DNA of 64,000 nt, from assembly GCA_020002185.1 (NCBI GenBank), contig CM034534.1, forward strand, positions 18,041,087-18,105,086. The letters run 5' to 3'. The translations under genes were made by a program, and so were the position numbers. Positions 1 to 64,000 of this stretch are shown here, one piece after another. A model generated the notes under the pieces. It was not told the origin of the DNA. It worked only from the letters and a program-made list of their open reading frames with translations, and did no database searches. This DNA is from Paraescarpia echinospica. Taxonomy: Eukaryota > Annelida > Polychaeta > Sabellida > Siboglinidae. Position 1 is the first letter of the stretch. Each line of letters begins with the position of its first letter.

Positions 1-1512
1 AATAAGACAGCAACAGAATGCTGGAATATATTAAAGAATGAAATTAAGTGCATAGTAAATAAATTTGTGCCCTTCAAAAAACAAGGTTAACGGTCCAAAA
101 AGAAACACTTATCGAAAGAAGCCATTAGAAAAATTAAGTATAAACAAATGGTGTGGAAGTCATATAGATGTACTGGAAATTATGAAGACTACAACAGTTA
201 TAAAGAAGCACTTAACCAAGCTACAACTGAAATTAGAAATTCAAAGAGAAGCTATGAACAACAATTAGCTAGTAATATAAAACATGACAGCAAGAGTTTT
301 TATGCGTATGTTCGAAGCAAACAGAAAGTTCAAGATAAGGTTGGTCCTCTAGAAGATAGTGATGGAAATATAATATCAGACGGATTCTTAATGGCAGAAG
401 ACCTGAATGAGTACTTTAGTTCAGTGTTTACCAGAGAAGATATCAGTTCACTGCCAGTACCTGAGGCTAAGTTCAAGGGGGCAGATTCAGACTATTTAGG
501 ACAATTAATTGTAACCCCGGAAATGGTAGCTAAGAAAATAAGGGCTATGAAGGATAATAAGTCACCTGGAGTGGATGGGATTCCGCCCAAACTACTATTG
601 GAAATTGTAGAACAAATTAGCGTACAGCTTGCAACAGTTTTCAATTTGTCATTAGAAGAGGGAGTGGTTCCTTTAGAATGGAAAGAGGCAAACATTATAC
701 CATTATTTAAAAAAGGTTTGAGAAACAAGTCAGCGAACTATAGACCAGTGAGTTTAACATCAGTGATTTGCAAATTATTAGAAAGACTAATTAAAGATCA
801 CATGGTGGATTTTCTTGTTAAACATAACTTGATAAACCCATCTCAACATGGGTTTTTTAAAGCGAGGTCATGCTTAACAAATATGTTATGTTTTTTGAAA
901 GACATCACTAAGTGGGTAGATGAGGGATCACCAGTAGATATTGTATACTTAGATTTTTAAAAAGCTTTCGACAAAGTACCACATCAAAGATTACTGCTTA
1001 AACGAATATGGCATACGAAATGGTATAATAAACTGGATACCAAAAAAAATGGCTGATTGACAGAAGACAACGTGTAGTAGTTGATGGGGAGGCTTCAAAC
1101 TGGAAATCGGTATTGAATGGGGTATCACAGGGATCAGTACTAGGACCTATATTATTCTTAATATATATCAACGATTTGGATGATGAAATAACAAGCAAGG
1201 TGTTTAAATTTGCGGATGATACAAAAGTTTAGAAGGATTAAAAGTGATGGAGATAGACAACATTTACAAGATGATCTTGACAAGTTGATCAAATGGTCTG
1301 AAAAGTGGCAAATGCTGTTCAATTTTGGGAAATGTAAATGCCTCCACACAGGACAGGGGAACGAAGAGGTAGACTACAATGGGGCTACTGTACTAAGTAC
1401 TGCTGTAAAAGAAAAGGACTTAGGGTTAACCGTTAGTGCTGATATGAAGGTTTCAGAGCAGTGTGGAATTGCAGCTTCAAAGGGAAATCAAATCCTTGGA
1501 TTAATTAGGTGA
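1..1512 (+). mobile_element. CR1/Jockey-type LINE reverse-transcriptase fragment, broken
   Basis: Coding similarity runs from the first base, so the element is cut by the window edge. The reading frame carries a typical non-LTR linker and RT fingers (SPGVDGIPPKLL, NYRPVSLTSVICKLLERL, then YLDF just before the AFDKVPH motif). It is broken by a TAA at 958-960 and by frame changes between 960 and 1210. The FADDT catalytic motif is still readable near 1212. The last part (1210-1512, KWSEKWQMLFNFGKCK region) is again open. It is a dead copy, probably lying in an upstream intron of LYAR. The CR1-like placement is inferred from motif wording, not from a phylogeny. Confidence 0.85.
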
Positions 1513-1627
1513 AACTTAATGCATAGATAAAAGGGTTGGACTCTGGATAAGCCAAAGGGCTTCCTTGTCCACCTGCCACCTAGAGTTAATTCTCTGGGTG
1601 GCAATCTTGTTAAATCTTGTTAAATCT

Positions 1628-2355
1628 TGACTAAAGGGATTAAACTGGGCTTTCACTGCTTTGAAGCCAGTTCCGCCAAGTTGTCAACTGCCCTTTCCAA
1701 ATAAGTCTATGGGCATAGTGACTGCCTCCATGGTGCACACAATTCAGCCTAAACTACAGTGGGTGTGAAAAACATCCTGACGTATTTGTACTTGAGCCAA
1801 TAATTAACTGTCCACCAAGCAGCAGTAGAGCAATGTGGTTTAATTGGACTAATATAAATCACCAAGTTATGTGGCATTGACTATTGCTTTTGTCTTTCAT
1901 TCCAGTGTGGTATTTAAATATAAAATGGGATATATGTTCTATCCTTAGTCAATGTAGTTAGTAAATTGTATTATATATGGTATGTACGATATAAATATAT
2001 TTTGTAAATATTTATGAATTTGTTTATACTTTTTAATACATCCCTAATGATGATGATGAAAGTACTTGATATTCTCAAATATTATTTCAATACTTTGGGC
2101 ATGTATATCAATAAATGGCAAGTTAGATTACGTATTAACCTGTCTTGTTTAACTTCTTGAGAATGTGAGTCAAACAATTGTACTTATTGCATTTAAGCAT
2201 ACAGTGCATTATACCATAAAATATTCCGATGAAAAATGTAATAGTAATTGCTTCAAATGTAATAGTAATAGGAAGAATTCAGCATGTAATAGTAATAGGA
2301 AAGAAACAAAGTAATAGTAATACATTACATTGCAATGTAATTGACACCAGGTCTG
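1628..2355 (+). mobile_element. Non-autonomous hAT-like element copy, 5' truncated
   Basis: From about 1628 this stretch matches the reverse complement of the hAT element at 13213-13991: shared blocks include the 'gggattaaactgggctttca' segment and the 'ccaccaagcagcagtagagc' segment. Its right end reads ccaggtctg, the inverse of a CAGACCTGG-type hAT terminus. The left terminus is missing; the LINE fragment lies just upstream. It has no coding capacity. It sits upstream of LYAR exon 2755-2875, in the opposite orientation to its relative at 13.2 kb. Confidence 0.65.
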
Positions 2356-2754
2356 ATATATATATATATATTTATGTATGTATATGTCATATTTATATTG
2401 CAGTATTGTACTATATTCATTGGATTAAAATCATTGTAACAGTTGCAGATATCTAAAGTAGTGTGTGTTTTGCAGATTTTGTTACTCTATTTGAAGAATT
2501 GGGATTACAACATAATAAACCAATATTAATATGTGTTAACCATCAAATACATGGGACCAGCCCATTCACATTTCACATGCAATAACAGAAACATCTCCTT
2601 TAAATGTTAAAATAAATAAAGTATGTTTTAATAAAATCAGATAAGATGGTGAGTGGTCTGATTATTACTTGTAAAAGGAATCATGCAGTTTGAATGTTAA
2701 ATTATTCCACATAAATATCATTTGTATGTTTATAGGTTATTGTTTATTTTGTAG
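2356..2754 (+). other. LYAR intron sequence, no further feature
   Basis: AT-rich sequence between the hAT remnant and the first visible LYAR exon. It starts with a short TA run. The exon acceptor is tttgtag ending at 2754. Confidence 0.5.
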
Positions 2755-2875
2755 GGGAGACTCGTACAAGGAACACACAAAGTGTATCAGCGAGGAGGAG
2801 AAGTATTCAGGCAAAGACTTCAAACCACGTCCAGGGGCCAACAAAGGAGAGGCGAAACAAGAAGCCTGGTTCTAT
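2755..2875 (+). CDS. LYAR: LYAR exon: end of second zinc finger
   Basis: Acceptor tttgtag ends at 2754 and donor gtaggt starts at 2876. The first base completes a codon split as xx|G, expected to be the Trp of the family's DFW motif. The exon then encodes GDSYKEHTKC, supplying the last His and Cys of the C2HC finger, and ends with KQEAWFY in phase 0. Confidence 0.9.
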
Positions 2876-5800
2876 GTAGGTCTGATACATAAACACAATG
2901 CAAATACAATTTATATAGAAATACATGCATAGTTTACATACATTGTAATTATAAAATTATACTTTTTAAATATAAAAAGTGTAACATTGCGGACAGCAGA
3001 CAGAAATGGAGGGAAATAACAAAGAAAGCAGAAGAAGCTACTCGGTGACATGGACCCCATCCCGCAAGGGAGCAAGTGAAAGAAGAAGAAGAAGCTACTC
3101 AGTGACATGGACACCATCCCGCAAGGGAGCAAGTGGAAGAAGAAGAAGCTACTCGGTGACATGGACACCATCCCACAAGGGAGCAAGTGGAAGAAGAAGC
3201 TACTCAGTGACATGGACCCCATCCCACAAGAGAACAAGTGAAAGAAGAAGAAGAAGCTACTCAGTGACATGGACCCCATCCCACAAGGGAGCAAGTGAAA
3301 GAACAAGAAGAAGCTACTCGGTGACATGGACACCATCCCACAAGGGAGCAAGTGGAAGAAGAAGTAGCTACTCGGTGACATTGACACCATCCCACAAGGG
3401 AGCAAGTGAAAGAACAAGAAGAAGCTACTCGGTGACATGGACACCATCCCACAAGGGAGCAAGTGGAAGAAGAAGTAGCTACTCGGTGACATTGACACCA
3501 TCCCACAAGGGAGCAAGTGAAAGAACAAGAAGAAGCTACTCGGTGACATGGACACCATCCCACAAGGGAGCAAGTGGAAGAAGAAGTAGCTACTCGGTGA
3601 CATTGACACCATCCCACAAGGGAGCAAGTGAAAGAACAAGAAGAAGCTACTCGGTGACATGGACACCATCCCACAAGGGAGCAAGTGGAAGAAGAAGTAG
3701 CTACTCGGTGACATTGACACCATCCCATAAGGGAACAAGTGAAAGAACAAGAAGAAGCTACTCGGTGACATGGACACCATCCCACAAGGGAGCAAGTGGA
3801 AGAAGAAGTAGCTACTCGGTGACATTGACACCATCCCATAAGGGAACAAGTGAAAGAACAAGAAGAAGCTACTCGGTGACATGGACACCATCCCACAAGG
3901 GAGCAAGTGGAAGAAGAAGTAGCTACTCGGTGACATGGACACCATCCCACAAGGGAGCAAGTGGAAGAAGAAGAAGCTACTCGGTGACATGGACCCCATC
4001 CCATAAGGGAGCAAGTGGAAGAAGAAGAAGCTACTCGGTGACATGGACACCATCCCACAAGGGAGCAAGTGGAAGAAGAAGAATAAGCTACTCAATGACA
4101 TGGACCCCATCCCACAAGGGAGCAAGTGGAAGAAGAAGAAGCTACTCGGTGACATGGACCCCATCCCACAAGGGACCAAGTGGAAGAAGAAGAAGCTACT
4201 CAGTGACATTGACACCATCCCACAAGGGAGCAAGTGGAAGAAGAAGAAGAAGCTACTCGGTGACATGAACCCCATCCCACAAGGGACCAAGTGGAAGAAG
4301 AAGAAGCTACTCGGTGAGGGGGACCCCATCCCATAAGGGAGCAAGTGGAAGAAGAAGAAGCTACTCGGTGACATGGACCCCATCCCACAAGGGAGCAAGT
4401 GGAAGAAGAAGAATAAGCTACTCAATGACATGGACCCCATCCCACAAGGGAGCAAGTGGAAGAAGAAGAAGCTACTCGGTGACATGAACCCCATCCCACA
4501 AGGGACCAAGTGGAAGAAGAAGAAGCTACTCAGTGACATTGACACCATCCCACAAGGGAGCAAGTGGAAGAAGAAGAAGAAGCTACTCGGTGACATGAAC
4601 CCCATCCCACAAGGGACCAAGTGGAAGAAGAAGAAGCTACTCGGTGAGGGGGACCCCATCCCGTAAGGGAGCAAGTGGAAGAAGAAGAAGCTACTCGGTG
4701 ACATGGACCCCATCCCACAAGGGAGCAAGTGGAAGAAGAAGAAGCTACTCGGTGACATGGACCCCATCCCACAAGGGAGCAAGTGGAAGAAGAAGAAGCT
4801 TCTCAGTGACATGGACACCATCCCACAAGGGAGCAAGTGGAAGAAGAAGAAGCTACTCGGTGACATGGACCCCATCCCACAAGGGAGCAAGTGGAAGAAG
4901 AAGAAGCTATCCAGTGACATGGACCCCATCCCACAAGGGAGCAAGTGAAAGAAGAAGAAGAAGCTACTCAGTGACATGGACACCATCCCACAAGGGAGCA
5001 AGTGGAAGAAGAAGAAGCTACTCGGTGAGGGGGACCCCATCCCATAAGGGAGCAAGTGGAAGAAGAAGAAGCTACTCGGTGACATGGACCCCATCCCACA
5101 AGGGAGCAAGTGGAAGAAGAAGAAGCTATCCAGTGACATGGACCCCATCCCACAAGGGAGCAAGTGAAAGAAGAAGAAGAAGCTACTCAGTGACATGGAC
5201 ACCATCCCACAAGGGAGCAAGTGGAAGAAGAAGAAGCTACTCGGTGAGGGGGACCCCATCCCACAAGGGAGCAAGTGGAAGAAGAAGAAGCTACTCAGTG
5301 ACATGGACCCCATCCCACAAGGGAGCAAGTGGAAGAAGAATAAGTATAACACGAAAATTCTCATGAAAAGTTTATGACATGAACCACAGAGTGAATGGTG
5401 TTGTTCTCTTCTTTCCCTGAATGTCCAGGGTGAGGCTGGCATTGATACCATTTCTGTTTTCTTGTTCTTCCACCTGATTGTTTTGGTTGTTGTGGTTGCA
5501 CAGTGATATAAATGTAATGTATAAAACTACGATGTGTAATGTACGGAAGTCATTAAGGTATTAATCCATTGGGTATTGGCGCACCTATGTACCTGTATGT
5601 GACTGTACTGTTTGTTCTTGTAGCAAGTGCAACAGGCGATTGACAGTGCCAACAGTTCCGACCACCGACTGAAGGAGCTACTTGAGAGGCTCAAAGAATT
5701 CCCAAACATTCCTCGCAAGAAAGCAAAGTTTGAGGCATGTGACACCTTCAAGCTTTTCGTTAATAGTTTTAAGCATAACGCTTTATTTACTGGAGAATAC

Positions 5801-8800
5801 ATTGCACAAAAGTGATTATAAATCTACCTGTTAGAGCACATTAATTACTATGGTTTGACATGTCACATTTTAGCTTGTATTGATTAATTGATATATCGTG
5901 ATACACATCGTGTGATACAACATGCAAAGCGGCATATCAATACACCACCGAAATATTTAAAATTGATGTTTCTGTTTACATTGGGTGAACAAGTGAAATT
6001 GTTTGTAGAAATTTTTTCAATGTGACAATAACAAGATGCTACGTGGTAACATTAGATCATTTGTATTTCTCTGATCATCAAGGGATAAAGTTGAAACACT
6101 TCAAAATGCACTACAATGCACCGTTTTGAGCCTACCCCCAGTAGTAGTGAATGTAACAGATCATGTTCCAGATTCCCCAGATGTGCGTAACAGCCCACAC
6201 CATTATTGTGAGGCTACAATGGCTGACTAAATTATGTCCCATCAACTTTTTGATGTTGGCAGAAATGCATACCTTATGGTCTCATTTTCCAACATCCAGT
6301 TCTTTTTCCTTGACAGTTAATCAAAAACTAATAAACTACTAAATGAATGGTTGCTATAGGCATTGTGTTTTTACACGTAGCCCCATTTTTAGACCTGTTT
6401 ATCTCAAAATGTTGCTTTTTAAAACTGTGCTTAGTTTTAGCAATAAACCAGAAACTACTGAAGATATTTAAACAAATGAGGTGTCATTTTCAAGCTTAAA
6501 ATATGTGGAATCGATCGAGGTATCACGAAATATGTATCATTACATCCGGAATCACTTGTAGAACTTTGTCAAGAACAGCGTACGAGTGAAGAATGCAGCC
6601 TTGGTCACCCAGGCTTGGGATGCCATCAGTGCCTCCCTGTCCGTGAGTACCTGTCACATTTTTCCCACTTTTTCTAATATCCTTGCTTCCCATCAGATTT
6701 CATAAGGGACAGTTGTTGTAAGAAAGTAGATGTGTAATCTAGTAATAATAATAAATGTGTAATGATGAGGTAATACATATATATGGTAATGCGAAGCCGC
6801 CGTAAATGGTAGCGTATATGTCCTAAGGAACAAAACTGTATGAGAAGAACATGATTTTGTCACGTGGTTCCACTTCTTAGGTCTCTGCGTTGGCTTCCTG
6901 TCAAATTTGTTGTATAATGTTTTAGTTCTGTTTATTACCTACTATACACTTTTCATATAAACACGCTTCCAGCATATTCATCTGTAGATATTGCGTACTC
7001 CTGTTAGAAAGCCTATCCATCTTCAATCATCTGGTTCTGGTTTACTTTTGATCCTAGACTTAAAACCGACATGAAAAAGCAACATTGGAACAAACCTTTT
7101 CGCTTTGTTGTTCAGATTCTTGGAATTTATTCCCTCTTTGTTTAGATCAGTTAAAAATATATTACTATTCTGCCGTCATTCCAAAAACTTACCTTTACGA
7201 CTTCGCTTATCCACCATAGCTCCCTGGCGTATCCATCCATGTGTTGACAACTTTAATATTACTTATCGGTTTTGAGATAGACCAATTCTTTTGTCTTGAT
7301 GTGCCTCTAGGTGCAATAGACTTTACCTTGTTATTACTATAGTTAGGTAGAATGCCATATTCACTTGGGCAACACATCGTTAGAAATGAGACAACATCTT
7401 TTAAGATGAGTCTATTTTGAATATCAGATGAAATTCAGTTTACACATAACGTGGATAGTACTGATGTACATGTACAGTCGTGCCTCGTTATAACGCGGTA
7501 GTCGGGGTCCACGAACTGAATCCGCGTTATAAACGTGGCGCGTTCCCATATCTGCCGTCAGGGGCGCTACGACGACGACCGACACCGCTGCTGCACGAAG
7601 AACGCCATCGAAGTCGACCGAAGTGTGCAACGTCGCGCAGTCTATACGCAGTTTATGAAGCTTATTAAACTGCCAGCCAATGTCAATGTGTATTCTGTTT
7701 AAATGTCGTACACTTTTGGACACTGTTGAACTGAATAAAATTCATGAATTGTGTACCGTTTTTAAATAAACAACGGACCAACAAGCCACGGTCAACTGAA
7801 CGATAATATGGTACCGCTGACGTAAGATCTAAAATAATGACCTGGCACTAGGCAGCCGAATACGCAAATGATTTGAGATACGCTGTGTTAGAGTTTATTA
7901 AGTATTTAAAGCTATGCGTACGCTCACAATTGGCTTAACTTCGTCTTTCAATCAATATCAAAATACCAATTTAGAAAGCACATTTACCGTGCCGAACAAT
8001 ATTACGATTCACCAATTCATATGCGGTTGACGAATTAATATTTTGGCGCACCAGTACAGGCAGTAATTTTGCGTTCATCGCAACGAAAAGCTAATATTTG
8101 TTACGCAATGTTAGCTTACTGATCTTGCCTACTAAGCTTTATTAAAACGTATTTAACCCATTCTTAAGCAAGGCGTATTTGTGAATTTCAACTGCACTTT
8201 ACAAGCCCGAACTGGCGATCTGCGGAAGCCATGAGCATGACTAGCAGATCGGAAACGATTCGTTTGATGTCGGCTTAAAACAAATCATACCTCGCTCCAC
8301 ATTTACTGTTCCTAAAGTTAAAACTGAACATAATTATAGTCAACGAAACTTTGATAGCATTGGCAGTGCAGAATAAACAACGGCAACGTAGTGACGCGCC
8401 TCACACTTGATTCGTTGCAGTTGTACGTCAACGTTCAATTTATTGTCCGCCAACTAGTCTTTCAATATACACATGCCGTGGACAAAGACGGGGATAACTT
8501 CACACAAAACAATTGACAGTTATTACCGTGTTAATATAGTTTGTCATAGCGCCCATGTTCCCCCATGGCGGCAGAAATTCGGGGTCCACGACCGACCGCG
8601 TTATAACCGAATCCGCGTTATAACGGGGCGCGTTATAACGAGGCGTGACTGTATTTATAAATCTATGAATAACAATATAATTATGCCAGTGGTGTATAAA
8701 TACAAACCTATTGGTGTTTGGTGAAATGCTCTGGCTCCTGATGTAGTAGACCTATTGATGCGTAATATTTCAGAACGGAAGTGCGCCAGAGAAGAAAGAC

Positions 8801-11800
8801 AGTAACACAGACAGCACCGACAAAAACGCAGAATCGGTCTCAGAAAAAGAAACAATCAACGGTGCTGCCGAGAAAAGCGACGCGAAATTGAGCAAGCGGG
8901 AACGGAAAGAAGAAAGGAGGAGACTGGCAAAGAAGGGAGAAAAGAAAGACAAGGAGACTGAGAATGGACACGAGAGTAAGAAGAGTAAGAAGATGAAGAA
9001 GAAGAGAAAACACGATGATGAGGATGAGGAGGGAAAAGAGAATGGTCAGGATGATACAGACGGACACAAGTCAAAGAGCAAACACAAGTCAAAGGAAAGT
9101 CACACAGAGGAAGAGCCGCTGAACAAGAAGCAACGAACCGAAGACGTGACAGGTGAGACACTGAAATATGTTCCCTTCTCAATTCAGTAGTTTTGTTCAT
9201 CGAGTTACTGGCTCATTTCTTGAAGATTTCTAACATATCTAGTATCAACTTAAGGCCGGTGTACGCTGGCACTTACTGAGCTGGGATCTCATTCTCTAAA
9301 CTCAGAATACCTGGTAATCAACTTGATGATTGTGAGTATTTAAGTTAGCTGGGGCGGGTATCATGTCAGTTGATTTCTTTATTTTTTTTTACATAGAACA
9401 TTAGTAGGTGTCAGTATGAACATGTGTACTATTAAAAAAACCAAGGCACTAGTGTCATATGTCACCAATCTGTCCTTTAAAACCTAGTATTTTTAGTGTG
9501 TCTGTGGAAAGTCCCTTTTCAGATTCTTGGAAACTGACGATGTTTCCATAATGACAATCACGTGTGCGTCAGCCCAGTTCAAACATAAATTCGTTCACCA
9601 TGAATGCAGATCATATAGTCTGGTTATTCTCATGCCACTATGCTGTTGTATTATAATTACCTAAATGCATCACACTGTCAAACCACCAAATACTGGCGGT
9701 AGTTTTGTTTATTCTCTGATAATGCCCGACCTCCACCACCAGTTGCAATGACACATGACTGACCCACTACGTGTCAATCAATTTTGTCTACCACAACAAG
9801 TTCAACACGTGGTCCATCGTAACACAATATCATTAGGCAACTTGGCGGGGAAACCTTGGGGGGAAATCTCAGTAATAGAAGTGTCTGTCAAATCTTGTTG
9901 AAATAAATGGTGGTGAAAAGGTCACATTTCTAAGCCAAAATTAAGCATCTGGTGACACTTGTGTTATCAACAACAACCAGGAAGTATTACTTAATGTAAC
10001 TTTTTATAAAAACTACAATACTTACAAAGCCATAACTTGGCATATGAACTCGACTTGTGTTTACCCAAAATTGCACTGGATGATTTTATGTTTGGTGAAG
10101 GGGTCATGCCAAAAAATGCAGTACGGATTTTGTTGTCTTTCAACATTGTAGCAAAATCTTTATGAAGCTGTATCAAACTTAATATGCATTTGTTTACAAA
10201 AAAAACCCGTATGAATGTCAATAACATATTTGCACTTACAACCATACAATTTTTTTTTTTGGAGTTTCTCAAAATTAAATAAAATGCCATTTTAGGGTGA
10301 TTTTTGACATATGTTTTAATTGTCTTTAAACACATTTAAATATCACTAAACAACATAAAAAATGTAAAATTTTTGGTCTGGAATATTGTTTAATGTGTCA
10401 AGCATTGTCTGAGAATTTTTTTGCTTTATCTTCAAAATGTTTATTAATTTGATTTAAATCAAAACAAGCATGTCATAGGCAATCTTACCACCTTAAAGGA
10501 AGAAGAATGGCTTGGTTTTTGCTCATTACATTTAAAATTAATTCAGCAAAAACTAAGACTTACCTAGTATCAGAGCCGGTATGTAACAAAGTACATTTAC
10601 TTTGTAACTTTACTTAAATAGAAAAGTTTACTTTTCTTCACAATTTTTGGAAGTACTTTTACTTGTAACGAAGTACAAATAATGTGTACTTTCCAGAATG
10701 TAACAAAATATTAATAATTTCTGTGTTAATGTGTTTTCGATGCAAGATCCATGCCGGAAGCTGAAACTGTTTGCCACTGGCACAGATTTATTTATAGATA
10801 TCAGTGGGAACAACACACTAGCATTTTCTGATTGGTCAATTCACTACCATTAACCGGAATGATCACCAGGTGGCATGCAAGTTGCAAATACTTTTTCGAG
10901 CCATTTAAACAATGAGGTACAACATCCAATGCTGTTTTTGTTATCAATGTTCAAGATGTAGATTATAAACAGGAACAACGTTAAACTAATTCTGCTTGTT
11001 GTGTGCACCAGTGTATCAGATATGTTCAATGTACAAGACATAGACAAGACATTGCCATCTAGCGACGGCGAGCATGCACTGGTAACGCAATATTAGTCCT
11101 ATACAACTACATGTTTGCCTAAACTTGATGCATCACCATCAGTATTATCCATTCCATCATTCCACATCCAGTGTTATACAGTATTGCATTTTAGGGCACT
11201 GTTGAGGGCCAGATACGGTTCCTGTTCGCATCAACATGTGGTGTTATATCGCTCATTTCAACCACGGTTCGCGCTAACCCAAAAGCTCAACACTGACAAC
11301 AGCACAAACTGCCGCAAACCGGAGCAAGAAGTTAACTAGTTGAACAGATGTGATTAAACTTAGAAGAAAGTTGAAGATATTTATGTTTTTGATTTATACT
11401 TTAGCATCTAGGCTATTAGCTGATTTGTTAGAAGTTGCCTTAATTGGTCATGAAAAATAATGGTTCATCTATGATTTGTAGTTTCATTTTTTTCAGTATG
11501 AACTCTCAACTAACTCAGATGTTCACCAGCTAGTATGTGTTATTTTGTGTAACACTAGTTAAATAAAGCTCTTGTTTGGTTTACATGCTAAATGACCTTG
11601 TGGATGTTTTGTTTCACTTGCAATGGGTAGCTGTGTCGGCCTTTGTATAAGTTACTTGACAAAAGTACATTTAGGTTTACTTCAAGTATATTTGTTTACT
11701 TTTTACTTTTACTTCAAGTACGTTTTTAAAAAGTACTTTTACTTGAGTAGCTTTTTTCTTAGTTGTACTTTTAATCAAGTACAAAATGAAAATGAAAGTA

Positions 11801-14800
11801 CTTCTACTGGCTCTGCCTAGTGTCCACTATATGACCTATTACAACATTTGGGTAAATGTTTTCTGTAGTTTTAGTGAACACGTCAAACAAAACTATTACT
11901 TATTTAATTCCCCATGATGAATTAATTCAAGTTATTCAGGTGCAGTCTCATAAATTTGTGACAGATGGCAAGATGCTACAAGTCAAGCCTAGAAGCGGAC
12001 CATCCAGCTCAACTGACTGGCACTAACTGTCAGCCACACTATGGGCTGTCGCATGCTAACAGATATAACTAGTCTTTTCTTTTGATGATTAAAAAATAAG
12101 TACAAATTATTTTATCACACTGCACACCTGACTTAAACTGTTCACATACTACACATTTAGACATAAAAGATCCGGATTCGCGGCGGGCAAATGAGCTGAA
12201 CTTGCTGAACATTCTTCAGGATAGAACATTTCTATGCAAATGAGTTCTTTTAGACATATCCAATACGTGAATGTTTACCTCATAGAGGCTTTCGTCAATG
12301 TGACACCAACTTCTTCAGTACATGTGACGTATGATGCCATCGTACATGTGAGATAGTTTGTAATTCCCCTTGTCTCGATTGATTGGGAAGCCAACAGAAC
12401 ACAACAAATAAAAGCAGCCATATAGATCAGAAAGGCCGGACACCAATCAACCAAGACGATGGGAATTACTCACATGTATGATGACGTCATGTGTCACATG
12501 TACTGAAGAAGTTAGTGTCACATCAACGAAAGACTCTATAAAGTACAAATTCATGTATTGGATACGTCTAAAAGACTCATTTGTGGAGATGTGAAGACCC
12601 ATAAGAATATAAAAAATGTCAAAAACCAAAATTAATATAAACTTATGTTGTAGGCACCGTGTACAATAATTTTTGTTTGGTAAATCTTTACTCTATAAAA
12701 ACATATTGTATTTACATCGCAAGCACCTAAAATGGTTGGGGGTGAACCACTGATAAGTATTGTACTTCTGTTCACCCCCTTTCCACATTTAACATTGTAT
12801 TTGTTTAATTGCGACGTGTAATGTTAAATGTTGGAAATAAATGATTTACTTACTTACTTATTTGCATAAATATGACCAACATTTGTGAATGTTTTTGTCA
12901 TCTCATACGTTCTCGGTACTGTCACATAGCCCTGTGTTGTGTTACAGAGGAGGAAGACATGGCTCCTCCTGAGGGTACGTTTAAGTGGGAATCGGCAATA
13001 ATCGGAGTCCTCAAGCGAGCGCCCGACAATGAAATTTCAGTGAAGAAGCTTCGGAAAAAGGTACGCTTGCAAGCTGGAGATGGCAAACACTAGATAGGCC
13101 AGAACCAAGTGGTGCAGTCTCTCTTACCTTCCTACATGTTCAGATTTGTAGCAGAAGTAATGAAAACCATTAGAAATCTTGGTAATTATTATTATTTTTT
13201 GTGAGTGCTTTGCAGGCCTGGGGTCAATTACATTGCTATGTAATCTATTACTTTGTTTCCTTCCTGTTACTATTACATGCTGAATTCTTCCTATTACTAT
13301 TACATTTGAAGTTTACCCATGCCCAAAGTAAACATATATGTTCCATTTTATATTGAAATACCATACTGGAATGAAAGACAAAAGCAATAGTCAATGCCAT
13401 GTAACTAGATGGATTATATTACAGTCTAATTAAACCACATTGCTCTACAGCTGCTTGGTACTTGGTGGACAGGTAATTATTGGCTCAAGTACAAATACCT
13501 CAGGATGTTTTTCACACCCACTTTAGTTTAGGCTGAATCGTATGCACCCTGGAGGCAGTCACTAAACCCATAGGCTTACTTGAAAAGGGTATTTGGAAAC
13601 TTGGCACTACTGGCTTCAAAGCAGTGAAAGCCCAGTTTAATCCCTTTAGTCAATGCATCAGTCACACTGTACCAGTGTCTCCTGCCTGCTATGTAAGTGC
13701 TCATAAAACTAGGGTAAAACTTCTCCAGGGCCATGCTGAAGTTGACAAGGGCGGAGCAACCATAAAACCAGGAGAAACTAGTGCAATCTATAACCTAATC
13801 AAATGGAATTGTTATGTAGTTGAAATTCGGTTTAAATGTTCAATAGTAATATAAAGTAATAGGTCAATTACTATTACATTGTTTCCTATTACTATTACAT
13901 TGAGTTTTTGTTCAACATATTACTATTACTTCAATATTTGTAATTGTTACTATTACTATCATATAGTATTATTACTATTACCCCAGGCCTGGTGCTTTGT
14001 AGAGTTTCGGAGTTGTATTTTTGGAGAAAAGATACCATGGTACTTATTGTTAAACAGTAGCAACAGACAGTTATAAAACGGTTAACATTATTCTTATGCC
14101 TCTCTTTCTGGTTTGTTTAAGTTATCTTACGCAGAAGGCAGTGATATTATGTGCATTATGTACACTTTCAGGTCAGGTTTTGTGTGATCAGTGTGAGTAT
14201 GTGTGTACAGTGTATAATGTGTTCTGCCACGTGTTTTATAAGTATGTGTGTACAATGTGTTTAGCCATGTGTTGTGTATGTGTGTGTACAATGTGTTTAG
14301 CCATGTGTTGTGTATGTGTGTGTACAATGTGTTTAGCCATGTGTTGTGTATGTGTGTGTGTACACTATGCAATGTGTTAAATGTACAATGTGTTTAGTCA
14401 TGTGTTGTGTATTTGTGTGTGTACACTATGCAATGTGTTAGATGTACGATGTGTTTAGTCATGTGTTGTGTATGTGTGTGTGTACACTATGCAATGTGTT
14501 AAATGTACAATGTGTTTAGCCATGTGTTGTGTATGTGTGTGTGTACACTATGCAATGTGTTAGATTACAATGTGTTTAGCCATGTGTTGTGTATGTGTGT
14601 GTGTACACTATGCAATGTGTTAAATGTACAATGTGTTTAGTCATGTGTTGTGTATGTGTGTGTGTACACTATGCAATGTGTTAAATGTACAATGTGTTTA
14701 GCCATGTGTTGTGTATGTGTGTGTGTACACTATGCAATGTGTTAAATGTACAATGTGTTCTCGTAGGTCTTATGTGAGTACGCAGCCAGAGGTGGGGACA

Positions 14801-14907
14801 GCACGGTACATTTATCAGAAGAAAAGCTGCTCGCGAAATTCCTGAAGAAGATCAACAAGAATCCTAGACTGAAAGTGCACAAAGAGAAAGTGAAATTGAA
14901 AAAGTGA
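2755..14907 (+). CDS. LYAR: LYAR, cell growth-regulating nucleolar protein (six exons, 5' end missing)
   Basis: LYAR is a nucleolar zinc-finger protein that promotes cell growth and rRNA production in vertebrates. Six exons can be joined in phase: 2755-2875, 5624-5734, 6562-6642, 8774-9152, 12948-13060 and 14767-14907, about 314 codons ending in TGA. In order they encode the His/Cys end of the second LYAR C2HC finger (DSYKEHTKC), the KQEAW segment, the FPNIPRKKAKFE motif, an acidic/lysine-rich nucleolar-type region with KRERKEERRR, and the C-terminal domain (FKW..I..VLKRAPDNEISVKKLRKK, then LSEEKLLAKFLKKINKNP). The first exon, with the start and first finger, must lie upstream of base 1. The size fits the family (human LYAR is about 380 residues). 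Introns are loaded with transposons and minisatellites. The identification rests on recognised family motifs and consistent intron phases. Confidence 0.92.
3031..5341. repeat. 54-bp minisatellite, about 43 copies, in LYAR intron
   Basis: Unit: gctactcggtgacatggacc, then ccatcccacaagggagcaag, then tggaagaagaagaa. The period is 54 bp (for example ctactc at 4691 and 4745). Because 54 is 18 codons, long frames stay open on both strands (846 codons on -, 420 on +). Variants are ordered: between about 3260 and 3900 two alternating unit types form a 108-bp dimer, and 4043-4336 is repeated at 4373-4666 (shift 330 bp). It lies wholly inside the intron 2876-5623. The GAAGAAGAAG runs resemble purine-rich splicing-enhancer motifs. 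Confidence 0.97.
5624..5734 (+). CDS. LYAR: LYAR exon with PRKKAKFE motif
   Basis: Acceptor ttcttgtag ends at 5623. The exon has 37 codons, starting QVQQAIDSANSSDHRLKELL and ending IPRKKAKFE. The next conserved family residues (N-x-x-K-N-S) open the exon at 6562, so the exon should stop after GAG at 5734, where the donor reads gcatgt. A canonical donor (gttaat) at 5759 would add eight residues absent from the family. Confidence 0.88.
5735..6561 (+). other. Probable GC-AG intron of LYAR
   Basis: The donor is GAG|gcatgt and the acceptor is cttgtag|AAC. The joined frame gives AKFE then NFVKNS, matching the gap-free LYAR family pattern. GC-AG introns are a known minor class spliced by the major spliceosome. 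The rest of the intron shows no recognisable element. Confidence 0.7.
6562..6642 (+). CDS. LYAR: LYAR exon, 27 codons
   Basis: It encodes NFVKNSVRVKNAALVTQAWD followed by AISASLS, matching the LYAR segment after the RKKAKF motif. The flanks are cttgtag (acceptor) and gtgagt (strong donor). Both ends are in phase 0. Confidence 0.88.
6643..7474 (+). other. LYAR intron, left part, no feature seen
   Basis: No exon, tandem array or recognisable transposon is visible here. It ends at the TA target site of the pogo-type element. Confidence 0.4.
7475..8651. mobile_element. Non-autonomous pogo/Tc1-mariner type element, 1177 bp
   Basis: It starts CAGTCGTGCCTCGTTATAAC and ends with the near inverse (right end reads CAGTCACGCCTCGTTATAAC on the - strand). 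The flanks carry TA at 7473-7474 and 8652-8653, the duplication made by Tc1/mariner/pogo transposases. The subterminal zones repeat the palindrome CGTTATAACG and the phrase cggggtccacga. The interior has no transposase frame. It lies in the LYAR intron 6643-8773, about 120 bp before the next exon. Confidence 0.85.
8774..9152 (+). CDS. LYAR: LYAR exon: charged nucleolar-type region
   Basis: Acceptor atttcag ends at 8773, and donor gtgaga follows G at 9152 (phase 1). It encodes about 126 residues of highly charged, Ser/Lys/Glu-rich, low-complexity protein with KRERKEERRR, KKSKKMKKKRKHDDEDEE and KSKSKHKSKES. Such basic tracts are typical of the middle of LYAR and likely serve as nuclear/nucleolar localisation signals (inference). 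Confidence 0.88.
9153..10570 (+). other. LYAR intron, no feature seen
   Basis: AT-rich intron between exon 8774-9152 and the hAT element. No exon, tandem array or clear terminal repeats were found. Confidence 0.4.
10571..11815. mobile_element. Non-autonomous hAT element, 1245 bp
   Basis: The left end is CAGAGCCGGTATGTAACAAA and the right end, read on the - strand, is CAGAGCCAGTAGAAGTACTT. The flanks are CCTAGTAT (10563-10570) and CCTAGTGT (11816-11823), an 8-bp target duplication with one mismatch, the size hAT transposases make. Both ends hold many aagtactttta-type subterminal repeats. No transposase frame is visible. Confidence 0.82.
12235..12585. repeat. Long imperfect inverted repeat (foldback), arms about 150 bp
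   Basis: The left arm, 12235-12387, is matched in reverse by 12443-12585. Shared blocks in matching order include caaatgagt, tccaata, cttcttcagtacatgtgac and acatgtgag. The spacer is about 55 bp. It lies in the LYAR intron 9153-12947, so the pre-mRNA could form a hairpin of roughly 150 bp. No target duplication was identified; it may be a foldback or MITE-type transposon. Confidence 0.8.
12948..13060 (+). CDS. LYAR: LYAR exon: start of conserved C-terminal domain
   Basis: Acceptor gttacag ends at 12947 and donor gtacgc starts at 13061. The first two bases complete GAG with the G at 9152. It encodes EEEDMAPPEGTFKWESAIIG and VLKRAPDNEISVKKLRKK, the best conserved LYAR block, ending in phase 0. 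Confidence 0.92.
13213..13991. mobile_element. Non-autonomous hAT element, 779 bp, with perfect 8-bp TSD
   Basis: Both ends read CAGGCCTGGGGT inward. The flanks are identical: GTGCTTTG at 13205-13212 and 13992-13999. The termini are rich in tattactattac repeats. The interior matches 1628-2355 in reverse, and a further fragment lies near 44.14-44.22 kb. No transposase is encoded. Confidence 0.92.
14190..14757. repeat. About 61-bp GT-rich minisatellite next to the last LYAR exon
   Basis: Unit: atgtacaatgtgtttagcca, then tgtgttgtgtatgtgtgtgt, then gtacactatgcaatgtgttaa. The first part has shorter units (about 40 bp) lacking the gtacactatg block. The array runs to within about 10 bp of the 3' splice site at 14766, so its last unit supplies most of the branch-point and pyrimidine region. 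Confidence 0.92.
14767..14907 (+). CDS. LYAR: LYAR last coding exon
   Basis: Acceptor ttctcgtag ends at 14766. It encodes VLCEYAARGGDSTVHLSEEK followed by LLAKFLKKINKNPRLKVHKE and the lysine-rich tail KVKLKK, then TGA at 14905-14907. This is the LYAR C-terminal domain end (SEEELL...FNKKISKNP pattern in the family). Confidence 0.92.
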   Translation, partial: VLCEYAARGGDSTVHLSEEKLLAKFLKKINKNPRLKVHKEKVKLKK

Positions 14908-15152
14908 AAGTAGTTAAAAACAAGACAAACAAAAGTGACCAAGACAAAAACACAGAACAACTTAAATATAGTTTATACATCTTGATCAGTTGTGCATTTG
15001 GGTGGGCAGTTACCCCACTTTAGCATAAGAATTTCTGCGTGAATACCTGTTGTGCCACTAGATGGTAGACATGTAGGGGACAAATTTTACCCCTCCTTTC
15101 AGACGCCTATGCGTGTAACAGGTTTTAATATTGCCAGTAACACTGCACTGTA

Positions 15153-15158
15153 AATAAA
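15153..15158 (+). terminator. Candidate LYAR poly(A) signal AATAAA
   Basis: A canonical AATAAA lies about 245 bp after the LYAR stop. Other AT-rich candidates follow further down, so the true cleavage site is uncertain. Confidence 0.5.
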
Positions 15159-15199
15159 ATGTATGTGAATTTTCAACATCAGATACGCATAATAGATTC

Positions 15200-16141
15200 T
15201 AAGCAGTGATGTGTTAAAATCTCAGCAGGTGCAGTCGAGTCCCGTGTTAAAGAAATGTTTAGGATCTTAGCCTGTTGTGTTCTGCTATATTCAGATGTAC
15301 CAGTATATACTGTTTGAAACCTCTCAGATTAGTAATTTGTAACACAGTGAGTTGTGCTAAATGTATATCTATATCACACTGGATGTTACAACCTTGCTAT
15401 ATTTTTCTTCTAGGTGACCACTCATAATTCCATCTTTAGTATTATTGCTTCCATGATAAGTTACAACTTTAAATTGTGTACACTGCCAATTGTTGCCCTA
15501 TAAGTTGGTCTGACACGTCAGATGGCAATTTTATAAGACATACTAATCAGTTTTGTTAATAATGAACAAATATTTTATGATCCATTTATTTGTTTAAGAA
15601 CCAATTTATGTTATTTTAAGTCTTAAAAAATCAGGAAAAGCTTTAAATTTAGTGATTGGTCTGGAAGTTCCTCAGTTGCATTTAGTGAATGTTGAAACTG
15701 TTTTTAAGTCTGCAGTGATTTGAGAATGCAAAAATATCACATTGTTTTAAGGTCTTGTAATAATTCATAATTAAAATACTGGTGTAATAAAGAAAACAAG
15801 TTTGGTCTATTGTTCTCTCTAATTCTATGCATTTCTGTATGTGTTGCATGTGGGAAATGACATGCCCCATGCACTATATATATCACTTCCCTCAACCCCG
15901 TATAAACGTTCACATAATATGCATTTTAAAAATAAAACGACACAAAAGATGAAAAATTATATTCAAATGCCATGTGTTTGTTATTCCACTTGACAGACCT
16001 GGGGGCAAAAGCATAATTTTATGAAATACTGTAATATCAAATGCCAAAGTGACTTATACAGTAGCAAGTATAATAAAATAAGTAACTATTGTTCAAGTTG
16101 TACATACAGTTTCTTAAAACCAGTTAACAGTCAGTTGCAAT
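15200..16141. other. Intergenic or LYAR 3' flank, no feature seen
   Basis: AT-rich DNA between the LYAR 3' end and the hAT element at 16142. No gene or tandem array is visible. Confidence 0.35.
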
Positions 16142-16898
16142 CAGGGGCGTAGCTAGCCGTACGCACGTACGCACGTGTTTCCACATCAATTTGTTAAACC
16201 AAAAATTCCCGTTAAGACAGTGGCCGCTGGAACCCCTGAAAACTTGGCAAAGAAAATGGCATCACTGACTTGTAACAATTATAAATACTTTGATGACAAA
16301 GGATGAAGTTACTAGAAGCAAGTAGCCCTACGAAGCTGCTTCCGCTGGTAAACGACCGGCAGGCAAGCCGGTGACTAGGCAAAACATAATTTATGTCATC
16401 ATTCACTTGTAACAATTTATCATTGTTTGACTACCACTATGGGGCGAAACTAACAGAAGCATGCTGCCACTATGAAAGCAGTAAGGCGATAGCATACAAG
16501 CACTTAATGGTGGCGTTGACGTACGTAGCCTTACACCGGCCAGGAAAATCGACAAGTTAGATTTTTTAATAATAAAAATTATCAAATAACTGTTGATGCA
16601 GCTGATATTGTTATTGTAGTAGCTGGTGGACAAGTGATGGTCAAAGGTGAAAAAAACGGGAAAGCTATTGACTAAGAAGAATAGGCTTTATCACTGTTAC
16701 TTTCGAGAATGACATGTAGCTTAACTACCAGCTTTGGAAAACTGTAAAGCCAATGCCCAACATTAATAAACATGCCTTTCTTCAAGGTAACTGGAAACAT
16801 CCTATTAATTCATTTGTCCTTCAACGTGGATACAAATTATTGGAATTATGAGTGTATTTTAATAGATCTGAGATAATTCGCTTGAAATCTTTCCCAGA

Positions 16899-17235
16899 AA
16901 GTATCTGCAATGGATGAGACATCTTCTCGCATCCCCAGTGAATGTCTTGGATTTGTTGAAGCCGCCAGCACAACTGGTGAAGCATTGGCCACACAGTGTA
17001 TAGTTCCACGGGAAGAATATGGAGTTTTGGTGGCAAAGGATATGCACTCAGTGATATGAAGGAGCTGCCAGAATGGCATCCAGCGTGGAGTGCACGCTGC
17101 ATTCGCTTGTGAGACAAGATGGGCCAGTCGTACAAATGCACTGTACACATTGAAGTCTGCATTGTCTGTTGTAGTCACTGTCCTGAAATGTTTGGAAGAT
17201 GCACTGGGAAGACAAACCCATAAATTAATTATCTA
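16899..17235 (+). pseudogene. hAT (DUF4371-type) transposase remnant
   Basis: One frame reads ECLGFVEAASTTGEALATQC, a typical block of DUF4371 hAT transposases (EFLGFVE..STTGEALA pattern), and after a stop and frame change another reads CETRWASRTNALYTLKSAL, the family's S-x-TRW-x-R-x-A-L block. The long open frame on the opposite strand is a shadow of this. It is broken and partial, and is cut short at 17319 by the pogo insertion. Confidence 0.72.
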
Positions 17236-17913
17236 TCAATGAAAACATTTGACTTCATCGTAATACTAGTGACCACAGAGTGAGCATGTCCACCATAGCC
17301 TGCTTCCTCAGCCTACTAGGGAAGACCGGGGCTGGTTGACCCACGGGGTTGATTTATTTGATTTATCGGAATAATATTGAACCAATTGCACGGTGGCTCC
17401 ATCTATCGATCAACGGGATGATTACGCACAACTCCAGAAACTTCGGCGTGTGTCTTATTACTTTATGCGTTTTCGTTGGATATAAATGCTGTAATACAGG
17501 GGGGGGGGGGAGAAACCAATTGTAACTTACGTTATATTTATTTGCCGTCATTTATAATGTTGTGCAGCTAAGGAGCGCGGGGGGGCTGTTATAGTCGGCC
17601 TATTATGCCTAGGCTATGCGCTGTGTGACTTTGTGTAGGACCTATTGACAATTAATATGCGCAATGCCGCTTATGTGTTTAGCTAATATTGCGGTAGAGT
17701 AATAATATTATGTTTGAACCATGCATAAACTAGCGTTTTTTAGTAGGCTAGGCCTATTACCGGGGAAGGGGGGTAATAGGCTACTGGAAAGGGTTTGCTT
17801 TAGTTAAGCCTACAGCATGGGGGGATGTCGATTTAAACCTGCGTAATTTTTTTATGTCGCCATTGTAAATACATATACAAGTGAAAACTCATGTTGCAGG
17901 TCTATGGTCAGCC

Positions 17914-19365
17914 ATGCGAACCTATAAAAGAAAATCGAACAGAGGTCGAACGTCGTCGGATAGCATGAATGCGGCTATCAAAGAAGTTTTGGAGGAAGGA
18001 AAGAAGTGTCGTGCCGTGGCGAAAGCCAGCCACATCAGCGAGGCTACTTTGCGACGGTACTACTCGAAAGTTCGAGCAGCCGGAGCAGCGTCTTCAACAA
18101 GGCAGAGGAGGCCAGCCTTGTTGATTATGCAAAGAAGGCAGCACGTTTGTTTTACGGCCTCAGCACAATGCAGGCGCGGAACACGATATCGCTGAGGTCG
18201 CCAGAACCAACCTCACTGAGCCGAGCGACGAGTTTCAACCGGACGAACGTATCTAAATTTTTCGACACCCTGATGGAAGTCTATGCGCGCGACAACTATG
18301 CACCCGAACGGATATGGAATGTCGATGAGACGGGATGCACCACGGTCCAGAAACCAGCGAAGGTTATTGCGACAACTAGTAGCAAACAGGTCGGCGCCAT
18401 AGTGTCAGTGGAACGAGGACAACTCGTGACACTCTGTTGTGCGGTAAACGCTGTGGGGAATAGCGTACCCCCGATGTTCATCTTTCCGAGAGTGAACTAT
18501 CGAGACAACTTCGTCAATGGTGGCCCGGTAGGGTGTGTGGGCACAGCGCACCCTTCCGGGTGGATGACCGCGTCTGGTTTCCTGACCTTCATGAAGCATT
18601 TCGTGGCTCATGTTCGACTCTCCCCCACGGATAAAGTGCTCTTGTTGCTGGACAATCACATATCACACTTGTCAGTCGATGTACTCCAGTATGCCACAGA
18701 CAACGGTGTGGTGATGGTGTCATTTCCCCCGCATTGCTCGCATAAGCTGCAGCCACTGGACCGGTCAGTGTATGGACTCGCCTCTACCCGGCGACGCGGC
18801 AGGAGTCAGAGACGCGCCTCTACCCGGCGACGCAACAGGCGTCAGAGATGCGCCTCTACCCGGCGACGCAGCAGGCGTCAGAGACGCGCCAGTCCTCGAC
18901 GAAGCGTCTGCGTCAATGGCAGCAGGCACAGCGGGCATAGGTCATCAATCGACGCCGTCGACGCCAACATGTGCATCTTCGCGCCGCGAACAACCTCTCA
19001 CACCGGAAGACGTGCGTCCATTCACGAAGGCGCCCCCGCGGAAAACAACCCATCGCGGCAAAAGGCGAGGACGGTGCATGATCTTAACTGACACCCCCGT
19101 GAAGAACGCGATTGAGGCGGAAGCCGCCAAGCGGGAGGCTAAAATGAAAGGAACGGCCAGCCGTAAAGTGGCGCGATCACTCGTTCAGAAGAAAGACGCG
19201 AGATTTGACAAGCGACAGAAAAAATACGGAAGAGGAAACGTCTTTTGTGACGAGCCGTTCAGCAATAGCAGACCCGGCGAGAAGTGGGTCAGCTGCACTG
19301 AATGCGGGAAATGGGCTCATGAGGATTGCACGGGCGGTGATCGGTGTTATGTGTGTCACAATTGA
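17914..19365 (+). pseudogene. pogo-type DDE transposase with C-terminal PHD-like finger, broken
   Basis: The ATG at 17914 starts a psq-type helix-turn-helix (MRTYKRKSNRGRTS..., VAKASHISEATLRRYYSKVR). The frame shifts near 18090-18110 into the DDE_1 domain, with catalytic motifs WNVDETG (about 18318), LLLDNHISH (about 18647) and FPPHCSHKLQPLDRSVYG (about 18723). The block between the early domain and SLRSPEPTSLSRA is shorter than in related transposases, and the region after DRSVYG is missing, with a further frame change into a 36-bp repeat. The last part, in the 18772 frame, ends with a PHD-like knuckle (CTECGKWAHEDC, CYVCHN). It is non-functional as it stands, and GC-rich compared with its surroundings. 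Confidence 0.9.
18781..18888 (+). repeat. 36-bp tandem triplicate inside the transposase
   Basis: Three units of cctctacccggcgacgc plus about 19 bp, at 18781, 18817 and 18853. The period is 12 codons, so both frames stay open (PLPGDAAGVRDA in one, an Arg-rich peptide in the other). It sits where the normal transposase middle region has been lost. Confidence 0.9.
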
Positions 19366-20412
19366 CTCCGATTGGTGCATTTGATTTCGATCACGTCTTT
19401 GACAAACACACTTACACTTAACATTAATAAATGGTTGCTTTAAAATCACATTGGCGTCTTAAATATGGTGCGTCAACCTACCCTGGTGTGTGCGTCATCC
19501 TGCCCCATATACGGGGCAGGTTGGCGCAGGTGACACGGTGTTAAATAACAAGCAATATGACAAATAGCATTCCACTTGTGAAATACATGAATGCCTATAT
19601 TAATAGGTGATATAATTTGGAATGTAGCCGCGCTATTATGATTTACCAAAATAATACAGTATTTGCTAAATATGACTTTTTGTGTAAATCGCGTCAACCA
19701 GCCCCGGTCTCCCCTACAGGTCAAACAGTGTGTCGTTGTACCGGCAGCCAATGATACAGCCTCTATAGTCTTACAACTACAGCAGGGTGTGGAATGCGTT
19801 GTTTGATAGCAGAGCTAGCAGGGCAATTTGAGCAAGAAATAAACACATGCTATACAGGGAGCAGTAACTGTTGCTATGCTACGCTAAATGTTTATATCAT
19901 GTTTTTTTTATTATCAGAGATGGGTTTTATCGTGTAATAATAATAAGGTAACTTCTTCTGCGCCTAAATCTTTAGAAACCAAGCTCAATGGCCAATGGAG
20001 AACTCACGTGTTTTGTTCCCTTATTCCAGTTCCCTTTTTATGGATTATTTCGGCTTCGAAATGCCTCCAACTGCAATTGGATCCACACAGTTTTAGACTA
20101 CCAGATTCCCTCTACGTAGGCGTCAGGATGTGGCGAATATTGGAGTGAGGCTGGGGGAGGGGGCTGAGACTCACCAAAACCCTTCGAGTGCACCCCCATT
20201 CTTGAGTTCACTGCACCCTTTTGCCAAAATATTGGAAGATCGATAAAACTATATCCAGCCCCCACCAAAATTATTGGGATCGACTCAGCCCCCAAGCTCT
20301 CGTGGCCTAGGGTGCGTCGGGACCGGCCGGGGGCTGCCCTCGATCCCGACGGTCTCTATACTCTCTATATAGAAGTGTGCTTCCACATGTATTATGCCTA
20401 GCTACGCTCCTG

Positions 20413-21516
20413 ACAATGGCAGTTTAAAGGGACCCACGTCAGAAGTATTTTGTTGGCCGACGCTTGGCGTCTGCGGCTATTTATAGAACAGTCTCATGTA
20501 GGCGATATGTTTGCCGTCGTTAGTTCTCGGGAACACAAGACAAGCGTGCCCTAAATCTAGTGATTATGTTGTTGACAAGGATTTATTTATAACATACACT
20601 GTTGCAAACTAACAACACTAAATAAATAAACTTAGCTGTATTATGTTAGTGTATACATATAGTTAATGTTAAATTGATTACTGTTTAAGATCTTATGTAC
20701 TTACATGTAAAATTCAAATTATAGACATTCACGTGTGTGATTAAAGAATGTGGAAAAAGGAAATGTGTCGATGTGGTTTGCAACTTAATCGGGCCAGTTT
20801 AAATTCAGCAGGGTCATTTCAAAATTGATCTGGGCCAGTTCAGAAAACATCTGGGCCAGTTCTTTTTTGCTAATTTCAGACACTGTAATAGCATAGATAC
20901 AAACTCATGTATTATTACCAGGTACTCATCAATACCGCTGAGTGAACTGGAGCAACGTAGTGTGAACAAACTTGATATCAACAAAATTAAGAGAATGTGG
21001 GCATTTTAGTTATCTGAAATATCAAATAGCTGATTATCAAGTAACCTGTGTAAATCGTAGTAGATCCTATACCTCTTTTAAGTAGGTCATGGTGTAGTGT
21101 TAGTAACATCCAAAAGGACATGATTGTATACATGAAATATTATTTTGTTACAGTGGATGGTAAATAATTGGCATAACGTCAGATCACTTATATTTTTTGA
21201 ATTTACATATACACCCATGTGCCTGACGTGGGGGGACACAAGAGACCAGGATGCCAGGCTATCTCTAATTATCTGTAAAATAAAATTACTAGTTATTGCA
21301 TACATATAGTTTGTTGGCCGATACAAGTACTGTACATGACCCCGTTGATTTCCAGCCAAATAGCCATCGTTATGATAAAACATGAAAACATAAATGGATG
21401 ACGGTGAATAGGTGTAGCTTCTGTTATATTAAAACAGTGTTACTTGTAAAATGTAGGCCTACAACATGTTTTATATACTTGTAATATAATATTTTATACA
21501 TTATTCAAGTTATCAT

Positions 21517-21520
<4 letters not shown>
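20413..21520. other. Intergenic, no feature seen
   Basis: AT-rich sequence with no supported exon or repeat family. Confidence 0.35.
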
Positions 21521-21555
<35 letters not shown>

Positions 21556-21665
21556 AAATCAAACTTGCTATATTAAGAATTACTACTTAGAAAACAAAAC
21601 AATACGCCACACTACGTGTGAATATATATATACATATATATATGTATATATATATATATATATAC
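21521..21665. repeat. TA microsatellites
   Basis: Two runs of alternating TA separated by about 75 bp of unique sequence. Confidence 0.95.
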
Positions 21666-21839
21666 GGCTATCACAATTGTTTGCAGCAGAATTGTTCACT
21701 CATCACACGTTATCTTTCAAAACAAACTTCACAAACATGCTCTTGTCACATTCAACTCTCGTCCGTCTAAAACAATACATTGACTCACTGGCGAAAACTT
21801 ACTTCAGGTAGCGTCGATCTATTGGACCGTGAATGTCTC

Positions 21840-22102
21840 AAACGCGTGTGATCTTGTATTCGCACCTGTTGGTTTCGCCGTCGGGGAAGAACAGCGAGTA
21901 GTTTGACTGAGTTCATTTTTCGGGCGGGTCACCGAATGTGTGCTGGGGTTGAGCAGATATAGTGCGTCGAATTACTGGACGTGTCACAGTTGTCAACGCT
22001 TGCTCAGCTGAGACGGAGACATTGGCGTCAGCTTGCATAAACCGCTCAAAAAACGACATTGTGAAGGTTCTCGACGTCCGAGGAGTGCATCAATTGACGG
22101 AG
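21840..22102 (+). other. Possible first exon or promoter region of the zinc-finger gene
   Basis: A less AT-rich island ends in a strong donor (ACGGAG|gtgagt at 22102/22103). The zinc-finger coding exon at 26564 begins right after a clear acceptor (ttctcag), so an upstream exon is needed if that acceptor is used, and this is the best candidate seen. It is speculative; a short open frame here (from 21962) has no recognised similarity. Confidence 0.25.
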
Positions 22103-23090
22103 GTGAGTGGGGTAGTTTCTTCTTTTGACGAGTTAATCTATCAGCGGAGTTTTATAGATGTTGGTGTTCTTTAGGATGCTGCGTCATTGTGTAAAACATG
22201 AGTGGAGTCGATTGTTTAGCGTGGGAACAGGTCAAATTCATAATAAATCAAACGCTCATTTAAAAATTCCTGATTTCCACCGGTGTTTAAATGTTTTGGA
22301 GGTGTCCAATTGTGTATTCTTATAATGTATTCATGAATCCAGATTGGTTTCAATAGCCCCTTGACACAAACAAACTTTCACTTTGTTCATTGGAAGTCAT
22401 GACAGATTTTTCGTAAAAACACAGTGTATACTATAAATAAATTGCCATAAATTAAATCCTCGATGAGCGTACACAGCTATATATTATCTACATATTAGGC
22501 GTAATACGCTAACGTTGGATCATTGTAAGAGTATCTCATCTGAACCGCCGATGTTTACTTGTCCTTTCCACATTCATTCGCTTCCTTAATCGGACCATTG
22601 GCATGCGATCTACCAATCGGCGATATATTTTTTTTTAAAGGGAGATATTTAGAGTTATCTACCATACGTATTTTTATATGGCTTGCTTTACCGACGGCCT
22701 CATATCGGAGACAAAGGATTGCTGATCAATTCACCACATGTAAGCGAGTGGTTTTTACTTTGCGTGTGCATGGGTGTAAGCTGGTTTGAATAGAACAATT
22801 AAAGTGTGTCCGGGAGACGTTTACCAAGCCCAAGCGTGGCCTGCCAAAGGAGAAATACTTCCTACATAATACATTCACACGTCTAATAAAGAGTTTCCAT
22901 CTGAACAAAAACTGATTTGTCTGTGATTTCTTGTTACCGGTATGATACACATTACCTGAACAACAGTGCAGATGGATACTCATATTTGAAGCATTCAATA
23001 GGCTCGAATATAGGCCGCGGAGTTAGTGTTTATGGCATAACAGGCAAAGACAATGTTAGATGATCTTAACAAAAATATGTGAAAACGCCC

Positions 23091-23091
23091 C

Positions 23092-23123
<32 letters not shown>

Positions 23124-23159
23124 ATACATATATATATTTAATTATATATATATATAATT

Positions 23160-23195
<36 letters not shown>
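23091..23195. repeat. TA-rich microsatellite
   Basis: Interrupted TA runs over about 105 bp. Confidence 0.95.
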
Positions 23196-24595
23196 CGAAT
23201 GCTAGATCGGTTCATTTTAGGGAAATGTATAGGAAAGGAGAGAAATTGTCCACCAGTGGAGGTACATTTTAGCATCTGCTATTTGTCAAACAATTCAACA
23301 AAGAAATACCTGCAACATTTTATCACAATGACAACACAATTACTCGCAACACGACAAGTCAGTAATGGTGGAGTCGGCACGAGTTGTCTATTCACGCAGT
23401 AACAAACGTGGTCATTTGACACGAAGAAATGCGAAGACATTCGTCTATCTATACGCAATACTCAAATACACCTACGCTACAGCGCACATGTTATAGTAAA
23501 ATCCACGCACGCCAAATGAGATGTCACGGAACGTAGAGGTGCCAATGGATCAACCACACGGTCTCTATTTAGGTAGCGTTTGAGGCATTGTTTGAAGTTG
23601 ATCCGACAACCAAAAATAAAAATCCAATTATAGCTGCCTAGACACGTTAGGTTTGTATTAGTATGTTTAACCCGATAATGGAGACGGCCTTGCTTGTCAT
23701 CGCTTTGGGGCCACGACAAGAACTCCACCACCTAAGGTATTGGTCTCGTTACGGCAAGAATGTCAACTGAGCTACGAGTCAAAGCAATTATTGGGGACGT
23801 TTTCAACCCGGTGGTAGCTTAAGGGGCCCTGAGGCAACTTGGGATAGTGGGGTACCACAACCATGGATGTGTAATTTTAATGCATTTCAAACGACAATTC
23901 GGAAACTTGTTTAACGTCTATTGCTAACAATTTCTAGTTAAAACAAATAAAAGGTGGTATTTTTAATGCTGATCAGCTACGCCTACATTTCATGTTTTTG
24001 TTAAATATTGTTTGCCATCAACTATTCGATTTTCCTTTGTATGTTTGTGTAGTTGCGTGGGAGTCGCCGGGAGCTCGGGCTCTGGGGCACATACCCGGGC
24101 ATAGTGTTTGAGTTTTTCGCGTGTGTAGCATTTTTTTGCTGTAGCGAGTGGGGTGCTGCTGAAGATGTTTCGCGGTGCTGTACAAAAATTTAAAATCAAG
24201 CGAAACTAGTTCCCTCCAAACAGAACACTTGCCACAGCCGGGGGTGAGTACGCACCCACAGCCTATGGGCCTGTGATTAGAACGGCTTTGCGTGCAACGA
24301 ATGTATCGGTTCTACCTTAACAATTGAGAAAAAAATAATTCCAAAAAGAGAGAGATTTAAAAATGAAAACGAAGGTTCATAAACGGTGCAGTCTTTGTTG
24401 GAGACAATCCGGCTGTATCCAGCCCCCATATGCCGCATCGGGTCAATCGTGGAATATTTCGTGAGGAAACAACTACGGAAAGGTGTTTTCTAAAATATGA
24501 AAGAGAGGTGTTAACCGAGACCGCCGAAATATATTCGTGAGTGTGAAAAATTGGTCTAGGCTTTAAAAATATTATATGGAATATTATTATATGGA

Positions 24596-24930
24596 GTGCC
24601 GACCTAGAGCGCGGTACCGCAGCGGTAAGAGCTTTGGATTCTCAGCTGAGAGAACCCGGGTTGAATCCTGCGCGGCGATGTCGAACCTTGGGCAAGTTCG
24701 TTTACTGTACATTGCTTCAGTTCAATCAGCTGCGTGAATGAGTACCTGGCTATAGAAAGTGGTGGATATTTGTGTACAAATAGTCTTCGCGCATTAATTG
24801 CTGCGTTGCTGAATGCTTCCCAGAGAAGTCGAGGTGGTGTTCAATTGAACAGATCTGCCAGGGAGTAATGTGTAAAGCGCTTTGAGCAGTCCTGAGGACT
24901 GGATACTGCGGTATATAAGTATTTTTGTTT
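24596..24930 (+). mobile_element. tRNA-derived SINE
   Basis: The head resembles a tRNA: an A-box-like gcggtaccgcagcggtaaga and a B-box-like gggttgaatcc (24658-24668) at normal spacing, as needed for RNA polymerase III. The body is unrelated to tRNA. The tail, tgtaaagcgctttgagcagt then ggatactgcggtatataagt, is of the kind shared with LINE 3' ends in many animal SINEs. Target duplications were not resolved. Confidence 0.85.
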
Positions 24931-26396
24931 ACTTTTTTACTTTAGACGGGTTGCTTTGGCAGTCTTGTAGTACAGATCCTACGTAATAAACGAGACGCTG
25001 TTTCATTCCGACAAACTATGTTCTGATAAAATGTGACATTGAATTGAACACGACCCCCGAACCACCAACCCGCTCCACAACGCAGCCTGTTTGACTGCTA
25101 ATCTGTACCAAACATCAGGTGCAGTAATTGTCTCTAAGAGATAGTGTCATAAATTCACAATATGCATGTGGTGTGGGGATTTCATGATCCAAAATGGTTG
25201 TTAAAAAGGCAGAGGTTGGTTCTTATTCTAGGCAGTATCCAGTCCTTGGGATTGCTCAGAGCGCTTCACTTCACTCCACGGCAGACCTCAATTGAACACC
25301 GTGTCGAATTCTCTGTGAATATATAATTCAGCCGAGCTGCAATTAATGCGCGGTGGCGTATCCAAGGGGGTTTATAATTGCCCAGAAACGCCCCAAAATC
25401 CCGCTCTGTTGTATGACCAGTATTATGGAAAAGTACAAGTATTAGGCGGCGCGTCGGCAAAATTTTTTCCTAAGCATTTCAGCGGAGACAGCGGAGAGAA
25501 CCCGGAGAAGATTATTGATAGCAGCGGCGCGACGTAAACAAATTAATTGTCAACAGCACTGTCCCCCCGTGTTCGGATGTCATGAGTTACAATGGTGCAG
25601 CGGCGAAAAAAAATCCCAACTGTGTAGAGTTGATAAGTTAATACGTTCGCAGCATGATTACACATGCGCTAACCAGTCCAGACAAACTGCCACTGCATCG
25701 TCGGCGGCTTCTCGCCTCGCACATCAAACAAACTATGCGGGGTAATGATGATTTAGTTTCTTTCAACGTGTGTCTACATCATGCAATGCAGTAGGCCCAA
25801 GTTCTAAGCGACAGGTGACTCGTAAACAACTGAAGCGTAGAAGACATTTATCATAATTTCACCCAACTTAGAGAAAAGATGACAAACCATCTACGACCAT
25901 AACATTTGCGTGGCTTCGTCGGTGTACGACATTTGCTCCCTCCTAGCGTACCAAAAGGCATCCATTATTTGGCAAAAATAGTCAGGCGGGGTGGAAGCAA
26001 CTGGACGTTTTGCGTGTTACAATTGTGTGTTTGTGTGTGCGTGCGTGTGTGGACGTGTGTGTCAACATCTACACATATTATTATCCTCGGGAGCCAGGGG
26101 GCGCTGCTGACTACGCCAGCTTCAGTCCCACCTGGCATGTCATTTTGTCGAAACATCGACTTATTATTGCACCAGTTAGATAATCATCTGACAAATTGTA
26201 ATATATATGCGCTTCAGATTCGTTGTCTGTTATTCCCTCTCGTCGCTTGTCGGGTGGGCAATGATAGACTTTACCTCGAATTGCTCTCTGAAGAGACAAC
26301 TGATTCAGCGAACTCCCGTCGGCCTACACGTGGAATACAAGCCAGGGGTGGTGTAGCCAACGTAGATGTTATAAACACACGATCGTTAACCTCACT
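24931..26396. other. Upstream region or intron of the zinc-finger gene
   Basis: It contains a short GT-rich stretch (about 26024-26065) and a phrase, ggtggcgtatccaaggggg (25348-25366), that resembles a transposon end but has no partner found. The open frames here have no recognised domains. Confidence 0.35.
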
Positions 26397-26436
26397 ATTA
26401 AGGTCACCCTCGGGACCCTCGCAGAGTGACCTTAAT
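26397..26436. promoter_or_regulatory. Perfect 11-bp inverted repeat with AGGTCA half-sites
   Basis: ATTAAGGTCAC (26397-26407) is repeated in reverse as GTGACCTTAAT (26426-26436) with an 18-bp spacer rich in accctcg/ccctcgg. AAGGTCA is the nuclear-receptor monomer half-site. It lies 130-170 bp before the zinc-finger ATG. A regulatory role is inference only. Confidence 0.4.
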
Positions 26437-26565
26437 TGCAAGGTGGCTGTCCAGGGTGTATTATCGAGGTGACCACGAAGGGAGGTCAGACTGTAGTTTG
26501 TTTGTTTTTGTTTATTATTGTAGTTTCGCAATACTCGGTTGACATTTGATGTTATGTTCTCAGGC

Positions 26566-27624
26566 ATGGAGTACCCGACAGACGCGTGCGTAGGATACGG
26601 ACACATGCAGAACGCCAAATGCACGGGGTACGCCGGTCAACAAACACGGATAAGTACGGATGTGTACGCGAGCCCGGTGAACAGTTCCTACTACAACTGC
26701 TGGCCGACATTCACGACCTACCAACAGAACTCCATACCCGGCGAATTCGACACTTACATGGCAGGTCTGCCCAACACCACGTGGTCACGGTCGTCATGGC
26801 AACAGCAGACGCCATCTAAAACAACGCTAGATAGGTGTGACGCCTACTTCCGATGTTGCGCCGCACCGGTGCGCACCGATTCCTGGCATCCGGGTCTGAT
26901 GGACGAGCCATCGCGCACGGCGGAAGTGACGTATCGTGACTTCATTCTGCCGTGCGCAGACTTCCGGCAAGCTGACGTCGTAACAACAGAACCAGACTGT
27001 ACGACTGGGTTTTACCAGGAGAACATCCCGAGTCCTTGGGCGGAAGTCGACGAACCGGAAGTCGCCGATTCGTGTCCACGCGCCGACATATTTAAGCGGT
27101 TTCTGACGTCGGTTCTCGGACAGACGCCGTCTAAGACAACTCTTCGGAAACCAATAACTGAAGGAGGAAAAGTGGTTGACGACAACTCGAGGGAAAGCCG
27201 TGACGTCAGTAGGACTAGACGCAAGCGAACACGAGCGAAAGACGACCTCCCGCTTGACACCCAGACATCGGGAGCTAAGCGAGCCAAGACAAGCGAGCAG
27301 GCGGTTGTCTGTCCCGTCTGTTGGAAGGTGTTCACCCGCCGGGCAGGACTCGCCGTCCACTCGCGCATACACACCGGAGTGCGTCCCTACTCGTGCACCG
27401 ACTGCGGCCGGTCGTTCTCCGACTACTCTGTGTATGTCCGCCATCGCCGGACACACACGCGCGAGCGGCCGTACGCATGCCCAGAGTGTGGCGACCGCTT
27501 CACGCAGTCCGGGAACTTGTTACGTCATCGAAGGAAACAACACATGCTCGGGCCGGTGCCACTGACAAGGGCTAACGAACCAGCCCCCATGTCCTGCTTC
27601 TACGACACCTTAGTTGGACTTTAA
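26566..27624 (+). CDS. C2H2 zinc-finger protein, three fingers, 352 aa
   Basis: A probable nuclear DNA-binding protein. The start chosen is the ATG at 26566, two bases after the acceptor ttctcag; the frame is open slightly further upstream through that acceptor. The N-terminal 230 residues are Tyr/Thr/Ser/Pro-rich with no known domain; the phrase QTPSKTTL occurs twice (about residues 83 and 187). A basic segment (RTRRKRTRAKDD, about residue 218) precedes three tandem C2H2 fingers (about residues 248-327: CPVCWKVF, CTDCGRSF, CPECGDRF) with TGVRPY and TRERPY linkers. It ends CFYDTLVGL. The gene is GC-rich against an AT-rich background, with no breaks. I do not recognise a named orthologue; an upstream exon may be missing. 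Confidence 0.88.
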   Translation: MEYPTDACVGYGHMQNAKCTGYAGQQTRISTDVYASPVNSSYYNCWPTFTTYQQNSIPGEFDTYMAGLPNTTWSRSSWQQQTPSKTTLDRCDAYFRCCAAPVRTDSWHPGLMDEPSRTAEVTYRDFILPCADFRQADVVTTEPDCTTGFYQENIPSPWAEVDEPEVADSCPRADIFKRFLTSVLGQTPSKTTLRKPITEGGKVVDDNSRESRDVSRTRRKRTRAKDDLPLDTQTSGAKRAKTSEQAVVCPVCWKVFTRRAGLAVHSRIHTGVRPYSCTDCGRSFSDYSVYVRHRRTHTRERPYACPECGDRFTQSGNLLRHRRKQHMLGPVPLTRANEPAPMSCFYDTLVGL

Positions 27625-27837
27625 CTTGTCATGTAAAGGCCATGTCACTGTCTAAATTCAGGAACCGTTCCGGCAGTCTAGGTTCTATCTAACGTAATTG
27701 GCGGTAATTATAATGAACTGCGATATGTGGTATTGTGCATTGATTTGTATATATGTTTCTATTTCTAAACGCTCTTGGCAATTGTAGGTAGTTATTTAAT
27801 AATTTATTTTTGTAAGTTTCAAGTTTGATGTGTGTCG

Positions 27838-27843
27838 AATAAA
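27838..27843 (+). terminator. Candidate poly(A) signal AATAAA of the zinc-finger gene
   Basis: It lies 214 bp after the stop codon, followed by a GT-rich stretch (ctgtttctgttgttgtggct). Confidence 0.65.
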
Positions 27844-28489
27844 ATATCTCACAATGCGGCTGTTTCTGTTGTTGTGGCTGGTTTCGGCAATGCCCCACGG
27901 TTGCGATTTAATTGTAACAAAAAATATCGCTGGGATTATTAATTATACCCTATTCTCACTCGTGACCGCATAGATGATATAATTATTTTTGTCAAATGTA
28001 TAAATTTCCATTGATCCTATGGCCCCTTTAAGATCAAAATAATAATGCATGACACTCTGCAGCATCATATCTTTCATACGATACTAGATGTATCTTTCTC
28101 TCATTACAAATGGATTAGATATGATGCTTCAAAGATAACCGTAGTGTCGCGGATCAAGAGGCGTAACCCAGGGCATTTTTAATGATTACACACTGTACTC
28201 CATCAGCAATGGATTGTTTAAAATGTAATGAAGAAGGGACTAATATTGTTGTTTTATAAGTCATTTACGTTCTTTTGCAGTATCTAGGTACACGTTTGCA
28301 GCTGGAATACTAGTTTTCTTACACGTTTCATCATGGTATGCGTAGGTCACAAGGTTGTATCCCATATTATATTATTTAAGTCTCATATAATATTATTTAA
28401 GTCTCAATTGCAGCGTATACGAATACCTCAGGTCAACTTCACAGATATCGATAAGTTAAAATTGTATTTAAGTTGGATACTGTAATGTT

Positions 28490-28620
28490 GTTGTATTTGG
28501 GTTGTTTTGAGTGAGTTTGATAACCACAGAACACGCCGTGTGTGAAAGGGATAGAAGCGGAAGTTCCCAATGTATTCAAAGTAAAATACAAATCTGCGCG
28601 TAGTAAACGGCTACATTACA
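28490..28620 (-). repeat. Candidate 3' LTR of the Gypsy element, preceded by a polypurine tract
   Basis: On the - strand, about 120 bp after the integrase stop, cagggaggaa is followed by TGTAATGTAG at 28620, the usual order of polypurine tract then LTR start (TG). A possible CA end lies near 28490. No matching second LTR was found at the other end, so the boundary is unproven. Confidence 0.35.
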
Positions 28621-28756
28621 TTCCTCCCTGTCTCGGAAGAATACTTGTGACTGTAATAAACCGAAACTAAAACTAAGTGTCCTTGTGATATACGCATAAT
28701 AAAGAACAGTAAAACACCTTAAATACAAGGATACGAGTTGCTACTCTAAACGTCCA

Positions 28757-29791
28757 TCACGAAATCTCTAAACCTAAAGTAGATGCCTTCACCCGTCTGA
28801 CAGGTCTCTGTGGAACATTCGCGTGCGCAGCTTCGTCGTTTTGCTGATCGCGAACTTCTCGAGTCAGGTAGTCGTCTAGTTGGTCGAGTTGGTCGTCTTC
28901 GCCGGTGTCGTCGAACTTCACGCGCGGCACAGCCTTGAAGTGCGAGACGTTGCGTGTTATGGAGTAGTTTCCACGACTCGCAGTGACCATGTTGCCTTTC
29001 GTGGCCGACACTTTCAGTGGACGAGGGTCGAACGCAGCTGACAGTTTATTCTTACGCGTCTGTCGGACGAGTACAATGTCGCCCACGCGCAGATGGCTGT
29101 CGCTCGCATGACGTCGCTCGTCTGCGTTTCTCTTCATCTCGGCTTTCTCTTGGGCATCTCGATTCTCTATCTCTCTTCTCTGTGGATTCTTCTCGTACAT
29201 TTGGGGCAGCAAGACTTTCATCTGTCGCCGGTTCCGTAGTTGACTCGGTGACACGCCTGTCGAAGAATGTGGCGTTGCACGATATTGACGCAAGAACGTG
29301 TAGAGATCTTGTTTCCAATTTCGTTTCTCGATGAAAGCTGATCTGATCGCTTTACCCAGAGTTTTCATGAAACGTTCCACTTCGCCATTGGCGCCTGGCC
29401 ACAGCGGAGTGACGCGTCTGTGATTGAAACCAAGATATGATGCAAATTTCGTGAATTCATGTCCATTAAATGGAGGTCCATTATCAGTTCTTATTTGTTG
29501 TGGAATCCCTTGGCGAGCAAATATTGCGTCTAGCTTGGGAATTACCGTGTTGCTGCTTGTTGAATTAATGATTTCGACTTCTGGGAAGCGGCTGAAGTCA
29601 TCGATGACGACGATGACTCTCCGCTCGGAAACGGTCCGATGAAGTCGATCGAAAGGTCTTGCCACGGTGCGTCTGGAAGTTGAGACATTCGCAGCGGTGT
29701 GCAGCGCTCGGAACCGTGCGTGGTCGTGGCTTGGCAAGGCAGGCATGCCTTGACTTTGTCGTCTACCATGATGTCGATTCCAGGGAACCAC
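28757..29791 (-). pseudogene. Gypsy integrase core and C-terminal part
   Basis: The frame is readable from about 29640 downward: VIDDFSRFPEVEI, the second catalytic Asp in RTDNGPPFNG and the Glu in NGEVERF give the DD-E triad together with the first Asp in the neighbouring frame. The C-terminal part has the VLVRQ..KNKLSAAFDP motif of Gypsy integrases. It is separated from the rest of pol by one frameshift. Confidence 0.9.
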
Positions 29792-31647
29792 ACCTTCTCT
29801 CTCAGTAGGCTTTTCGTCTTTACGACTCCTTGATGCCCACGATGTGCAAAATCGCCGGCACGCTCGCGGAGTGAAAAAGGAAGGACGATGCGTGTTTGTC
29901 GTAGGACCATGCCTTGGTGTACAGCTAGTTCGTCCTTGAGCTTCAGGTAGGGTGACACTTCCTCATCGGTCCATTGACCGCTCTCTATGGCGTGCAGTAG
30001 CTTCTGCATGACGCTGTCTTGTAGATATTGTAGTTTCACCTCCTGCAGCGTCATCGCCTCGGGTATGCTGTTAGTACAAATGTAGTTGACCGTATTTTCT
30101 ACAGCATCAGTCGCCGGTGGTTCAACAGGGTGGCGACTCAGGTAATCCGCCGGGTTCTCGTCATCTCGTCCTGGACGGTAGAGGAGTGAGTAGTCGTACG
30201 GCGAGAGTCTCAATCGCCATCGCTCCACTCGTGCAGACGCTTGTCTCTGACTGGCGAATATTCCTAGCAGCGGCTTGTGATCGGTGATGATCTCGAATTC
30301 CGATCCATAGACGTAGAGGTGAAAGTGTTCTGCACCCCACACGACAGCCAACATTTCTCGTTCAGTTTGCGAGTATACCTGTTCGACTGAAAATAGCGCT
30401 CGGCTGGCGTAACTAATGACCTTGTCGTCTTGACACAATATCGCGCCGATGCCGACAGGACTTGCATCGACCAGCACTTTTGACGGTTTCGTCGCATCAA
30501 AGTACTGTACAGTGCACACACTGGCTAGCTTCGCCTTCAAGTTGTCGAGTGCCTGTTGATGTTTGCTTTTCCATTCCCATGGAATGTCTGTGTGTGTCAG
30601 TCCTCGGAGTGATGCAGTGACATCCGAGTAGCCAGGAATGAATCGCGACACGTATTGTGCCATTCCAAACAACGAACGTACTTCACTGGCATTCTGCGGT
30701 GCAGCTGCATTGACGATTGCTGACGTCTTCTTTGGATCCGCCTCGATGCCAGTCGCGCTGAAGATGTGTCCATAGAAGCACACTTGTTTTTGAGAGAATA
30801 AACACTTCTCTCTGTTGAGTTTGACGTTCTTGTTTTTCAGTCTCTCAAGCACAGCTTTCAAGCATGTGTCGTGTTCGCGTTGTGATTTTCCGTAGACGAT
30901 GATGTCATCAGACATGTTCTTGCATCCAACTAAACCAGACAACAATTCGCTGAGTGAGTTTTGGAATATTTCAGATGCTGCGTTAATTCCAAACATCAGT
31001 CGTTTGTATTGCCATAGTCCCACGTTTGTTGTGAATGTGGTTATGTATCTGCTTTCAGGACTCAATTCTAGCTGATTATACGCAGAGTTCAGGTCCTGCG
31101 TACTGAAGACAGATGAGCCATTCAAATCGGTGATTAGCTCGTCGATTGTTGGCATGACATGTTTGATGTGTTGTACAGCTTTATTTGCTTCTCTCATGTC
31201 TATGCAGATTCTGACTTCACCCGATTTCTTAGGCACCACGACTATTGGGCTGACCCATGGTGTTGGTCCGTTTACCCTCTCGATGATGTCTAGCTTTTCT
31301 AGTCTATCAAGTTCTTTTTCAACGTCACGTCGGATGTGAAAAGGAATCCGTCTGTGCTGTTGCTGTTTTGGAGTGACGCTCTGGTCGATGTGTAATTTCA
31401 CTTCCACGCCATCCACTTTTCCAACACCATCAAAGAGATCTGCGAACTGATCTACGATTTGTGGTTGGAACGTGCCATTTGTTGTGACGTTCTGTCCTGT
31501 TGCGACGTTTTGAGCAATGTGGAGGATTCCCAAGTCCTGTGCAGTTTGGCAGCCTAGCAGATTGCCTGTCGTGCCCTCCACCACATGAATGCTTGTGTCG
31601 ATGACCGTCGAGCGAAACTTCACTTTCGTGATAAGCACGCCGATCAC
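29542..31647 (-). pseudogene. Gypsy pol: reverse transcriptase, RNase H, integrase zinc finger
   Basis: An open frame of 701 codons. RT: RICIDMREANKAV, LNSAYNQLEL and the catalytic box as MSDDIIVYG. RNase H: VLVDASPVGIGAIL, TEREMLAVVWGAEHF and ITDHKPLLGIF. Integrase HHCC finger: HRGHQG with KACLPCQA. The first integrase Asp is in DFIGPFPS; the frame is then lost near 29640. The N-terminal end overlaps the protease tail after a frame change at about 31650-31665. Confidence 0.92.
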
Positions 31648-31662
31648 AGGTAGTGGTGTTTG

Positions 31663-32470
31663 TTAGCCATATGGATACACTTTCGTCGTAGGCTGTTTGA
31701 ATAACATACTGCTGGATTGTCTGATCATTTTGAATGTGCTGTTGTCAGTTATATTAACTGACGCCCCGGAATCTACAGTCATTTTGATAGGATTTCCTTC
31801 AATCTGCACTGTGCATGTGGGCAATGCGTTGTGCTTGTTTGTTTGTTTGATTGCAGAAAAAACATAATCATTGTCAGATTCAGCTGCCAGACTTTTTGGA
31901 CTGACTGCGTTGGTGCTTGTGACAGTGTTAGTTTGCATTCGATTGCCGTATTTAGATCTGCAGATTTTCTCGAAATGTCCATTCTTATGGCAAAAATTGC
32001 ACGTTTTGCCTTTTGCAGCGCATTGTTTAGTCGGCGGATGCGGATAATTGTCCCCACAGTAACGACATATTGTAGATGTCTGTCTACTCGCAGTGCTCAT
32101 TGGTGTTGCGTTATTGAACCGCTTGTTTCGAGTTGCCTTTTTCTTGAAGCGTTTGCTGGCGATGTTGACTTCAGCTTCTCTTGACGTTTCTCCTGATGTT
32201 TCCATCCCTGACGCTTGTTTCTCAGACAACTCCATCGCTCTGCCTTCATCCAACATTTCAGTGAGCGATATAGTGGCATCACGCAACACACGGCGTCGTA
32301 GTCTTGACGACGTACAATTCTGCACAATCTGTGTCTTAATTTCACGATCAGTGTCAGTGAATTCGCAGGTTGCAGCAAGACGTCTTAAACGCATATGGTA
32401 CGTGTCGAGTGATTCACCGATTTCTTGTTTTTCTTTTCAGAATTGGTACATTTCGTACTCAATGTTCGTC
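31663..32470 (-). pseudogene. Gypsy gag C-terminal part and protease
   Basis: The frame open from 32394 contains two cysteine clusters (CRYCGDNYPHPP...C and the CCHC knuckle CNFCHKNGHFEKIC) and an aspartic-protease motif VDSGASVNIT. Upstream, past a TGA near 32438, typical gag wording continues (EYEMYQF, ESLDTYHMRLRRLA). The start is lost. Confidence 0.88.
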
Positions 32471-32530
32471 TGACTGAATCAGCATAACAAGGCTCTCTTG
32501 TATTTCTTTTCCATTTAGCGAGCTGTACAC

Positions 32531-34547
32531 TTGGTGATAAGTCCCATCATCTAATATCTAAACTGAATTAATCTGCACAGTGTTGAATTAGTAAACTCAC
32601 ATTTAGGCTCAGTTTCCTAAATGCAACTTTGTTTATTTGCAGGAACATTTGACCATCAACAGTTTGAAAACAGCCGAGCTGATGGAAAGAGGAAATTGAA
32701 GAGCTCTACTCAACTGTGCCATTAATTAGACAATGGGTCACCTGACATAAGATGGTGCCTGACTTTGTTTTGCCCCATTCTGGGGTAAGACCACATTAAG
32801 GATTCGTCCGCCATTACCGACCGAAAGAGTGTCCTTAAAAATACCGTTTTGGTGTGATGTGTGAATTTGTTTCGAGCACTTTGACATGACACATGTTAGT
32901 CCAGTGAATCCTGAATGTACTACTGCTTTAGATCTTTCACGAGGTAGTAACAAATATACACTAGTCGCTCGCGTATTCGCACAATGGCACTTTTGCAGCA
33001 CGCACCAATATTTCAAAATCCGTCACCAGATTGGGGCGAAATTAAGGGGTGTCAGGTTTGGTTGGATTTTTCTGAAAAATGAGGTGTGAGAATTTCACGA
33101 GTTTTCCACAGCACCTGTGTGAATGGAGGTCAAATATGCTGTGAAATTTTCAAGAAAATCGTAAGACAATTTTTGCAGGAAATGAAGGAAACGTTATAAT
33201 GGCCGCATATGTAAAATTTTAATGTGCTGTTACCCCTTCTGTCCTGTGTGACATCTACTTGGAAGGTGTACATCACATCGTGTTTCAAATGGATTTGTGC
33301 AATCGATCGATTTGTGCACCCAAATGCACATCATCCCGTCATTATGTTGCAAAGTAAGAGTACATAATAAAATGTATGCTTTCTTATGCTCATCGTTTTG
33401 GGATTGTGTTCTACAGCATATTCTTCAAAAAAAAATCGAAACAAGTTTGTGTTAAAGTGAACTATACTGAGAATAGTGAATAAAAAGGTGTAGACGAAGT
33501 TGCTTTTACATTAATTTGGAAAATTCATAAAATATAAACGTTCCACAACATTCTAAATGTTTTATGAATCTTCGTGAGTTAAATCCACCGATGATGACTG
33601 AAAACATTGTTTTAAAATATGCGTTACTATTAAAGTTTTGTAACTTCATTTCCATCATACAACGGCCGTTTTATTTGTTGTCATCGAAAAGGGAGTTCAA
33701 CAGAAACAAATTGAATATATTTTACTCTAAATAATGGGCAGAACAAATTGCACTCCCAGTACAAAATAAAACATGTATATATCTAGCTGTGGTATGCCCC
33801 TTGTTGTTACACTGATGCAATATATTTTGTCGACAATAATGCTCTTTACAGAACTACATTTTTCAAACAAAAATTTAACCCTTTTTAGATAGGTAAGTAG
33901 ATAACTACATATGATATTTTATTACTGTACATTGCTAAACGTAGCTAATCGAAATCGTTCGAACAGTCCCGAATATTCATGAGCATTCTTTATACAGATC
34001 GTGAAAGCGGGGCCAAATTGGAAACTCTGCGTACGCGGAGTTATTTTATCGATGTATTGTTAGGGTCATTACTGATTAATAAAACATACTTCTACTGAAA
34101 TAAAGGAATATAATTACATGAAATAATCATATTAAGAGGATTACTTAATAATTGGGTACATTATAGAGATTAAAATTATCAAAGAATCGCTTTAAAATGT
34201 AGGAATAATTATGGTTTTGTTGGCTCGCTCAAAAAAGTAAATACGGCTATGCGGGAAAAACAATACTCATAACAACAAAACATTCAGTATTTTATTAGCA
34301 TTGGATTATTTGTTGAGGAAAATAAATCGGACATATTGTAAGATTTCTGCCAAAATAAAAACATTATGGAACCTGATCTAGTCAGCTATTTTGGCTCTCA
34401 TGCAGAATAGGACTGCGTGACGTACTGTCCGGTTCGTTGTGGCGGGTCACAAATGGTGCCTCTTGAATGATGCTACGCTCGTTATAGGCTGTGCATCGGT
34501 GATTGAATGGACACTGTCAGAATAACACTACTCATTAAGAGCATAGG
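32531..34547. other. Intergenic, no feature seen
   Basis: AT-rich sequence with no supported gene on either strand. Confidence 0.35.
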
Positions 34548-35110
34548 CAGATCCAGGGGGGCCTGTGGAATTTGTTTTGGAATGCACCCGTGCTAGCATG
34601 ACATCCCCATAGGCGGATCCCGGGGCTGGGGGCCTGTGCCCCCTAGACCTTTGGAATTTGGCATGCCCGTAGACCTTTTTGAATGGCCCCGTTTCGGCTA
34701 CAAGAAGCTGAAGTTATGGCAACGCGGCGGCGGCGGCGACAATTTGTCAACAGTACCCCCCCCCCTTCAATGTTATAATCTGACAGCGCGACAGCAGTCG
34801 TGCTGAAGTCCGGCTCAGACCACCCAATACGAATTTGCATTGGGCACCATTGCAGGTTTTGGAGCCCCCCTATGCTATCCTCTCTGGATACCCTCTGGTG
34901 CCCCACCCTAAAGATATTTTGAATGTGTCCCGGGGGTGCAATTGGAGGTTTTTGGAGAGCCTGAAGTTGTAGTATTTTGAGGTTCTTGGAGAACCTGAAG
35001 TTTTGGTATATTGGAGAGCAACAGGGGGGTTCTTTTCGAGTGGTTTGCCCCCTTCCTCCAACATTACCCTGTTTGGGACCACCCCTGATGAGGTACACCC
35101 ATTAGGTAGT
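34548..35110. other. Repeat-like G/C-run region
   Basis: The phrase cataggcRgatccNgggg occurs twice (about 34551 and 34610), next to a short CGG run (about 34727) and poly-C/poly-G tracts. It resembles the edge of a DNA transposon, but no matching opposite end was found. The open frames here show no domains. Confidence 0.3.
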
Positions 35111-36289
35111 CTGGAACACACGTTGGCGGTTTGAAGATGATTTAATTGACAGTTATTACTAAAATACAAGTCATTTCTGGTTGATAACAGCTTCTACGAT
35201 GCAATGGTAGCATATACCTTGTTGGCACCAATGTTTGTGAAAAATTCATATGAAAATAGCACAGATACACGCATGCAAACAAAACTGGAAATGACGCTGC
35301 CTTAAACATCTGGGTGTACAGGACACTAGTCCATGTTCTCACATGCGACCGGACCGCAACTTGATAGTTCCATGTACACTGTACGACGACGCTGACGGGC
35401 AACACAAATGATCCTACCGTAATGACCGTACCTACTGAGACACCGTATGTTTTGGGACTCGTCAAAAATTTAGACAAATTATTATTTTTCTGTACTGTAT
35501 GTTTTGGAGCATTGCTAAGAATTAGACGAATCCTTAAAGTTCTGCACCTATATATTTCACATGAATACCTTTTTATAATTATCATTACATTTAGTGGTTA
35601 AAGTTATATATATGAATTTAGTCAGTCCTCATGGCTGTACATTCAATAATATCCAAGTTCAACTACAAACATTAACAAACAACACTGCTACTATCTAAGA
35701 AACAGAAAACAATTACATTGACAAGATATCATTAATAATGCATTTCTCTGGCATGTAATACTTTATATTTTTATAAAAATATGTTGTTTTCTATACTCTG
35801 TATAACATGTGTATTTGTTATCTCTATCAATGTAATATGTAACATCTAAGTAAGATGTTTACATTACCAAGGTAATCTTGAATAATTATTATATGGAAAA
35901 AATAAACCTGCATCTGCACAAAAACAAACATACACAGATTAACACCCACGGCAACCAGACGCATGCAAGCACGTACGCATGCATGCAAGCATGTATCTCT
36001 GCATACACATTATACCAGATCTGGCTAAACTTTGCATAACTGCTGGTTCCATCTTCACAACATGTAGTACTATACAGATATGTCGTTGTGTTGATTATCC
36101 ATAGTTTATCCAGTTTCCATCAACGTGGGAATGTATAAACCCATACATAGCATTCATACGGAATTCATTTTAATTTACAGATAAATCGATATGCAGACAT
36201 CAGGTCAAATATAGTGGATAGCAAAACTCAATCGGCATTTCTGACAAAACCTGGCTGATTTCATTTGATGCTGATATATTATTGGTTGG

Positions 36290-36560
36290 GTTTGCTTATC
36301 CATTTCCGGACGTTGCAGCCTTGATGGATTGTCTAAAGACAGCTCTTTCGTTTGGCAGTCTCCCCACTCGCCAGATGTCTGCTCCCAACCATTCCTCTAT
36401 GTCATTCTCCCATTGTTTCCTAGGTCTTCCTCTGCTTCTGCCGCCTTCCACTTTTCCTTCCAGTATTAGTCTCTCTAGAGAGATATTAAAAACTGTCCAC
36501 TCTTTCTATTTCCTGGCCATCTAGTATGACTTCTGATGGTTCTCGACATCCCTTCATATC
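36290..36560 (-). mobile_element. LINE 3' coding fragment
   Basis: On the - strand one piece reads VILDGQEIERVDSF (RT tail, the usual ...SFKYLG region) and another RGRPRKQWENDIEEWLG, the C-terminal signature of many animal LINEs. The sequence between the two is deleted. It lies downstream of the FAXC-like stop codon. Confidence 0.75.
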
Positions 36561-36715
36561 CATAATAATGTCAGTCTGATATATTATATTACCTGATAAA
36601 TGGCGACACTTGATCGAGATTAAATGCAGACAAAATATAAAGTAAAAGGAAAGATTTCACACAAAATAAATGGCATGTCTGATTACATTTGCCGGCAGTA
36701 CAAGTGGCGCCCCCT

Positions 36716-36822
36716 CTACTTGGTGGGTGTAAACGTGCCGCCGCGTGTAATACATTCCTCCCAGTCCGGCCAGAAAGTCTGCTTCATAGTCTCGACGTAT
36801 TCTCCAAGGTTTGGCAACTCCT
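36716..36822 (-). CDS. FAXC: FAXC-like gene, last coding exon
   Basis: On the - strand, acceptor gtcaccag is followed by AG, which completes a Glu codon with the G ending the upstream exon. It encodes EELPNLGEYVETMKQTFWPD then WEECITRGGTFTPTK and TAG (stop at 36718-36716). The FWPDW motif near the end of a GST-C-like domain is typical of the failed-axon-connections (FAXC) family, GST-fold proteins related to metaxins. Some animals have several FAXC paralogues, so the symbol marks the family rather than strict orthology. Confidence 0.78.
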
Positions 36823-37243
36823 CTGGTGACAGGTACAAACAGGAATACACTTACATATTCAACCAACTGGTCAATTCAACTTAAAGGGAGCTAGTCAGTT
36901 CCTCTACCCTAGATTAGCCAGTAGTAATCTGTAACAGGAAGTCTGCTGAGTTGAACGTGGGAAAATGTGAAATTGTTGCATCAAAGGGAATTGTGAAATT
37001 GTAACACCAAAGGGAATTGTTATTAACTCGGGCCGTCTCTGCATTATTGTCAATAAAGTTTGTTTTGAAAGTGGACGTTTTGTTTAACATTTGAACAAGC
37101 TCCGGGCGTATCTTCTAAATTGTGAATGTTGTTACAGGCTTACTAAACAGAATTTGGCAGACCGTGTACCTTCAATATAGTTAGTATAGTCTCAAGAACA
37201 TTTTATTAATAAAAAAATGAAAAACTAGGAACAGATTTCCTCC

Positions 37244-37483
37244 ATTTAATGGTAGTAATAGTATACTTCTATAATGTCTATGAACGCGAGCATTTAATGG
37301 TAATAATAGTATACTTCTATAATGTCTATGAACGCGAGCATTTAATGGTAATAATAGTATACTTCTATAATGTCTATGAACGCGAGCATTTAATGGTAAT
37401 AATAGTATACTTCTATAATGTCTATGAACGCGAGCATTTAATGGTAATAATAGTATACTTCTATAATGTCTATGAACGCGAGC
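37244..37483. repeat. 48-bp minisatellite, 5 copies
   Basis: Unit: atttaatggtaataatagta, then tacttctataatgtctatga, then acgcgagc. The copies are almost identical, implying recent amplification. The period is 16 codons, giving short open frames on both strands. Confidence 0.97.
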
Positions 37484-38448
37484 GCAGAAATGCAACAAGA
37501 AAGAATCATTAGGCAAAATCATGAACAGAGAAGTGCAAGAGTCATCATTAGCGCAAGGAACCACCAGAGGGTATGCAATTTCAAATACATTTAAGTCTTG
37601 ATTTGTTACCAAAGGTGGCAATAATTGTTAAGTAATGTAGACTTCATGCAAGATTTTGGGTGCAGCTACATATAAAGCTTGATTGCCAATGCTATAAGGA
37701 AACAAAAGACAACTTTTTGGAGAGCTGCACCTAAAAAAGTTAAAGGGAAAGAAAAGGCAAATGTTTGTCTGAATTACATGAGTTTCTGAGTATCATAAAC
37801 TAGACTAGTATTCCCAGTTTAGTGACCAGCGAACTGGAAATAATAGGCACTCGTGGCGACAAGCTTTCTATCAAAATGGCGCTGTCCATACAACTTATAC
37901 TCTGTGTCTTCAACAAGATTAATCCAATAAAGTACAGGCATTATATTCTTGATTGTAGCTGCAAATGGTTAGTTTTAAGTAACTATGTTAAATGCATAGG
38001 ACCAAATGATTACCTTTCGTTTTCACTTTTCAAATTAAGGTTGATGGACATTGTTATGAAACAGATGAACTGCGATGTCTGGGGAAATGTGAAAAACACA
38101 TGAGACTAATCAAATAGGATGGCTGTGGTGTAGAATGGACACAGTATGTAATAGTGCCATCTGAAATTTTATTTTTGAGGGGCTTAGCCAGAGAAGCATC
38201 TGCCCATCTTCAATCCTGGAGGATGACTGGCCAAGAGGGGTAATTACAATTGATAAGACTTATGGAATTTCGAGGGGCCAGCTGGTCAGTAGATTAAATA
38301 ACTGTTCCAAGTCTACAGGTCCACATCAATGACTATCATTGTCATAACTGGTAGGAAATCAAATCAAATGGATCAGTATTAATTAACAAAATAGCTCAAA
38401 GAACACTGGTTTGTCATTTAAAAAAACTAAACAGGCCAATAATGGCTG

Positions 38449-39261
38449 TGAGTGGCGTGAATGGCTTCCATGCAAGCAGTTCATGTGAGTGGCGTGAATG
38501 GCTTCCATGCAAGCCGTTCATGTGAGTGACTTGAATGGCTTCCATGCAAGCCGTTCATGTGAGTGGCATGGATGGCTTCCATGCAAGCAGTTCATGTGAG
38601 TGGCGTGAATGGCTTCCACGCAAGCAGTTCATGTGAGTGGCGTGAATGGCTTCCATGCAAGCCGTTCATGTGAGTGACTTGAATGGCTTCCATGCAAGCC
38701 GTTCATGTGAGTGGCGTGAATGGCTTCCATGCAAGCCGTTCATGTGAGTGGCGTGAATGGCTTCCATGCAAGCCGTTCATGTGAGTGGCGTGAATGGCTT
38801 CCATGCAAGCCGTTCATGTGAGTGGCGTGAATGGCTTCCATGCAAGCCGTTCATGTGAGTGGCGTGAATGGCTTCCACGCAAGCCGTTCATGTGAGTGAC
38901 GTGAATGGCTTCCATGCAAGCCGTTCATGTGAGTGACGTGAATGGCTTCCATGCAAGCCGTTCATGTGAGTGACGTGAATGGCTTCCATGCAAGCCGTTC
39001 ATGTGAGTGGCGTGAATGGCTTCCATGCAAGCCGTTCATGTGAGTGGCGTGAATGGCTTCCATGCAAGCCGTTCATGTGAGTGACGTGAATGGCTTCCAC
39101 GCAAGCCGTTCATGTGAGTGACGTGAATGGCTTCCATGCAAGCCGTTCATGTGAGTGACGTGAATGGCTTCCATGCAAGCTGTTCATGTGAGTGGCGTGA
39201 ATGGCTTCCATGCAAGCTGCTCATGTGAGTGGCGTGAATGGCTTCCATGCAAGCCGTTCGC
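38449..39261. repeat. 37-bp minisatellite, about 22 copies
   Basis: Unit: gtgagtggcgtgaatggctt, then ccatgcaagccgttcat. Few variants (gacttg, gacgtg, cacgc, gcagtt). Each + strand unit carries GTGAGT, a donor-like hexamer, but the FAXC-like gene is read from the other strand. Confidence 0.97.
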
Positions 39262-39968
39262 GTACAAAAAGGCACACTTTTGTGTAATTCTAGACTGACA
39301 AGAAATTATTTCTGGCTATGTGAAGTATACAAATGTTTGAAAGGAAAAGTTAAACTTGTAGTGAACAACTATTTGTTTAATCACATTTGTAATTACAAGA
39401 ACACAGACAGTTAGAAAAGAAAAACAAATTCTCATACATGCAATTCAAAAAGGTGAATTTGAAACCACAGTTCTCTCAATTGACAGTTGGGCATTGCTCC
39501 GCCAGCACAATAGCCATCGTCCGAGAAATTCTACCTATGCTGACAACAAAGTGGACAGGCCCTTAGCCAGATACCAGTTCTCCCGTTAATGGAACAGTTT
39601 TTTTTTAATCACAATGGGTTTTTCTTTTTCAAATAATGGGTCTTTTGGTATTTGTGTAAGAGGATTTTTATTTTTCAGATACCATAATGTCATGGTGGAA
39701 CATAACGTGGTTTAATTTTTTCTATAACAAGGACAAAACAGTGTTTGCTTTGTTATAAAACGGCTTTGCACCATGTGTGAATGTGGGGCTGTAGTCTGAA
39801 GTTTGAGTATCTGGCGAGCCTCGAGAGGGAGGATGCAGTTGGAGTTTTCAGCGTTGTCGGTCCCATGAATATTCATGTTACGCCTCCAATGACCAATGCA
39901 TGTGCAGTGTGGTTTTTCATGAGCATTCAACATTAAAATATTTCACAATCGTGGCTAGTACTGGCTAC

Positions 39969-41275
39969 CAGACCTGGGGCCGAGTACATTTTCATGAGTA
40001 CAAGTACGAGTACTTTGAAGATGGATGAGTATGAGTGCGAGTACACTGCTAAAAGCTGAGTACGAGTAAAAGTACAAGTACATTTTTTAAAATATAAATA
40101 TTAAATAATAAGGTATTTAAAAATTAGTAATTAATCTAATTTATATAACTCAGCAAAATTGAATATGCAATGGCAGTTGATCATTTTTTTATGAGGAAAA
40201 CTAAAAAAGCCTATATTTCATCAACAATGAAATTCACTTCATTGGCATTCATTTCAGTGGCACCATGTGATCTTATCATCTATTTGCCATTGCACCGAAT
40301 GAACATGAGTTGTTCACAAGTTGAGTCTTTCAGGCTGCACCGTTCAGGGAAGAATACTTTCTCGGCTATGCTAAATACCCTTTCAACTAGGGCTGATGAG
40401 GCTGGAATGCTGAAATGGTGATGGACCATCTGAGCCAGAGTTGGAAAACTCAGAACTGCAGTGGGTCACTGTGACGATCTGTACATGGCTGACTGAGATA
40501 TCCGTTCACCTCTACAATCAGCAATCTGCTGATATTATAAGTTTGCAATTTATATTTTCTGATCGTAGATTACTTGTTGTTGAGAGGGTTAGCACATGTC
40601 CACATAACAGGCTCAGCATCCCCTTTGGACTTTTTAGCCAGGCTGCTGGCATGGGATTATACTAGTGCAGGAGGCAGTCTGACTTGAGCCACCTTACTTC
40701 TACAGAGGAAGACTGGCAGTTCTTGTTCTTAGCAATTAGCACTGTCGGCCACTGTCAAGTGGCATGGTCTCCAGACTACATCAAAGGCATTTCCTGTCTA
40801 ACTGGTGGGTTAACTGCTAATATGGCTCTTTATGGACATCCTGGTGGCTTAATTAAACAAACAGGTTTATGGCCTGAACTGATAGCCTACAAATATTGTT
40901 TGCTTAACAGGGTGTTTCTGACTGGGAAAAATGCTGCCTGATGCCATGTTTGGGTATCATAGTCATGCTTATCAGAGAATTAGGATGTACTATGTGTAGG
41001 GATGGTAAGGTGGTATTCTATCAGAAATAACAAAATATTTTAAAAAATAGATGAACATTTAAATATTTCAGGAAAGTTTAATTATATATATATTATAATA
41101 TAATATATTAATTTTCCCCAGTACATATTGAAAAAGTACTCAGATGTGCTCGTAAAATCTGAGTACAATGAGTATGAGTACGAGTACGAGTCCATGACCC
41201 ACAAGTTTTATGAGTATGAGTACTTCAAAAATGTACTCGAGTACACGAGTACCGAGTACTTCGGCCCCAGGTCTG
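39969..41275 (-). mobile_element. hAT element, 1307 bp, with transposase C-terminal remnant
   Basis: The ends read CAGACCTGGGGCCGAGTAC (left) and CAGACCTGGGGCCGAAGTAC (right, - strand). The flanks CTGGCTAC (39961-39968) and CTGGCTAT (41276-41283) form an 8-bp duplication with one mismatch. Both ends are packed with gagtacgagtac repeats. The transposase C-terminus is readable on the - strand at 40280-40600. It lies in the FAXC-like intron. Confidence 0.92.
40280..40600 (-). pseudogene. hAT transposase C-terminal (hATC) remnant
   Basis: On the - strand: EVNGYLSQPCTDRHSDPLQF, then after a break FSIPASSALVERVFSIAEK and ERCSLKDSTCEQLMFIRCNG before TAG (40282-40280). The ASSA.VERVFS and LMFIRCN motifs define the hATC dimerisation domain. 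Confidence 0.88.
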
Positions 41276-41790
41276 CTGGCTATGGGCCTGAAAGTTGGCA
41301 TTAAGTAGCAAAATTTAGAAATTGGAGTTTTGTGCCTTTTTGGATTCCACAGATCAAAAGCTTTAAAATGATACCTCATTTACTGAAATATCTTTAGTGG
41401 TTTTGTATGTATTGTTAAAACAAAAGTAAACTTTAAAATGTGATGTTTTGAGAAATGAAGTCATTTTGATGACTACTGTCTACTGTTTTTTAATTTATGT
41501 TTGTAAATGCCCGTATGTTATTAGTTTGGGATTATTTGTTGAGGAAAATAAACTGAACAATGAACAATGAGTTTGTAGTTCAAACTCCGAACACGACACT
41601 TTTGATTAACTCAGGACTGGCACAACATTATGTATGGCTAATGGCCTGGTTGGCATGACTAATGTATCTCAGACGGTGGCTATTACAATGACTGCACCGA
41701 ATTGCCAATCTTGGTAACTTACACGTGGTTGTCATGACATCGATTCGTCAAAAACTGTGCATGACAAACAAAGAATAAAGGCAAACAAAC

Positions 41791-41907
41791 CTTTCATGTA
41801 CTTTTCTAGAGGTGACCCGGGCAGAAGCCAGTAAACAAGCGCAAGCATTCCAAATATGGCGCAGTCAACCTCACATGGCTTGTCTCCCATAAAGAACTTC
41901 TTCTTTC
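41791..41907 (-). CDS. FAXC: FAXC-like gene, penultimate coding exon
   Basis: On the - strand the acceptor is gtttcag (ends at 41908) and the donor is AAAG|gtttgt (41790 downward). It encodes KKKFFMGDKPCEVDCAIFGM then LALVYWLLPGSPLEKYMK, with a split codon G|AG joining the exon at 36822. The F-x-GD-x-P-x-x-x-DC-x-x-FG-x-LA pattern is the GST-C core of the FAXC/metaxin group. Exons further upstream were not found in the window and probably lie beyond the repeat-rich region at higher coordinates. Confidence 0.78.
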
Positions 41908-42104
41908 CTGAAACACATTCCAGTCCAAAATGTTACGACGAATGCACTTTTTGGAAAGATATAAAGACCCACTCACTGTAATTCTTTGTGCAGGATAATT
42001 GTGTATTGCACATGTTAGCATAGCTGACATTTTGTGTCACTGGGAAAATAAAAAAGAGATTACATTCCCTGGGCTGTTATTTGACATGATGCAAATAGCA
42101 GAGA

Positions 42105-42205
42105 GCAGAGGCCGAACAACACAAAGGACACAGGAAAAGGGGAAGGCCACAGCTGAGATGGCAGGACTGTGTGAGGAGGGACAAGAGAAGATCGGGGTAG
42201 GATGA
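42105..42205 (+). mobile_element. Short LINE 3' coding fragment
   Basis: On the + strand: RKRGRPQLRWQDCVRRDKRRS then a stop, a common C-terminal signature of animal LINEs. Nothing else of the element is nearby. Confidence 0.65.
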
Positions 42206-42555
42206 AAGATAATGCAAGGGAGTTATAGACAGAACATTAAAAAAAAACAGCAAGTTGTTCGGCAGTACTGTATCTGACCCTCACCCCTGTACAGACGGCA
42301 ACAAGGAGGAGAGCAACACCAACAAAAGCAAGTAAGAGACACCTAATTCATCTTTATATTTTATTTATCTTATTTTATGCATTTTAGTTATTGCCTTTGT
42401 TATTTAGTCAAACCTGATCCACACATAACTTAATAATTTCACATTATAGCCAAAGATATTAATGTCATAATTTTCTAATGTGACAAACCTGCTAAATTTT
42501 TATTCTACTTATATGCTACATTGTGATTGTAAAAAAATAACAACAGTGTGAAACA

Positions 42556-42690
42556 GTCCTGGGGCCGAGTACATTTTCATGAGTAAGATTACAAGTACTT
42601 TGACAATGGATAAGTATGAGTACAAGTACATTGCTAAAAGCTCAGTGCAAGTACAACTACGAGTACATTCTCACGAGTACGAGTACATTT
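42556..42690. mobile_element. hAT terminal fragment, relative of 39969-41275
   Basis: It begins CAGTCCTGGGGCCGAGTACA and continues with the same gagtacaagtac subterminal repeats as the left end at 39969, then diverges. No partner end was found. Confidence 0.75.
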
Positions 42691-43636
42691 AAAAAAATGG
42701 GCCAAGTGGCCCTGAAGTCCTTTGGACTAATATGTCTGTATGTGACCCCGGCTGACCAAATGAGTGATAAGTCAGAAAAATTGTACCATTGTTTTCTTAC
42801 ATCCTTGTAAAGGTTTGGTAGGGTGCTTTACACGTTTTCAAAAATTATATGAGCATTGAACATGGTAGGGGTAAAAAAGTGAAAATGAAGAAAACGGCTG
42901 TTGAAATTATATATGCAAATGGATTGCATAGAAATATTACATGCACAACATTCAAATGTGGCACACAGTTTGTAATATGTATGTTATGTTGCAATGATAC
43001 ACTGGAAGTACAAATGTGCTGCTACAAAAACTTATCAAGTTATGCCAGATTATGTCTTTATGTGTAAAACTAAGAAGACAGATTATTTGAGAGCAAAAGG
43101 TAGACTCACTGTTTGACACACTTTAAAACCTACAGGCAACTGTCCAGTTTAACAGGGGTCTAGTGGCTGTCTGTTGACACAAGCTACTGCCATTGACCAA
43201 TTACAGATTAGTTACAGTTTCCATCAAACAATAGCAGGCAGAGAATCTTAGCTCCACAGCTTGATGTAATACACAACAAGTAATAAATATATGATACACT
43301 TGAAATACAAATGTGTTGCTACAAAAATGTATAATGTTATGCCAGATTATGTCTTTATGTATAAAATTAAGAGGACAGATTATTTGAGAGTAAAAGGTAG
43401 TCTAAAGAAAATTAAAAATGGGTCAGCTGGACGGTGATAGACCGTTTGAACTTGAAGCCTTTGTCAAACATTTGTCTCGACTTCACCGAAGGCGGTGTCC
43501 TGCAGTCAGAACTTCGAAGGTGTTACTCACCTAACTTACAGGTGTTTGTCAGTAAGAATAATGGGATGATAATTTACACCAACGTTGTTTCCTGTAGAAG
43601 TCATTTTGTGGGATATATTAGCATTAGTCGCGCCAA

Positions 43637-43704
43637 TTCAAAAATTAGTGCTATATAATAGTAGTTTGTCAAAATGTAAACAAATTCAAAGACAGTTGCA
43701 GCTT
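43637..43704. repeat. 68-bp direct repeat, copy 1
   Basis: It runs from ttcaaaaattagtgctatat to gacagttgcagctta and matches 44072-44140 in the same orientation, 435 bp away, with few differences. Confidence 0.85.
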
Positions 43705-44071
43705 AGCGTTAGCCTGTTCTGAAATATTTTAATGACATAATGATATATTTCACATAAATATATAGGGAGCTAATGGAGAGGCCCATCATAATCCATAGCA
43801 CTACAAAATGAAGTATTTGAAAGTCACACTTCATATATTGAGTGACACATCTCATACTGTCGTTCTGGACTGTCGCAATGTCCAATAGTTTCCTATCACA
43901 ACCCTTGTGTACAATATACCAAAGCTATATATTTCCAACACCACAACATATTTATTATCATTGGATAGGTAATTGAATAATTTTCAGACGAACGCAACTT
44001 GTAGCAGCAGAAAATGAAGCATACAAAAGTTACACCGCAAACAATGACATGCATTCTCAAAATGTGATTCA

Positions 44072-44140
44072 TTCAAAAATTAGTGCTACATAATAGTAGT
44101 TTGTCAAAATGTAAACAAACTCAAAGACAGTTGCAGCTTA
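44072..44140. repeat. 68-bp direct repeat, copy 2
   Basis: Second copy of the repeat at 43637. It is followed directly by a fragment of the 13.2-kb hAT family. Confidence 0.85.
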
Positions 44141-44225
44141 CTGTCCACCAAGCAGTAGCAGAGCAGTTTTATAATAATAATAATCCACAAGTTAAGTGGC
44201 AGTGATCTTCCTTTTATCATTCATG
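44139..44225. mobile_element. Fragment of the 13.2-kb hAT family
   Basis: The block tgtccaccaagcagtagcag ... ccacaagttaagtggcagtg resembles 1808-1905 and the inverse of 13380-13475. No ends are present. Confidence 0.6.
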
Positions 44226-44739
44226 TGATGTTCATTGTGAGCATGGCAGACAAATGGTACAGAGAGAAGCTGACATTTTCTATAAAAAGAACACGTTTGC
44301 CTATCAATGGCATGTATTTCCTATTGTTGCTGTTTCTGCCAGGCAGAAACAGTTTCTGCCCGGCATAAATCAAACAACCCTGTAGGTCATTATTAATCAA
44401 ATGTTTTTTGGTGAATCATAGTTACACATCATTAAGGGTTATGATGGAAGTAAAATGTTTACAGGTTTACTGTTCACTTATTGCACCACATCTTGCATTT
44501 AGAGGAATAATTATAATAGAAAATAAAATGTTGTGGCACATATTTTTAAATACATGCATTGATGAGAAACCGGGAATTACTTTTCGGTGGCCTAAGAATA
44601 ACTAATTTCTATTAACTTTCTGCTTATATAAAACAACTGCATAAAAATATATATCCATACAAGACACAGACTCCGCATGTGACAGATGTTTTGGGAAGGG
44701 GAATAGTGTTCTGTTTCAGGTACAAAGTGCTGTGTTTGT

Positions 44740-44870
44740 TGACCCAAGCCTCTGCCAGTGACCAATTACAGATTAGTCATACTTCCTACCACCAGCCACA
44801 GTGACCCAAGCCTCTGCCAGTAACCAATTACAGATTAGTCACACTTTACCCAGCCAGCCACAGTGAGGTG
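44740..44870. repeat. Tandem duplication of a ~60-bp segment
   Basis: gacccaagcctctgccagt followed by accaattacagattagtca occurs twice; a weaker third copy lies at about 43175-43235. Confidence 0.8.
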
Positions 44871-44984
44871 TGACAGATATTGTGGGAAAAGGGATTAGTT
44901 GAACAAAAGGACTGGAAGCCTGCTAGAGCTACTACTACAGTAGAGCATTTAGTTAAAAAAATTAACATTTTAGGGGACATTTGG

Positions 44985-45420
44985 AGCCCTTAGAATGATT
45001 GAATCAAATACAGATTTGTTTGTGTATAGTGGCACTACCATATGAAACGTCTATGCAAAATTAGAGAAAAAGTTATGTAAGAGTTTTTGAAAAAATTGGC
45101 AAAATGTGAAAATTTACCAGTTTTGGGGTCCTTTTTGGGGGTGGTGCCCTTAGAATGATTCAATCAAATACAGATTTCTTGTGTAAAATGACACTACCAC
45201 ATGAAATGTATATGCAAAATTTGAGAAAAAGTTGCTGAACAGTTTTTGAAAAAATAGGCAAAATGTTACATTTTCACCAGTTTTGGGGTCCTTGGAGGCC
45301 CTATGGAGCCCTTAAAATGATTCAATCAAATACAGATTTCTCGTGCATAGTGGCAGTGCCCTAAGATATGTCTATGCACAATTAGAGAAAAACTTGCTGA
45401 ACGGTTTCTGAGATACGGCA
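44985..45420. repeat. About 160-bp tandem repeat, nearly three copies
   Basis: The marker taRaatgatt.aatcaaatacag occurs at about 44991, 45151 and 45313. The units share gcaaaatttgagaaaaagtt and ccagttttggggtcc. The array ends where the hAT fragment starts. Confidence 0.88.
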
Positions 45421-45830
45421 GCTAACGGCTATGCTAAATACCCTTTCAACTGCGGTTGATGAGGCTGGAATGCTGAAATGGTGAGGGACCAACTGAGCCA
45501 GAGTTGGATAATTGTTGCGTTGACCCTTCCTGAACTGCAGTGGGTCACTGACGATCTGTACATGGCTGACTGAGATATTCGTTCACCTCTACAATCAGCA
45601 ATCTGTTGATATTAGAAGTTTGCAATTTATATTTTCTGATCATAGACTACTGGTTGTTGAGAGGGTTAGCACATGTCCATATGAGAGGGTTAGTACATGT
45701 CCATATAACAGGCTCAAAATCCCGTTTGGACTTTTTAGCCAGGCTGCTGGCACGCGATTATACTAATGTAGGAGGCAGTCTGACTTAAGCCACTTTATAC
45801 TTCTACAGAGGAAGACTGGCAGCTCTTGTT
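45418..45830 (-). pseudogene. Second hAT transposase C-terminal remnant
   Basis: It closely matches 40360-40760. On the - strand it carries PTLAQLVPHHFSIPASS and the AVERVFSIA motif, cut off at about 45420 in the middle of the hATC domain. Its upstream end (in transposase direction) runs into the 27-bp array, whose reading frame is continuous with the transposase phrase CQSSSVEV. Confidence 0.82.
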
Positions 45831-46960
45831 CTTAGCAGTAAGCACTGTTGGTTGGTTCTTAGCAGTTAGCACTGTTGGTTGGTTCTTAGCAGTTAGCACT
45901 GTTGGTTGGTTCTTAGCAGTTAGCACTGTTGGTTGGTTCTTAGCAGTTAGCACTGTTGGTTGGTTCTTAGTAGGTAGCATTGTTGGTAGGTTTTTAGCAG
46001 TTAGCACTGTTGGTTGGTTCTTAGCAGTTAGCACTGTTGGTTGGTTCTTAGCAGTTAGCACTGTTGGCTGGTTCTTAGCAGTTAGCACTGTTGGTTGGTT
46101 CTTAGCAGTTAGCACTGTTGGTTGGTTCTTAGCAGTTAGCACTGTTGGTTGGTTCTTAGCAGTTAGCACTGTTGGTTGGTTCTTAGTAGGTAGCACTGTT
46201 GGTTGGTTTTTAGCAGTTAGCACTGTTGGTTGGTTCTTAGCATTTAGCACTGTTGGTTGGTTCTTAGCAGTTAGCACTGTTGGCTGATTCTTAGCAGTTA
46301 GCACTGTTGGTTGGTTCTTAGCAGTTAGCACTGTTGGTTGGTTCTTAGCAGTTAGCAATGTTGGTTGGTTCTTAGCAGTTAGCACTGTTGGTTGGTTCTT
46401 AGTAGGTAGCATTGTTGGTAGGTTTTTAGCAGTTAGCACTGTTGGTTGGTTCTTAGCAGTTAGCACTGTTGGTTGGTTCTTAGCAGTTAGCACTGTTGGC
46501 TGGTTCTTAGCAGTTAGCACTGTTGGTTGGTTCTTAGCAGTTAGCACTGTTGGTTGGTTCTTAGCAGTTAGCACTGTTGGTTGGTTCTTAGTAGGTAGCA
46601 CTGTTGGTTGGTTTTTAGCAGTTAGCACTGTTGGTTGGTTCTTAGCAGTTAGCACTGTTGGTTGGTTCTTAGCAGTTAGCACTGTTGGCTGGTTCTTAGC
46701 AGTTAGCACTGTTGGTTGGTTCTTAGCAGTTAGCACTGTTGGCTGGTTCTTAGCAGTTAGCACTGTTGGTTGGTTCTTAGCAGTTAGCAATGTTGGTTGG
46801 TTCTTAGCAGTTAGCACTGTTGGTTGGTTCTTAGCAGTTAGCAATGTTGGTTGGTTCTTAGCAGTTAGCACTGTTGGCTGGTTCTTAGCAGTTAGCAATG
46901 TTGGTTGGTTCTTAGCAGTTAGCACTGTTGGTTGGTTCTTAACAGTTAGCACATTGGTTG
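45827..46960 (-). repeat. 27-bp minisatellite, about 42 copies, derived from hAT transposase
   Basis: Unit (+): ttcttagcagttagcactgt, then tggttgg. On the - strand it is the nine-residue phrase KNQPTVLTA, open for 385 codons and ending in KNKSCQSSSVEV. A single-copy version, WPTVLIAKNKNCQSSSVEV, occurs in the related hAT element at about 40695-40755. Unit variants (taggtagcattg, gcaatg, ggctgg) recur in order, suggesting block duplication of several hundred bp. Confidence 0.95.
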
Positions 46961-47143
46961 GAGTTTATCAATTTCGACTACAAGCACCACTTCCCATTCA
47001 TACAATATGTTGTTATAATAACAGATAATAATGGATAATGTTGTTATACAGAGACCAGTCTGCCTGTCTTCAAGACTGGCAGGTGACTGGTAAGACGGGT
47101 AGCTACAACTGATAAGACTGGTGGAATTTAGAGGGAGCCAGCG

Positions 47144-47256
47144 GGCCACTCACTCACTCACTCACTCACTCACTCACTCACTCACTCACTCACTCACTCA
47201 CTCACTCACTCACTCACTCACTCACTCACTCACTCACTCACTCCCTCACTCACTCA
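47144..47256. repeat. (CTCA)n microsatellite
   Basis: About 28 tandem tetranucleotides with two ctcc interruptions near the end. Confidence 0.98.
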
Positions 47257-47369
47257 ATCGTCTTCTTCTTATTTTATCAGTGACTTTACACATTCCACTG
47301 TGTAGTTTTATGTTTGTTAGATGCTGTTGCCAGTCAATGTTAAATGCGACTCAAAGCATTCTTGTATAA

Positions 47370-49533
47370 AACCGTCTAGTTATTTGTCAAGTTTTTTCGT
47401 CATTGTCCATGTTTCGCATCCATAGAGTAGCACAGACTCTACTGTTGCAATAAATAGTCGCTGCTTGATTTTGCGTGGGAGTGTAGATTTCCATGTTACC
47501 GGTAGGTTTAGTTGGCTAAGAGCTCTCCATGCCATCATTGCCTTCCTGGTTTTGATGTCTTTGTCAGTTGTGCAGACCCAGGAACCAAGGTATTTGTAGT
47601 CATAAACCTTTTCTAAAACAGCTCCTTCCCTGGCAACGATGCTGGTGTTTCCTAGTTGGTTGAATGAGATATATTTTGTTTGTCCAGGATTGATCTTTAA
47701 ACCAATCCTTGCACATGATGTTTCCACTCGTGTTAGAAGCTCCTGTGCCTGATTGATCACTTCTGACAGTAGCGCAATATCATCGGCAAATTCGAAATCG
47801 CCACAGTGCATAGTCAAAGACTATCACAAAGAGGTATGGCGCCAGCGTGTCACCCTGTAGCACTTCCGCCATTATATCAAAAAGCTCAGTTTCTCCATCG
47901 GGTGATTGTACTTTGGCACGTATGTTCCTGTACATGTTGGAAATTGATGTTACTAGCTCTCTGGGGACACAATAGGCTTCAAGAATCTTCATCATCTTGC
48001 CACGATGAACCGTATCAAATGCTATTTGGAAGTCTACGAATGTCATAATTGCAGGAAGATGCTTTGCTCTAATTCTTCTTCTCAGGGTTAATATATGAAC
48101 TACTGTTGTCCTCCCTGTCCAGAATCCATTCTGATTGTCTCTTAGGTGGTGGTCAATTTCAGGACGTATTCTGTTCAATATCATCTTGTTGATTGTCTTT
48201 GCCACAATGTGGCAACAGACCCCTGTAATTCCCTGCCATGCTTAAATCGCCATTCTTAGGTATTGGAATAATGTTCAGAACTGTCCACTGTAGCTGTATT
48301 TTCCCTCCAATCAAAGCTTTGTTGCAAAACTTTAGTATGATACTGTCCAGATCGCAGTGTTTTATCACTTCAGGTGGTATACCATCATCCCCACAGCTCT
48401 TTCCATCATTCAGGGATTCCTTGGCCTTCTCATACTCGTCTCTTTCAAAAGGTTCTTCCTTGATGTTCATATTTATGATTACAGGTTGGATCTCTTCATC
48501 CTCATCTTCTATGTCTGGTGGACTGCCTAGTAGTTTGTGGAAGTGATCGTACCAGTTTTCCACCTTTTGTTCTGCAGTGTTGCCCTTTAGTTGTCCTTTA
48601 CGAGCTGTCTTTCTACCATTTATCTGGTTTATAAGCTTTCAGCTCTGTGGCATTTTTTACTTTAGCAATGTTGCTGCACAATTCTTCCTCCTGCAAAATG
48701 TTATAGGTTGTCTCCATGTTCTTCTTGGCCTGCTCATATCTCACTCTGTTGTCAGCTACAGTGTTTTGATGGTAGACCCTATAGGGCTCTTTCACTTTCT
48801 CTCTGGTTGATGTTACTCGTGGATCATCTGAGTACATTTTCTTTTTCGGTTTCTTACTGACAGGAATAATTTTCTCTGTCGCAGCTCTATTAGCTGAAAT
48901 GAAACACTCATATCTATCGGTCCGTTTCTGTTTCATCTCTCATTTCCAGAATCTGAAATCTGTTCCATACTTCACATGAGTACTGTTTTTGCAAGCCTTG
49001 CTTAGTGCATTTCAGTCATACTTCACTTTGCTTGGTGATGACTTTTTCGTACGTACACTAAGTCGTATTGTAGCTGTGACAATGCGATGATCAGATCCGA
49101 CACTTGCAAAGGTACTGTGTGGTTCACAATATTCATCATGCTGTTTCTCCATTTTTTGTTGACCAGGATATAATCAAGCTGTCGTTTTCCTGTTGGTCCA
49201 TAAACGTCCAGCGCTTTCCATTTCTCTTGCGGTATCTGGTGTTTGTGACCTCAATATTTTTCTCAGTGATAAGATCAATAAGGAATTCCCATTACGGTTT
49301 GTATTGTTATCATAAGGGTCTGTATGGGTAAATTTGGCATCCTCTGGTCCAAGTCGAGCGTTAAAGTCGCCTACAACTAGCAACATGTTGTGCACTGGTA
49401 CCGATTCGATCGCTCTTCTCAAGTCGTTGTAGTGGTCCTCTACGCTAGCTACTTCAGCAGAGTTGGTCGGACAATACGTGACGATAACTGTTGTAGCAGG
49501 ATTGCCGCTGAAGATGACAATCAGCATTCATTT
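47370..49533 (-). mobile_element. APE-type LINE, broken, joined to the 70-bp satellite
   Basis: Read on the - strand: C-terminal part of an AP-like endonuclease (VVGDFNARLGPED, NSLLILS), a linker region, RT (SCGDDGIPPEVIK, NIIPIPKNGD, NGFWTGRTTVVHI, TFVDFQIAFDTVHRG, LQGDTLAPYLF, catalytic FADDIALLS) and the post-RT part YLGSWV, LLYGCETWTM. Several frame changes and stops divide it into at least five frames. The endonuclease N-terminal half is absent: the sequence passes straight into the satellite at about 49533. The clade (RTE-like?) is not settled. Confidence 0.93.
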
Positions 49534-49534
49534 A

Positions 49535-52500
49535 CTATGTGTTGTAATATTCTTTAGACTCCCATGTCCCTTGTGTTGAGCAGAATGCCTACTCCTTCCT
49601 CTGCTGTGTGTTGTAATGTTCTCTAGGGCTCCCATGTCCCTTGTGTTGAGCAGAATGCCTACTCCTTCCTCTGCTGTGTGTTGTAATGTTCTCTAGGGCT
49701 CCCATGCCCTTTGTGTTGAGCAGAATGCCACTCCTCCCTCTGCTGTGTGTTGTAATGTTCTCTAGGGCTCCCGTGCCTCTTGTGTTGAGCACAATGCCTA
49801 CTCCTCCCTCTGCTGTGTGTTGTAATGTTCTCTAGGGCTCCCACGCTCCTTGTGTTGAGCAGACTGCCTACTCCTCCCTCTGCTGTGTGTTGTAGTGTTC
49901 TCTAGGACTCCCACGCCCCTTGTGTTGAGCAGACTGCCTACTCCTCCCTCTGCTGTGTGCTGTAATGTTCTCTAGGGCTCCCACGCCCCTTATGTTGAAC
50001 AGAATGCCTACTCCTCCCTCTGCTGTGTGTTGTAATGTTCTCTAGGGCTCCCACGCCCGTTGTGTTGAGCAGAATGCCTAATCCTCCCTATGCTGTGTGT
50101 TGTAATGTTCTCTAGGGCTCCCATACCACTTGTGTTGAGCAGAATGCCTACTCCTCCCTCTGCTGTGTGTTGCAATGTTCTCTAGGGCTCCCATGCCCCT
50201 TGTGTTGAGCAGAATGTCTACTCCTCCCTCTGCTGTATGTTGTAATGTTCTCTAGGGCTCCCATGCCCCTTGTGTTGAGCAGAATGCTACTCCTCCCTCT
50301 GCTGTGTGTTGTAATGTTCTCTAGGGCTCCCATGCCCCTTGTGTTGAGCAGAATGCCCACTTCTCCCTCTGCTGAGTGTTGTAATGTCTAGGGCTCCCAC
50401 GCCCCTTGTGTTGAGCAGAATGCCTACTCCTCCCTCTGCTGTATGTTGTAATGTTCTCTAGGGCTCCCATGCCCCTTGTGTTGCGCAGAATGCACACAAC
50501 TCCCTCTGCTGTGTGTTGTAATGTTCTCTAGGGCTCCCATGCCCCTTGCGTTGAGCAGAATGCCTACTCCTCCCTCTGCTGTGTGTTGTAATGTTCTCTA
50601 GGGCTCCCATGTCCCTTGTGTTGAGCAGAATGCCTACTCCTCCCTCTGCTGTGTGTTGTAATGTTCTCTAGGGCTCCCATGTCCCTTGTGTTGAGCAGAA
50701 TGCCTACTCCTCCCTCTGTTGTGTGTTGTAATGTTCACTAGTGCTCCCGTGCCCCTTGTGTTGAGCAGAATGCCCACTCCTCCCTCTGCTGTGTGTCGTA
50801 ATGTTCATTAGGGCTCCCGTGCCACTTGTGTTGAGCAGAATGCCTACTCCTTCCTCTGCTGTGTGTTGTAATGTTCTCTAGGGCTCCCACGCCCCTTGTG
50901 TTGAGCAGAATGCCTACTCCTCCCTCTGCTGTATGTTGTAATGTTCTCTAGGGCTCCCATGCCCCTTGTGTTGCGCAGAATGCCCACAACTCCCTCTGCT
51001 GTGTGTTGTAATGTTCTCTAGGGCTCCCATGCCCCTTGTGTTGAGCAGAATGCCTACTCCTCCCTCTGCTGTGTGTTGTAATGTTCTCTAGGGCTCCCAT
51101 GTCCCTTGTGTTGAGCAGAATGCCTACTCCTCCCTCTGCTGTGTGTTGTAATGTTCTCTAGGGCTCCCATGTCCCTTGTGTTGAGCAGAATGCCTACTCC
51201 TCCCTCTGCTGTGCGCTGTAATGTTCTCTAGGGCTCCCACGCCCCTTATTTTGAACAGAATGCCTACTCCTCCCTCTGCTGTGTGTTGTAATGTTCTCTA
51301 GGGCTCCCACGCCCCTTGTGTTGAGCAGAATGCCTACTCCTCCCTATGCTGTGTGTTGTAATGTTCTCTAGGGCTCCCATACCACTTTTGTTGAGCAGAA
51401 TGCCTACTCCTCCCTCTGCTGTGTGTTGTAATGTTCTCTAGGGCTCCCATGTCCCTTGTGTTGAGCAGAATGTCTACTCCTCCCTCTGCTGTGTGTTGTA
51501 ATGTTCTCTAGGGCTCCCATGCCCCTTGTGTTGAGCAGAATGCTACTCCTCCCTCTGCTGTGTGTTGTAATGTTCTCTAGGGCTCCCATGCCCCTTGTGT
51601 TGAGCAGAATGCGCACTTCTCCCTCTGCTGAGTGTTGTAATGTCTAGGGCTCCCACGCCTCTTGTGTTGAGCAGAATGCCTACTCCTCCCTCTGCTGTAT
51701 GTTGTAATGTTCTCTAGGGCTCCCATGCCCCTTGTGTTGCGCAGAATGCGCAACAACTCCCTCTGCTGTGTGTTGTAATGTTCTCTAGGGCTCCCATGCC
51801 CCTTGTGTTGAGCAGAATGCCTACTCCTCCCTCTGCTGTGTGTTGTAATGTTCTCTAGGGCTCCCATGTCCCTTGTCTTGAGCAGAATGCCTACTCCTTC
51901 CTCTGCTGTGTGTTGTAATGTTCTCTAGGGCTCCCATGTCCCTTGTGTTGAGCAGAATGCCTACTCCTTCCTCTGCTGTGTGTTGTAATGTTCTCTAGGG
52001 CTCCCATGCCCTTTGTGTTGAGCAGAATGCCTACTCCTCCCTCTGCTGTGTGTTGTAATGTTCTCTAGGGCTCCCGTGCCTCTTGTGTTGAGCACAATGC
52101 TAACTCCTCCCTCTGCTGTGTGTTGTAATGTTCTCTAGGGCTCCCACGCCCCTTGTGTTGAGCAGACTGCCTACTCCTCCTTCTGCTGTGTGTTGTAGTG
52201 TTCTCTAGGACTCCCACGCCCCTTGTGTTGAGCAGACTGCCTACTCCTCCCTCTGCTGTGTGTTGTAGTGTTCTCTAGGACTCCAACGCCCCTTGTGTTG
52301 AGCAGACTGCCTACTCCTCCCTCTGTTGTGTGCTGTAATGTTCTCTAGGGCTCCCACGCCCCCTATGTTGAACAGAATGCCTACTCCTCCCTCTGCTGTG
52401 TGTTGTAATGTTCTCTAGGGCTCCCACGCCCGTTGTGTTGAGCAGAATGCCTAATCCTCCCTATGCTGTGTGTTGTAATGTTCTCTAGGGCTCCCATACC

Positions 52501-55500
52501 ACTTGTGTTGAGCAGAATGCCTACTCCTCCCTCTGCTGTGTGTTGCAATGTTCTCTAGGGCTCCCATGCCCCTTGTGTTGAGCAGAATGTCTACTCCTCC
52601 CTCTGCTGTATGTTGTAATGTTCTCTAGGGCTCCCATGCCCCTTGTGTTGAGCAGAATGCTACTCCTCCCTCTGCTGTGTGTTGTAATGTTCTCTAGGGC
52701 TCCCATGCCCCTTGTGTTGAGCAGAATGCCCACTTCTCCCTCTGCTGAGTGTTGTAATGTCTAGGGCTCCCACGCCCCTTGTGTTGAGCAGAATGCCTAC
52801 TCCTCCCTCTGCTGTATGTTGTAATGTTCTCTAGGGCTCCCATGCCCCTTGTGTTGCGCAGAATGCCCACACCTCCCTCTGCTGTGTGTTGTAATGTTCT
52901 CTAGGGCTCCCATATCCCTTGTGTTGAGCAGAATGCCTACTCCTCCCTCTGCTGTGTGTTGTAATGTTCTCTAGGGCTCCCATGTCCCTTGTGTTGAGCA
53001 GAATGCCTACTCCTCCCTCTGCTGTGTGTTGTAATGTTCTCTAGGGCTCCCATGTCCCTTGTGTTGAGCAGAATGCCTACTCCTCCCTCTGCTGTGTGTT
53101 GTAATGTTCCCTAGGGCTCCCGTGCCCCTTGTGTTGAGGAGAATGCCCACTCTTCCCTCTGCTGTGTGTCGTAATGTTCTCTAGGGCTCCCATGCCCCTT
53201 GTGTTGAGCAGAATGCCTACTCCTTCCTCTGCTGTGTGTTGTAATGTTCTCTAGGGCTCCCACGCCCTTTGTGTTGAACAGAATGCCTACTCATCCCTCT
53301 GCTGTGTGTTGTAATGTTCTCTAGAGCTCCCGTGCCTCTTGTGTTGAGCACAATGCCTACTCCTCCCTCTGCTGTGAGTTGTAATGTTCTCTAGGGCTCC
53401 CACTCCCCTTGTGTTGAGCAGACTGCCTACTCCTCCCGCTGCTGTGTGTTGTAGTGTTCTCTAGGGCTCCCACGCCCCTTGTGTTGAGCAGACTGCCTAC
53501 TCCTCCCTCTGCTGTGCGCTGTAATGTTCTCTAGGGCTCCCACGCCCCTTATTTTGAACAGAATGCCTACTCCTCCCTCTGCTTTGTGTTGTAATGTTCT
53601 CTAGGGCTCCCACGCCCCTTGTGTTGAGCAGAATGCCTACTCCTCCCTATGCTGTGTGTTGTAATGTTCTCTAGGGCTCCCATACCACTTTTGTTGAGCA
53701 GAATGCCTACTCCTCCCTCTGCTGTGTGTTGTAATGTTCTCTAGGGCTCCCATGTCCCTTGTGTTGAGCAGAATGTCTACTCCTCCCTCTGCTGTGTGTT
53801 GTAATGTTCTCTAGGGCTCCCATGCCCCTTGTGTTGAGCAGAATGCTACTCCTCCCTCTGCTGTGTGTTGTAATGTTCTCTAGGGCTCCCATGCCCCTTG
53901 TGTTGAGCAGAATGCCCACTTCTCCCTCTGCTGAGTGTTGTAATGTCTAGGGCTCCCACGCCCCTTGTGTTGAGCAGAATGCCTACTCCTCCCTCTGCTG
54001 TATGTTGTAATGTTCTCTAGGGCTCCCATGCCCCTTGTGTTGCGCAGAATGCCCACAACTCCCTCTGCTGTGTGTTGTAATGTTCTCTAGGGCTCCCATG
54101 CCCCTTGCGTTGAGCAGAATGCCTACTCCTCCCTCTGCTGTGTGTTGTAATGTTCTCTAGGGCTCCCATGTCCCTTGTCTTGAGCAGAATGCCTACTCCT
54201 TCCTCTGCTGTGTGTTGTAATGTTCTCTAGGGCTCCCATGTCCCTTGTGTTGAGCAGAATGCCTACTCCTTCCTCTGCTGTGTGTTGTAATGTTCTCTAG
54301 GGCTCCCATGCCCTTTGTGTTGAGCAGAATGCATACTCCTCCCTCTGCTGTGTGTTGTAATGTTCTCTAGGGCTCCCGTGCCTCTTGTGTTGAGCACAAT
54401 GCTAACTCCTCCCTCTGCTGTGTGTTGTAATGTTCTCTAGGGCTCCCACGCCCCTTGTGTTGAGCAGACTGCCTACTCCTCCTTCTGCTGTGTGTTGTAG
54501 TGTTCTCTAGGACTCCCACGCCCCTTGTGTTGAGCAGACTGCCTACTCCTCCCTCTGCTGTGTGTTGTAGTGTTCTCTAGGACTCCAACGCCCCTTGTGT
54601 TGAGCAGACTGCCTACTCCTCCCTCTGTTGTGTGCTGTAATGTTCTCTAGGGCTCCCACGCCCCCTATGTTGAACAGAATGCCTACTCCTCCCTCTGCTG
54701 TGTGTTGTAATGTTCTCTAGGGCTCCCACGCCCGTTGTGTTGAGCAGAATGCCTAATCCTCCCTATGCTGTGTGTTGTAATGTTCTCTAGGGCTCCCATA
54801 CCACTTGTGTTGAGCAGAATGCCTACTCCTCCCTCTGCTGTGTGTTGCAATGTTCTCTAGGGCTCCCATGCCCCTTGTGTTGAGCAGAATGTCTACTCCT
54901 CCCTCTGCTGTATGTTGTAATGTTCTCTAGGGCTCCCATGCCCCTTGTGTTGAGCAGAATGCTACTCCTCCCTCTGCTGTGTGTTGTAATGTTCTCTAGG
55001 GCTCCCATGCCCCTTGTGTTGAGCAGAATGCCCACTTCTCCCTCTGCTGAGTGTTGTAATGTCTAGGGCTCCCACGCCCCTTGTGTTGAGCAGAATGCCT
55101 ACTCCTCCCTCTGCTGTATGTTGTAATGTTCTCTAGGGCTCCCATGCCCCTTGTGTTGCGCAGAATGCCCACACCTCCCTCTGCTGTGTGTTGTAATGTT
55201 CTCTAGGGCTCCCATATCCCTTGTGTTGAGCAGAATGCCTACTCCTCCCTCTGCTGTGTGTTGTAATGTTCTCTAGGGCTCCCATGTCCCTTGTGTTGAG
55301 CAGAATGCCTACTCCTCCCTCTGCTGTGTGTTGTAATGTTCTCTAGGGCTCCCATGTCCCTTGTGTTGAGCAGAATGCCTACTCCTCCCTCTGCTGTGTG
55401 TTGTAATGTTCCCTAGGGCTCCCGTGCCCCTTGTGTTGAGGAGAATGCCCACTCTTCCCTCTGCTGTGTGTCGTAATGTTCTCTAGGGCTCCCATGCCCC

Positions 55501-58500
55501 TTGTGTTGAGCAGAATGCCTACTCCTTCCTCTGCTGTGTGTTGTAATGTTCTCTAGGGCTCCCACGCCCTTTGTGTTGAACAGAATGCCTACTCATCCCT
55601 CTGCTGTGTGTTGTAATGTTCTCTAGAGCTCCCGTGCCTCTTGTGTTGAGCACAATGCCTACTCCTCCCTCTGCTGTGAGTTGTAATGTTCTCTAGGGCT
55701 CCCACTCCCCTTGTGTTGAGCAGACTGCCTACTCCTCCCGCTGCTGTGTGTTGTAGTGTTCTCTAGGGCTCCCACGCCCCTTGTGTTGAGCAGACTGCCT
55801 ACTCCTCCCTCTGCTGTGCGCTGTAATGTTCTCTAGGGCTCCCACGCCCCTTATTTTGAACAGAATGCCTACTCCTCCCTCTGCTTTGTGTTGTAATGTT
55901 CTCTAGGGCTCCCACGCCCCTTGTGTTGAGCAGAATGCCTACTCCTCCCTATGCTGTGTGTTGTAATGTTCTCTAGGGCTCCCATACCACTTTTGTTGAG
56001 CAGAATGCCTACTCCTCCCTCTGCTGTGTGTTGTAATGTTCTCTAGGGCTCCCATGTCCCTTGTGTTGAGCAGAATGTCTACTCCTCCCTCTGCTGTGTG
56101 TTGTAATGTTCTCTAGGGCTCCCATGCCCCTTGTGTTGAGCAGAATGCTACTCCTCCCTCTGCTGTGTGTTGTAATGTTCTCTAGGGCTCCCATGCCCCT
56201 TGTGTTGAGCAGAATGCCCACTTCTCCCTCTGCTGAGTGTTGTAATGTCTAGGGCTCCCACGCCCCTTGTGTTGAGCAGAATGCCTACTCCTCCCTCTGC
56301 TGTATGTTGTAATGTTCTCTAGGGCTCCCATTCCCCTTGTGTTGCGCAGAATGCGCAACAACTCCCTCTGCTGTGTGTTGTAATGTTCTCTAGGGCTCCC
56401 ATGCCCCTTGTGTTGAGCAGAATGCCTACTCCTCCCTCTGCTGTGTGTTGTAATGTTCTCTAGGGCTCCCATGTCCCTTGTCTTGAGCAGAATGCCTACT
56501 CCTTCCTCTGCTGTGTGTTGTAATGTTCTCTAGGGCTCCCATGTCCCTTGTGTTGAGCAGAATGCCTACTCCTTCCTCTGCTGTGTGTTGTAATGTTCTC
56601 TAGGGCTCCCATGCCCTTTGTGTTGAGCAGAATGCATACTCCTCCCTCTGCTGTGTGTTGTAATGTTCTCTAGGGCTCCCGTGCCTCTTGTGTTGAGCAC
56701 AATGCTAACTCCTCCCTCTGCTGTGTGTTGTAATGTTCTCTAGGGCTCCCACGCCCCTTGTGTTGAGCAGACTGCCTACTCCTCCTTCTGCTGTGTGTTG
56801 TAGTGTTCTCTAGGACTCCCACGCCCCTTGTGTTGAGCAGACTGCCTACTCCTCCCTCTGCTGTGTGTTGTAGTGTTCTCTAGGACTCCAACGCCCCTTG
56901 TGTTGAGCAGACTGCCTACTCCTCCCTCTGTTGTGTGCTGTAATGTTCTCTAGGGCTCCCACGCCCCCTATGTTGAACAGAATGCCTACTCCTCCCTCTG
57001 CTGTGTGTTGTAATGTTCTCTAGGGCTCCCACGCCCGTTGTGTTGAGCAGAATGCCTAATCCTCCCTATGCTGTGTGTTGTAATGTTCTCTAGGGCTCCC
57101 ATACCACTTGTGTTGAGCAGAATGCCTACTCCTCCCTCTGCTGTGTGTTGCAATGTTCTCTAGGGCTCCCATGCCCCTTGTGTTGAGCAGAATGTCTACT
57201 CCTCCCTCTGCTGTATGTTGTAATGTTCTCTAGGGCTCCCATGCCCCTTGTGTTGAGCAGAATGCTACTCCTCCCTCTGCTGTGTGTTGTAATGTTCTCT
57301 AGGGCTCCCATGCCCCTTGTGTTGAGCAGAATGCCCACTTCTCCCTCTGCTGAGTGTTGTAATGTCTAGGGCTCCCACGCCCCTTGTGTTGAGCAGAATG
57401 CCTACTCCTCCCTCTGCTGTATGTTGTAATGTTCTCTAGGGCTCCCATGCCCCTTGTGTTGCGCAGAATGCCCACACCTCCCTCTGCTGTGTGTTGTAAT
57501 GTTCTCTAGGGCTCCCATATCCCTTGTGTTGAGCAGAATGCCTACTCCTCCCTCTGCTGTGTGTTGTAATGTTCTCTAGGGCTCCCATGTCCCTTGTGTT
57601 GAGCAGAATGCCTACTCCTCCCTCTGCTGTGTGTTGTAATGTTCTCTAGGGCTCCCATGTCCCTTGTGTTGAGCAGAATGCCTACTCCTCCCTCTGCTGT
57701 GTGTTGTAATGTTCCCTAGGGCTCCCGTGCCCCTTGTGTTGAGCAGAATGCCCACTCTTCCCTCTGCTGTGTGTCGTAATGTTCTCTAGGGCTCCCATGC
57801 CCCTTGTGTTGAGCAGAATGCCTACTCCTTCCTCTGCTGTGTGTTGTAATGTTCTCTAGGGCTCCCACGCCCTTTGTGTTGAACAGAATGCCTACTCATC
57901 CCTCTGCTGTGTGTTGTAATGTTCTCTAGAGCTCCCGTGCCTCTTGTGTTGAGCACAATGCCTACTCCTCCCTCTGCTGTGAGTTGTAATGTTCTCTAGG
58001 GCTCCCACTCCCCTTGTGTTGAGCAGACTGCCTACTCCTCCCGCTGCTGTGTGTTGTAGTGTTCTCTAGGGCTCCCACGCCCCTTGTGTTGAGCAGACTG
58101 CCTACTCCTCCCTCTGCTGTGCGCTGTAATGTTCTCTAGGGCTCCCACGCCCCTTATTTTGAACAGAATGCCTACTCCTCCCTCTGCTTTGTGTTGTAAT
58201 GTTCTCTAGGGCTCCCACGCCCCTTGTGTTGAGCAGAATGCCTACTCCTCCCTATGCTGTGTGTTGTAATGTTCTCTAGGGCTCCCATACCACTTTTGTT
58301 GAGCAGAATGCCTACTCCTCCCTCTGCTGTGTGTTGTAATGTTCTCTAGGGCTCCCATGTCCCTTGTGTTGAGCAGAATGTCTACTCCTCCCTCTGCTGT
58401 GTGTTGTAATGTTCTCTAGGGCTCCCATGCCCCTTGTGTTGAGCAGAATGCTACTCCTCCCTCTGCTGTGTGTTGTAATGTTCTCTAGGGCTCCCATGCC

Positions 58501-59826
58501 CCTTGTGTTGAGCAGAATGCCCACTTCTCCCTCTGCTGAGTGTTGTAATGTCTAGGGCTCCCACGCCCCTTGTGTTGAGCAGAATGCCTACTCCTCCCTC
58601 TGCTGTATGTTGTAATGTTCTCTAGGGCTCCCATGCCCCTTGTGTTGCGCAGAATGCCCACAACTCCCTCTGCTGTGTGTTGTAATGTTCTCTAGGGCTC
58701 CCATGCCCCTTGTGTTGAGCAGAATGCCTACTCCTCCCTCTGCTGTGTGTTGTAATGTTCTCTAGGGCTCCCATGTCCCTTGTGTTGAGCAGAATGCCTA
58801 CTCCTCCCTCTGCTGTGTGTTGTAATGTTCTCTAGGGCTCCCATGTCCCTTGTGTTGAGCAGAATGCCTACTCCTCCCTCTGCTGTGTGTTGTAATGTTC
58901 TCTAGGGCTCCCGTGCCCCTTGTGTTGAGCAGAATGCCTACTCCTCCCTCTGCTGTGTGTCGTAATGTTCTCTAGGGCTCCCATGCCCCTTGTGTTGAGC
59001 AGAATGCCTACTCCTTCCCTCTGCTGTGTGTTGTAATGTTCTCTAGGGCTCCCACGCCCTTTGTGTTGAGCAGAATGCCTACTCCTCCCTCTGCTGTGTG
59101 TTGTAATGTTCTCTAGGGCTCCCATGCCCCTTGTGTTGCGCAGAATGCCCACACCTCCCTCTGCTGTGTGTTGTAATGTTCTCTAGGGCTCCCATGCCCC
59201 TTGTAGTGCTTGAGCAGAATGCCTACTCCTCCTCTGCTGTGTGTTGTAATGTCTGTGTGTTGTAATGTTCTCTAGGGCTCCCATGTCCCTTGTGTTGAGC
59301 AGAATGCCTACTCCTCCCTGCTGTGTGTTGTAATGTTCTCTAGGGCTCCCATGTCCCTTGTGTTGAGCAGAATGCCTACTCCTCCCTCTGCTGTGTGTTG
59401 TAATGTTCTCTAGGGCTCCCATGTCCCTTGTGTTGAGCAGAATGCCTACTCCTCTCTCTGTTGTGTGTTGTAATGTTCTCTAGGGCTCCCGTGCCCCTTG
59501 TGTTGAGCAGAATGCCCACTCCTCCCTCTGCTGTGTGTCGTAATGTTCTCTAGGACTCCCATGCCCCTTGTGTTGAGCAGAATGCCCACTCCTCCCTCTG
59601 CTTTGTGTTGTAATGTTCTCTAGGGCTCCCGTGCCCCTTGTGTTGAGCAGAATGACCACTCCTCCCTCTGCTATGTGTCGTAATGTTCTCTAGGGCTCCC
59701 GTGCCCCTTGTGTTGAGCAGAATGACCACTCCTCCCTCTGCTGTGTGTCGTAATGTTCTCTAGGGCTCCCGTGCCCCTTGTGTTGAGCAGAATGCCCACT
59801 CCCCCCTCTGCTCTGTCGTAATGTTC
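49535..59826. repeat. 70-bp satellite array, about 147 monomers, with higher-order repeats
   Basis: Monomer: gctcccatgccccttgtgtt, then gagcagaatgcctactcctc, then cctctgctgtgtgttgtaat, then gttctctagg (70 bp; for example tctagggctc at 49761 and 49831). The short 70-aa frames on the - strand come from three monomers (210 bp). Marker monomers (one lacking 1 bp at gctactcc, one lacking 3 bp at aatgtctagg, one extended at gcgcaacaact) recur at fixed spacing, giving a higher-order unit of 2302-2303 bp made of two related halves of 1186 and about 1117 bp. On the - strand the monomer reads GVGILLNTRGMGALENITTH, like the LINE endonuclease beside it. Confidence 0.97.
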
Positions 59827-59849
59827 GTAATTCAACTGTAACGGCCGGC

Positions 59850-61010
59850 GTGGCCGCTGTCGGGGCACCTGCTGTGGCTGCTCCAAATATCGAAGACCCT
59901 CGGTCTCAGAATCACATCTATATGAACTTGCCCAGTGGCTCGCCTCCACCTGCATTGGAAATGGAAACCAATCAGGTCGATAACTGGAAGTTGTGGAAAC
60001 AAATGTGGAAAAACTATCTAATCGTGTCTGGACTCGACACTAAGCCAGACAGATATGTGACGGCACTTCTTCTACACTGTATTGGGAAGCCGCACTACGC
60101 GTTTTCAATGGTATGGATTTGACAGAAGAAGAACGGGTCAAGCCTGCTGAAATCATCAGAAAATTTGACGAACATATCTTGGGCGAAGTAAAAGAATTCT
60201 TTGAAAGGTATAAGTTTAACACCCGAAATCAGGAAAGAGTCGTTTGAACAATTCTACTCAGTGTTGAAAAATCTAGCAAAAACCTGTGGATTTTGCAATT
60301 GTATGCGAGACAAACTGATTGTTGACAGGATAATCCTCGGTGTAAGGAGTGACAAAATTCGCAGCAAACTCATTTCACAATCGCAACTTGATCTACCCAG
60401 AGCAGTAGACATATGCCGGTGCATGCAAGAGGCTGAAGAACAATGCAAAATTCTGAATAAAACAGAAGCAGTGAACCGGGTCGACACCAGATACAGACGC
60501 TATATTGCCAAGTCGACATTCGGTGGAAGAAAATCTGCTAGTCAGCGAAAATGCAAATTCTGCTGCAAAACGCACCCCATAAAGAAAGAACTCTGCCCTG
60601 CATGGGGCAAGACGTGTGATGCATGTAGGGGTCGAAACCATTTCAGAGGCTCCGTGCATTGCCCTAAGACTGTTCACAGTGTACAAGATGGGTTAGACTC
60701 GGATAGCTCCGGTGCTAGATTTGGCGATATCGGGTGCGTCACTGTCGATGTGCACGCACTCTCCTCACAAGATGGTCCCATTTTGTGCAACATGCTGGTC
60801 GAAAAGCAGTCGGTGAAGATGCAGGTTGACTGTGGTTCAACTGTCAACATACTGCCCAAGAAGTACGTGAAGGAGAAAGATATCCGCCCAGAACCAATCA
60901 TTCTGAAGACGTGGAACAATGTGAAGACTGAAGCTCTCGGCAAGTGCCGAGCTAAAACTGTAAATCCTGCTACAGGAGACAAGTTCAATGGACTATGTCA
61001 TAGTGGATGA
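59850..61010 (+). pseudogene. Gypsy gag and protease, two frame changes
   Basis: Three frames cover gag: WKLWKQMWKNYLIVSGLDTK (first), a second frame from about 60115 (PAEIIRKFDEHILGEVKEFF) and a third from 60201 (EQFYSVLKNLAKTC). Cysteine clusters CKFCCKTHPIKKELCPAWGK and TCDACRGRNHFRGSVHC follow. The protease motif reads VDCGSTVNIL, with Cys where most have Thr or Ser after the catalytic Asp. Confidence 0.88.
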
Positions 61011-62204
61011 TGACAAACTGACACCACTACTCAGCCGTAAAGCTGCTGAATGCATGAAGCTCATCACGGTGAACTACGAGAACTTTGAAACTGTATCTTC
61101 AGTCTCCAGCTGTAGAGTTGCTCAAACTCCATGCACTGAAGACTATCCTGAAGTGTTCGACGGTAAACTTGGCTCGCTTCCTGGTTCGTCTCACCCTGGA
61201 ACAAAATGCTGGAACAAAATGCTGAACCGGTTGTGAGACCACCTCGTACCCTACCAGAATCACTGAACAATATCGTGAAAGATGAGCTGGACCGACTAGA
61301 ACACACTGGTGTCATAGTCAAAGTGGACCAACCCACTGATTGGGTGAACCAAATGTCTGTAGCCAAGAAACATTCTGGAGCTCTCAGGATCTGCATTGAT
61401 CCTAGACCTCTCAACCTAGCCCTAAAGCGTGAACACTACAAGCTTCCTGTGCTGGACGACATTCTACCGAAGCTTGTGAATTCCAAGAAATTTGCTGTGT
61501 GTGACTTGCAACAAGGATATCTACTCTGCGAACTGGATGAAGAATCTAGCCTACTGACTACTATCGCAACACCGTTTGGGCAGTATCGTTGGCGACGACT
61601 ACCTTTCGGCTTGAAAGTCAGCAGTGAAATTTTCCAAAAGCGTCTGCAAGAAGCACTGGAAGGGTTAGAGAATGTTCACTGTGTTGCTGATGATATTATC
61701 ATCCATGGATACGATGACTCTGATCTCTGTGTCAAGATCCAGAAGCTGCTCCAAAGATGCAAGAAACATGGGATCAAACTGAACCGTGAGAAATGTCGCT
61801 TCAATGAGAATGAAAGCCAGTTCTTAGGCCATGTTGTCACAGCTGATGGTCTGAAACCTGACCCATCCAAGGTCGAAGCTGTTCTCAAGATGAAGAGTCC
61901 GTGTGACAGGGAAGCTGTGGAGAGGCTAAGAGGTACAGTAACTTACCTGGCGAGATACGTACCCAAGTTGACCGATGTATTCCGTCCCATTGCTGCTCTT
62001 GTACAACGAGATGTTGCCTGGATGTGGGGAGATGCTCAGAAGAAAGCTTTCACAACACTGAAACAATCTTGGCTGAGGCACCCACTCTGGCTTACTTTGA
62101 CACGAGTAAGCAACTGGTCATTCAGTGTGATGCTAGCAACTATGACCTGGGATGTGCACTACTTCAGGAAGGAAGACCAATTGCTTACGCCAGTCATGCT
62201 TTGA
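60988..62204 (+). pseudogene. Gypsy protease tail and reverse transcriptase
   Basis: A frame from 60988 carries the pre-RT segment (DYPEVFDGKLGSLPG). A second, from 61206, carries RT: RICIDPRPLNLALKREHYKL, DLQQGYLLCELDEES, FGLKVSSEIFQ and the catalytic box VADDIIIHG, then FLGHVVTADGLKPDP. The frame is lost in early RNase H near 62050-62100. Confidence 0.92.
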
Positions 62205-63925
62205 CTGACACAGAGACCAGATATGCCATTATAGAGTAAGAGATGCTGGCCGTCGTCTTTGCTCTTGAGAAGTGGCATCAGTTCACCTATGGTCGCCCCA
62301 TCCTTGTCTACAGTGACCCCAGGCCACTAGAGGCAATAACAAAGAAACCTCTAGACAGAGCACCCAAGCGTCTACAGGGCATGCTCCTACGTGCACTTGC
62401 GTATGACATTGATGTCAAGTACTTGGAAGGCAAGAAGATGTCTCTCGCTGACACACTGTCACTTGCCTTCCTGCCAGCTAGAGAGGAACAACCGACCACT
62501 GAGTTCGAAGCTATCCACGCTGTGAACTATCTATCCATGAGAGAAGATGTTGTCCAGGACATTCGTAATGCCACCGAGCAAGATGCCACTCTACAAGTGC
62601 TGACAGCTGTCCTGCAACATAGCTGGCCCGAGAAACCAGATGTGCCGCCACCTGCTGTGCCTTACTACCACTTCAGAGATGAGTTGGCCGTCACTGATGG
62701 ATTGGTGTTCCGCGGCGAAAGACTTGTGATTCCACAATCCATGAGATCACAAATTAAGAAGGATGTTCACCTAGGCCACGTTGGCATTGAAGGATGCCTA
62801 AGAAGAGCAAGGGAGTTGGTGTTCTGGCCTGGCATGAATGCAGAAATCAAAGAGTACATCCAAACGTGTGAAGCCTGTCGTGAGTTCGAACGTTCTCAGA
62901 CTAAGGAAACTCTGATGAGCCATGATGTGCCGGACCGTCCATGGCAGAAGGTCGGTGTCGACCTGTTCTCTTACCAAGGAAAGGACTACCTAGTCACCAC
63001 TGACTACAGATCAAACTTCTGGGAAATAGACTATCTACCAACCACTGGCTCCAAGGCAGTAATCACAAAGCTCAAAGCTCACTTTGCAAGGATGGGAATT
63101 CCGGACACTGTAGTTACTGACAATGGTCCACAACTGGTGTCAGACGAGTTTGCTCATTTCAGTAAGAAATGGGGATTCGAACATGTGACGACATCTCCAC
63201 ACCACAGTCGCTCAAACGGCAAGGTGGAATCATCGGTGAAAGCTGCAAAGAAGATGATCAAGAAAGCACAATGCGCTGGTGATGACCAATATTTAGCACT
63301 GCTGAATATCCGCAACACCCCAACTCAAGGAATGGAGAGTAGTCCTGCACAGAGGCTACTAGGTAGGCGGACGAAAACAATTCTTCCAACAGCTCAAAGT
63401 CTTCTGGAGTCGCGGTCGTTTGTGCAGCAACATGAAACAGATATGCTGAAAAGGACACAACGCCGTCAAGCCAAGTACTATGACAAATCTGCTACAGATC
63501 TCCCACATCTGCATCAAGGTGATACCGTCCGAATGAAGCCGTTCAAGCTTGGAGTCAAGTCATGGAAGAAAGCGAAGGTGGTGAGACGACTGGATAAAAG
63601 GTCCTATGAAGTTGAAGATAGTGAGGGAACAGTGTACAGGCGCAACCGTGTACACCTAAGAAGAACACACGAAACACCACCTCATGTGTTGGTTGAGGAG
63701 TCCATGGATATCCCATCCCAAGATGATCCTCTAATCACTCCAGTTGACCCAATTCGGGCCAACACACCAGTTGAAATTCAGCCGAACGCACCGGTTGAAC
63801 AACAACACCAGAGTGACCAGACAGAACCACACTCTCCGGTACGTCCAACGACACCCAGGAAGTCCGAGAGAATCAACAAGTCCAAGCTACCCAGCAAATA
63901 CAAGGACTATGTTGTATCTAAATGA
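62024..63925 (+). pseudogene. Gypsy RNase H and integrase with one in-frame stop
   Basis: RNase H: VIQCDASNYDLGCALLQ, then a TAA at 62237-62239 directly before EMLAVVFALEKWH, so a single stop splits the domain. The following 560-codon frame has the HHCC finger (HLGHVG, CEACREF), the integrase DD-E residues (GVDLFSY, VVTDNGPQ, NGKVESS) and a C-terminal SH3-like part (GDTVRMKP, KAKVVRRLDKRSYEVE) and ends KYKDYVVSK. Confidence 0.92.
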
Positions 63926-64000
63926 ACAGTTGATAATACTTACATGAACATTGATGAGTGCAGACTTGATTGATGCGGACTCGCATGTATGTTAAATTGT

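Follow-up and report, generated by a model that had tools for sequence, protein, structure and literature searches.

A long satellite array that runs directly into the remnant of a LINE raises the question of where the satellite came from and whether it was born at this very place. The window (C4:18041087-18105086; the whole stretch of 64,000 nucleotides of Paraescarpia echinospica DNA that was analysed) belongs to a 1.08-Gb assembly of 3111 contigs, which was the genome searched; the features of the locus are collected in Table 1. TRF reports a single array at 49538-59816, with a period of 70, 147 copies and 92% matches. The copies of its higher-order repeat are 99.5% identical and nested repeats of 1116/1186 bp are ~97% identical, so that we are dealing with the long, head-to-tail, homogenised array of a satellite, in which the nested higher-order repeats indicate stepwise duplication of segments. 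Exact 25- and 24-base monomer patterns have no match in viral and prokaryote collections, which says little for an animal repeat.

Table 1. Features of the satellite locus in the window (positions are those of the window).
Feature	Position	Strand	Basis
(CACT)27 beside the LINE remnant	47147..47256	.	TRF; 4-bp unit shared with the (TGAG)n 3' tails of other copies
LINE remnant: C-terminal part of the endonuclease (EN), linker, reverse transcriptase (RT); frameshifts and stops	47253..49534	-	Pfam, EN profile, homology
Edge unit, runs unbroken into the LINE	49527..49601	-	EN profile, monomer comparison
70-bp satellite array, ~147 units, from EN codons around AAEGGVGILLNTRGMGALENITTHS	49535..59816	-	TRF, EN profile, shuffles, monomer decomposition
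Higher-order repeat core, 2302-2303 bp = 33 monomers	51121..58680 (ends approximate)	-	self-comparison of the array
Array end, ~540 bp with a near-identical counterpart in the array end at C13:6059929	59285..59826	-	pairwise comparison
Gypsy-type gag-pol abutting the array, in place of the N-terminal half of the LINE	59827..63925	+	frames, homology

Read on the minus strand, the monomer translates as (A)EGGVGILLNTRGMGALENITTHS, and the LINE translation picks up after the array with MLIVIFSGNPATTVIVTYCPTN. A search with the EN pieces returned 154 proteins (120 of them listed), the best-scoring match being 60% identical, and the matches include proteins annotated as 'craniofacial development protein 2-like' (Branchiostoma, Amphiura) and as 'AP1 endonuclease' (Paracentrotus). 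On an EN profile made from 51 related EN proteins, with the window sequence left out, the monomers match at approximately positions 104-130 and the adjoining LINE piece matches from position 133, beginning at its residue 2; thus, there is no gap between them. An array of consensus monomers scores 19.1 bits on this profile, a value reached by none of 2000 dinucleotide-preserving shuffles (best 3.3; 1943 of the shuffles reported any match at all), by which a chance resemblance of the monomer to EN was rejected. Since the first query for EN relatives held monomer residues, a second search was carried out with the downstream part only. Here 278 proteins passed, and among the 120 listed, 78 fit a simple motif; their GGVG-to-GNP spacing is exactly 31 residues, as in the window, in 74 cases and 32 in the other four. 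The remaining 42 listed proteins missed the motif, and among the ten of these whose starts were viewed, some have the block and some begin beyond it. The 70-bp satellite is a piece of the EN gene of the adjoining LINE, colinear with it to the residue. Both the derivation of the monomer from this gene and its amplification at the native place of the segment, as put forward in the initial annotation, are borne out, the former by the profile, the shuffles and the spacing in relatives and the latter by the colinearity on the profile and by the single-unit copies described below.

The native joint in the window reads ITTHS-K*-MLIVIF and falls at ~49527-49540. The edge unit carries several changes from the consensus in its LINE-side half and has 6 differences in all, against a mean of 3.0 per monomer. 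The joint is as seamless as it had been described, whereas the residues GVGILLNTRDMG, at first assigned to the LINE, fall in the last units of the array. The rest of the endonuclease is indeed missing, in that the window holds no match to the N-terminal part of EN.

The LINE remnant of the window matches Pfam RVT_1 with 5.1e-15, with the EN families below the cutoff. Homology of other copies to it starts at 47253; the (CACT)27 tract may be the 3' tail of the window copy itself, which lacks ~245 bp of its 3' end. The LINE copies are colinear with relatives of ~1015 aa, and in the relative P0121 both EN and RT are found above the cutoff, in one ORF. We take the element to be RTE-like, a label prompted by the 'craniofacial development protein 2-like' annotations and by the tail.

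The LINE-array joint recurs many times in the genome (39 of 132 candidates scored). Around each of the 20 best-scoring LINE loci (L009-L028) we fetched 10 kb, and 19 of the 20 carry an array at the homologous EN position, the exception being L014 with one unit. In these 19 loci the array starts at the LINE base equivalent to window position 49535 (TRF within 0-40 bases), and EN N-terminal sequence lies beyond it in 18, the fetched stretch of L025 having ended before the far end. Thus, it is within its EN gene that this dispersed LINE carries the array. The number of units is 4 to ~40 in most of the 20 loci and exceeds 100 in L025 and in the window, so that the site is fixed and the length varies among dispersed copies, as in an internal VNTR. 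A census with a probe made of N-terminal sequence, one unit and 60 bp (40 of 89 candidates scored) divided 40 N-terminal copies into 31 with an array, called where the match ends at the unit and including a few segmental duplicates, eight with a single unit and one that stops earlier.

With the array alone as query (38 of 73 candidates scored), ten array loci new to the earlier lists were added. In nine of them the array is bordered by the N-terminal part of EN on one side and by the LINE on the other, with the N-terminal joint exact in eight and 66 bases short in one, and with the opposite joint exact in four and replaced by a deletion into the LINE in five. For the tenth array (C1, 68.66 Mb), the N-terminal joint was located at 68661544-68661900, and no LINE was seen in the 800 bp read past the other end of the array. 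Three arrays ~15 kb apart lie at C1:68661544-68704743, which suggests a segmental duplication of a LINE locus. Overall, dozens of LINE copies on many large contigs carry the array at one and the same EN position. Two observations that the initial annotation had named as counting against its view were not made: ten array-free LINE copies all carry the monomer-like segment, and no array without an adjoining LINE was found among those examined with the array-only query.

The unduplicated state of the segment is preserved in the same genome. Among 39 of 114 candidates scored with a probe that holds one unit between EN flanks, and therefore favours single-unit copies, there were ten copies whose match spans one unit; each of the ten can be aligned through this unit, and small indels occur in some of them. 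The native segment reads GGAG[CAGCAGAGGG...ACACA]CAGTAAACG, where the 70-bp unit opens with CAG and CAG follows again right after it. Direct repeats of 3 bp delimit the segment, GGAG[CAG]CAGAGGG...ACACA[CAG]TAAACG, which accounts for a unit length of 23 codons plus one base. The typed single-unit reference with short flanks is one open frame, while in arrays of 2-8 units translation runs into a stop codon within the second unit, directly behind it or within the third, which makes the whole protein impossible by ordinary decoding. The idea that the array might be coding was rejected on these stops, found for every n from 2 to 8, and is also opposed by the divergence of 319 distinct monomers at codon positions 1, 2 and 3 (0.043, 0.063 and 0.034, respectively), where the third is not the most variable. 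Monomers with a T-to-G change are termed S and those without it I; a two-unit copy, L038 (by match spacing), has the order I I and a three-unit copy, L039, the order S S I. Units numbering 1, 2, 3, 4 and up to ~147 thus coexist among the LINE copies.

The C-terminal sequences of 21 copies form a star tree, with terminal branches of 0.04-0.09, except for two identical pairs, and internal branches near zero. Their mean pairwise difference is 10.7%, each copy lies 4-8% from the consensus, and in this 620-base consensus the C-terminal frame is open. Homology between loci mostly ends at the same LINE ends, many copies carry TGAG-type tails at the common 3' end, and target-site duplications are clear in two of nine loci tested, L017 (10-11 bp) and L022 (9-10 bp), both of them array-bearing. 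Both flanks are common to L020 and L021, and one flank is common to L018 and L026. Further flank matches, among L009, L017, L018, L019 and L026, between L010 and L015, between L012 and both L013 and L024, and between L011 and both L020 and L021, may represent other repeats. L020 and L021 (C7:13.06 and 13.08 Mb) are inverted, near-identical duplicates (99.5% over 9 kb), each a LINE with an array of seven full units.

The arrangement of monomer types within the arrays bears on when these arrays formed. Splitting 20 arrays and the L014 unit by wrap-around alignment yielded 546 full monomers, and the S variant occurs in 12 of these 20 arrays first decomposed. It is skewed to the EN N-terminal end (mean relative position 0.32; none of 20000 permutations was as low) and had the smallest p value of 30 variants tested for end bias, 9 of which have p < 0.05. 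When the types of the first and last readable units were entered by hand for each locus, S opened the array in 20 of 36 loci and closed it in 4 of 34 (Fisher p 1.3e-4). This count leaves out L021 and C7:14.993 (duplicates of L020 and C7:14.930), the last unit of L026 (C-terminal side shared with L025), and the first unit of C4:2.26 and the last of L048, where the variant base is neither T nor G; L052 was scored as I despite a deletion of this site in its final unit, L042 was entered as a separate first end, and the first unit of L026 was kept despite the flank shared with L018 (19 of 35 without L026). In the loci fetched after the pattern had been noticed, S is first in 12 of 19 and last in 3 of 16 (p 0.016), with a weaker bias in the last fetched set, where S stands at 4 of 8 readable starts (one duplicate pair counted twice). 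Single-unit copies have T at the variant site in eight of ten cases and a deletion in two, and never S. Because S is enriched at the same array end on different chromosomes, the simplest and most likely reading is that a short ordered array predates the dispersal. These end-specific types, together with the target-site duplications, support the view that array-bearing copies may themselves have been mobilised.

Thus, we propose that the EN segment was probably duplicated in tandem, that a short ordered array formed before the burst of the family and was retrotransposed with the LINE, and that the length then changed locus by locus. We infer the following order of events. In an RTE-like LINE, a 70-bp EN segment would have been duplicated in tandem, possibly by slippage or template switching at the CAG microhomology. 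Before the family burst, the resulting array would have been short, with S-type units at its 5' side and I-type units at its 3' side, and copies bearing it would have been retrotransposed to many sites. As two or more units break the frame and the full protein could not be made, such copies presumably depended on single-unit relatives that mobilised them in trans. When the genome was searched with a full-length relative from another organism (45 of 54694 candidates scored), no intact helper with a single unit came to light; the matches of the array-bearing family had stops or were fragments, and many open copies belonged to a different LINE family (~1042 residues, 32% identity to the full-length query). 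After insertion, each array would have changed length independently, with ends occasionally swapped between loci; the window copy would have grown to ~147 units and developed higher-order repeats, and the joining of its array end to a Gypsy element would have cost it the 5' half of the LINE. More tentatively, the LINE might be seen as the vehicle of a satellite made from its own EN gene, with arrays and single units in a ratio of ~4:1 among the scored N-terminal copies, that is dispersed in trans, expands, exchanges ends and seeds a genome-wide library.

The arrays could also be the product of recurrent birth, if the EN segment were a hotspot of expansion and most copies had been inserted with a single unit and expanded independently in place. 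The CAG...CAG boundaries common to arrays and single-unit copies and the existence of two- and three-unit copies agree with this, as does the single consensus of both classes, from which ten single-unit copies differ by 6.6% and 19 array copies by 5.6%; the consensus sequences of the two classes differ at 2 of 593 columns, with neither difference fixed, and this lack of separation is equally expected from expansion after insertion. Moreover, seven array loci of the tree set hold only I monomers, and sites 238/239 group three of these I-only arrays with two single-unit copies and with no S-bearing array, so that a second origin of arrays is possible. We nevertheless consider recurrent birth unlikely as the general explanation, since it would have to account for one T-to-G variant that is present in 12 of 20 arrays, far more often at the N-terminal than at the C-terminal end, and in none of the ten single-unit copies (eight with T, two without the site).

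Less probable still is that an array which arose once was copied into other LINEs by gene conversion or ectopic recombination. The EN flanks differ by the above 10.7% on average and form a star tree, and conversion tracts would therefore have to stop at the array nearly always. Exchange as such is nonetheless suggested at a few loci. The window array ends at 59816-59826, where a Gypsy element starts (no LTR-like direct repeat was seen from 59827 to ~66.9 kb); the array end at C13:6059929 meets its Gypsy element at the same point and shares the ~540 bp of array listed in Table 1. This joint was found in one other Gypsy copy, the one on C13 within another array of the family (39 of 299 candidates scored), and the Gypsy parts of the window and C13 agree at 96.8% over 2.0 kb, a similarity that further copies of the element reach as well. 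L026 (C4:70358900-70368899) likewise resembles a chimera of C13 and C4 loci, its C-terminal side comprising 1442 bases at the LINE-array joint identical to the copy of L025 (C13:6049600-6059599) and its other side the flank of a C4 neighbour. Both cases suggest either that array ends have been exchanged between chromosomes or that the assembly contains errors. An apparent array of 35 kb at C13 was dropped as a candidate, as a Gypsy element and an apparent assembly gap lie between its two ends.

Birth in the window copy only, as assumed in the initial annotation and suggested by the seamless array-LINE joint, is refuted by the dozens of other LINE copies with an array at this EN position and can hardly be upheld. 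Its account is therefore partly supported: amplification in place to 10 kb fits the later growth with higher-order repeats, whereas a birthplace in this copy is not supported. Capture of an older, unrelated satellite by the LINE, or a coding resemblance by chance, has next to no probability and is refuted by the shuffle control, by the same spacing of the segment in related LINEs of other organisms and by its presence once in single-unit copies.

Our preferred reading, of an EN segment duplicated before dispersal of the LINE, has partial parallels in other systems. The VNTR of SVA and the 5' monomers of mouse L1 are internal tandem units of variable number in non-LTR-related elements, located in non-coding parts of the element. 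Satellites derived from LINEs, including ORF2-derived ones, are on record (PMC9659126; PMC6947457), among them PROsat of Phodopus, Pvc 20 of the harbour seal, chicken HinfI from CR1 and the common cetacean satellite from L1 (PMC9659126). In these cases, too, a piece of a LINE has turned into a tandem satellite; compared with their description in passages of that review, the 70-bp EN unit is here still in its native place, and single- and few-unit stages are found within dozens of LINE copies. Helitrons and Helentrons with central tandem repeats and MITE-borne satellites (miDNA4, Xenopus) likewise represent dispersed transposons with an internal array capable of growth, as presented in passages of PMC9659126 and PMC12628747; however, their carriers are DNA transposons, in contrast to the present LINE, whose coding region contains the array and is disrupted by it. 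Short internal arrays of the Ogre LTR retrotransposon seed satellites in Pisum and Lathyrus, and these repeats are placed by the corresponding review passages in the 3' UTR or close to gag (PMC9659126), in contrast to the EN-coding segment of the present LINE. For some minisatellites, a further review traces the first step to slippage or to unequal crossing-over, with flanking repeats of 5-10 bp as the sites involved (PMC6947457); the repeat here has 3 bp. The open-access literature searched yielded LINE-derived satellites and no example of a dispersed LINE whose coding part holds an internal array; judged by these searches, the EN-coding place, the dozens of LINE carriers and the coexisting stages are new.

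How a satellite starts can rarely be observed, as homogenisation generally obscures the beginnings of an array. In the present LINE, one homologous site in dozens of similarly diverged copies is occupied by the unduplicated segment, by two or three units or by arrays of up to ~147 units with higher-order repeats. These coexisting stages permit direct tests of the first duplication, of the expansion rate and of the role of microhomology, as well as of the onset of higher-order repeats and of the exchange between chromosomes. They also bear on the scattering of satellite seeds by transposons, the seed in this case being a coding segment and not a UTR.

The window contains several further repeats and frames. 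A 54-bp tandem array at 3026-5344 (42 copies, TRF) has long stop-free frames on both strands, reaching 871 codons from stop to stop on the minus strand. A DDE_1 transposase frame (17964-19091, Pfam 2.3e-18) overlaps a 36-bp tandem repeat at 18775-18890 and is a further case of a transposon gene that contains repeats. Two minisatellites, one of 37 bp with 22 copies at 38447-39259 and one of 27 bp with 42 copies at 45828-46961, were also reported by TRF, the second lying near the LINE remnant. Frames on the minus strand at 28757-32436 resemble, by eye, a second Gypsy-type gag-pol, and an open frame at 26524-27624 with three C2H2 zinc-finger stretches is possibly a host gene.
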